A stretch of 34,378 bases of DNA. It comes from an uncultured Armatimonadota bacterium (GTDB lineage Bacteria; Armatimonadota; Armatimonadia; Armatimonadales; Armatimonadaceae). Location of the stretch: contig CAIVZM010000068.1 in NCBI GenBank assembly GCA_903910385.1, positions 1-34,378 on the forward strand, given 5' to 3'. The notes under the pieces were generated by a model. The model was not told the DNA's origin. It ran no database searches and saw nothing but the letters and a program-made list of their open reading frames with translations. The position numbers and the translations under genes are program-made. This document shows positions 1 through 34,378 of the stretch, piece by piece. Every line of letters starts with the position of its first letter. Within the stretch, counting starts at the first letter, position 1.

Positions 1-2
1 AA

Positions 3-356
3 AAACTCAACGTCAAGAATATGTCCTCTTCTCCCAAACCAAAACAGGATGAAGAGACAGGCGAGTATCTCCCTAATGGAGCCAGCCGTAAGGGGGGCTT
101 GAACAAAAGTATTTTAGACGCCTCCTGGTCGCAGTTTCGTACTGTTCTTACGCAAAAGGCTGCAAGCGCCGTTCGTAAGATAGTAGAAGTCAATCCTGCC
201 TATACCAGTCAAATTTGTTGCCGTTGTGGCAATATCGCTAAAAAACCATTGAAGCAGCGCTGGCATTTCTGTCCAATATGTTCGTTGTCGTTAGATAGAG
301 ACACCAACGCCGCTTTCAATATTCTTGCTCTGGGACTACAGAGCGTTGCAGATTAA
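3..356 (+). CDS. tnpB: TnpB (IS605 OrfB-type) RNA-guided nuclease, C-terminal part
   Basis: The frame is open to the left edge, so the 5' part lies outside the window. What remains is the end of the RuvC-like nuclease: a KxGLNKSILDASW-type segment, a treble-clef zinc ribbon with two CxxC pairs (CCRCG and CPIC) and the closing DRDTNAAFNI motif that carries the last RuvC aspartate. TnpB proteins cut DNA guided by an omega-RNA made from the element's right end. No premature stop or missing cysteine is seen in this part, so the protein may be intact. The transposase TnpA is not visible, and whether the element is autonomous cannot be judged. Confidence 0.9.
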   Translation, partial: KLNVKNMSSSPKPKQDEETGEYLPNGASRKGGLNKSILDASWSQFRTVLTQKAASAVRKIVEVNPAYTSQICCRCGNIAKKPLKQRWHFCPICSLSLDRDTNAAFNILALGLQSVAD

Positions 357-398
357 TCTGCAAAGAAGCCGCCGAATTTATTCGTGCGGAGTAGTCAC
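346..398 (+). mobile_element. Right end of an IS605/IS200-family element
   Basis: An 18-bp perfect palindrome, TTGCAGATTAATCTGCAA (346-363), spans the tnpB stop codon. Directly after it, positions 369-389 form a hairpin: CCGC pairs with GCGG and CGAA with TTCG, with one unpaired T at 385. A subterminal hairpin with an extrahelical T is the feature TnpA recognises in IS200/IS605 elements. The likely cleavage tetranucleotide TCAC lies at 395-398, about 9 nt past the hairpin. This segment would also be the 3' scaffold of the omega-RNA. The exact boundary is inferred, because the left end is not in the window. Confidence 0.7.
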
Positions 399-399
399 T

Positions 400-1416
400 A
401 TGAAAATCAGTCACGCACTTGCGCTTACCTTGTTTTTGTGCAGTCTTTCTCTGGGATCCCAGAGTCATGCGCAGTCGGAAGCGAGTACATCGTCAGGAGG
501 CGAGTATAAACCTGCAGATCGAAAGGCGAGTCGACAGGTCAAAGCTGTACTGAACTACCTTCTCAACCAGAGAGGCAAAGGGTTTATCAGCGGTCAGACG
601 GATCTGGCGGATGCGGAATGGATAAAGGCGAACACCGGAAAGTATCCCGCTATTCTGGGTATGGACTTTATGCATGTTCCCAAACGCATGGGCGGAGATG
701 TCAAAGACACCGCAACAGCAATCGACTGGTATCGCCAGAAGCGGGGGTTGGTCACTTTCCAGTGGCACTGGTCTTCGCCGTCCGGAGCGGAGAACCCCGG
801 TAGCGGTTTCAATACCAGAAACACCACATTCGATCTCGCCGCTGCGCTCAGCGACCCGAACTCATCGGACTACAAGGGACTGATTGAGGACATCGACGAT
901 GTCGCCGCAGAAATGAAAAAGATGTCGGACGCTCACGTTCCTATCCTGTTCCGACCTTTACATGAGGCGCAGGGGCGATGGTTCTGGTGGGGCGCCAAGG
1001 GTTCGGAGAACTGCGTCAAACTCTATAAAATCATTTTCGACAGGATGACCCGGCATCATCGGCTTCATAACCTTATCTGGGTATGGACGGCTTATCCCGC
1101 CTCACAGGGCAAGGGCGACCCCGCTGTCTGGTATCCGGGGGACGATTTTGTGGACATTATCGCAAGCGACTACAACGAAAAGAAGCAGGACTACGATGAT
1201 CTCGTCCGCCTGACGGCAGGAAAAAAGATGGTCGCTCTGGCGGAAACGATGAACGCACCGGATCCCAGCAAGGTACTGAACTCCACACCGTGGGTCTACT
1301 GGGTAACATGGGCTCGGCGCGACTGGAACAAGCGTAGCCCGGATGATATGAAGCAGGCTATAGCGCATCCACTCACCATCACGCTCGATCGCCTTCCCGA
1401 TGTCAGTAAATGGTAA
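400..1416 (+). CDS. Secreted GH26 family endo-beta-mannanase-like glycoside hydrolase
   Basis: The protein has 338 aa. Residues 1-24 form a signal peptide (MKISHA, hydrophobic core, cleavage near SHA-Q). The GH26 fold follows: SGQTD near residue 64, an RPLHEAQGRWFWW segment with the acid/base Glu189, and the ALAETMN segment with the likely nucleophile Glu282. GH26 enzymes mostly hydrolyse beta-1,4-mannans outside the cytoplasm. I chose the ATG at 400 because the signal peptide begins there; an upstream ATG at 325 would add residues encoded by the insertion sequence. The Shine-Dalgarno GGAG (388-391) lies inside the right end of the IS, so the element has replaced the native 5' region. Substrate choice (mannan or another beta-glycan) cannot be decided from the sequence. 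Confidence 0.88.
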   Translation: MKISHALALTLFLCSLSLGSQSHAQSEASTSSGGEYKPADRKASRQVKAVLNYLLNQRGKGFISGQTDLADAEWIKANTGKYPAILGMDFMHVPKRMGGDVKDTATAIDWYRQKRGLVTFQWHWSSPSGAENPGSGFNTRNTTFDLAAALSDPNSSDYKGLIEDIDDVAAEMKKMSDAHVPILFRPLHEAQGRWFWWGAKGSENCVKLYKIIFDRMTRHHRLHNLIWVWTAYPASQGKGDPAVWYPGDDFVDIIASDYNEKKQDYDDLVRLTAGKKMVALAETMNAPDPSKVLNSTPWVYWVTWARRDWNKRSPDDMKQAIAHPLTITLDRLPDVSKW

Positions 1417-1479
1417 ACGGCAAACGGCAAAGAACCGGGACGGGGCGTCATTGATGCTCTCTCGATAGGGCGCTCTATC

Positions 1480-2274
1480 CTACTCGTCCCACTCTTTCAG
1501 ATGTAAAGCCTGACTCCCAGGAATGCTTCGGACCAGTTCATGCGCTTTCCGTGCATCGTAAAACCCCTCCTCCTGAAAAAGATGAGCGAACTTACCATCC
1601 CGATCCAGGTTCAGTTCACGCATTTTCATCAGGAGTTCCCGCCACTGGGAAATTCCATACGACGGCCAGAGAACGCCTGCCTGACAATAGGAAGCATCGG
1701 CGAAATAACGGGGATTACCCTCGCCGCCCGGCATGGCTCGACGCGCATGCCACAGAGCGGAGTGAACGAGAACAGCGGAACCGGGCGGCAAATCGTTCAC
1801 TACCACCGTTCCCGGTAGCGTCTCCGTCTTCAGGAAGCTCAATGCTCCATTATTGACGACTGTCCGTTGCGTTCCAGGAATGAACATCAGGTCTCCGATA
1901 GTTCCATTCAGACCGTTGAAGTAATAGAAAAAGTGAACCATTGTGTGGGCGCGGTTGGTCTGGGGAATCTGCTCATAGTCCTGATGCCAGTTGGCAGGTC
2001 CCGCACCCTCCCCCTGACGCACGGCATGAAGATGATGGAACAGGAAATCCGGCCCCATGATATCTTCCGTGATTTCCATGATGCGCGGATGGCTGATAAG
2101 GGAACCGAGATGGGGATATTCGCAAATGAAGGGAACGTTCCCGCCACTGGCGCGCGCCGACTCTAACTCATCGATATCGCTCTTCAGAGCGGCGCATTCC
2201 GCCTCATCGAAAAACCGTTCAAAAACGAGATAACCATCCTGAAGAAAGGCGCTTTTCTGAGCATCCGTTAGCAT
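1480..2274 (-). CDS. Phytanoyl-CoA dioxygenase (PhyH) family Fe(II)/2-oxoglutarate oxygenase
   Basis: The protein has 264 aa, the usual length for bacterial PhyH members. The N-terminus (QKSAFLQDGYLVFERFFDEAE) is the standard PhyH opening. The iron-binding facial triad is visible as H97-x-D99 in ANWHQDYE, with a distal His in HSALWH (most likely H176), followed by Arg178 for 2-oxoglutarate. Such enzymes hydroxylate small organic substrates, and bacterial paralogs are usually of unknown substrate. The gene is divergent from the DgoD-like gene with 202 bp between them, so the two may share regulation. No signal peptide is present, so the enzyme is cytoplasmic. Confidence 0.85.
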   Translation of the reverse strand: MLTDAQKSAFLQDGYLVFERFFDEAECAALKSDIDELESARASGGNVPFICEYPHLGSLISHPRIMEITEDIMGPDFLFHHLHAVRQGEGAGPANWHQDYEQIPQTNRAHTMVHFFYYFNGLNGTIGDLMFIPGTQRTVVNNGALSFLKTETLPGTVVVNDLPPGSAVLVHSALWHARRAMPGGEGNPRYFADASYCQAGVLWPSYGISQWRELLMKMRELNLDRDGKFAHLFQEEGFYDARKAHELVRSIPGSQALHLKEWDE

Positions 2275-2323
2275 TGTCTGTCACTTTCTCTCTTAAACGA
2301 ATCCGATCCTGAAACATCAGTTA

Positions 2324-2338
2324 CGAAAACGTCTTTCG
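2324..2338. promoter_or_regulatory. Possible operator palindrome in the divergent PhyH/dehydratase intergenic region
   Basis: CGAAAACGTCTTTCG has 5-bp inverted arms (CGAAA and TTTCG) around a 5-bp centre, a shape like LacI/GalR-family operators. It lies 50 bp upstream of the PhyH start, between two divergent genes. No LacI-type gene is in the window, so this is a weak suggestion. Confidence 0.25.
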
Positions 2339-2476
2339 ACAATAGCGGAATCTTTTCCTTTTGCGCTGAATATGATTGACCATAAAGGATATCGCACGGT
2401 CTACGTTCAAACAAAACAATCCAGGAAGAGAAGAATCTCAGCGCAGTAAAGATTCAATCCATCATAAGGAACCGTC

Positions 2477-3655
2477 ATGAAGATCGTCGCGGTGGAATCC
2501 CATGTTTGTAATGCACGCATGCGAAACTGGATTTTTGTCAAAGTAGTCACCGACCAACCTGGTCTATGGGGATGGGGAGAAGCGACACTAGAATGGCACA
2601 CTCGCTCTGTCATCGGAGCGATCGAAGACCTCACACCACTCTTGATCGGGCAGGATCCCACACGAATTGAATACCTCTGGCAACGGATGTACCGCCAGCA
2701 CTTCTGGCATGGCAACGGCATCGTGCGCGGCACGGCGATTTCAGGAATCGATATCGCCTTATGGGATATTCTGGGGAAATCGCTTGGGGTTCCCTGCCAT
2801 AAACTCTGGGGCGGTCCAGTCCGCGATTATATCCGCCTCTATTCCCACCTGGGCGGCGGAAAGATGGAAGATTTCTATCAAACAGACCCGACGGACTCTT
2901 CCCGATTCGCAGAACTGGCATTGGCGACCGTAGCGGAAGGCTTTACTGCGTTTAAGACAATGGCGGTTCCGGAAACTATGCCGCTGGAAGGACTGCGCCC
3001 GATACACTACGCAGAAAAGTGCGTTGCCGCAATGCGCGAAGCGGTTGGGAACGATATCGACATTATGGTAGATTGCCATGCCCGTCCATCGCCCCGTATG
3101 GGACACCTCTTCGCGACGGCGCTGGAACCTTATGGTCTTTACTGGTTTGAAGAACCGTGCTGGCCGGAAACCCTCGATGATATTGCAGCAATTCAACGAG
3201 CGGTTCGAACCCCTATAGCCACCGGCGAGCGGATGGTGGGAATCTGGGCTTTTCGTGAGCTTCTGGAAAAGCGCGCCTGCTCGGTCATCCAGCCGGATAT
3301 CACTCACTGCGGCGGCCTTTCCGAAGTACGTCGGATCGCCGCGCTTGCGGAGGCTTACCGGGTCTCTCTCGCCCCACATAACCCACAGGGACCGGTCAGT
3401 ACGGCGGCATCTCTGGAATTCGGCTTCTCCGCCCCTTCCTATATTATATGTGAGAGCGTCCATCGGGATGTACCGTGGCGTCAGGACGTTTGTACGGAAT
3501 CGTATGTCGTCGAAGCTCAGGGACGAATTGTCCGTCCCGGTGATGCGCCGGGTCTCGGAGTCGAGATCAATGTGGCGGAAGTAGCGAAATACCCCTTCCA
3601 GCAAGAAGCCCCGATGGAGAGCTTTTATGCGGACGGCGCTGTGGGAGACTGGTAG
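2477..3655 (+). CDS. Mandelate racemase/muconate lactonizing enzyme family protein, D-galactonate dehydratase-like
   Basis: The protein has 392 aa and belongs to the enolase superfamily. The capping domain (about 1-120) has WGWGEA and [14 protein letters not shown]. In the barrel the metal ligands appear as D199 (MVDCHAR), E225 (WFEEP) and E251 (TGERM). H201 directly after the first ligand and H301 in LAPHNPQGP are the acid/base pair seen in the DgoD subgroup, which dehydrates D-galactonate or related sugar acids to 2-keto-3-deoxy acids. A Shine-Dalgarno AAGGA sits 7-8 nt before the ATG. The real substrate may be another aldonate. It heads a block of sugar-oxidising enzymes, which fits a sugar-acid pathway. 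Confidence 0.87.
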
Positions 3656-4058
3656 CGCTTCAATGCGGACGAAAGGATTGCCCCTGTTCGTCAGTGCGAT
3701 ACGGAGAAAACTAAAACCTGCGAGTATGGTCATCTCTGTGCGTAAATAAAATAGTTTAGTAAGCAAAATTATGACAAAAGATAGCGTATATCTCTTTAAA
3801 TCGACACGTCCAGCGCTCGTAAGCATCTGGGCTGGCGTCGATCGCCCTGATCGATTCCGCCGTCTTGAATGAGTGTCGTTTCATCACTCGCGAGAATGGA
3901 ACGGCATGGAATCGTATCGCTCCTGCCAAATATCCCGCCTCAAATGTCGCACAGGAGAACAGGAAGCATTGCTCGTAGAGGCAGGATTTTTGCGATGGAA
4001 GCATCAATCAATCAATCAGAATTTAACTATAACGATGACGGGATAAATAGTGAGAACG
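3656..4058. other. 403-bp intergenic stretch without a recognisable gene
   Basis: Both strands contain only short open frames with no family likeness. A short ATCA tandem run lies near 4003-4018. The AT-rich part around 3740-3790 could hold a promoter, but I see no convincing -35/-10 pair. It may be a decayed gene. Confidence 0.4.
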
Positions 4059-4865
4059 ATGGCGGAAAAGAATCTGATGGGCGAAGTCGCCCTGATTACC
4101 GGGTCGGGGCGAGGGTTGGGGCGAGCGATCGCCGAAAGACTCGCCGAGGCGGGTGCGGCGGTGGCGATCCATGATGTGTCCGAAAACGCTCCGGCGGAAT
4201 TCGGAGAAGCGGAAAATTTAGAGGCGGTGCATCAGCGATTTGCTGAGTATGGCGTCCCCACTATCGCTGTCACCGGCGATATCGCCGATCCAAACTCGGT
4301 AAGCGCCATGAAGGATCAGATAGAAGCGAAACTCGGACCATTATCGATACTGGTCAACTGCGCGGGAGGCGATATTGCGGCGAAAGGCGGCAAACCCAAA
4401 CCCAACGATGCATTGGGCATTCCGTTAGAGGATACGCGGGCGATTTTTGATCGTAATCTGATTGGAACCATACTGGTCTGCCAGATTTTTTGCCCCGGCA
4501 TGCAGGAACGACGACGCGGGAGCGTGATCAATATCGGTTCGACCGCCGCGCATGCCGGTTTCGAAGATGGCGTCATCTATGCTGTCGCGAAAGCGGGAGT
4601 TGTACATTACACCCGATGCCTCGCCAAAGCGTTGCGCCCTCATAATGTCCGGGTGAACGCCGTCAGCCCCGGTCCCACAGCGACCGCCCGTTTTAAGGCG
4701 ACTCGCCCCACCGATCCCGCAATGTTCAATGAGGAAAATCTGATTCGCTACGGCGCGCCCCGGGATATCGCAGATGCCGTCGCCTTTCTGGCAAGCGATT
4801 CCGCACGATGGATCGATGGTCAGGTGATCTGCGTGGACGGCGGTTCCAGTTTGTATCCAATCTGA
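4059..4865 (+). CDS. Short-chain dehydrogenase/reductase (SDR)
   Basis: The protein has 268 aa and is a classical SDR. It shows the cofactor motif TGSGRGLG (14-21), the NCAGG motif (100-104), catalytic Ser161, and Tyr174-xxx-Lys178 in YAVAK. The C-terminal part has PGPT and the closing FLASD...DGQVICVDGG block. SDRs of this class use NAD(P)(H) to oxidise or reduce alcohols and sugars. A GTG three codons upstream (4050) is an alternative start preceded by GGGA; I prefer the ATG because the protein then begins with the usual short lead into beta-1. The substrate is unknown; its position suggests a sugar or sugar acid. Confidence 0.88.
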   Translation: MAEKNLMGEVALITGSGRGLGRAIAERLAEAGAAVAIHDVSENAPAEFGEAENLEAVHQRFAEYGVPTIAVTGDIADPNSVSAMKDQIEAKLGPLSILVNCAGGDIAAKGGKPKPNDALGIPLEDTRAIFDRNLIGTILVCQIFCPGMQERRRGSVINIGSTAAHAGFEDGVIYAVAKAGVVHYTRCLAKALRPHNVRVNAVSPGPTATARFKATRPTDPAMFNEENLIRYGAPRDIADAVAFLASDSARWIDGQVICVDGGSSLYPI

Positions 4866-4902
4866 AACTTCCTTTCCATGAATGTAAAGCGAGCAGGAAA
4901 AC

Positions 4903-4936
4903 GGGCGAGCGCAGTTAACTGCTCTCGCCCTCTTTT
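4903..4936. terminator. Rho-independent terminator between convergent SDR and epimerase genes
   Basis: GGGCGAG-C-GCAGTT / AACTGC-T-CTCGCCC (4903-4930) forms a near-perfect 14-position stem with a single mismatch, followed by TCTTTT. A run of A before the stem makes it usable for the minus-strand gene as well. Confidence 0.75.
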
Positions 4937-4949
4937 GCAATAACTTTCG

Positions 4950-5795
4950 TTATTTTTCCGGCGATGTTGCGGATGCCGGAACGACATCGCGCCAGCTTCG
5001 CGTCGGTTGCCAGTCCAGAACTCTTTTCGCTTGCGTGGTATCCATCAGAGCGCGATCCGGGTTTTCGGCGAACCATTCCTGCATTGGGACACGCCAGGGA
5101 ATATCCGGATAATGCTCCTCGATCAGGGACGCAGTAGGGCCGGTACGCGAAATATCGTCGGCGCAAAGCAGGAACGCATGATAACCGGTCACTGGCTTTG
5201 TGAGAGAGAGATAAACGGCATCCGCGACATCGTCTATATCTACATACCCCCAAAAATCTCCGATAGCGCCCGGAGAGTTTTGCATCCGGTCCCAACGCTC
5301 GTAATAGCTACGCTCCGAAACAAACATAGGGCGAAGGCTGATGATTTCCATTCCCCAGCGATCAACAAAAGCGCGGCAAGTCTCCTCACTGATATGCTTT
5401 GCGATCTGGTACGGGGTTAACGGATGATGCGGATAATCATCCCCGACCGGGAAGTACAGCGGTGGGCGATGCCCACCGACAGCGCCAAGCGCATTCACGC
5501 TGGAAAAGTGGACAACACGCTTGATGCCTTCCTCAAGAGCGGAAAGCAGGATATTCCAGGTTCCCTGCGCATTACTGGCGAAAACCGCTTCTTCATGGCC
5601 TTTTCGGTCAGAGGGAATCGCTCCGGCGTGTACAATCGCATCGACTCCGCGTACCGCGTCGCGCACCTGCGCGAAATCGCGCAGATCAAAACCATTGATC
5701 GTGTCGAATCCTCGCGTTTCATGCCCATGCGAATGCAGAAGGGCGACGACGCGCTTACCAATGCGTCCGGCATCGCCGGTAACCAGAATCGTCAT
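4950..5795 (-). CDS. NAD-dependent epimerase/dehydratase (extended SDR), uronate-dehydrogenase or sugar-epimerase type
   Basis: The protein has 281 aa. An N-terminal Rossmann fold carries G7-xx-G10-xx-G13. Next come the VDAIVHAGA strand, the HFSSVNALG strand with the catalytic Ser near 98-99, and the catalytic pair Tyr129-xxx-Lys133 (YQIAK). A C-terminal substrate lobe follows. The family interconverts or oxidises nucleotide sugars or free sugars. The short length and lack of an epimerase-specific tail fit uronate dehydrogenase-like members, but this is not decisive. A purine-rich AGAGGAA precedes the ATG on the minus strand. It is divergent from the next gene across 174 bp. Confidence 0.82.
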   Translation of the reverse strand: MTILVTGDAGRIGKRVVALLHSHGHETRGFDTINGFDLRDFAQVRDAVRGVDAIVHAGAIPSDRKGHEEAVFASNAQGTWNILLSALEEGIKRVVHFSSVNALGAVGGHRPPLYFPVGDDYPHHPLTPYQIAKHISEETCRAFVDRWGMEIISLRPMFVSERSYYERWDRMQNSPGAIGDFWGYVDIDDVADAVYLSLTKPVTGYHAFLLCADDISRTGPTASLIEEHYPDIPWRVPMQEWFAENPDRALMDTTQAKRVLDWQPTRSWRDVVPASATSPEK

Positions 5796-5969
5796 ATTTC
5801 CTCTAACTTCGAGTCCGGCGCGTTCCCGGACGTTTCCATCATCATTTCTTATCCTATAGGAAACTCCTTCATAATACCCTTAGAATCGTTATTTCTATCG
5901 ACAGCAGGAAACAGATACAAAAAGACACAATCTGCCTACAGGGAAAAAATTCAACGACGAGGATAAATC

Positions 5970-6818
5970 ATGCAAACGGTGGCATTATTTGGCGCAGGCG
6001 GAAAAATGGGAATGCGTCTGACCCGTAATCTGGCGAAGAATCCGGCGTATCAAATGCTTTATGTGGAGGTCAGCGATACAGGCAATGAAAGCCTCGCGGA
6101 GTTCGGTCTTGCCCCGACGCCACAGAGTGACGCATTGCAATCGGCGGATATTGTGATCCTCGCGCTGCCAGATCGAATAATTGGAAAGGTGGCGCACGAA
6201 ATCGTCCCAATCATTCGAGCGGGAGTAATGGTAATGACGCTGGATCCCGCTGCGCCCTACGCTGGGGATTTACCAGATCGTGGAGACATTTCGTATTTTG
6301 TGACCCACCCCTGCCACCCCTCCGTTTTTAACTATGATGCGACGCCGGACGAACGTCGAGACTTTTTCGGGGGTGTCAAAGCGCCGCAGGCAATCGTTTG
6401 CGCTCTCATGCAAGGGCCGGAGGAGGACTATGCACGCGGAGAAGCCCTCGCAAGCGCCATGTACGCTCCGGTGACACGCTCCCACAGGGTGACAGTCGAG
6501 CAAATGGCGATATTAGAACCGGCGATGGCGGAAACGGTCGCCGCGTGTTGTATCACTATCATTCGGGAAGCAATGGATGAAGCGATAAAGAGGGGCGTCC
6601 CGGAAGAAGCGGCGCGTGACTTTCTTTATGGTCATGTCAATATTCCGCTCGCCATCGTTTTTGGCGAAATCGGCTCTCCTTTCTCGGACGGTGCGAAACT
6701 GATTATCGAACACGGCAAGCGGTATCTGTTCAAATCTGACTGGAAACGCGTCTTCGAACCGGAGGAAGTCAAAGCGCAGGTAACGGCAATCGTGCGAGGG
6801 ACGCCACCGCTCGATTGA
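5970..6818 (+). CDS. NAD(P)-binding oxidoreductase with phosphogluconate dehydrogenase-type C-terminal domain (PDGH_C)
   Basis: The protein has 282 aa. Residues 1-120 are a Rossmann domain with GAGGKMG (8-14) and the DIVILALPD strand typical of beta-hydroxyacid dehydrogenases. The second half is all-helical, with HPCHPSVFN near residue 112 and GHVNIPLAIVFG near 222, as in proteins labelled phosphogluconate dehydrogenase (NADP, decarboxylating) C-terminal. Characterised relatives include D-apionate oxidoisomerases, so an oxidation/isomerisation of a sugar acid is a reasonable guess, not an assignment. A good Shine-Dalgarno (GAGGA) precedes the ATG. It stands apart from the GT operon downstream. 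Confidence 0.75.
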   Translation: MQTVALFGAGGKMGMRLTRNLAKNPAYQMLYVEVSDTGNESLAEFGLAPTPQSDALQSADIVILALPDRIIGKVAHEIVPIIRAGVMVMTLDPAAPYAGDLPDRGDISYFVTHPCHPSVFNYDATPDERRDFFGGVKAPQAIVCALMQGPEEDYARGEALASAMYAPVTRSHRVTVEQMAILEPAMAETVAACCITIIREAMDEAIKRGVPEEAARDFLYGHVNIPLAIVFGEIGSPFSDGAKLIIEHGKRYLFKSDWKRVFEPEEVKAQVTAIVRGTPPLD

Positions 6819-6892
6819 ATCGGTTTGTCGTAGCAGGTGGGGTGCAGTCATGGCATCAAAGCCCTGCCCCCTTGTCGCAGGTCACTGCCTGA

Positions 6893-6898
6893 TATAAT
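6893..6898 (+). promoter_or_regulatory. -10 element of the glycosyltransferase operon, leaderless geometry
   Basis: A perfect TATAAT ends 10 nt before the ATG at 6909, placing the transcription start almost on the start codon. The upstream TTGTCG (6872-6877) is only 15 bp away, so the -35 is poorly defined. Confidence 0.55.
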
Positions 6899-6908
6899 CT
6901 AGGGTCTT

Positions 6909-7979
6909 ATGTCCGTCTCATTCCCTGTCGCTGATCACTACGGATTGAACCGTATTTTGCTGGTAAAGCTATCCTCCCTCGGGGATATCGTGCATGCTTT
7001 GCCTTTACTGGAGGCGCTACGGGCAGGGTTGGGCAAGCAGGCGCACATTGCCTGGGCGATTCGCGGAAAATTCGCGGAATTGCTGGAGGGAAATCCGTTT
7101 CTGGATGCGGTGTACCCCCTCGAAGACAGCAGTCCTGAGTCCATTCTACGCTTTGGCAAGACCCTGCGTAACCAGCGGTTCGACGTCACTCTCGATACAC
7201 AGGGGCTTTTGGTTTCCGGATTCATCACCCGCCTTTCCGGCGCCCCCTTACGCATCGGCATGGATGCGAACCGTGAGGGTAACGCCTTTTTCCTGACCCA
7301 TCCTGTGGTTGGCGCAAAACAGCGAATTCACATGGTGGATAAACTGATGGGGTTCTGTAACGCGGTCGGGATTCCCCCTCTCCCGGTAGCGCCGCAAATA
7401 TATCTGGTGGAGGGCGAGAAACGTACCGCCTCAGCATTACTCGCCGATGCGAAGCGAAAGGGGCCGGTCATCGGTTGTATTGTGGGGGCGTCCACACCGG
7501 AAAAAACGTATCCGGCGACGCAATGGGTGGAGGTAGCGCTACAGTTGGCGAATCAGGGAGCGCAGGTCGTTCTACTTGGAGGAACAAAAGAAGCGGAAGC
7601 GGCGGCGGAAATCACCGCACAATCGAAGGGAGCTATAACAGTAAATCTGGTGGGGAAGACGCCGGTGCGAACGCTGGCTTCGACGCTCGCTCTCTGCAAT
7701 ATTATTGTCGGCGGGGATTCCGGGCCAACCCACCTTGCAGTAAGCGTCGGAACGCCCGTCGTAGGTTTGTATGGCGTTACGGATCCCGTGCGAACCGGGC
7801 CGCAATGGGGGTCTGCTATCTCCCTGGTTCTGGATTATGCCGAAAAGGATGCTCCGTCCGAAACGCGTCGTCCCCGTCATTCGTCGCTGACGGACGCACT
7901 GTCCCGCATCCCGTCAAAAGCGGTTTCCGATGCCGCTATGGAACTTCTGCGTCGCGCATCTGTCGAGAAGGCGTCATGA
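6909..7979 (+). CDS. Glycosyltransferase family 9 (heptosyltransferase-like), first of six
   Basis: The protein has 356 aa and a GT-B fold. The N-terminal motif ILLVKLSSLGDIVHALPLLEAL is the GT9 signature. The C-terminal donor-binding half has GCIVGASTPEKTYPATQW and VGGDSGPTHLAVSVGTPVVGLYG. GT9 enzymes such as WaaC/WaaF add ADP-activated heptose to lipopolysaccharide core on the inner-membrane cytoplasmic side. Unlike four of its siblings it lacks the C-terminal Cys-rich CxPC...CM tail and instead ends like WaaC. The stop overlaps the next start (ATGA), so translation is coupled. The actual sugar is unknown. Confidence 0.87.
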   Translation: MSVSFPVADHYGLNRILLVKLSSLGDIVHALPLLEALRAGLGKQAHIAWAIRGKFAELLEGNPFLDAVYPLEDSSPESILRFGKTLRNQRFDVTLDTQGLLVSGFITRLSGAPLRIGMDANREGNAFFLTHPVVGAKQRIHMVDKLMGFCNAVGIPPLPVAPQIYLVEGEKRTASALLADAKRKGPVIGCIVGASTPEKTYPATQWVEVALQLANQGAQVVLLGGTKEAEAAAEITAQSKGAITVNLVGKTPVRTLASTLALCNIIVGGDSGPTHLAVSVGTPVVGLYGVTDPVRTGPQWGSAISLVLDYAEKDAPSETRRPRHSSLTDALSRIPSKAVSDAAMELLRRASVEKAS

Positions 7980-8971
7980 ATCACGAGCGTACTCGACGCC
8001 TGCTGGCGGTAAATCTGAATTATATGGGGGACGGACTGTTCACCACTCCCGCTCTTGCTGCATTACGCGCACGTTTTCCCGATACTACTATCGATGTTCT
8101 GGCAGGAGAACGCGCTGCGGCGATCCTTCGCGACAACCCGCATATCGACCGGTTGATTACCCGGCCGCCACGTGGCGGAGCCGGACGATCCGCCAACCTC
8201 TGGAAGACGCTACGAGAAGGCGAATATGACGGCGTCATTCTGTTCCAGAGCACAATTGTCAATGCAGCGTTGGCGGCGCTCGCTCAGATACGGGTGCGTG
8301 TCGGCTTCGATCAGGATGGTTGCGGTTCCTTTTTGACGCATCGTGTCAAGGAACGGTCAGCAGGCGAGCATGTCGTGGATGCCTACTTACGATTGGCGGA
8401 AGCCATCGGCGACCCTCCCTCGAATGAGATATCCTATCCGCTGACGATTGCAGTTTCCGCTCAGGATACGGCGTTCGCGGATGATTTTTTCCGGAAGTGG
8501 TCGGAAAAGCCGACGGTGGGTATGGTCATCGGTGCGACACGGGCGCAAAAGCGTTGGCCAGAAACCTACTTCGCGAGACTTGCCGATAAACTCTGGAACG
8601 CCGATGGAATCGGATGCGTTCTGCTGGGCGGTTCTGAGGAGACGGAAGCCGCCAGGCGCATTCAGTTAGAAGCGACTTCCCCTCTGGTGTCCGCAGTCGG
8701 GAAAACGACGGAAAAAGAGCTTGCCTCAATCGTCGCACAATTGCAGGTAGTCATTTCTGGCGATAGCGGCCCCCTTCATATCGCCGCCGCCATGAAGACG
8801 CCGGTTGTCGCGCTTTTCGGTTCTACTGACCCGGCGGAAACCGGCCCCTGGCCTCTCAAGGCTCCGTCTTTGGCGGCGGTCACGCCGCGCCGGCGACAGT
8901 TCTTTACGATGCCCTGCACTGCGCTCCCTGTCGCAAGCGCCCCACCTGTGATGACCGGTTCGATTGTATGA
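7976..8971 (+). CDS. Glycosyltransferase family 9, second copy, with a frameshifted C-terminus
   Basis: The protein is 331 aa as read. It starts with LLAVNLNYMGDGLFTTPALAALRARFP and has VISGDSGPLHIAAAMKTPVVALFGSTDPAETGPW. After about codon 300 the reading turns into an unrelated low-complexity tail (TPRRRQFFTMPC). The expected GT9 ending, TVLYDALHCAPC followed by a CM-type Cys motif, is present in the frame of the next ORF from about 8893. One base is therefore missing between about 8860 and 8895 relative to an intact gene. The start overlaps the upstream stop by ATGA. The donor site is intact; the terminal Cys-rich tail would be lost if the shift is real. Confidence 0.8.
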   Translation: MNHERTRRLLAVNLNYMGDGLFTTPALAALRARFPDTTIDVLAGERAAAILRDNPHIDRLITRPPRGGAGRSANLWKTLREGEYDGVILFQSTIVNAALAALAQIRVRVGFDQDGCGSFLTHRVKERSAGEHVVDAYLRLAEAIGDPPSNEISYPLTIAVSAQDTAFADDFFRKWSEKPTVGMVIGATRAQKRWPETYFARLADKLWNADGIGCVLLGGSEETEAARRIQLEATSPLVSAVGKTTEKELASIVAQLQVVISGDSGPLHIAAAMKTPVVALFGSTDPAETGPWPLKAPSLAAVTPRRRQFFTMPCTALPVASAPPVMTGSIV

Positions 8972-10197
8972 ACGTTCTGACACCGGAACGTGTCTACGAT
9001 GCAACCTGCGATTTCCTGAATATCGAACGGAAGCGATTACGACTGCCCATTGCTCCGATACGACAGACTCAGGAGACGAACGCTATACAGTCAAAGCCTC
9101 TTCTCGTCCCTTCCGTCATGCGATCTGGCGAACCCCAAATCCGTCGTGTCTGCGTGATTCGTTTCGGCGCAATGGGCGATATTTTGATGACGACACCCGC
9201 CATCCGGGCGCTGCATGAGCAACTCCAACCGGAATTCATCGACTATATCGTCGGACGGAACAATATCGATGCGATATCAGGAATACCCTACCTGCGACGG
9301 ATCATTCCCTATGGGCCACGTGGCGAAGATATGCGCCCGCATAATCTTGCCTCATTCCTGAAATCGTTGCGGGAGGAAAAATACGATCTCTGTATCAATT
9401 TCCAACCCAGCCTGAAGACATTCATCATGCTCCATGGCACAGGAGCCGCACGACGTATCACATACAATAAAGATACGTCAGTGCAACCGGAGACAGGCAA
9501 AGTACGTCATTTCATTCAGGACTTCGCCTGCGAACTTCGGAGCATCGGCGTCACCCTGCACGATCCGACAATGAATTTTTTCGTCCCGGAAGAAGCGCGA
9601 TCCACAGTCTCAGACCTTCTGGCGGCGGAAGGTATCGCCCCGGAAACTCCCTTTCTGGCGGCGAATCCGGGAGGAACCCGCATTATTAACCGCTGGCCGC
9701 CGGAGCGTTACGTCGAATTTCTTGATCGTATCGCTCAGGAGATGCCGAACCTCAGGTTGGTGCTCACGGGCGGACCGGACGACAAAACACGGGCGGATTT
9801 CATCGCAGCGACCGTCCGACCGGAAACACGGTTGGTCAATCTGGCAAACCGTCTTAAAATCAAGGAAATGGGCGCCTTGCTCTGCTTTGCAAAGGTTTTT
9901 GTCACGCCGGATACCGGGCCGATGCACATCGCTTCCGCTCTGGGAACTCCTATGGTCGTATTGTCCGGTGCGGCGGACCCAAATCGCTCCGGCCCGATGT
10001 CACGGCGCGATCTGGTCGTTATCAACCGGGAATTGCCCTGTGTTCCCTGCCGGGAAAGGTACTGCAAACGGGGTGATATCGCCTGCATGACCCAGATGCC
10101 TGTGGAGTGGGTAATGAACGCAGTGCGACGAAGGCTGATTATCGAAACGACGGACGAATTACAGAGAAACAGGCACGGGGAGGCGTTAACGCATTGA
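8968..10197 (+). CDS. Glycosyltransferase family 9, third copy
   Basis: The protein has 409 aa if the ATG at 8968 is used. The GT9 core begins only near residue 60 ([24 protein letters not shown]) and continues to [23 protein letters not shown] and the Cys-rich tail [17 protein letters not shown]. Residues 1-20 ([17 protein letters not shown]) match the end of the preceding GT9, not a normal N-terminus. The first ATG close to the real core is at 9118, without a clear ribosome-binding site. The ORF may therefore be the second half of a GT9-GT9 fusion broken by the upstream frameshift, or may start at 8968 by ATGA coupling. The enzymatic core looks complete. Confidence 0.82.
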
Positions 10198-10673
10198 TTC
10201 TGGATCGGGAAGCGATAGGAAGACGTTCGGCGGAGTTGCAGGCGGAAGGCAAGCGTGTCGTCTTTACGAATGGCGTTTTTGATTTGTTGCATGTCGGGCA
10301 TGTCCGCTATTTGCAGGCGGCTCGCGCTCTGGGCGATGCCCTACTGATAGGAGTAAACAGCGATGACTCAGTACGCCGCCTGAAAGGGCCGACACGTCCT
10401 TTGAATCTGGATCAGGAACGCGCCGAAGTGCTGGATGCCTTGCATTGCGTGGACTCGGTGTGTATTTTCGAAGAAGATACCCCGTTGAATCTAATAGAAA
10501 TCATTCGCCCGAATGTTCATGCGAAAGGAGGCGATTACGCATCGCCAGACGCGCTTCCCGAAACGCCTCTTGTCCGTTTTCTGGGCGGCGAAGTCGTTAT
10601 CCTTCCTATAGTAGAGGGTCGTTCCACCACAAGGTTGATTGGCATCATGCAGGAAGGGAAAGAATCGCGATGA
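10194..10673 (+). CDS. HldE C-terminal (RfaE2)-type nucleotidyltransferase
   Basis: The protein has 159 aa, the size of stand-alone RfaE2 domains. It shows the cytidylyltransferase-like fold with [19 protein letters not shown] (the HxGH nucleotide-binding motif), [39 protein letters not shown] and a closing GRSTTRLI. In HldE this domain adenylylates heptose-1-phosphate to ADP-heptose, the donor of GT9 enzymes, which fits its place inside a GT9 operon. I chose the TTG at 10194: it overlaps the previous stop (TTGA) and has GGGGAGG about 9 nt upstream, while the longer reading begins inside the GT9 gene. The kinase half of HldE is not in the window. Confidence 0.83.
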
Positions 10674-11884
10674 TGAGCGGGCGACGCCTGTTGAATATCC
10701 TGCAGGTAGGTTCGGGCTTCCCCGGTTGGGGCGGTACGGAACTGCATTTGCTGAATCTCGCCCAGCAGTTGGCGGAACGTGGACATCGGGTGACAGTAAC
10801 CGCTCGTCCCGAAAAATTCGTAGAGCAGGAAGCGCTCAAGCGTGGTCTGACAACCTTTCCTATCACAGTCCGACGACAATGGGATTTTAAAGAAGCCAGG
10901 CGCATTCGCGAGTTGATACGCCGTGAATCGTTTGATGTCGTCCATGTGCACTGGAGCACTGATTATGTTGTCACGCCGCTGATTGCGCGTCAATTGGGCG
11001 TCCCGGCGGTAGTCATGAGCCGACATTCCCCCTATGCCCTGAAATCGTCTCTGGGTAAATTTCTATATGAGAAGGTTCTGTTCGACCGCATCATCGCGCT
11101 ATCTGGGTCAGTGCGTCGAACGCTGGTCGGGCAGGGAATCCATCAGGATCGGGTAGTCACTATCCACCATGGGACGGACACCCATGCATTCCGCCATCTG
11201 ACCCTCTCACCCGAATCGGTGCGGGAGGAATGGGGCATTCCTCCCGGCGCCTTCGTCGTGGGATTGGCGGGACGAATCGCTGAAGAAAAAGGCTGGAGGA
11301 CTTTCCTGCAGGCAGTCGCCCGGGAACACTCTCGCTTGAGCAAAAGTAGTGTCGTGACGGATACCGATAGAGTTTCGTCCTCCTCAACTGGAGTAATGTC
11401 AGCAACAAACGCCCCACTTTATGCCGTCCTGATCGGTGATGGCCCGCAGGCGGAACTGGCAAAGGAAACCACCCGAGAACTTGGCATTGCGGATCAGGTC
11501 ATTTTCGCGGGCTTCCGTTCCGATGTGAACAATGCGATCAACGCACTGGATACGCTGGTTCTAGCATCCGTCTGGGAAGAGCCCTGTGCCGCCGTCGTTC
11601 AGCAAGCGATGGCGTTAGGTAAGCCCGTTATCGGAACCAATATCGGGGGAACGCCGGAAATGGTGGCGGATGGCGAAACCGGAATTCTGGTTCCCCCTGG
11701 CGATGATGTCGCGCTGGCGGCGGCAATCCGTGACCTTGCCTGTGAACCACGAAAACGCGCCTATATGGGAGCCTCAGGCGCGGTGCGGGCGGACGCGCTG
11801 TTTACCCTTTCCCGAATGACCGACAACAATGAAGCGCTTTATCTTAAAATCCTGCAAGAAAAACAGGAACCGCCTCGTATATGA
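10670..11884 (+). CDS. Glycosyltransferase family 4
   Basis: The protein has 404 aa and a GT-B fold. The N-terminal domain shows [32 protein letters not shown] and [11 protein letters not shown]. The C-terminal Glycos_transf_1 domain has [58 protein letters not shown] and GILVPPGD; the [11 protein letters not shown] segment corresponds to the EX7E donor motif. Between [13 protein letters not shown] and YAVLIGDG lies an unusual Ser/Thr/Val-rich insert of about 30 residues. The start at 10670 overlaps the preceding stop (ATGATG); longer readings run through the nucleotidyltransferase gene. It is a retaining transferase acting in the same glycan pathway, and its sugar is unknown. Confidence 0.87.
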
Positions 11885-12933
11885 GTGTGATGCTCCACCA
11901 TCTGAAACGGATGCCGCACTATGCAAATATTATTGCGAGCGCCTTACGCTTCCGCTTTCATTTGCGTCAATATCGTGGGAATCCGTTGATTCTGGTGGAT
12001 CGATTCGGGGGAATGGGCGATGTGATCAGTTGCTTTCCATTACTTAGCGCTATTCGCGCCAAGTATCCGAAGGCTTATATCGTTTTCCGAACCACCTCCG
12101 CATTGATAGAATTACCCTCTCTATCCGGTTATGTCGATGAAGTAGTGGAAGATGAGCGTTGTGATGAGGTTCCCCGCTCTATCCGGGTTCGTGATATCGA
12201 CTTAAATTCGTTCGATTTTCATTTTGCGCCTCAGCATACAACTGATCCGGGTGTTACCCAGAAGGATCGACTCAGCCATATTGTGGATGCGTTTTGCAAT
12301 CAATATGATCTTGTTCCCGCTTCGCGTCAACCGCATATCGCGCTTCCCGAGACTTATCGCGTTCGATTGAGTAACGAAATCCATGCCGTGCGAACTGGAA
12401 GCGGCCCTATCATTTTTATACACTGCGGCCCTTCCTGGCCTGTCAAGGAGTGGGCGCCCTCCGCATGGGCGGAATTGACGCGACGGTTTCATTCCGAACT
12501 GGATGCGACAGTTATTCAGGTTGGCGCAGATTGGCATTATGACGCCCGCTATGATGCTGTCCCCCGAATTCCCGGCGCAATTCACTGGATTGGTTCTCTG
12601 ACGGTAACAGAAACGGCGGCGGCTGTGGCAGGAGCGGACTTACTTGTCGGCATTGATTCTGGTCTGCTGCATATCGCAGGTGCGGTTGGTACGCCATCGA
12701 TAGGTCTTTTCGGCCCCACCTCTCCCCATTTTCATCTGCCTCTTGAGACGGAATCGGTCGCCGTACATTCCAACGTATCCTGCCTTGGATGTCATCATCT
12801 GCCAAAACCGCTTCACTGGAAAACCAGTTGTCCACAGGAAATCGCCTGTATGCGCGAGTTGCAGGTAGAATGGGCGCTTGATGCGAGTCGGAGCATGTTG
12901 CAAAAACATCAAAAGATGAGGGAGGAGTTTTGA
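11881..12933 (+). CDS. Glycosyltransferase family 9, fourth copy
   Basis: The protein has 350 aa. After a roughly 35-residue basic N-terminal extension come PLILVDRFGGMGDVISCFPLLSAI, IIFIHCGPSWPVKEWAP, LLVGIDSGLLHIAGAVGTPSIGLFGPTSPHF and a long Cys-rich tail (CLGC ... CPQEIACM). It diverges more from the other copies: the donor loop reads IDSGLLH in place of GDxGPxH, and its spacing in the Cys tail is wider. The start overlaps the GT4 stop (ATGA). The family role is transfer of heptose or a similar sugar to a growing lipid-linked core. The altered loop may mean another donor. Confidence 0.83.
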   Translation: MSVMLHHLKRMPHYANIIASALRFRFHLRQYRGNPLILVDRFGGMGDVISCFPLLSAIRAKYPKAYIVFRTTSALIELPSLSGYVDEVVEDERCDEVPRSIRVRDIDLNSFDFHFAPQHTTDPGVTQKDRLSHIVDAFCNQYDLVPASRQPHIALPETYRVRLSNEIHAVRTGSGPIIFIHCGPSWPVKEWAPSAWAELTRRFHSELDATVIQVGADWHYDARYDAVPRIPGAIHWIGSLTVTETAAAVAGADLLVGIDSGLLHIAGAVGTPSIGLFGPTSPHFHLPLETESVAVHSNVSCLGCHHLPKPLHWKTSCPQEIACMRELQVEWALDASRSMLQKHQKMREEF

Positions 12934-14141
12934 GTCTTCCGTTGTTGGCAGGAAATTCTGCGCCTCTCTTTCGTCCTTCTCACACGCCGGTTAACCAGAG
13001 AATCGCTCGCTGCCCCGTTCCCCGTGATCAGGCATCCAAACGCATATTGATTATGCGCGCAGGAGCTCTGGGCGACATTTTGATGGCGACTCCCTTACTA
13101 GAGTCGCTCCGCAATGCAAACCCGGACGCTCATATTACATGGATAGTCGAAGATACCCAAGCCGGAGCGATAGAAGCGAATCCGCATCTGGATGAGATCA
13201 TTCTGTGGAACTCCAAATACTGGAAACGGATGTTACGCCGACTGAATTACCCGCTCTGGATTTATCGCTCCCTGCTATTCCGAAAGGCGTTACAGGAACG
13301 AAACTACGATATCTTTATCTCCCTCCAACCGGAGGAATGGTCTTTATTGACGAGACATTGTGGCGCAACGGAGCGAATCGGGATTTTCGACACCTTCGCA
13401 CGTTACTATGGCAAGCCCTACTCGGGTCCGAACGCACACTATTTCACCCACTCCTATAATGGCCCGGAACGCGAAGAGCATCGTACCAACCAGTATCTTC
13501 TGGCTCTGGAGGCGCTGAATATCCCCCCTGTCCCCGATAAAAGAATGCGACTCGGGTATACCGCCGAAGACAGGGCAAAGGCGAAGGCGTTTCTTTCCGC
13601 TCAGGGCATTTCTGACGAAAACCCTTTCGTTATTCTGGTGACGCAAACCACCTGGCCGACCAAATGCTGGCTCGCCGAACGATTCGTCGCTTTAGCCGAC
13701 CGATTGAACGCACAGGGCTTCAAGGTATTATTATCCGGCAGCGCCGCCGAAAGGGAACCGGTGTCCCAAATCGCCCGAAAGATGGCTAGCCCCCCTGCCA
13801 TGACGACAGGAGAGTTATCGTTCCGCGAACTGGCGGCGGTAATCGACCGGGCGTCAGCGCTCATCAGTGGCGATACCGGGCCAATGCATGCCGCCGCCGC
13901 TCTGGAAACTCCTTTCGTGTCGCTCTTCGGAGCGACCGCACCGCAATGGTACGCCCCGCTCTCCGGGCATGGGGTATCGCTGATTCATCCGATTCCGTGC
14001 GGCCCGTGTGACCGAAAAAAATGTGTGAATGTCGGCGCTGATTACGAGAAATGTATGCGATTGATCACGGTAGAGGAAGTCTATGAAGCAACGCTTCAAA
14101 CCATCGCGCGTTCCACCGTCAAGGAGACAGCATACGAGTGA
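12930..14141 (+). CDS. Glycosyltransferase family 9, fifth copy
   Basis: The protein has 403 aa. A roughly 38-residue N-terminal extension precedes RILIMRAGALGDILMATPLLESL. The donor half shows ILVTQTTWPTKCW, LISGDTGPMHAAAALETPFVSLFGATAPQWYAPL and the tail CGPCDRKKCVNVGADYEKCM. It begins with TTG at 12930, overlapping the previous stop (TTGA) and preceded by a strong GGAGGAG. It is most like the following copy: both have a KYWKRMLRRLNYPLW / SWRRLWRKANYPAW segment near residue 100, pointing to a recent duplication between the two. Confidence 0.85.
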   Translation: MSLPLLAGNSAPLFRPSHTPVNQRIARCPVPRDQASKRILIMRAGALGDILMATPLLESLRNANPDAHITWIVEDTQAGAIEANPHLDEIILWNSKYWKRMLRRLNYPLWIYRSLLFRKALQERNYDIFISLQPEEWSLLTRHCGATERIGIFDTFARYYGKPYSGPNAHYFTHSYNGPEREEHRTNQYLLALEALNIPPVPDKRMRLGYTAEDRAKAKAFLSAQGISDENPFVILVTQTTWPTKCWLAERFVALADRLNAQGFKVLLSGSAAEREPVSQIARKMASPPAMTTGELSFRELAAVIDRASALISGDTGPMHAAAALETPFVSLFGATAPQWYAPLSGHGVSLIHPIPCGPCDRKKCVNVGADYEKCMRLITVEEVYEATLQTIARSTVKETAYE

Positions 14142-15220
14142 AGCGGATCGGCATCATTAAACTCTGGGCGCTGGGCGATATCGTCATGGCGACTCCCATG
14201 CTCACGGCTATTCGAGCGAAGTATCCGGAATGCCGAATCTCCTGGGTAGTCGATGAAGCGCACGGCGAGATCCTGCACGGTCACCCGGATATCGATGATC
14301 TCGTTATTCTGGATACCGGTTCCTGGCGTCGTCTCTGGCGCAAAGCGAATTACCCGGCATGGATAACCAGATCGCGCGAAATACGGCAAATGCTGGCGGC
14401 AAAGGAATGGGATGCGGTCATCAACTGCCACCCAGACAAGTGGTTCACTGCCATCCTTTGCCCGGCGCCGCTTCGGATAGGATTGTACCCATCACCAACC
14501 TTGCCTACTCTTACGCCACGGCTTTATACCCATGTCATTCCTGACCCACGTCCCCAGATTCATGCGACCCGTCACTACCTGCAGGCGACTCAGGCGCTGG
14601 ATTGCCCGGACGCTTCTCTGCGCCTGACACTGGGAGAAACGCCGGAAGAGAGTTCCTTCTTCGAAGAATTTCAACAACGTCACGGCAGTACGCCCTACGC
14701 GGCGATTCTTCCCTTTACGACAGCGGAAAACAAATGCTGGGAGCCGGAACGCTATGCCGCGCTTGCCGATACACTATGGAAAAATCATTCCTTGCAATGT
14801 ATTCTGCCGCATAGCCCGAAGGATGAAGAGGCTGCCCATAGGATCGCCTCGCAATGCAAAGACAGCGATAGTATTCGCCTTGTACGCACGAACCTGCGTC
14901 AATATGTCGCTCTCTTGCGTCGGGCGGCGCTGGCGGTAAGCGGCGATACGAGCGCCTTACATCTCTGCGCGGCGCTGGATACTCCTTACGTTTCCCTCTT
15001 TGGACCTACAGACCCGCGCCATCTCGCTCCCCTTTTTACCGGGGAAGGACGAGGCGAAATCCTTCTGCCCACCGTCTCCTGCGCTCCCTGCAACAGCACG
15101 AATTGCCGTAATGCCGTTTTCCGCGCTTGCATGAAAGAACATTCGGTGAGTGAGGTGTCGGAGCGGTGCTTAAGGGTACGTAAATCCGCTATCTCTATCC
15201 CGCTTTCAGGATCAAGGTAA
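14138..15220 (+). CDS. Glycosyltransferase family 9, sixth copy
   Basis: The protein has 360 aa. Without any extension it opens with MKRIGIIKLWALGDIVMATPMLTAIRAKYPECRISWVVDE. Later come AAILPFTTAENKCWEPERY, LAVSGDTSALHLCAALDTPYVSLFGPTDPRHLAPL and the Cys-rich CAPCNSTNCRNAVFRACM. In the donor loop GDTSALH replaces the usual GDTGPMH. The GTG start overlaps the upstream stop (GTGA). It is the last gene of the operon; its stop lies 2 bp from the stop of the convergent permease gene, with no terminator hairpin between them. Confidence 0.85.
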   Translation: MKRIGIIKLWALGDIVMATPMLTAIRAKYPECRISWVVDEAHGEILHGHPDIDDLVILDTGSWRRLWRKANYPAWITRSREIRQMLAAKEWDAVINCHPDKWFTAILCPAPLRIGLYPSPTLPTLTPRLYTHVIPDPRPQIHATRHYLQATQALDCPDASLRLTLGETPEESSFFEEFQQRHGSTPYAAILPFTTAENKCWEPERYAALADTLWKNHSLQCILPHSPKDEEAAHRIASQCKDSDSIRLVRTNLRQYVALLRRAALAVSGDTSALHLCAALDTPYVSLFGPTDPRHLAPLFTGEGRGEILLPTVSCAPCNSTNCRNAVFRACMKEHSVSEVSERCLRVRKSAISIPLSGSR

Positions 15221-15222
15221 AT

Positions 15223-16050
15223 CTATCCCTTCATTCCAGTGACAGCAATGCCCTGAATGAACGTGCGTTGTGCAAAGAAGAACGCGACGATCAGCGGGAT
15301 AGTGACCACGGTCGCCGCCGCCATCAGCAAATTCCATTGCCCGCCATGACGCCCCAGAAACGATGACAACCCTATCGCAAGGGTATATTGCGCCTCATCA
15401 TGCACATAGATCAGTGGCCCCTGAAAATCCGTCCATGCTCCCATGAAAGCGAATAATGCTACCGTAGCGAGAGCGGGTTTTGAGAGCGGCAACAAAATAC
15501 GCCAGAAGATTCCCCATTCCGAACACCCATCCATACGAGCGGCATCTGATAGCTCCTCTGGGATCGTCAGGAAGAACTGACGCAACAAAAAGATACTGAA
15601 AGCGTTACCGAAGAACGAGGGAACGATCAGGGGCAGAAACGTACCTGTCCAGCCCAGAGAACGGAAGATTAGAAAAATGGGTAGCTGTGTCACCTGCGCG
15701 GGAAGCATGATGGTTGCGATCATCAGATAGAACATCGCGTCCCGCCCCCGCCAGCGCAATCGGGCAAATCCATAAGCGGGTAGCGCCGCCGAAACCAGTG
15801 TCCCGGTGACCGTCCCAACACAGATCATCAGCGTGTTCTTCAGGTAAGTCCAGAACGGGAAACTCAGCAATGCCGCCGGGTAATTTTCCCAGTGAATCGG
15901 CGACGGAATCCATTGGATCGTTTCGGTAAAAACCTGCTTCTCATCCTTGAGAGACGTCGAGACCATAAAGGCGAAAGGAGCCAAAAACAACAAACTGAGG
16001 GCGATCAGGGCGATATGTCCGGCGATCCCGGATAAAGTCTTATGTTTCAT
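15223..16050 (-). CDS. Sugar ABC transporter permease, MalG/UgpE type
   Basis: The protein has 275 aa and six predicted membrane helices, the first at about 10-30 (HIALIALSLLFLAPFAFMVSTSL). The cytoplasmic EAA loop reads ELSDAARMDGCSEWGIFWRILLPLSKPAL, the ATPase contact of carbohydrate uptake permeases. It works in the inner membrane with the permease directly upstream. I used the ATG at 16050, which gives the usual MalG length; another ATG at 16077 overlaps the end of the upstream gene by 17 bp and is equally possible. No ATPase gene is present, so a shared MsmK-type ATPase encoded elsewhere is likely. Confidence 0.87.
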   Translation of the reverse strand: MKHKTLSGIAGHIALIALSLLFLAPFAFMVSTSLKDEKQVFTETIQWIPSPIHWENYPAALLSFPFWTYLKNTLMICVGTVTGTLVSAALPAYGFARLRWRGRDAMFYLMIATIMLPAQVTQLPIFLIFRSLGWTGTFLPLIVPSFFGNAFSIFLLRQFFLTIPEELSDAARMDGCSEWGIFWRILLPLSKPALATVALFAFMGAWTDFQGPLIYVHDEAQYTLAIGLSSFLGRHGGQWNLLMAAATVVTIPLIVAFFFAQRTFIQGIAVTGMKG

Positions 16051-16060
16051 GAGGATGACT

Positions 16061-16960
16061 CTACCGTTCCCCTTCATAGTAGACCCAGCCCGCTGATGTC
16101 TTGAATACGAGAAATGTCGCTGCCAGGGTCACCAGAAAAAGCAGCCATGCCATGGCGCAGGCGGCGCCCATTCGGAAGTACTGGAAGGCATTCTGATACA
16201 GATAGAGGGCATAAAATAATGTCGCCTTGTCCGGGCCGCCCTTCGTCATGACAAAGGTTTGCGTGAAATACTGAAATGTCCCGATAACCCCCATGATCAG
16301 GTTGAAGAAGATGACGGGCGAGATGGCAGGCAAGGTGACACTGACAAGTTTCTGAAAGGCGTTCGCGCCATCCAGGTCTGCCGCTTCATACAGGGATGTC
16401 GGGACGCCCTGTAATGCGGCAAGATAAATCACCATACTTCCGCCGACCGCCCATAAATCCATGACAATCAGGGCGGGTTTCGCCCACAGCGGCGATGCCA
16501 GCCAGGCGGGGGCGGGAATATGCACGGCGCGTAATCCGGTGTTCACCAGTCCATGTTCGGGATTCAAAAGCCACAGCCAGAGCATCGCGTTCGCCACTAC
16601 CGGAACGATGGACGGCAGGTAAAACAGCGTCCGGTAGATAGTCATTCCGCGCAGTTTCTGATTCAGCAACAATGCCAGCGCAAGACCAAGAATTAACGCA
16701 AGGGGCAATTCCAGAAAGAAAAAGACGGTATTGCCCAGAGACGGCCAGAAGTTCTCTGTATCCAACAGGAGTTCGCGGTAGTTCGCCCAGCCCACCCAGC
16801 GAGGCGGCGAAAGAACGCGATAGTCGGTGAACGACAGATACAGGGTAGCGAGGATCGGATAGAGGGTCAGTAAGACGAACCCGATCAACCACGGCGAAAT
16901 AAACCAGAGACCGAGCCGTTGTTCACGAGAGAGAAAGGTTTTCCGAGAATTGGTTCTCAT
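16061..16960 (-). CDS. Sugar ABC transporter permease, MalF/UgpA type
   Basis: The protein has 299 aa with six hydrophobic helices. The first (about 15-38) is GLWFISPWLIGFVLLTLYPILATLYLSFTDY. The EAA loop is SLYEAADLDGANAFQKLVSVTLPAISPV. The end FLVFKTSAGWVYYEGER is typical of the family. It forms the transmembrane channel with the MalG-type partner and would receive sugar from the binding protein encoded just upstream (15 bp gap). The three genes form one minus-strand operon. Confidence 0.88.
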   Translation of the reverse strand: MRTNSRKTFLSREQRLGLWFISPWLIGFVLLTLYPILATLYLSFTDYRVLSPPRWVGWANYRELLLDTENFWPSLGNTVFFFLELPLALILGLALALLLNQKLRGMTIYRTLFYLPSIVPVVANAMLWLWLLNPEHGLVNTGLRAVHIPAPAWLASPLWAKPALIVMDLWAVGGSMVIYLAALQGVPTSLYEAADLDGANAFQKLVSVTLPAISPVIFFNLIMGVIGTFQYFTQTFVMTKGGPDKATLFYALYLYQNAFQYFRMGAACAMAWLLFLVTLAATFLVFKTSAGWVYYEGER

Positions 16961-16975
16961 AGCAGGTATCGACCT

Positions 16976-18286
16976 CTATCGGTAACGATCCATTTCTCGT
17001 TGGACGCGTTCTTGAGTGTCGGAAAGCGACTTTTCCGGAGTTTTCCTGCCATACCCCACCGCTTCGATGGCGCTGTTGATTTCACTCAGATAGAGCGCCG
17101 CCACCGGCATCGGCGGGAAATGGGTCGCATTGGAACTGTCGGAGAGATCCATAAACTTGCCGAACGAGACGCGCCACGGTTCGCCTTCGCGGAGCGAACG
17201 TAACTTTAACGCGGCGCGAATATTAGGAACCCCATGCAGGGAGTCCGCCAGCAGACGTTGCGCTTCCAGCGATTGCGTCCAGACCAGAAAATCCCAGGCT
17301 TCCTTCGGGTGACGGGACTCCTTCGGGATACAGAAGAAGTTTCCGCCGAGCCAGAGCGTCCCCTTGCGTTCCGGATGGGCGGCGGGATACGGCAGGGGCG
17401 CGACGCCATATTCCGTGTCGGGCTTGTACTTTGCGATCCAGTAGGTATTCCACTGCCCGGTGAATGCCATACCCGCCTGACCGACATAAAACGAATTGTA
17501 GCCGCCCTGCTCATTGGCGAACCCAGCAGCGAAGCCCTGCACCGCTTCGTAACCCCCCTGAGCGTCCATCAGGGCCTTGAAGGCGGTCGCCGCCTCGATA
17601 TTGCGCGGATTGTTCGCCGTAATACGCCCCGTCGCAGGTTCAAAGAATCCGCCGCCATACAGAGCGAGCAGGTTGACCCCATCGGGCGGACGAAGTCCGA
17701 TGCGCGTCAGTCGACCGTCAGAACCATGTCGGGTGATTTTTCGACAGAACTCTTCCAGTTCCTCGATGGTCTGCGGCGGACGTTCCGGGTCGAGACCCGC
17801 TTCACGAAAGACCTTCTTGTTCCAGAGCAGACCGATGCAATCGACCAGATATGGCATCGCGTAGAGTTTGCCGTTGTAACGCGCCTGACTCAGCGAAGCG
17901 CGGGTGAAGTCGTCGGTTTTCAGGTGCGATTTTCCGAACAGATCATCCAGCGGGAGAATCGCATCATTAGCGGCGAGCGCACCGAGGTACGAGGGATCGG
18001 AGACAGTAAACACATCCGGCGGCGCCCCAGCTACCAGTGCGCGAACCGTCTTTTCATCGTTGACGGAACCCAGGTTTTCGAATCGGACGCCGGGATGCGT
18101 TTCATTATAACGGTCGAGGACCGCCTGAAACGCTTTCTCTTCACCCCCACTCCACATCGTCCAGCACCGAATGCGAACGACAGTATCCGCAGATTTTTCA
18201 GGCGCGGACGCGCACCCCCACATGAACCCGCAAAGGGTCACACATAGCGCAACCTGAACTTTCCCGACGATAGAAGACCATCTCAT
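16976..18286 (-). CDS. Extracellular sugar-binding protein of an ABC transporter (probable lipoprotein)
   Basis: The protein has 436 aa. Residues 1-24 are a signal sequence ending FMWGC, so Cys25 is a possible lipidation site, though the lipobox is weak. The family-1 solute-binding fold follows: VRIRCWTMWSGGEEKAFQAVLDRYNETHPGVRFE, PPDVFTVSDPSYLGALA, GKLYAMPYLVDCIGLLWNKKVFREAGLDPERPPQTIEELEEF and GTLWLGGNFFCIPKESRHPKEAWDFLVW. It captures oligo- or monosaccharides outside the cytoplasmic membrane. With a GH26 enzyme and sugar-acid enzymes nearby, plant-polysaccharide sugars are plausible, but the ligand cannot be read from sequence. Confidence 0.88.
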   Translation of the reverse strand: MRWSSIVGKVQVALCVTLCGFMWGCASAPEKSADTVVRIRCWTMWSGGEEKAFQAVLDRYNETHPGVRFENLGSVNDEKTVRALVAGAPPDVFTVSDPSYLGALAANDAILPLDDLFGKSHLKTDDFTRASLSQARYNGKLYAMPYLVDCIGLLWNKKVFREAGLDPERPPQTIEELEEFCRKITRHGSDGRLTRIGLRPPDGVNLLALYGGGFFEPATGRITANNPRNIEAATAFKALMDAQGGYEAVQGFAAGFANEQGGYNSFYVGQAGMAFTGQWNTYWIAKYKPDTEYGVAPLPYPAAHPERKGTLWLGGNFFCIPKESRHPKEAWDFLVWTQSLEAQRLLADSLHGVPNIRAALKLRSLREGEPWRVSFGKFMDLSDSSNATHFPPMPVAALYLSEINSAIEAVGYGRKTPEKSLSDTQERVQREMDRYR

Positions 18287-18296
18287 CCGTGCGCTA

Positions 18297-18326
18297 ACGA
18301 TACGGGGCTTCTGCCCTTTCTGTCAA
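18297..18326 (-). promoter_or_regulatory. Promoter of the sugar ABC operon, leaderless geometry
   Basis: On the minus strand TTGACA (18326-18321), an 18-bp spacer and TATCGT (18302-18297) precede the ATG (18286) by only 10 nt. The -35 is perfect and the -10 matches 4 of 6. The transcript would begin at or next to the start codon. Confidence 0.6.
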
Positions 18327-18395
18327 GCAGCGTCTTCACACAGTGTGTTTTTTCTTCGATACCGCCCAGCATTTCCAGACGTTTTCCATCAATAA

Positions 18396-19406
18396 TTGGT
18401 TCATTTAGCGGTTAACCGGGATACACTGAAACTAGAAAATATTAAACCAGTTGGATTGACGATGTATATATGGGGGCGCACAGCTATAACTATTACGTCG
18501 TCAACAATGGCGCAAACGACCGTGTTTTATCTGCCCGACGAGCGGGGCAACACGGCGATGCGTCTGGACAGGAACGGCGTGATTTTGTCCGCCCATGTCA
18601 CGGACGCCTTTGGAGCGACCAAGACCAGCGATTATGTCGGTTCCTCGTCGGACGATCCGTTTGCTGGCTTTGGCGGTTCACTGGGTTATATGCGCGAGTC
18701 CGGTCTTGATTTGTACCGTTGCGGCTTGCGCTTTTACGATGTCGCCAATGCCCGCTGGCTGACAAGAGACCCCATCGGATATGACGGAGGGCAAAACCTC
18801 TACGGATATGTCTCCGGTAACCCTGTCATGGGCGCGGATCCTTTCGGGACGCAAGACCAGACGAACAGCGTCACTAACGCCAGCGGAATGCGAACGCAAC
18901 TCTCTATCCTGCGAGAGACAGATTCCACCCCGATTCGGCTCGGAGATGCCTCAAGAATCATCGGAATAACGGCGGCGCAACAGTGGTGGCAACGGTGGGG
19001 GCAATGGACAAATCAGCAATGGCAACGATTCGGAAACAACCTCTCCAATATCTTCGGTGGAGGAGGTAGTAGCGGTGGTGGGGCGCCTCAGCGGTTATTC
19101 ACTTCCAAAGACCCCCTCGTTGCCCAAGTAGCTAATGCGATTGAAAGCCGCTATCCTGGTCATGTTATCGGCGTGAATCAGAAGATAGGTGGACAGGAGA
19201 TTGACATAGTACTACGGAATGCGTTAATTGAAGTGAAACAGGGAGGGGCAGGCTTGACGAGTCAAGTCACAGCCCGATTGAATCTAGGTTACCCGGTACT
19301 TGCTTACTCACCAAAGCTTGGTGGGCAAGCGATTCAGGGAATAAACAATTGCGGCGGCATCGGCACGAATGACCTCAAACTGCTTATTGATGTGGTAAAA
19401 CCTTGA
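18396..19406 (+). CDS. Truncated Rhs-core protein with PD-(D/E)XK nuclease-like toxin tip (tip 1)
   Basis: The ORF encodes 336 aa. Residues about 42-150 are the Rhs-associated core (TTVFYLPDERGNTAMRLDRNG ... SGLDLYRCGLRFYDVANARWLTRDPIGYDGGQNLYGYVSGNPVMGADPFG). There is no signal peptide and there are none of the many YD repeats of a full Rhs protein, so this is an orphan C-terminal piece. The tip (about 151-336) has a Gly/Ser linker and then E250, D270 (GGQEIDIV) and E279-x-K281 (LIEVK), the spacing of a restriction-endonuclease-fold nuclease. Such tips are DNA- or RNA-cutting toxins freed from the Rhs shell. The TTG start at 18396 is only formal; an ATG at 18462 is also possible. Expression is doubtful without a parent gene. 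Confidence 0.72.
   Translation: MVHLAVNRDTLKLENIKPVGLTMYIWGRTAITITSSTMAQTTVFYLPDERGNTAMRLDRNGVILSAHVTDAFGATKTSDYVGSSSDDPFAGFGGSLGYMRESGLDLYRCGLRFYDVANARWLTRDPIGYDGGQNLYGYVSGNPVMGADPFGTQDQTNSVTNASGMRTQLSILRETDSTPIRLGDASRIIGITAAQQWWQRWGQWTNQQWQRFGNNLSNIFGGGGSSGGGAPQRLFTSKDPLVAQVANAIESRYPGHVIGVNQKIGGQEIDIVLRNALIEVKQGGAGLTSQVTARLNLGYPVLAYSPKLGGQAIQGINNCGGIGTNDLKLLIDVVKP
18515..18847 (+). repeat. Rhs core repeat, copy 1
   Basis: About 333 bp that recur almost unchanged at 21462, 22874 and, shortened, at 24195. The copy runs from the AACGACCGTGTTTTAT segment to the DPFG codons, where the tip begins. Confidence 0.9.
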
Positions 19407-19458
19407 CACGTTGACGCTTCTGAAGGCGTCGTCTGCATTCATACAAAAAAGAGGTATC

Positions 19459-19464
19459 TACAAT
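19459..19464 (+). promoter_or_regulatory. Possible -10 element of the tip-1 immunity candidate
   Basis: TACAAT ends exactly 10 nt before the ATG at 19475, the same geometry as other promoters in the window. No good -35 is seen. Confidence 0.35.
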
Positions 19465-19474
19465 TAGTTACAAC

Positions 19475-19885
19475 ATGCTGGTTCTCTCTTCCCGTATTGG
19501 GATACCCAGGGCGAGCGTGAATGACCTTTACAACGCCTTAAAATCCGCCACGAATAAATCCTCTCATCATGGGTGCTTTGTGGTGGATTTCATTGACCGC
19601 CATCAACTCGGGCAAGCTAACGATGCTCTATCTTTACTCGAATCTTGCCGATGGATACCAGAGACGGACAACGAAGGAAATATTACGGAACTGAACTTTG
19701 CAGGTGAAAAATTAGGAGATGAAGATTGCCTGTTTGCCACTATCGCCCCTTATGTAAAGTCAGGCAGCTATATTATCGTCGCACTGGATAACGGCGCTCT
19801 ATGGCGTTGGCTTTTTGAAGATGGCGCGGTCGTCAAGCAAATCGGGAGACCTGTTTTCGACGGTCACGAAAGCGGCGTAGGTTAA
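19475..19885 (+). CDS. Hypothetical protein, candidate immunity protein for the nuclease tip
   Basis: The protein has 136 aa, is soluble and acidic, and has no signal peptide. I do not recognise a named family with certainty. The C-terminal half (CLFATIAPYVKSGSYIIVALDNGALWRWLFEDG) has the look of small immunity-type proteins with a Gly-Ser-Tyr-Ile / Trp-Arg-Trp pattern. It lies 68 bp after the nuclease tip on the same strand, the usual place for the cognate immunity gene. An AGAGG purine run is too far upstream (about 20 nt) to be its ribosome site, which fits a leaderless transcript. Confidence 0.6.
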   Translation: MLVLSSRIGIPRASVNDLYNALKSATNKSSHHGCFVVDFIDRHQLGQANDALSLLESCRWIPETDNEGNITELNFAGEKLGDEDCLFATIAPYVKSGSYIIVALDNGALWRWLFEDGAVVKQIGRPVFDGHESGVG

Positions 19886-19954
19886 CAATGGGTTAAAAGT
19901 TTCCGACAACGTGAGTGGCTTCACCGGGATTACTTAAGTAATATAAATGAGAAA

Positions 19955-20341
19955 ATGGAAAGCGATGTTACGGGCAAAGTGACCCGGAAATATCGGATTG
20001 TTCTTGCGGTTGTCTTAACGCTGGGTTTGACCCTCTACGTCGCGTTTGCCTTCGCCATGAAAAGCGTCGCGGAAGCCCAATACGCTATCAAAATTGAGCA
20101 GGACTATCTGCCCAACCGGCGCCATGATACCGGTCAATGGCCCGACTCTCTTGACGGAATCGAAGATTATATGCGTTTGCACGGATACGGGTATGATTAC
20201 CTGAAAATGACTCGTGACGCCCGCCCCAGCATTATCGTCACCTACCAGGACCGCGAGGAGATGCGGGGAGAAATAGTGTTCTCGTGGAGGTGGTTACCTC
20301 AAGGCCGCCTGCCGTTCGTCTCGCGGAGGGACTACTACTAA
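19955..20341 (+). CDS. Small membrane-anchored hypothetical protein
   Basis: The protein has 128 aa with one N-terminal transmembrane helix (about residues 14-36, IVLAVVLTLGLTLYVAFAFAM). The soluble remainder, rich in Tyr, Asp and Arg (QWPDSLDGIEDYMRLHGYGYDYL, then IVTYQDREEMRGEIVFSWRW), would face the periplasm if the helix inserts as a standard N-in anchor. I recognise no family. A TAATAT hexamer ends 10 nt before the ATG. It lies between immunity-type genes and could be another immunity protein or a leftover of a lost tip. Confidence 0.5.
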   Translation: MESDVTGKVTRKYRIVLAVVLTLGLTLYVAFAFAMKSVAEAQYAIKIEQDYLPNRRHDTGQWPDSLDGIEDYMRLHGYGYDYLKMTRDARPSIIVTYQDREEMRGEIVFSWRWLPQGRLPFVSRRDYY

Positions 20342-20423
20342 GGTAGGGCGGGACGTTGAGGCGCACTGTTGAGCAGGGTGCGTCCCCCCGGAACGATGAG
20401 AAACCCACTGAATATTAACCAAT

Positions 20424-20711
20424 ATGGATAACGTCAAGTATCTTGAGCAGTGGTATGCTTCCCGTTGTAACGGGGATTGGGAACATGGTTTTGGAATTCA
20501 ACTTCAAACCCTGGATAATCCAGGTTGGTGGCTCAGGATAGATTTGAACGGGACGCCATGGGAGGATGCCTTCCTGCCGACGGTGCGGCTTGACCGGGGA
20601 GATCGGGACTGGATGAACTATAAAATTGAGGGTGGTTTATTTGAGGCTTCGGGAAGCGTGGACAAACTGGATGAAATGATTCAAGCATTTCGGAATTTCG
20701 TCGAGAGATGA
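20424..20711 (+). CDS. Imm53-family immunity protein (orphan)
   Basis: The protein has 95 aa. The pattern LEQWYASRCNGDWEHGFGIQLQTLDNPGWWLRIDLNGT, followed by DWMNYKIEGGLFEASGSVDKLDEMIQAFRNFVE, is what I know of the Imm53 family, small soluble antidotes in polymorphic-toxin loci. The family usually follows a toxin tip directly. Here no tip precedes it, only two other small genes, while a decayed Rhs core follows. It may protect against a toxin of neighbouring cells, or its toxin has been lost. No clear ribosome-binding site is seen. Confidence 0.82.
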   Translation: MDNVKYLEQWYASRCNGDWEHGFGIQLQTLDNPGWWLRIDLNGTPWEDAFLPTVRLDRGDRDWMNYKIEGGLFEASGSVDKLDEMIQAFRNFVER

Positions 20712-20849
20712 CGCTCTGAACACGGTAGGAATATGCTTTGATAAGATAAGGTGGGAGGCCATGCGGTTCGCCTTACGGCATGAATCAATCCTCCTTTATA
20801 TAAGATAAATAAATTATAATCGTATAAAAAGAGTGCACCTAGATTGGCA

Positions 20850-20950
20850 TGGCTACTTCCGACCCTTATGCGGGCATGGGAGCGCAGTACGGCTATTAGA
20901 AGGCGGCGACTCGACACTGTACCATTGCGGTTCCGTTACTGCGACTTCAT
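20850..20950 (+). pseudogene. Decayed Rhs core remnant of a different lineage
   Basis: Reading from 20850 gives GMATSDPYAGMGAQYGY then a stop, matching the DDPFAGFGGSLGY block of the intact copies. After one or two shifts the following bases read GGDSTLYHCG and then, with another gap, RYY/CDF, matching ESGLDLYRCGLRFYD. The bases differ widely from the four near-identical copies, so this fragment came from another Rhs gene and has decayed. The rest of 20712-20987 shows no gene and is AT-rich around 20790-20830. Confidence 0.55.
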
Positions 20951-20999
20951 GTTGTAAAAACGAAAGGATGCGTAGAAATCCCTGATTGTGCCGTTACCT

Positions 21000-21440
21000 A
21001 TGAGCGCAACGTATTCAATCAATTTGGAAACATGCTACGATTACGCGTTTTCGGAAGTAATCAACGTCTTGCTTAAAGCGGGGGTGATCTGGAAAACCAC
21101 GGTGGATGGGCAAAAACTCTATGACTATGGGGAATCATCCGAGGTAGCGTTGGACTGTTTGATGTCCGATCAAGATTCTTCCGTCATCCTAAGTGAGTTG
21201 GACACCCAATTTCTGGCAGGTCAAAGCGTTGCCATCTTTATGTCCATTAACGACAGATACTATTTCAGTATCATTAAGCATAGCAAGCGAGAGTTTACTA
21301 TATTGATTGATGCCGGTCGACCTTTGTTGACTTCGACTTGGATGACCGATAGTAGCGCGATTATGAAGGAGATAATCACTCCCCTCTTTACTGCGGGAAT
21401 TTGTCTCCTCGAAATAACAACATCTGATAGTAATACATAA
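21000..21440 (+). CDS. Hypothetical protein, possible orphan immunity protein
   Basis: The protein has 146 aa from the ATG at 21000; a GTG at 20988 would add four residues (MPLP). It is soluble and acidic with alternating predicted strands and helices (DYAFSEVINVLLKAGVIW, SVAIFMSINDRYYFSIIKH, FTILIDAGRPLLTS). I recognise no family. It follows the decayed Rhs remnant, which could be the core of its former toxin partner, and directly precedes the second intact core repeat. No clear ribosome-binding site is visible. The gene is more likely real than a chance frame, given its length and composition. Confidence 0.5.
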   Translation: MSATYSINLETCYDYAFSEVINVLLKAGVIWKTTVDGQKLYDYGESSEVALDCLMSDQDSSVILSELDTQFLAGQSVAIFMSINDRYYFSIIKHSKREFTILIDAGRPLLTSTWMTDSSAIMKEIITPLFTAGICLLEITTSDSNT

Positions 21441-21461
21441 CAGCCGGTTAGGCGAGCGCTA

Positions 21462-21788
21462 TTTTATGCCTGCCCGACGAGCGGGGCAATACGGCGATGC
21501 GTCTGGACAGGAACGGCGTGATTCTGTCCGCTCATGTTACGGACGCCTTTGGAGCGACCAAAACCAGCGACTATGTCGGTTCCTCAACGGACGACCCGTT
21601 TGCCGGCTTTGGCGGTTCACTGGGTTATAGTCGAGAGTCAGGACTTGATTTGTACCGATGCGGCTTACGCTTCTACGATGTCGCCAACGCCCGCTGGCTG
21701 ACACGAGACCCCATCGGATACGGCGGGGGGCAAAACCTCTACGGATATGTCTCCGGTAACCCTGTCATGGGAAGCGACCCACTTGGGC
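21462..21788 (+). repeat. Rhs core repeat, copy 2
   Basis: Near-identical to copies 1 and 3. Two extra bases (GC, 21468-21469) after TTTTAT put the first codons out of frame, so the upstream junction is broken. The copy ends at the DPLG codons. Confidence 0.9.
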
Positions 21789-22300
21789 TTTATCCTCCTG
21801 CTACGGTGAACGAATACTTAAATCAGTTAGGCGACGGCATTAATCAGGAGATAAGTAGTTACTTCTCAGGCTTCACACGAAACACCAGTTTCCTATCAGA
21901 TTGGTTTTTCGGGTTAGGTCAGGACCACAGGAGATATCTTGATCGTAGTCCCGAGAGTTTAGAGTTACGGAACTCGCTCGCAGGAGAACAGATTGCGTTC
22001 GCTATCGCGCAGGGAAAAAATAGTGGGAGCATAAGGACTTTTTCCGCTTTCATCAATTCGATCCAGCAGCCAGGAAACGCGACTCAGTTTCAAGTAGGAG
22101 CTTTTCGTTGGCAACGTATTGATGAAAACGGTCACATATTTGTACGTGCATATAACGTCGCATCATTTGACTCGTTCTGGTATCATATACCCGGCTTGTT
22201 TGGGCAGAATCCCCTTTGGAACGGGACTTTTGATCGTGCCCGTTGTGGCTTCGGCCCCAATGGCAATGTTTATCAGGAATTCCAGTGGACGATACGTTGA
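21497..22300 (+). CDS. Truncated Rhs-core protein with unrecognised toxin tip (tip 2)
   Basis: The ORF encodes 267 aa. Residues 1-97 are Rhs core (MRLDRNG to GSDPLGL). The tip (98-267) matches nothing I can name. It has an amphipathic first part (VNEYLNQLGDGINQEISSYFSGF), a helical EQIAFAIAQGKNSGSIRTFSAFINSIQQ stretch, and an aromatic beta-rich end (FQVGAFRWQRIDENGHIFVRAYNVASFDSFWYHIPGLFG ... GNVYQEFQWTIR). No metal-cluster or known catalytic motif stands out. The stop overlaps a TTG that opens the ankyrin gene, typical of a toxin-immunity pair. The Met is an internal one; the 5' part was lost by recombination. Confidence 0.68.
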   Translation: MRLDRNGVILSAHVTDAFGATKTSDYVGSSTDDPFAGFGGSLGYSRESGLDLYRCGLRFYDVANARWLTRDPIGYGGGQNLYGYVSGNPVMGSDPLGLYPPATVNEYLNQLGDGINQEISSYFSGFTRNTSFLSDWFFGLGQDHRRYLDRSPESLELRNSLAGEQIAFAIAQGKNSGSIRTFSAFINSIQQPGNATQFQVGAFRWQRIDENGHIFVRAYNVASFDSFWYHIPGLFGQNPLWNGTFDRARCGFGPNGNVYQEFQWTIR

Positions 22301-22779
22301 CAACACCAATTCAGAAATCTCATAAGCGGAAGATAAGTGCTGTAATCGCTCTCATTGTAGCAGCGGCGTTATCGTTCGGGTACGTCGTACTTGCGGGAAT
22401 TCTTTTGATCCGCGCTGCTGAACTGGGTCAATCCGATTCCGTAAAACGACTGTTGCAAATGGGCGCTTCCGTGAATGCGGTTGACCCTGAACTGCGCTCA
22501 ACCCCGTTAATTGCCGCCTCAGAAAACGGGCATAATGACGTTGTTCTGATTTTATTATCTCAAGGAGCTAATGCTAACCAACAAGACGCCCATGGCGACA
22601 CGGCATTAATGCTCGCTTCAGCGAATGGTTATATGCCCGTGGTCCAATCTCTGATAAACCATGGGGCGAATCCTGAAATGAAAAACCAGGATGGCGAAAC
22701 TACCCTGGATTTGGCGAAGCAAGGAAACTACGCCGACATAGTCGCCTACCTGAATCGCCACCGCTATCGCCGGGAATAG
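22297..22779 (+). CDS. Membrane-anchored ankyrin-repeat protein, candidate immunity protein for tip 2
   Basis: The protein has 160 aa from the TTG at 22297, which overlaps the tip-2 stop (TTGA). A basic start (KSHKRK) is followed by one transmembrane helix (about 13-33, ISAVIALIVAAALSFGYVVLAGIL). Then come about four ankyrin repeats: LIRAAELGQSDSVKRLLQMGASVNAVD, TPLIAASENGHNDVVLILLSQGANANQQD, TALMLASANGYMPVVQSLINHGANPEMKN and a short last one. Ankyrin proteins are known as immunity proteins in polymorphic-toxin loci. The helix suggests that it meets its toxin at or beyond the membrane. An upstream in-frame ATG (22243) lies within the toxin gene and is less likely. Confidence 0.75.
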   Translation: MTTPIQKSHKRKISAVIALIVAAALSFGYVVLAGILLIRAAELGQSDSVKRLLQMGASVNAVDPELRSTPLIAASENGHNDVVLILLSQGANANQQDAHGDTALMLASANGYMPVVQSLINHGANPEMKNQDGETTLDLAKQGNYADIVAYLNRHRYRRE

Positions 22780-22832
22780 ACAATCCGCCTCCTGCTCCGC
22801 CGTCGGATACCGTCAAAGCGTCCGTTCCGGCA

Positions 22833-23768
22833 GTGAACGGAACAACCCCACTGGTTCCTCTGGCGACGACCACAACGACCGTGTTTTATCTGCCCGACGA
22901 GCGGGGCAACACGGCGATGCGTCTGGACAGGAACGGCGCGATTTTGTCCTCTCATGTCACGGACGCCTTTGGAGCGACCAAAACCAGCGACTATGTCGGT
23001 TCCTCAACGGACGACCCGTTTGCCGGCTTTGGCGGTTCACTCGGTTATAGTCGAGAGTCAGGTCTTGATTTGTACCGATGCGGTTTGCGCTTCTACGATG
23101 TCGCCAATGCCCGCTGGCTGACACGAGACCCCATCGGATACGGCGGGGGGCAAAACCTCTACGGATATGTGTCGGGTAATCCGGTCATGGCGGTTGACCC
23201 GGCAGGTATGGATGCGGGTTGGGCTCGCAGTGGTCAAGGACCTTATGGTGACCAACACGTAGTGGGCGGAAGACTTTTCGACCATACGGATGCCATAATC
23301 GAAATCTTCGGTGGACCAAAACTTCCGGGAACAGGAATCGGTAGCCCTGCATGGAACCAAGCCAATTCTAATGTGGAGCAGATGGCCCATACGATGGGAT
23401 GGATCTATGCTTACGTAGCTCCGCGACAACCGGGCGTTAGGTCGACTGGAATAGGAGATCCCTCTCTAAACAGTGATGGGTTTATCGAACTATATCACTA
23501 CACCAGTGGTAAAGCGGCTCAACAAATTACCCAAACAGAAGTACTCTGCGGAAGCAAGGGATATGGCATGTGGCTATGGCGCAAAGGCGATGTCTATTTG
23601 ACTACTGATCCAAAGGCGAGCACCTTTAAATTAACTATAATGTATGGTCTATCGTTCGATAAACAAGAGGCTATTATTCCAGTTCGAGTTCCTGCGGGCG
23701 AAGTGATCAAGCGTCCTGGCGGAATCCGAATTATACCTGGCCCGATCAGCACAAAAAGAGGATATTGA
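22833..23768 (+). CDS. Truncated Rhs-core protein with ADP-ribosyltransferase HYD1-like toxin tip (tip 3)
   Basis: The ORF encodes 311 aa. Residues about 16-125 are Rhs core; the frame is open upstream to about 22780 (DNPPPAPPSDTVKASVPAVNG), so this copy keeps slightly more parent sequence than the others. The tip (126-311) ends with LYHYTSGKAAQQI (H222-Y-T), a glycine-rich loop and GDVYLTTDP (252-260), then alternating strands. This HYT ... YLTTDP pattern is that of HYD1-type ADP-ribosyltransferase toxins, which modify a target with NAD. The matching downstream glutamate is not certain (perhaps E279 or E290). The stop shares a base with the next start (TGATG). Confidence 0.7.
   Translation: MNGTTPLVPLATTTTTVFYLPDERGNTAMRLDRNGAILSSHVTDAFGATKTSDYVGSSTDDPFAGFGGSLGYSRESGLDLYRCGLRFYDVANARWLTRDPIGYGGGQNLYGYVSGNPVMAVDPAGMDAGWARSGQGPYGDQHVVGGRLFDHTDAIIEIFGGPKLPGTGIGSPAWNQANSNVEQMAHTMGWIYAYVAPRQPGVRSTGIGDPSLNSDGFIELYHYTSGKAAQQITQTEVLCGSKGYGMWLWRKGDVYLTTDPKASTFKLTIMYGLSFDKQEAIIPVRVPAGEVIKRPGGIRIIPGPISTKRGY
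22874..23206 (+). repeat. Rhs core repeat, copy 3
   Basis: Near-identical to copies 1 and 2 from AACGACCGTGTTTTAT to the GNPVM codons. The last 30 bases (GTGTCGGGTAATCCG) are more divergent, placing the recombination edge close to the DPxG motif. Confidence 0.9.
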
Positions 23769-24001
23769 TGAACCGAGAACGATGGCTTGACTTTTGGGAT
23801 TTTACCTTAGTGTTAACGGCGTGGGGTCTGGTACTGGGCGCACCAGTCGCGCTTTTTGTGGTCTTGCGTTCTCTAGGGATTTCGACATTATTGTGTTCTA
23901 TTCCCTCGCTGGCATTGTTGATTGTTCTGTTTTTTACAGCGGAATTTATCCATTCGATGCTGAAACGGTGGTTTGGCGCAGGAAACCGTTCCGTTCAATA
24001 G
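23768..24001 (+). CDS. Two-helix membrane protein, candidate immunity protein for tip 3
   Basis: The protein has 77 aa, of which about 40 lie in two transmembrane helices (FTLVLTAWGLVLGAPVALFVVL and TLLCSIPSLALLIVLFFTAEFI), with a basic tail. The ATG at 23768 uses the last base of the tip-3 stop (TGATG), so the two are translationally coupled, the arrangement of toxin and immunity genes. No family is recognised. An ADP-ribosyltransferase acting in the cytoplasm would normally be met by a soluble protein, so a membrane antidote would be unusual and the role remains a guess. Confidence 0.6.
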   Translation: MNRERWLDFWDFTLVLTAWGLVLGAPVALFVVLRSLGISTLLCSIPSLALLIVLFFTAEFIHSMLKRWFGAGNRSVQ

Positions 24002-24023
24002 ATTGGATGATCTCGGTCTATGA

Positions 24024-24194
24024 CGCCAACAGGTAGCCCGTCAAGGTGACATAAAAGCTTGTTTGCGACTGGCGGCGCTGTACGAGCGTGACAACGCCGA
24101 TGAAAGCAATAATCGTGCCGTTTATTGGCGCAATCAAGCCGCATCGCTCAGCGCATCCGAGGCGAAAAAATCGGCAACATCGAATAAAAAGTAA
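24024..24194 (+). pseudogene. 3' remnant of a Sel1-like repeat protein
   Basis: With no start codon, the frame reads RQGDIKACLRLAALYERDNADESNNRAVYWRNQAASL and ends at a TAA (24192-24194). The GDxxAcxxLAxLYE...AxxWxxQAA pattern is a Sel1/TPR-like repeat end. The stop directly touches core repeat copy 4, so the piece was probably carried in as the 3' end of another immunity-type gene. Its 5' part is gone. Confidence 0.5.
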
Positions 24195-24471
24195 GTTACG
24201 GACGCCTTTGGAGCGACCAAAACCAGCGACTATGTCGGTTCCTCAACGGACGACCCGTTTGCCGGCTTTGGCGGTTCACTGGGCTATATGCGCGAGTCAG
24301 GACTTGATTTGTACCGGTGCGGTTTGCGCTTCTACGATGTCGCCAACACCCGCTGGTTGACAAGAGACCTTATCAGCTACGGCGGAGGGCAGAACCTCTA
24401 CGGGTATCTGCGGTACGGTCTGGAATTGTCCTTCGAGCCGGAGAGTCACCAGGGCGGCGAGTGGTAATTGT
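24195..24471 (+). pseudogene. Rhs core repeat, copy 4 (headless and tailless fragment)
   Basis: From 24195 the core reads TDAFGATKTSDYVGSSTDDPFAGFGGSLGYMRESGLDLYRCGLRFYDVANTRWLTRD and ends at QNLYGY near 24407. The first third of the other copies is missing. Changes such as LTRDLISYGGG indicate drift. After GYGY-like codons the frame continues into unrelated sequence (LRYGLELSFEPESHQGGEW) and stops near 24471. No toxin tip remains. Confidence 0.8.
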
Positions 24472-24568
24472 GCGGAGCGTTGCGTACCGGGATTTCAGTG
24501 AGTGCGATACCTGCAAGGTTCAGTTCCCTGCCTCTGAGGCGTTTGGCATCTTCGACAGTGATTCTCAT
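24446..24568 (-). CDS. Very short leucine-rich fragment, doubtful gene
   Basis: A 40-codon minus-strand frame reads MRITVEDAKRLRGRELNLAGIALTEIP and then a non-repetitive tail. The ELNLAGIALTEIP segment resembles one leucine-rich repeat, so this may be the N-terminal scrap of a larger protein cut by the Rhs copy-4 junction. It is low in support and could be chance. Confidence 0.25.
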   Translation of the reverse strand: MRITVEDAKRLRGRELNLAGIALTEIPVRNAPHNYHSPPW

Positions 24569-24582
24569 TGCAAAATCCTGTC

Positions 24583-24611
24583 TTGACTGAATCTTATCAG
24601 AAGGCTATAAT
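24583..24611 (+). promoter_or_regulatory. Strong sigma-70-type promoter of livG, leaderless geometry
   Basis: TTGACT (24583-24588), a 17-bp spacer and a perfect TATAAT (24606-24611). The ATG follows only 9 nt later, so transcription should start on or within three bases of the start codon. There is no room for a ribosome-binding site. Confidence 0.75.
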
Positions 24612-24620
24612 TCGTCATTC

Positions 24621-25403
24621 ATGGCAGTACTTGCGCTTAAAGAAGTGACGAAGCGGTTCGGGGGATTGGTCGCCGTCAACGGCGTCAATTTGACACTCGA
24701 AAAAGGCGACCTCGCCGGGTTGATCGGTCCGAATGGTGCAGGCAAAACGACGGTGTTCAACCTGTTGACCGGAGTCTATGCTCCCACATCGGGTTCGATC
24801 CAGTTCAACGGGCAGGAAATCGCCGGTAAAAAACCATACGAGATTGCAAAACTGGGCGTCTGCCGGACTTTTCAAAACATTCGGCTTTTTCCTGATTTGA
24901 CGGTTATGGACAATGTCCGTACCGCGGCGTCCACCCACGAAAAAGTCGGGTTGCTGGGAACGACGTTACGAACGCCCGCCTTTTATTCCGCTGAGGAAGC
25001 TATCGATAAAGAAGCGCAACGGCTTCTGGAATTGCTCGATCTCTGGGATGTTCGGCAGGAAATATCGACCAGCCTTCCCTACGGCGACCAGCGACGTCTG
25101 GAAATCGCCCGCGCCCTGGCGACTCGCCCTCAGGTGTTACTTCTGGACGAACCGGCAGCGGGGATGAACCCGCAGGAATCCGCCGATCTGATGCGATTGA
25201 TTCGCCGATTACGCGATGAATTTGGCCTGACCATCCTGCTGATCGAACATGATATGAGCGTCGTCATGGGCGTTTGCGAACGTATCACGGTGCTGGTCTA
25301 CGGTCAGCCTATCGCCCATGGGACGCCTTCTGAAATCCGCAACAATCCGAAGGTTATCGAAGCCTATCTGGGCGCAGAGACGGAGGCGACGCACACCCCA
25401 TGA
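24621..25403 (+). CDS. livG: Branched-chain amino acid-type ABC transporter ATPase LivG
   Basis: The protein has 260 aa. Walker A is GPNGAGKT (about 36-43), the Q-loop lies in [19 protein letters not shown], the signature is [15 protein letters not shown], Walker B is [13 protein letters not shown] and the switch His is in [10 protein letters not shown]. The long insert between the Q-loop and signature and the C-terminal [10 protein letters not shown]-like end are typical of LivG. It energises uptake of branched-chain amino acids, urea or amides with LivF and the permeases LivH/LivM. Those permeases and the binding protein LivJ are absent here; the Rhs island lies directly upstream. Confidence 0.88.
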
Positions 25404-26140
25404 CATCTCCTACTTCAAACGAGTCCTCCCCGATGCTTGCGTTGAATAATCTGGATGTATACTACGGCGCTATCCATGCCCTGCGCGGCGTTTCTGTGAC
25501 CGTCAATCCCGGCGAGGTCGTGACGCTGATCGGAGCCAATGGCGCGGGAAAAAGCACCTTGCTTCGCGCCGCATCCGGCATGATCCGCCCCAAAGCGGGA
25601 ACGGTCCGATTTCTGGGCGAGGATATCACCCGTACCGGAACGGCGGCGATTGTTTCCCGTGGTCTGGTGCATTGCCCGGAAGGTCGGCGCATCTTCGCCA
25701 ATATGTCGGTGCGCGAAAATCTGGAACTGGGAGCTTATCTGCGGCGCGATAAAGAAGGCATTGCCGCCGATATGGAAAACGGTTTGACACTGTTCCCTCG
25801 TTTGCGCGAACGGTTCACGCAGAGCGCCGGAACGCTGTCCGGCGGCGAACAGCAAATGCTCGCCATCGCTCGTGCGCTGATGACCCGTCCGAAGTTGCTG
25901 ATGCTGGATGAGCCTTCGCTGGGGCTGGCGCCTAACCTGGTGCAGGAGATTTTCCGTATCATCACCCTGATCAATCAAAAAGAAGGCGTCGCCGTCCTTC
26001 TGGTGGAACAGAACGCCAATCAGGCGCTCGCGGTCGCCAATCGCGGATATGTACTCGAAACCGGGACAATTATCCTGTCCGGCGACGCTCAGGAACTACG
26101 CGCCAATCCTGAGGTCAAGAAGGCATACCTTGGGGAATGA
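25400..26140 (+). CDS. livF: Branched-chain amino acid-type ABC transporter ATPase LivF
   Basis: The protein has 246 aa. Walker A is GANGAGKS, the segment GLVHCPEGRRIFANMSVRENLELGAY is the LivF hallmark, the signature is LSGGEQQMLAIARALM, Walker B is LLMLDEPSLGLAP and the switch region is LLVEQN. It pairs with LivG as the second cytoplasmic ATPase. The start overlaps the livG stop (ATGA); an internal ATG at 25433 would remove an 11-residue Ser-rich lead. Translational coupling continues into the next gene. Confidence 0.88.
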   Translation: MTSPTSNESSPMLALNNLDVYYGAIHALRGVSVTVNPGEVVTLIGANGAGKSTLLRAASGMIRPKAGTVRFLGEDITRTGTAAIVSRGLVHCPEGRRIFANMSVRENLELGAYLRRDKEGIAADMENGLTLFPRLRERFTQSAGTLSGGEQQMLAIARALMTRPKLLMLDEPSLGLAPNLVQEIFRIITLINQKEGVAVLLVEQNANQALAVANRGYVLETGTIILSGDAQELRANPEVKKAYLGE

Positions 26141-26547
26141 GACTCAACGCCGATAATATCAAGGACTATGCAGATACCGTGGCGCTACAGGCGCGAGGCG
26201 CAGGGCGCATTCTGGATTACTCTCTGGAGTCTCTCGATGTACTTGAGGAATCGATCAGACTCAATGATAATCTCCTGAAGGCGGAGAACTTTCCGGAGAA
26301 ACAGCGAAATCTGCTGGTGTTCTATAACGGCTGTTATCTCGGCGAGACGATGGCGCAAACGCTCAATGGTGTCTGGATGTTTGAGGACAACTGGTACGAA
26401 TCGTCGCTGCTTATCCCCAGACAAACGGACGGCGTTCAGGTTCGTCCGTTCGAAAAGATTTTGCGGCGCCTGACCGAAGGCCCGGAAGGACATGATCTGG
26501 GAACTTACTTTCGCCAATTGAAATCATTGCTGGCGGAACCCGAATAA
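26137..26547 (+). CDS. Conserved-looking hypothetical protein coupled to livF
   Basis: The protein has 136 aa, is soluble, acidic and mainly helical. It has LESLDVLEESIRLND near residue 29 and FYNGCYLGETMAQTLNGVWMFEDNWYES near 62. I do not recognise a named family with confidence. The start overlaps the livF stop by ATGA, so it belongs to the same transcript. Being placed after two transporter ATPases does not by itself imply a transport role. Confidence 0.65.
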   Translation: MRLNADNIKDYADTVALQARGAGRILDYSLESLDVLEESIRLNDNLLKAENFPEKQRNLLVFYNGCYLGETMAQTLNGVWMFEDNWYESSLLIPRQTDGVQVRPFEKILRRLTEGPEGHDLGTYFRQLKSLLAEPE

Positions 26548-26703
26548 ACAAAAGCCTGCAAGCGCCGACTCCCCGGTAAATGGAGGAAGACGACGCAATA
26601 CCCTATTGAAAAGCGGGCGGAAAGACTTTCGTTGAACGATATGACCATTGCTATTTCCGCCAGCCTATCCACGCTTCCCTGTTCACTTTCAGTTATCCGC
26701 CGA

Positions 26704-29457
26704 ATGACGCTACGATTTATCGTTGCGACTATCTTTACCCTTTTCGCATCCGGATTCGCCGCCGCACAAACCGCCGGGACAAGTGAAAAGCCTTACGACT
26801 TTTACAGTCGTGGGCCGTATCGTCCCTCTATTTCACGACCGTCGACGATTCTCGGCTACGAAGCAGGGGAACGCCACACGACGTTTCGGGAACAGGAGCA
26901 GGTCATTCAGAGCTATGTCGCTTCGGCGAGTGAACGGGTACGCCTTTTTGATTATGGCAAGTCAACGGAAAATCGCCCCCTGCGGCTGCTGGCGATCAGC
27001 TCACCGGAAAACCTCCTGAAACTGGAAGAAATACGCTCCCGTATCGCACGACTGGCAGACCCGCGCAAACTCGCTTCCCCTGCCGAAGCCGAAACCATTC
27101 TCAAGAATACGCCCACGCTTATCTGGATCAATCAGTGCATTCATGGCGACGAGACCGCATCCTTCGAATCCGCCATGTGGTTGATCTATAACCTTGTCGC
27201 ATCGGAGAATCCTCAAATCACGGAGGCGCTCAAGAACGCCGTTATCCTCGTGAACCCGGTGTACAACCCGGACGGGCATGAGCGATTCGTCGTCAACTAT
27301 AATTCCGTTGCACTTGGCAGCCCGGACAGTTTCTCCTATGAAAGGCGAACTCCCTGGGCTTCTGTAGGGCGCTACAACCATTACCGTTTCGATATGAACC
27401 GTGACAAACTGTCGCAAAGTCAGCCAGAAACGCGAGCGGAAACCGCGGCGTTGCTCTCGTGGAACCCGCAGGTCTATGTCGATCAGCACGGTCAACCTCC
27501 CGTCTATTTCTTCCCGCCGAACGCCCTGCCGACATTGCGGTTTGTCGACCGTCAGCGAGTCACAAAGTGGACGGAAATCTTTGGCAAAGCGAACGCTACC
27601 GCCTTCGATTCTCAGGGGTGGGCGTATGTCAACCGCGAAACGTACGACTTTTTCTATCCGGGGTATCTGGACAGTTTCTCAACCCTGACCGGAGCCATCG
27701 GGATGACCTACGAAACCGACGGCGGCGGTAATCTGGCGCGTCGTCGCGCCGATGGGACAATCTCCACCCTTCGTGACGCCGTATCGCACCATCTGGAATC
27801 GGCGTTGACGACGATCTTCACGGCGGCGGGACGGCGCGAAGAACTGTTGCGGGACTACCTCGCCTATCACCGTGCGGCGATGGAAGGGAAAGGAGAAAAG
27901 GTTCGCTGCGTCGTCCTTCCGCCTACGGGAGATTCTGGCAGACGCGCCGAACTGGCGTCTCTGCTGACCCGTGTCGGAGTCGAAGTGCGACAGATTAACG
28001 CCCCGTTTGTCAGCGCATCGGCGCAATCTTACCGCGCCATCAACCTCGCAAAACCGACAAGCTCCCGCCGCGAGTTTCCCGCCGGGTCACTGGTTATCGA
28101 TTTAAACCAACCTCGCGGAAACCTGGCTCGCGCATTTCTGGAAACAGACACCAACCTGGAAACAAACTTTCTCAAAGAGCAACTCGCCCGCCGCGAGAGA
28201 AATGAAAAGCGCAACGAAAATGAGCCTCGCGAGAGCTATGAGTTTTATGATCTGACCGGATGGGCTCTTCCCCTGGCGTATGATGTCGAAGGGTATCGCA
28301 CCGGGGACGCTCCCCCGACAACCGGCGTTCTGTTGACGGCGGATGCGGCGGGTAATGTCCGACTGTCCAAACCTAACGTTTCCCTGTTGGGAAAAGCGAG
28401 TGTCGCGTATCTGTTTCGCGGAGATACCGACGGCGCCTTAATTCTCGCTCTGCGACTGTCGCAGGAGAAATACCGAGTTTCGGTCGCAACCAAGCCCATC
28501 AGTTCTGGAGGGAAAGATTGGCCGCGTGGGACGATCATCCTGAGAGTTTCCCGTAACCCGGAAACGCTACACGGACGACTTTCGCAACTGAGCGCCGAAC
28601 TGGATGTGGATGTCTTTTCCCTATCATCGACATTCACTCCGGATGGAACTGTGGGAATCGGTTCGGAGAATGTCACCGCGCTTGCCCGCCCCAAAATAGC
28701 TGTTGCGGCGGGAGACAATGTCTCCCAGACCGGATACGGGGCGGTATGGAATCTGCTGGAAAAGTCAGGCATTCAGTTTACCGCAATTCCCTTGCGGAGT
28801 ATGAATGCCGAGAATCTGGCGCGATTCAATACTGTTATACTGCCCGATGGAGTCGGATATGCCGGAGCTTTCGGTAAATCCGGCATTGCCGACCTCAAGG
28901 CATGGATATCCCATGGGGGAGCGGTTCTCGGTCTGGCGGACGGCGGACGCTGGTTCATGGACAAGGATGTGGAGTTGACGACCGCCCGGCGTGTCGGCGA
29001 AGATGACCCCAAAGGCGAAAAGGACAAAGAACCTAAAAGCGTCGTTCCGGCAAGCGGAAAAAACGCCGCTAAAGCGCCAGCGCCCAAAAAGCCGTTGGAA
29101 CTGCCCGGAGCCATTTTCCGCGCAAAGATCGATCCGACGCACTTTCTGGGATGGGCGTATCCTTCCGGGGAATTGCCGGTTTTTCTCTCAGGCGACGTTT
29201 TTCTCAAACCCTCAACAGGTGGGGCGAACGTCGTCACGTTTGGAAAAGCGCCTCTCGTCCTGACCGGGTTTGTCTGGCCGGACAATACCGAAGCGTTGCT
29301 GGCGGATACCGCATTCATAATCGATGAACCCATCGGTTCAGGACATGCGATACTCTATCTGGACGACCCAACCTTCCGTGCGCTCTGGCCGGGAATGCGG
29401 CGCCTCTTTCTCGCCGGGATGCTGTACGCACCGTCCGGCGGCGCAGGCGTGGAATAA
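26704..29457 (+). CDS. Secreted M14-family zinc metallopeptidase (carboxypeptidase-like), large
   Basis: The protein has 917 aa from the ATG at 26704. Residues 1-22 are a signal peptide (MTLRFIVATIFTLFASGFAAAQ). The M14 domain (about 30-380) has the zinc ligands H147-xx-E150 in HGDET and H262 in DQHG, with FDMNRD for substrate binding and Glu337 in MTYETDGG as catalytic base. The remaining roughly 540 residues are mixed alpha/beta, with a Lys/Pro-rich stretch near 750-775. Such proteins cleave C-terminal residues outside the cytoplasm. Earlier in-frame starts exist at 26641 (ATG) and 26632 (TTG); I chose the one giving a clean signal peptide. It follows the LivGF unit with 156 bp between. Confidence 0.85.
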   Translation: MTLRFIVATIFTLFASGFAAAQTAGTSEKPYDFYSRGPYRPSISRPSTILGYEAGERHTTFREQEQVIQSYVASASERVRLFDYGKSTENRPLRLLAISSPENLLKLEEIRSRIARLADPRKLASPAEAETILKNTPTLIWINQCIHGDETASFESAMWLIYNLVASENPQITEALKNAVILVNPVYNPDGHERFVVNYNSVALGSPDSFSYERRTPWASVGRYNHYRFDMNRDKLSQSQPETRAETAALLSWNPQVYVDQHGQPPVYFFPPNALPTLRFVDRQRVTKWTEIFGKANATAFDSQGWAYVNRETYDFFYPGYLDSFSTLTGAIGMTYETDGGGNLARRRADGTISTLRDAVSHHLESALTTIFTAAGRREELLRDYLAYHRAAMEGKGEKVRCVVLPPTGDSGRRAELASLLTRVGVEVRQINAPFVSASAQSYRAINLAKPTSSRREFPAGSLVIDLNQPRGNLARAFLETDTNLETNFLKEQLARRERNEKRNENEPRESYEFYDLTGWALPLAYDVEGYRTGDAPPTTGVLLTADAAGNVRLSKPNVSLLGKASVAYLFRGDTDGALILALRLSQEKYRVSVATKPISSGGKDWPRGTIILRVSRNPETLHGRLSQLSAELDVDVFSLSSTFTPDGTVGIGSENVTALARPKIAVAAGDNVSQTGYGAVWNLLEKSGIQFTAIPLRSMNAENLARFNTVILPDGVGYAGAFGKSGIADLKAWISHGGAVLGLADGGRWFMDKDVELTTARRVGEDDPKGEKDKEPKSVVPASGKNAAKAPAPKKPLELPGAIFRAKIDPTHFLGWAYPSGELPVFLSGDVFLKPSTGGANVVTFGKAPLVLTGFVWPDNTEALLADTAFIIDEPIGSGHAILYLDDPTFRALWPGMRRLFLAGMLYAPSGGAGVE

Positions 29458-29461
29458 TGCG

Positions 29462-30370
29462 ATGGAATCTAACCACATAGATTCTAAAGGCAGCGATTCC
29501 TTCGTCATACCCTCGGAAGTTCGCGAACTGGCGGAATGCGTACCTTTGTGGCGCAATACCCGTAACGTCCGAATCGAACCGTTAACCGGAACTATCAGCC
29601 TGAACAATTCCCTGTATCGGGTAGTGGCGGATGACTCAGCCTACATACTGCGTTATGCCGCAGACGCCGGACGCTATCTGGGAATCCGGCGACAGGATGA
29701 ATTAGCGATAGCGCAAGCGGCGGCGGAAGCGCAACTTGCGCTGCCGATTCTTTTCAGCGATCCCGCCGGCCATATGGTATTGCCATTTATCGATGGTCGT
29801 CACTGGAAACCGGAGGAGTTTCAGGAACCGCATAATATCGCCCGACTCGGGGAAGCGATCCGACGCCTTCATGCGATCCCGAATATTTCAGGGGTTTGTA
29901 ACGTGTTCCAGCGCATCGAATTTCTCCTGACGAGCGCACGGGAATTGGGAATCAAAACTCCCCCAGAGATTGAGCGTTACCGGGAGAAGTTGACCGGATG
30001 GGAGGCGGAACGGGCGTCTGATCCACGTTTCACGTCTGGCATCAATCATAATGATCTCTGGGGAAATAATTTTCTGGATGACGGCGACAATCTGTATTTG
30101 CTGGATTGGGAGTTTGCCGGAAACGGCGACGGCATTTACGATCTGACGACTATTATCCTGCAAGGGGGGTATTCCGACGACCGGCAGTCCACTTTCCTGA
30201 AAGCCTGCGGCATCGAGGAGAATATCGATGATGTTATAGAGAAAGCCCGGTTCGTCGTTTACTTTTTCGAAGGTGCGTGGGCGCTGGTGTTACAGGGGCT
30301 ACGTCCTGAGGCGGAATTCGATTATGCAAATCATGCCCAGGAAATGTTCGAGCAGTTAGGAAGATGGTAA
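29462..30370 (+). CDS. Choline-kinase/aminoglycoside phosphotransferase-fold protein
   Basis: The protein has 302 aa. The N-lobe shows SLNNSLYRVVADDSAYILRYAA. The catalytic loop is NHNDLWGNNFL with Asp198 and Asn203, followed by the metal-binding LLDWEFAG (Asp215). This set is shared by choline/ethanolamine kinases, thiamine kinase and aminoglycoside phosphotransferases. The HNDLWGNN form and the following GDGIYDLTTII point to the choline/thiamine-kinase side rather than antibiotic resistance. The substrate is unknown. The ATG at 29462 lies 4 nt after the peptidase stop; a longer frame overlaps that gene and is unlikely. Confidence 0.78.
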   Translation: MESNHIDSKGSDSFVIPSEVRELAECVPLWRNTRNVRIEPLTGTISLNNSLYRVVADDSAYILRYAADAGRYLGIRRQDELAIAQAAAEAQLALPILFSDPAGHMVLPFIDGRHWKPEEFQEPHNIARLGEAIRRLHAIPNISGVCNVFQRIEFLLTSARELGIKTPPEIERYREKLTGWEAERASDPRFTSGINHNDLWGNNFLDDGDNLYLLDWEFAGNGDGIYDLTTIILQGGYSDDRQSTFLKACGIEENIDDVIEKARFVVYFFEGAWALVLQGLRPEAEFDYANHAQEMFEQLGRW

Positions 30371-30430
30371 GGGATATTGGCGTTACAATCGTAAAGTCAG
30401 ATCAGGCTTTTTTCTCTTGAAGAAAATAAT

Positions 30431-31093
30431 ATGAAATCACGATTCCTGGTCTGCCTTGATCCCGGTCATGTTTCCGATTACAGTCAGGGGACGCGAGGAA
30501 AGCGGATTTCTGAAGCGGAATTGGCATGGCGATATGCGACTCAACTACATCGCCTGTTAGAACAACGGGATTTCCCGGTGGAGATGACGAAACGCTCTCG
30601 AAACGAGAAGGTTTCTAACCAGCATCGGGCGGAAATCGCCAACAAGGTAGGAGCAAATATCTTCCTGAGACTCCATGCCGATGCCCGACCTGAACCGGGC
30701 TTTGCCGTTTACTATCCCACACGATCAGGTCGTACAAAAGAAGGTGTGATCGGTCCGCCATCGGAAGTTCGGAGCCTCAGTCGTCGCGCCGCCTTTCCGT
30801 TCCATGACGCTATGAATTCTGTTCTGAAGGGCGTTTTTCCTGATTTCGGTCTGTTTGGCGATGAAAAAACGCTGGTAGGTTCACAGCAGGGCGCGTTGAC
30901 CGGTTCGATTTTTGCCAGAGTCCCCGTCTTGCTGATCGAAATGGGCAGTCTTTCAAATGACCGCGACGAAGACTTTTTATTGAGCAAAAAGGGCCAACAG
31001 GCAATGCTTGCGGCTCTGGTTGCGGGAGTTGTCGCTGCGCAACAGACGCTTACGGATGAGCAAGCAAACAAAAAGCCTCCCCAGAACAGTTGA
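30431..31093 (+). CDS. N-acetylmuramoyl-L-alanine amidase (Amidase_3 type), no signal peptide
   Basis: The protein has 220 aa. The zinc site is visible: H13 in LDPGH, E28 or E30 in ISEAELA and H82 in LRLHAD, with the catalytic Glu170 in LLIEMGSLSN. These enzymes cut the bond between MurNAc and L-alanine in peptidoglycan. The catalytic domain starts directly at the N-terminus with no signal sequence or cell-wall-binding domain, so export by a standard route is not visible; an ancestry from phage lysins or a cytoplasmic recycling role is possible. The stop lies in the loop of the terminator shared with prc. Confidence 0.82.
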   Translation: MKSRFLVCLDPGHVSDYSQGTRGKRISEAELAWRYATQLHRLLEQRDFPVEMTKRSRNEKVSNQHRAEIANKVGANIFLRLHADARPEPGFAVYYPTRSGRTKEGVIGPPSEVRSLSRRAAFPFHDAMNSVLKGVFPDFGLFGDEKTLVGSQQGALTGSIFARVPVLLIEMGSLSNDRDEDFLLSKKGQQAMLAALVAGVVAAQQTLTDEQANKKPPQNS

Positions 31094-31114
31094 TTCGCTC
31101 TGGGGAGGCTTTTT
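31070..31114. terminator. Perfect bidirectional Rho-independent terminator
   Basis: AAAAAGCCTCCCCAGA (31070-31085) and TCTGGGGAGGCTTTTT (31099-31114) form a 16-bp perfect stem including A and U tracts for both strands. The 13-nt loop contains the amidase stop codon (31091-31093). It also ends the minus-strand prc gene. Confidence 0.92.
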
Positions 31115-31127
31115 GTTAACGGACAGT

Positions 31128-33422
31128 TTACTTTTTCGTCAGCGTGATGTAGTCCGTCATGATACGTTCCGTCTCGCTGAGTACGGTATCGGGTTCGGCG
31201 ACGCGAGCATTCAGCGCTTCATCGTCGGCATCATCGGCAGTCAGTTTTGCGCGGGCGACCGCAGATTTGAGGGAAGCGTCTGCCAATTGCTTTGCCGTTA
31301 CCGGAAGCGGCAAGCCCGGCTTTCCGGCATCCGCGAGCGTCAATCGGAAAATCCGCTCTGTATCCGCAGGTCGCGCCGCAAGCTGCTGCTGTCGCGCCTT
31401 GCGCCGCGCTTCCGCCTGCATCTTTTCCTGACGACGTGAGGCTTCATTCAGCGAGATCGTTTTCTCGTCACGCAGTTTGAGAGCCTGAGCAAGCGATGTT
31501 TTCAGATAACTGAAATCGACGCTTTTGGACACACGAGAATCCGATAGTCGCTTGAGTTCCGGAATGAACGCTTTCGTCTTATTGTCCGGGGTGAACTGCG
31601 CGGACGGGATCGTGTCGTAAGGAAGCGGATTGTCCTCACGCTTTTCGGCGTAGGGCAATGCCTCGGAAAGCGACGGCAGCGTGATTTCAGGAATGACGCC
31701 CTGTAACTGCACCGACTTGCCGCTCGGGCGATAGAACTTCTGGATCGTCACTTTGATCGCGCCGGGGTCTTGCTTGATCGACATCTTCGCCCGTTCGAAA
31801 ATCGACTTCAGCGGGATGATGGTTTGCACCGTCCCCTTACCGAAAGTCGAAGTGTCGCCGACGATAACCGCGCGACCATAATCTTGTAATGCTCCGGTCA
31901 GAATCTCGGAAGCGGAAGCGGAGACATGGTTGGTAAGAACGATCAGAGGCCCGCCGTAGACAGCGACCGGATCGTCATCGCCATCCATATTGATCGCTCC
32001 GCGTGCATCCTTGACCTGTACTACCGGACCGCCCTTTAAGAAAAGACCGCTCATGGTAATCGCTTCGGTCAGAGAACCGCCGCCATTGAAGCGCAAGTCA
32101 AGGATTATCCCAGCCGCACCTTCCTTCAGCATTTTCTGCAAAAGGATTTTTACGTCTTGCGTAGCGCTACGTCCCTGCTCCGGGTCTGCATAGAAAGAGG
32201 GCAGTTCAATGACGCCAATCCGGGAGGCGCGGGAAGCGCCGCCGTTACCGGGGATTTCGATCAACTTCGCCTTCGCCGCCTGCTCTTCCAGCTTGACCTG
32301 ATCACGGATCAGGGTAACGGTCTTGCGAACGGAGGTATCGAGCGCATCGGCGGGAATAATCGTTAGCGTGACCGGTGTACCCTTCGGGCCACGGATCTGC
32401 TCAACGACCTTGTCCACCTTCACGTCGATCATATCCATCATCTCGCCCTTGTCGCCTTGCTTGACGCCGACAATGCGATCTCCGGGGCTAAGCTTACCGC
32501 TTTTCGCCGCCGGTCCGCCGGGGACTAATTCGACAATTTTGGTGTAGCCGTCTTCACTTTGCAGTGTCGCGCCGATCCCGAACAGGGATAGGCTGATCTG
32601 CATGGCAAAATTGTCATTGGTCGCCTTGCCGAAGTACGACGAGTGCGGATCATAGGTCAAGGCCAGAGCATTCAGGTAAAGTTCGAGGGTATTGTCCTTG
32701 TCGAATTCTTTAAACCAGTAGCGCTCTGTTCGGGTGAAACGCCGAGTCAGATCGCTGGTGATTTTCTCCGGCTTTGTATTGGCGAGTTTTTCCTGAAGAT
32801 ATTGAAAACGCAGGTTCTGGAGCCAGAGCGCCTTTTGCTCGGTCTCATTCGCGGGATATGCAGCCTTCTTACGGTCAACATTGATCGAATCTGAACCATC
32901 GAACGAAAATTTTTCCGTTTTCAGCGAAGCGTTCATGAAATCGAGTTGTTGTCGCAACCGTTGCTTGAACCGATCTGTGATGATGTAGGCGGGAGATACA
33001 TCGCCGGAAAGCGTTAGTTCATCCAGCGAATTCCGGTACTTCTCGAACTCCTGAATATCCGACGCCAAAAAGAAAAGATGCTGAGGATCCAGGGTGTCCA
33101 AAAATCGATCCAGAAATTCGGACGAAATTTTGTCATCCATTGGATGGCGGGCATAATGCTGGCTGCTGAACAGAGTCGCCGTCAACGCAGCCACTTTGCC
33201 ATCATCATCCATCTGACCTACTTGCTTGACATTTTGCAGACCGGCTGGAACGACGCCCCCGTCGCCCCAGCTAGCGCCGCCGCCATTCGAGGCGAAAGTC
33301 GGTAGCGGATTGAGACTGCTTCCGTTTCCCCCCGCTTGCGCTCGGAGCAGCGCCGCGGATCCCGCAAGCGAGACCGCCGCCAGTCCTGAAGCCAAATAAA
33401 CCCATTTACGTTGAAAACTCAC
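31128..33422 (-). CDS. prc: Tail-specific (C-terminal processing) protease Prc/Tsp, S41 family
   Basis: The protein has 764 aa from the GTG at 33422, which begins a signal-anchor (MSFQRKWVYLASGLAAVSLAGSAALLRAQ). A long N-terminal helical domain comes first, then a PDZ domain (GIGATLQSEDGYTKIVELVPGGPAAKSGKLSPGDRIVGV). The S41 protease domain follows: GIILDLRFNGGG, then SASASEIL with the catalytic Ser, and STFGKGTVQ with the catalytic Lys. The C-terminal region is Prc-type (DUF3340). It degrades periplasmic proteins from their C-termini. The longer in-frame ATG at 33494 would add 24 Arg-rich residues before the signal sequence, and AAGGGG precedes the GTG. Confidence 0.9.
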   Translation of the reverse strand: MSFQRKWVYLASGLAAVSLAGSAALLRAQAGGNGSSLNPLPTFASNGGGASWGDGGVVPAGLQNVKQVGQMDDDGKVAALTATLFSSQHYARHPMDDKISSEFLDRFLDTLDPQHLFFLASDIQEFEKYRNSLDELTLSGDVSPAYIITDRFKQRLRQQLDFMNASLKTEKFSFDGSDSINVDRKKAAYPANETEQKALWLQNLRFQYLQEKLANTKPEKITSDLTRRFTRTERYWFKEFDKDNTLELYLNALALTYDPHSSYFGKATNDNFAMQISLSLFGIGATLQSEDGYTKIVELVPGGPAAKSGKLSPGDRIVGVKQGDKGEMMDMIDVKVDKVVEQIRGPKGTPVTLTIIPADALDTSVRKTVTLIRDQVKLEEQAAKAKLIEIPGNGGASRASRIGVIELPSFYADPEQGRSATQDVKILLQKMLKEGAAGIILDLRFNGGGSLTEAITMSGLFLKGGPVVQVKDARGAINMDGDDDPVAVYGGPLIVLTNHVSASASEILTGALQDYGRAVIVGDTSTFGKGTVQTIIPLKSIFERAKMSIKQDPGAIKVTIQKFYRPSGKSVQLQGVIPEITLPSLSEALPYAEKREDNPLPYDTIPSAQFTPDNKTKAFIPELKRLSDSRVSKSVDFSYLKTSLAQALKLRDEKTISLNEASRRQEKMQAEARRKARQQQLAARPADTERIFRLTLADAGKPGLPLPVTAKQLADASLKSAVARAKLTADDADDEALNARVAEPDTVLSETERIMTDYITLTKK

Positions 33423-33482
33423 CTGGGAACCCCTTGTCCTGTAGCGTAGCGTCTGTAACGCCTCCCGGCGTCTGCAGGATTT

Positions 33483-33508
33483 ATTATACGCCAACTCTTA
33501 TACGCCAA
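33483..33508 (-). promoter_or_regulatory. prc promoter region with an 11-bp direct repeat
   Basis: On the minus strand TTGGCGTATAA occurs twice (33508-33498 and 33494-33484), 14 bp apart. The second copy contains a perfect TATAAT (33488-33483), a likely -10, about 60 nt before the GTG. The repeat may be an operator or a duplicated promoter half. Confidence 0.45.
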
Positions 33509-33561
33509 AACGCCTGCTGACGTTGCGTTTTCTCTAAAGCGAACTTTGCGTTAAGTCCATC

Positions 33562-34270
33562 TCACGTCTGACCCGTCCAATCGGATTCGGCGATATCGCG
33601 CCAGCGAGACCGTATCTCTTCGAATTCCGCGCTATGCATCGGGCCATTATTGAGTAGCCCCGTATTTTGAGCCCAGCGATCCGGGTTTTTCGTTCCGACA
33701 ATCGCCGTATGAACGCCAGGAATCGCCAGAGTGAAGCGTAACGCCATACCGGTAGCTTCATCTGCATCGCCCAGGAAGGGATAGGTTAACTTCTGTAACC
33801 GTTGCCAGTAGGGTTGTCCGTAATGCCCGTGTGGTTCATCTGCGAACTTCCATACCGCATTCGCAATTGGACGCTTGGCGATAACGCCCATATTCGCTTC
33901 TTTCGCCAAACCGAGGAAAAGATCGATAGGTTCCTGATCGGCGATATTGACGGAGGTCTGCAACGTGTCAAACGCTCCACATTCGACGGCGTACCGGGCA
34001 TTGTTCCGATCCCCACTGTATCCAATGAATCGCGCCTTGCCCGCGTCCCGTGCCTTCTGTAATGCGGAAATGACATCGCCCTGCCGGAGCGTCGCTTCAT
34101 CGCAGGAATGTAGCTGGATCAGGTCGAGGTAATCGGTTTTCAGACGTATCAGGCTGCGATCAATGGACTTTTCCAGTAGCGACGGCGACCAATCCGTTTC
34201 TCCTGGGAAGCGTGAGGCATGACCACATTTGGTAAAGAACGTGAGTTCGGGATAAGACGGGCTTTCGGAT
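33562..34270 (-). pseudogene. Aldo/keto reductase lacking its N-terminus (disrupted by insertion sequence)
   Basis: The aldo/keto-reductase reading can be followed from about 34270 to the stop. It keeps the catalytic Lys region (FFTKCGHA), the His region (DYLDLIQLHSC), KARFIGYSGD and the C-terminal cofactor site (IVGTKNPDRW). The beginning of the barrel with the catalytic Asp and Tyr (FFDTA...Y) is missing; in its place the frame reads into the end of an insertion sequence (MQNRCSKLDMGRAFFG), giving an ORF that formally starts at 34341. Without half of the catalytic tetrad the product should be inactive. The missing 5' part should lie beyond the element, outside the window. Confidence 0.8.
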
Positions 34271-34378
34271 AGAGTGTAGTTACCACACCGCACTCCAAAG
34301 AAAGCCCGCCCCATGTCCAGTTTACTGCATCTGTTCTGCAAAGTAGACGATTTCTGTCAACAATTCTTGCCCACCTTC
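34271..34378 (+). mobile_element. Left part of an insertion sequence, transposase beginning at 34313
   Basis: From the ATG at 34313 the frame reads MSSLLHLFCKVDDFCQQFLP to the right edge, with the LFCxVDDFCxxFxP opening of IS982-type (or a related IS4/IS5-type) DDE transposases. The 43 bp before it (about 34270-34312) contain GAGTG ... CACTC inverted segments and would be the IS end. The family name is tentative because only 22 residues are visible. The element interrupts the aldo/keto reductase gene. Confidence 0.65.

What the first reader, a model, noticed from the sequence alone, without database searches (positions are those of the whole stretch)
346..420. IS605-type right end fused to the start of a secreted mannanase gene
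The probable IS boundary (TCAC, 395-398) lies one base before the ATG of the GH26 gene, and the Shine-Dalgarno GGAG (388-391) is supplied by the element's hairpin arm. The omega-RNA read through the right end would take its guide from the first codons of this gene. The insertion therefore creates the translation start region and sets the TnpB guide on the signal-peptide coding sequence.
Basis: partly seen in the sequence, partly recalled or inferred. Interest (0 to 1): 0.5.

Follow-up and report, generated by a model that had tools for sequence, protein, structure and literature searches.

The report
Jumping-gene end abutting mannanase start codon
A common type of bacterial jumping gene has landed one base before the start codon of a secreted mannan-digesting enzyme, so the ribosome-binding-like sequence in front of that enzyme now belongs to the jumping gene; the anatomy is real, but it looks like a chance insertion of a known kind.

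Summary
The window's own genome has 6 right ends of this element; likeness stops exactly after TCAC (window 398), followed here by one T and the ATG (400-402) of a GH26 mannanase gene. All 6 left ends found begin after TTAT. TTAT and TCAC each match a tetranucleotide at the foot of a hairpin by the pairing rule published for IS608, so this is an IS200/IS605-type end. GGAG (388-391) belongs to the element. None of the 6 possible pre-insertion junctions has a Shine-Dalgarno motif at usable spacing, so the insertion added one. But the ATG is probably native, and the hairpin is predicted to bury half of GGAG; an effect on translation is unproven. A guide on the first codons follows from how such elements work. 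The left half probably lies on contig C43, where tnpB is internally deleted, so a local nuclease is doubtful. In passing: two other copies sit in stop codons, and the right end re-forms the stop without changing the protein (CAA TAA to CAG TGA; AAA TAA to AAG TGA). A survey of 106 other junctions showed no phase bias. New member of a known kind.

The parts
1..356 (+). 3' part of tnpB (zinc ribbon, DRDTNAAFNI motif, stop TAA 354-356); the contig begins inside the gene
   Evidence: Pfam Cas12f1-like_TNB 74.3 bits, cut-off 26.3; NCBIfam guided_TnpB 94.8 bits for this fragment, just under the cut-off of 100, and 172.8 bits for the longer C41 copy
346..363 (+). palindrome over the tnpB stop codon (346-352 with 357-363); candidate omega-RNA stem
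   Evidence: fold; one of 7 pairs changes on both sides among 6 copies, 90.5% of cells paired, shuffles do as well: weak
365..368 (+). GAAG, candidate right guide (G_R) at the foot of the right hairpin
   Evidence: fits C_R TCAC by the IS608 rule (GAAT/TCAA; passages of PMC5934647), compared by eye
369..389 (+). subterminal right-end hairpin, 8 pairs with a bulged T385
   Evidence: identical in 6 of 6 copies; fold
388..391 (+). GGAG, element-borne Shine-Dalgarno-like motif, 8 nt before the ATG; G388 and G389 predicted paired
   Evidence: also in 7 of 8 readable right ends of relatives
395..398 (+). TCAC, right cleavage tetranucleotide, last bases of the element
   Evidence: likeness among 6 copies ends here
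399..414 (+). first 16 nt of flank: predicted omega-RNA guide, i.e. target next to TTAT in the empty allele
   Evidence: inferred from ISDra2 (about 16 nt; passages of PMC8612924)
400..1416 (+). secreted GH26 beta-mannanase gene, 338 codons
   Evidence: PF02156 211 bits; 6hpf E 8e-73; signal peptide judged by eye

Best explanation
Window 1-398 is the right-hand part of an IS200/IS605-type element without tnpA in cis (a solo-tnpB, IS1341-like element). Shown by sequence: six copies in this genome share two exact ends, TTAT|CGATTC on the left and GGAGTAGTCAC| on the right. Inferred: a Y1 transposase acting in trans inserted it as single-stranded DNA 3' of a TTAT that happened to lie one base before the ATG of a GH26 mannanase gene. 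The start codon and everything from T399 on stayed native; everything upstream was displaced. The ribosome now meets the element's GGAG 8 nt before the ATG, where the old leader had no motif at usable spacing, and transcription must come through or from the element. An omega-RNA running off this end would carry the first codons as guide and mark the empty allele (TTAT + TATGAAAATC...) for cutting, but only if an intact TnpB is made elsewhere, because the local tnpB is probably internally deleted. That the landing adjoins a start codon is most likely chance plus survival of harmless insertions.
For: Six right and six left ends with base-exact limits. IS608 rule (C_L TTAC/G_L AAAG, C_R TCAA/G_R GAAT; passages) is met by TTAT/AAGA and TCAC/GAAG, each guide at a hairpin foot. 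No right flank of 6 begins with TTAT, so no target duplication. TnpB families. An IS200-type Y1 transposase gene on contig C48, 68.6 bits against a cut-off of 55. The +1 base is T in 5 of 6; +1 preferences are published for IS608 and ISDra2. Shine-Dalgarno score 4 with the element, 0 in each of the 6 possible empty sites. Motif use in this organism: score 4 or more in 149 of 400 called genes, 334 of 4000 random 20-mers (the gene caller gave a small bonus for the motif when choosing starts). Left half on C43: right ends C68 and C22 are each other's nearest (4 differences in 200; all other pairs 6-15), left ends C43 and C75e share a leader variant absent from the other four, and C43 carries PhyH and GH30 genes where C68 has GH26 and PhyH.
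Against: G388 and G389 are predicted 97-99% paired, so the motif may be weak. 150 of 400 called genes score 0, so the native gene may have needed none. No promoter-like site in 1-1600, where shuffles give 1.3. The left end lies on another contig and the C43 pairing is indirect: over the first 100 bases C43 is as near to C67 as to C75e (4 differences each), and GH30 is not next to GH26 in the relatives looked at. No expression data.
Confidence: 0.85

Rival explanations
1. The insertion matters to the host: read-through from the element plus its GGAG switched on or re-tuned the mannanase, and the insertion was kept for that reason.
For: The element supplies GGAG 8 nt before the ATG where none of the 6 possible old leaders has a motif; the 338-codon mannanase frame is intact.
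Against: Half of GGAG is predicted buried in the hairpin; no promoter-like site found; no called gene is interrupted by any of the 6 copies, as expected of neutral survivors; no expression data.
Confidence: 0.2
2. The right end is a translation-friendly cassette kept by selection: GGAG serves genes starting just downstream on the + strand, and its reverse complement GTGA re-forms a stop codon in phase for genes ending at the junction on the - strand, so the element lands harmlessly at gene edges.
For: 2 of 6 copies (C72, C22) sit in TAA stop codons and re-form Gln-stop and Lys-stop; 1 of 6 at a start codon. Three of six at gene edges: P 0.006 (TTAT) or 0.03 (TTATT) among non-intragenic sites (post hoc). 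GGAG in 7 of 8 readable right ends of relatives.
Against: Among 106 other right-end junctions, 12 minus-strand ORFs stop at the right-end TGA and 18 run past it; 10 of 30 are expected by phase alone. Only 1 of 106 has a called start within 0-4 nt. GGAG and TCAC are also explained by hairpin and cleavage-site needs. Two of six at stops alone is P 0.05 or 0.15 among non-intragenic sites.
Confidence: 0.12
3. Assembly error: the contig start was stitched wrongly to the GH26 gene.
For: The window is a whole contig whose start lies in a repeat.
Against: The join lies 398 bases inside the contig; the element's end is the same in 6 copies with 6 different flanks; a chimera exactly at the true end would be a coincidence.
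Confidence: 0.03

Closest known systems
IS608 (ISHp608), IS200/IS605 family
   Same: Subterminal hairpins, target tetranucleotide kept on the left only, guide/cleavage pairing rule, preferred +1 base, no target duplication
   Different: TTAT/TCAC instead of TTAC/TCAA; no tnpA in the element
ISDra2 TnpB and its reRNA (omega-RNA)
   Same: TnpB with TNB domain and zinc ribbon; right end just behind tnpB, so flank would become guide
   Different: Only the last 117 codons are in the window; the local tnpB is probably internally deleted; guide RNA not observed; TTGAT there, TTAT here
PATEs, core-deletion derivatives of IS605-type elements (Haloquadratum; passages of PMC3119063)
   Same: Two of six left ends (C43, C75e) lead into internally deleted tnpB; the other four contigs end too early to tell
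   Different: The copies here still carry a 3' part of tnpB
GH26 endo-beta-mannanase (6hpf)
   Same: Residues 37-305 align, E 8e-73
   Different: Leader replaced by an insertion element

Membership tests
IS200/IS605 family (tnpB-only, IS1341-like) | Subterminal hairpins and no target duplication | tested here: met
   Right hairpin folded, left hairpin CCCC..GGGG read by eye; 0 of 6 right flanks begin with TTAT
IS200/IS605 family (tnpB-only, IS1341-like) | Fixed short target 5' of the left end | tested here: met
   TTAT in 6 of 6 left ends
IS200/IS605 family (tnpB-only, IS1341-like) | Guide tetranucleotides matching cleavage tetranucleotides | tested here: met
   AAGA/TTAT and GAAG/TCAC, pairs 1-2, 2-1 and 4-4, compared by eye with IS608
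IS200/IS605 family (tnpB-only, IS1341-like) | Y1 transposase (TnpA) | tested here: inconclusive
   None in cis: in C43 tnpB starts at element base 137; three Y1 matches elsewhere in the genome, the C48 one an IS200-type TnpA; no proof that it moves this element
TnpB RNA-guided endonuclease | TNB domain, zinc ribbon and DRD motif | tested here: met
   Pfam; NCBIfam over the cut-off for the C41 copy, 94.8 of 100 bits for the window fragment
TnpB RNA-guided endonuclease | Complete RuvC catalytic set in an intact gene | tested here: inconclusive
   No complete tnpB of this element was seen in the assembly; C43 and C75e copies are deleted
TnpB RNA-guided endonuclease | omega-RNA with flank-derived guide and TAM-dependent cutting | not testable with these tools
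   needs RNA sequencing and a cutting assay
GH26 beta-mannanase | GH26 domain alignable to a solved mannanase | tested here: met
   PF02156 211 bits; 6hpf alignment; enzyme activity not tested

The most novel reading that the evidence does not exclude
The ends of this IS200/IS605 lineage act as translation punctuation. The target TTAT|T, read on the other strand, is the end of a gene (a Gln, Lys or Glu codon, then TAA), and the right end's GTGA rewrites it as the same amino acid plus TGA; on the other side, GGAG seven bases from the end offers a ribosome site to any gene starting 0-4 nt downstream. The element could then land at either edge of a gene without harm, and this would be a selected property rather than a by-product.
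Probability: 0.12. Interest if true: 0.6.

Novelty: new member of a known kind. Interest (0 to 1): 0.33.

Why it matters
It is a base-exact case where the end of a TnpB element forms a host gene's leader, so the same few bases are hairpin arm, ribosome-site candidate, cleavage site and omega-RNA scaffold. If the gene-edge pattern held in larger data it would help explain how these elements persist in compact genomes, and it can be checked by a simple survey of stop-codon phase at right ends.

Tried and rejected
Synteny for the left half: none of the 5 GH26 homologue loci L045-L049 has a GH30 or PhyH match to our flank ORFs (one ORF at the far end of C43, 10 kb from the junction, matches an ORF upstream of GH26 in L046 at 42% over 120 aa, weak support at most); in 41 genomes no GH30 place listed is near a GH26 place. 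Empty site in a relative: not available. Rfam at gathering cut-offs: no match in the window. Stop-phase survey: no enrichment, 12 of 30 junction-touching minus ORFs. Its limits: 99 of the 106 junctions are from viral contigs and 7 from relatives; targets of those elements were not checked; ORFs were taken by length, which misses cases such as L152, where C-ATG follows the right end and opens 160 codons; 58 candidates were dropped before the count (30 without hairpin or tnpB, 20 duplicate flanks, 8 short flanks). The chance figures were computed after seeing the pattern, with a home-made gene caller over 520 kb (404 genes). Covariation in the right end is weak: 299 of 500 shuffles have as many doubly changed pairs. 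Papers: the searches listed no title or abstract start on stop-codon re-formation or Shine-Dalgarno supply by IS605 ends; passages of PMC2775950 describe IS605 stem-loops at 3' ends of Borrelia lipoprotein genes, one overlapping the last 8 nt of a coding region, the nearest thing found; passages of PMC7290912, PMC3119063 and PMC4227781 were also seen.

Full report
What is there. The window is the whole of contig C68 (34,378 bases) of a 4.47-Mb, 84-contig genome. The five best homologues of its GH26 protein found in named genomes are from Armatimonadota MAGs. The contig opens inside the 3' part of a tnpB gene (stop 354-356), followed by a hairpin (369-389), GGAG (388-391), TCAC (395-398), one T, and the ATG (400) of a GH26 mannanase gene.

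The boundary. The genome holds six right ends (C68, C75, C72, C41, C23, C22) and six left ends (C67, C65, C29, C43, C16, C75), all within 600 bases of a contig edge, as expected of a repeat that breaks assemblies. The right ends are alike up to TCAC (398) and unlike after it. The left ends all read TTAT|CGATTCTC. No right flank begins with TTAT, so there is no target duplication. The base after the right end is T in 5 of 6.

The type. TTAT with AAGA at the foot of the left hairpin, and TCAC with GAAG at the foot of the right hairpin, satisfy the IS608 pairing rule (TTAC/AAAG and TCAA/GAAT; passages of PMC5934647). The protein is TnpB; the window fragment alone scores 94.8 bits against NCBIfam's cut-off of 100, the longer C41 copy 172.8. 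No tnpA lies between the left end and tnpB: in C43 tnpB starts with GTG at element base 137. Three Y1 matches lie elsewhere in the genome; the one on C48 is an IS200-type TnpA and could act in trans, which is inference.

The leader. With the element, GGAG stands 8 nt before the ATG. In each of the six possible empty junctions (left flank ending TTAT, plus T399) no Shine-Dalgarno motif lies at 4-12 nt spacing; this does not depend on which left end is the true partner. In this organism 149 of 400 called genes score 4 or more and 150 of 400 score 0. So the insertion supplied a motif, but its earlier absence was not abnormal. The fold of 300-480 pairs G388 and G389 (unpaired probability 0.01 and 0.03) and leaves A390 (0.59) and G391 (0.38) partly free. 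No promoter-like site was found in 1-1600. GGAG was not made by this insertion: 7 of 8 readable right ends of relatives have it (11 loci examined, 3 unreadable).

The left partner. Right ends C68 and C22 differ at 4 of 200 positions, all other pairs at 6-15. Left ends C43 and C75e share a leader variant that the other four lack, although over the first 100 bases C43 is as near to C67 as to C75e (4 differences each). C43 ends with PhyH and GH30 genes, the latter 180 bp before the left end, and C68 continues with GH26 and PhyH. I pair C43 with C68 at an estimated 0.7. The C43 copy has an internally deleted tnpB whose frame stops after 51 codons. Against C41, 19 bases are missing between the end of C43 and the start of C68, which would make an element of about 746 bp (inference). 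C75e is also internally deleted; the other four left-end contigs end too early to tell (160-254 bases of element). Core-deletion derivatives of IS605-type elements are known as PATEs (passages of PMC3119063).

The guide. In ISDra2 about 16 nt of flank form the guide and the retained target motif is the TAM (passages of PMC8612924). By analogy the guide here would be 399-414: T plus the first five codons. This follows for any insertion of this kind. With a broken local tnpB it would need TnpB from elsewhere, and no complete tnpB of this element was seen in the assembly.

Stop codons. In C72 and C22 a minus-strand gene ends at the junction. Since the target was TTAT in all six left ends, the genes ended CAA TAA (C72) and AAA TAA (C22) before insertion; they now end CAG TGA and AAG TGA, the stop coming from the element's GTGA. 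The protein is unchanged. With TTAT|T as target every such case is (N)AA TAA to (N)AG TGA, which keeps Gln, Lys or Glu. In the 520-kb sample 58 of 3124 TTAT sites (1.9%; 6.2% of non-intragenic ones) and 33 of 720 TTATT sites (4.6%; 11.6%) are of this kind, while 70% and 60% are intragenic. Two of six at stops: P 0.005 or 0.03 over all sites, 0.05 or 0.15 over non-intragenic ones. Three of six at gene edges: 0.006 or 0.03 over non-intragenic ones. All these are after the fact. No called gene is interrupted on either side of the six copies, against P 0.0007 or 0.004 for none of six being intragenic, so removal of harmful landings is visible.

The survey. Among 106 right-end junctions (99 viral contigs, 7 relatives) 12 minus-strand ORFs stop at the right-end TGA and 18 run past it, no significant excess over one third; 1 of 106 has a called start within 0-4 nt. 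The caller missed at least one candidate: in L152 C-ATG follows the right end and opens 160 codons, not shown to be a gene. I take the stop-codon landings as harmless survivors and the start-codon landing as chance.

Verdict. Observation confirmed; interpretation partly supported. An ordinary IS200/IS605-type insertion in an unusual place.

Noticed in passing
L132, junction at 9786 (C72, right end on the minus strand); L135:241-245 (C22): Two other copies of the element sit in the stop codon of a gene on the opposite strand; the right end re-forms a stop in phase and the last amino acid is unchanged.
   Followed up: yes
L128:10547-10875 (C43); L130:9779-10000 (C75): Left ends leading into internally deleted tnpB: deletion derivatives of the element.
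   Followed up: partly
L152 (G016 C110), right end on the minus strand: Another genome's right end of this lineage is also followed by one base and ATG, opening 160 codons; whether it is a gene was not tested.
   Followed up: partly
window 18396-23768: Three ORFs share an RHS-type end (YLPDERGNTAMRLDRNG ... GNPVM) followed by different C-terminal tips, with small ORFs between: looks like an RHS tip array with candidate immunity genes. Naming is from memory, no search was made.
   Followed up: no
window 6909-15220: A run of genes whose translations look like heptosyltransferase-type glycosyltransferases (from memory, not searched).
   Followed up: no
L136:1474-1938 (G000 C48): A lone IS200-type Y1 transposase gene (NF033573, 68.6 bits, cut-off 55), a candidate for moving the tnpB-only elements in trans.
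   Followed up: partly
L126 (C65 left flank) and L132 (C72 right flank): Both carry large secreted metalloprotease-like genes with HExxH..GLRHNF (read by eye); they may be the two sides of one insertion.
   Followed up: no

Follow-up and report, generated by a model that had tools for sequence, protein, structure and literature searches.

Does a short Rhs ORF from an uncultured Armatimonadota bacterium, ending in a C-terminal tip of no recognized family and overlapping the gene for a membrane-anchored ankyrin protein, specify a toxin with its antidote, and where would such a toxin act? The ORF lies on contig CAIVZM010000068.1 of assembly GCA_903910385.1 (4.47 Mb in 84 contigs), the whole of which (positions 1–34,378) is the window analyzed here; we term its tip tip-2. 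The explanation we consider probable is that tip-2 serves as the C-terminal toxin in a polymorphic-toxin system of the Rhs type, that the overlapping TM–ankyrin gene specifies its cognate immunity protein, and that the site of toxin action would be the periplasm or the outer surface of the inner membrane.

The Rhs tip array and its stored cassettes

Rhs cores are present in most of the Armatimonadota genomes sampled. In the window, a repeat search revealed an array of short Rhs ORFs extending from 18396 to about 24600 and built on a common 300-bp core cassette, copies of which start at 18515, 21454 and 22874, with a degenerate one at 24113. Two of the three copies other than the tip-2 core bear other intact tips. 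The last copy (24113–24412; 70% in register over 300 nt, with an internal stop) is a remnant of another displaced tip. Within the tip-2 ORF (Table 1), residues 17–98 constitute the Rhs-associated core domain (Rhs_assc_core, TIGR03696, 3e-15) and the rest is the variable tip; as in Rhs polymorphic toxin systems, the core stands directly before the C-terminal tip. A prior sequence-only reading, which had opened the tip at 21787, came close to the boundary found here, and the overlap it described between the tip's stop codon and the TTG start of the ankyrin ORF is indeed present: the TGA at 22298–22300 and the TTG at 22297 share four nucleotides (TTGA, 22297–22300).

Table 1. Features of the tip-2 locus, in window coordinates
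Feature	Position	Strand	Evidence
Rhs core cassette copy, direct repeat family D1 (4 copies in window)	21454..21753	+	89% identical to reference copy at 18515; TIGR03696 3e-15
Orphan Rhs ORF of 267 aa comprising a short core and the variable tip; signal peptide and full Rhs shell absent	21497..22300	+	
Tip-2 toxin domain (putative), 171 aa, new family	21785..22297	+	Homologs, alignment of 12 tips, AF2 model, no family match
AF2 core of tip-2	21860-22297	+	pLDDT 80, pTM 0.75
Conserved tip motif N-x5-S-x3-H	22154..22186	+	N and S 12/12, H 9/12
Putative immunity protein, 160 aa, N-terminal TM helix and four ankyrin repeats	22297..22779	+	Ank_2 PF12796 2.5e-33
TM helix, residues 20-38 of immunity protein	22354..22410	+	Kyte-Doolittle 2.55; charge +4 before, +1 after

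The remainder of the array carries several further candidate components of such systems. The C-terminus of tip-1 (18396–19406) displays, by eye, a PD-(D/E)XK-like stretch (EIDIVLRNALIEVK, EIDIVL...LIEVK) with no Pfam match, and the next ORF (19475–19885), which shows no obvious TM segment, likely codes for a soluble immunity protein. Further downstream, a 128-aa protein (19955–20341) with an N-terminal TM helix, no significant family match and no adjoining tip is possibly the product of an orphan membrane-anchored immunity gene, and 20424–20711 codes for an Immunity protein 53 (PF15580, 3.8e-30), which, with no adjoining toxin, is an orphan immunity gene within the array. Within 22833–24001, an ELYHYTS stretch noted by eye in tip-3 recalls ADP-ribosyltransferase-like toxins, again with no Pfam match; its stop codon overlaps the ATG at 23768 of a mostly hydrophobic protein of 77 aa (23768–24001). 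The source genome has a second Rhs tip array with six tips (L051, G000:C50:1-16000): downstream of five of them lie genes for hydrophobic proteins, and the sixth, a His-rich tip resembling a nuclease, precedes an ankyrin protein that is soluble and lacks a TM helix.

Neither the window nor a search of all 84 contigs of the assembly yielded a complete secreted Rhs carrier for the tip-2 core. Since the sole other copy of this core recovered from the assembly belongs to a truncated Rhs (C45:5141-5429), the tip-2 pair in the window is a carrier-less orphan cassette, which is probably silent and stored within an array of displaced tips; the immunity gene may therefore be the only part of the pair in present use. 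A step further would be to read the arrangement as a dead remnant, a displaced cassette that is no longer made and has lost its function in toxin–immunity interactions. The orphan core lacking a signal peptide and shell, the failure to find a full-length parent in the assembly and the degenerate fourth core copy would all fit such decay; however, both ORFs are intact and retain the overlap as well as the residues conserved across the family, and the family persists intact elsewhere (in genome G013). We regard this as improbable, and it could hold for the window copy alone while leaving the function of the family unaffected.

The tip-2 family and its predicted fold

The absence of a nameable motif from the roughly 170 residues of the tip, as first read from the letters, is borne out at library scale: scans of the 171-aa tip and its relatives against Pfam, NCBIfam, PHROGs and PADLOC returned only chance-level matches. 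Thus, a known domain with a different standard antidote, which would have spoken against a new pair, was not encountered in these libraries. No significant match to the PDB was obtained either by sequence or by fold.

A first scan of genome contigs with the single tip sequence retrieved no relatives, and a scan with a four-row alignment recovered a tip from Edaphobacter aggregans (L034). In all, we found 11 relatives, with about 19–32% identity, in the Armatimonadota and the Acidobacteriota. The former include G013, G055 and G134, such that whole-genome searches place the tip in four of 291 genomes, counting the source genome; the latter contribute eight (Edaphobacter aggregans, L034/L047, and further loci L042–L046, L049 and L092). 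One match from the four-row scan (L035) proved to be a large polytopic membrane protein and was dropped as false, the weak matches L013–L019 and L027–L031 were set aside as noise (those inspected, L013 and L027–L031, lack the tip), and a fragment (L050) was left out of the family set. A tblastn search of the tip against plasmids and phages gave no match, and no relatives were found in viral contigs.

An Rhs core precedes the tip in all relatives but one, the exception being a core-less tip fragment (L047). In G013, the tip is borne by a complete Rhs protein of 1345 aa, whose N-terminus resembles a signal peptide as judged by eye. The alignment of the 12 tips displays four invariant columns, G80, N99, S105 and G132 (numbered from window position 21860), together with strongly conserved G18, Y26, A63, D125, Q139 and H109. 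As relatives from 10 other genomes show the conserved residues in the same order and likewise sit downstream of an Rhs core, and an eleventh genome has the core-less fragment, the tip ORF is no chance reading frame. Further, a pair of cysteines occupies fixed columns in all seven full-length acidobacterial tips and is absent from the window tip.

Structure prediction, proposed at the outset as a check on the tip, gave an AlphaFold2 model with a pLDDT of 53 from the 4-row alignment and, from the 12-row alignment, one with a pLDDT of 80 and a pTM of 0.75; this gain indicates that the 12-tip alignment describes one fold. The predicted structure is an α+β domain, the second half of which contains three long strands. 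Foldseek searches with the pLDDT-80 model recovered nothing from the PDB at E<1, and a single viral protein (A0A516LB07, 443 aa) with a probability of 0.84, a TM score of 0.48 and an E-value of 0.037. Matches obtained with the pLDDT-53 model were discarded as meaningless.

One specific identity was considered in this light, namely a divergent cytoplasmic RNase of the BECR fold, as in CdiA-CT of E. coli 3006 (6CP8). A profile of the 12 tips gives a weak match to 6CP8 over the last strands (stretches N-T-A..S and GPNGNV...WTI). However, its E-value of 0.99 is at chance level, the 50 structures ranked highest by Foldseek for the pLDDT-80 model include no BECR RNase, and counterparts of the active-site residues reported for the EC3006 toxin were not seen in the alignment. 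Moreover, the antidotes described below are anchored in 12 of 12 cases, eight as lipoproteins, and a lipoprotein immunity protein would be in the wrong compartment for a cytoplasmic RNase. With a chance-level profile match, no support from the fold and anchored antidotes, we rejected the BECR RNase identity, which we hold to be very unlikely. The favored alternative is that tip-2 represents a putative toxin family outside the libraries searched.

Putative anchored antidotes and the predicted site of action

In all 12 loci, the next gene on the same strand codes for a small protein (126–232 aa) with an N-terminal anchor, and the constant presence of an adjoining downstream partner is again a feature of Rhs polymorphic toxin systems. 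The start of the partner lies between −20 and +113 nt relative to the stop codon of the tip, with an overlap in nine of the 12; the start codons of two antidotes (L020 and L043) were picked by eye among alternatives. Three kinds of partner are discernible: a TM helix with ankyrin repeats (window, G013 and G134), a TM helix with a β domain (G055), and a lipoprotein with a β domain (the eight acidobacterial members). The domain in G055 (pattern GTY...L.LR.DG...G.W) is of the same kind as that in the eight lipoproteins; it belongs to no Pfam family, and its β nature was read from the sequence. The expectation that homologous tips would be followed by ankyrin genes was thus realized in two other genera (G013 and G134), but is not universal, holding for just three of the 12.

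The window partner corresponds to what had been described, one TM helix (residues 20–38) followed by about four ankyrin repeats (PF12796, 2.5e-33; the number four was counted by eye), and the distance between the helix and the first repeat is alike in the window, L022 and L021. Flanking charges of +4/+1 predict an N-in/C-out orientation for the window helix. The positive-inside pattern likewise points to N-in/C-out for the G134 anchor (+2/0) and is ambiguous for those of G013 and G055 (L022, +1/+2; L020, +1/+1). A reverse search with the TM–ankyrin profile was uninformative because ankyrin genes are too common in the Armatimonadota. A TM–ankyrin protein very like that of the window occurs in another genome from the source organism's taxonomic family (L103, G003:C273:7370-7771), where the contig ends just upstream and any tip is lost. 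Yet another comes after an Rhs tip that shows no relation to tip-2 (L110, 1240–1854, / L131; G183:C2, ~993400), indicating that TM–ankyrin proteins are not exclusive to the tip-2 family and may serve as immunity proteins for more than one toxin.

The eight acidobacterial antidotes bear lipobox-like motifs (VIGC, LAGC, LSGC, LVGC, FCSC, LAAC, LSSC and LTGC), which would place them outside the cytoplasm; we consider these predicted lipoprotein signals the strongest evidence for an extracytoplasmic antidote. In six of the eight, the number of cysteines past the anchor is exactly two, and the cysteine pairs of the acidobacterial tips and lipoproteins are consistent with disulfides formed in the periplasm. 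Compared with the 12 of 12 in the family, an anchored-type next gene follows only 4 of 23 other Rhs tips (Fisher p=2e-6), the control being Armatimonadota tips with a callable next gene and eight of the 12 family members being from the Acidobacteriota. This contrast lends support to the initial suggestion that a membrane-anchored partner hints at a toxin acting at or across the membrane. Since hydrophobic proteins also follow five of the eight other tips examined in the source genome, an anchor on its own is weak evidence locally. In that genome, the two tips that resemble nucleases, tip-1 and the His-rich tip of contig C50, stand in contrast to tip-2, their partners showing no obvious TM helix (tip-1) or none (C50).

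The same membrane location of every antidote would also suit a toxin that inserts into or permeabilizes the inner membrane, with the anchored immunity protein blocking insertion in the plane of the membrane, and CDI systems are known to include ionophore toxins that have their own immunity proteins (PMC11630599). Yet the AF2 core of the tip is a soluble-looking α+β domain rather than a five-helix bundle, its conserved N, S, H, Y, Q and G residues resemble an enzymatic or binding site more than a pore, and eight of the antidotes are lipoproteins with soluble β domains that are not embedded in the membrane. Accordingly, we find membrane insertion unlikely.

Instead, an antidote that is always tethered, in relatives from two phyla, suggests a toxin whose place of action in rival cells is immediately external to the inner membrane. 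From the pair, its conservation, the anchors and the predicted fold, we infer delivery, toxicity, binding of the ankyrin protein to the tip, and a periplasmic site of action. Under this proposal, the tip, when part of a full, secreted Rhs protein such as that of G013, would be delivered into a neighboring cell, to act within its periplasm or at the outer surface of its inner membrane, while an immunity protein stationed at that very site would shield the producer and its kin. In the window, the single N-in/C-out helix would display the ankyrin solenoid on the periplasmic side; in other lineages, a small β domain with a lipid or TM anchor would serve as the immunity protein. The obvious candidates for the target are the cell wall, its lipid-linked precursor or the membrane. 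More tentatively, and with somewhat less than even confidence, we propose that the toxin adopts a fold so far unrepresented in the PDB and strikes a target in the envelope from the outer side of the inner membrane, and that over evolution its antidote has been swapped between two unrelated scaffolds, the small β-domain lipoprotein and the TM-tethered ankyrin solenoid, at a fixed periplasmic membrane surface.

Toxin tips with new folds hint at bacterial targets so far unexploited, and the compartment of the antidote shows where to look for the target. The 12-member family yields a testable prediction, namely that the tip would be toxic only in the periplasm and rescued only by an exported antidote. 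It also offers what may be a natural case of antidote replacement at a constant location in little-studied phyla.

Comparison with known toxin–immunity systems

By its architecture, the locus is an Rhs polymorphic-toxin module, a kind of system that is already known. The catalogue of polymorphic toxins pairs an ankyrin immunity protein (Imm-ank) with Tox-AHH (Zhang et al. 2012, PMC3482391). The tip-2 locus shares with the Imm-ank Rhs systems the Rhs core, the variable C-terminal tip, the downstream ankyrin immunity gene and the occurrence of standalone tip cassettes; it differs in that tip-2 matches no catalogued family and in that its ankyrin partner is membrane-anchored.

The closest precedent for anchoring is Tle6/Tli of Enterobacter cloacae, where the lipoprotein ankyrin protein Tli neutralizes a periplasmic phospholipase (PMC10294624, PMC11470151). 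Both feature a membrane-anchored ankyrin immunity protein that faces the periplasm and is encoded with an effector acting from there, this being a prediction on the side of the window. In contrast, Tle is a lipase delivered by a T6SS and Tli combines six repeats with a lipoprotein signal, whereas the window pair has an Rhs carrier, a TM-helix anchor, four repeats and no recognized lipase domain. A Tle6-type phospholipase is not apparent in the tip from Pfam or NCBIfam lipase matches, or from Foldseek matches to solved structures at E<1. Given this precedent, the novelty suggested for the pair by the sequence-only reading stands for the tip family and not for anchored ankyrin immunity as such.

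A third comparison is offered by the Lipocone and novel colicin-M-like toxins described in 2025, which target the envelope and are countered by anchored immunity proteins of several folds (BamE-like, jelly roll and others; PMC12419801). The likeness lies in a presumed attack on lipid-linked targets in the envelope and in TM or lipoprotein immunity. On the toxin side the systems differ, as the tip has no sequence match in Pfam or the PDB and no Foldseek match to PDB structures such as colicin M; a colicin-M-like lipid II hydrolase was likewise not detected by Pfam, PDB sequences or PDB folds. Set against these systems, what is new here is a putative toxin family for which no structural relative was found, an anchored antidote that comes in two alternative forms, and the use of a TM helix in place of a lipid to anchor the ankyrin antidote.
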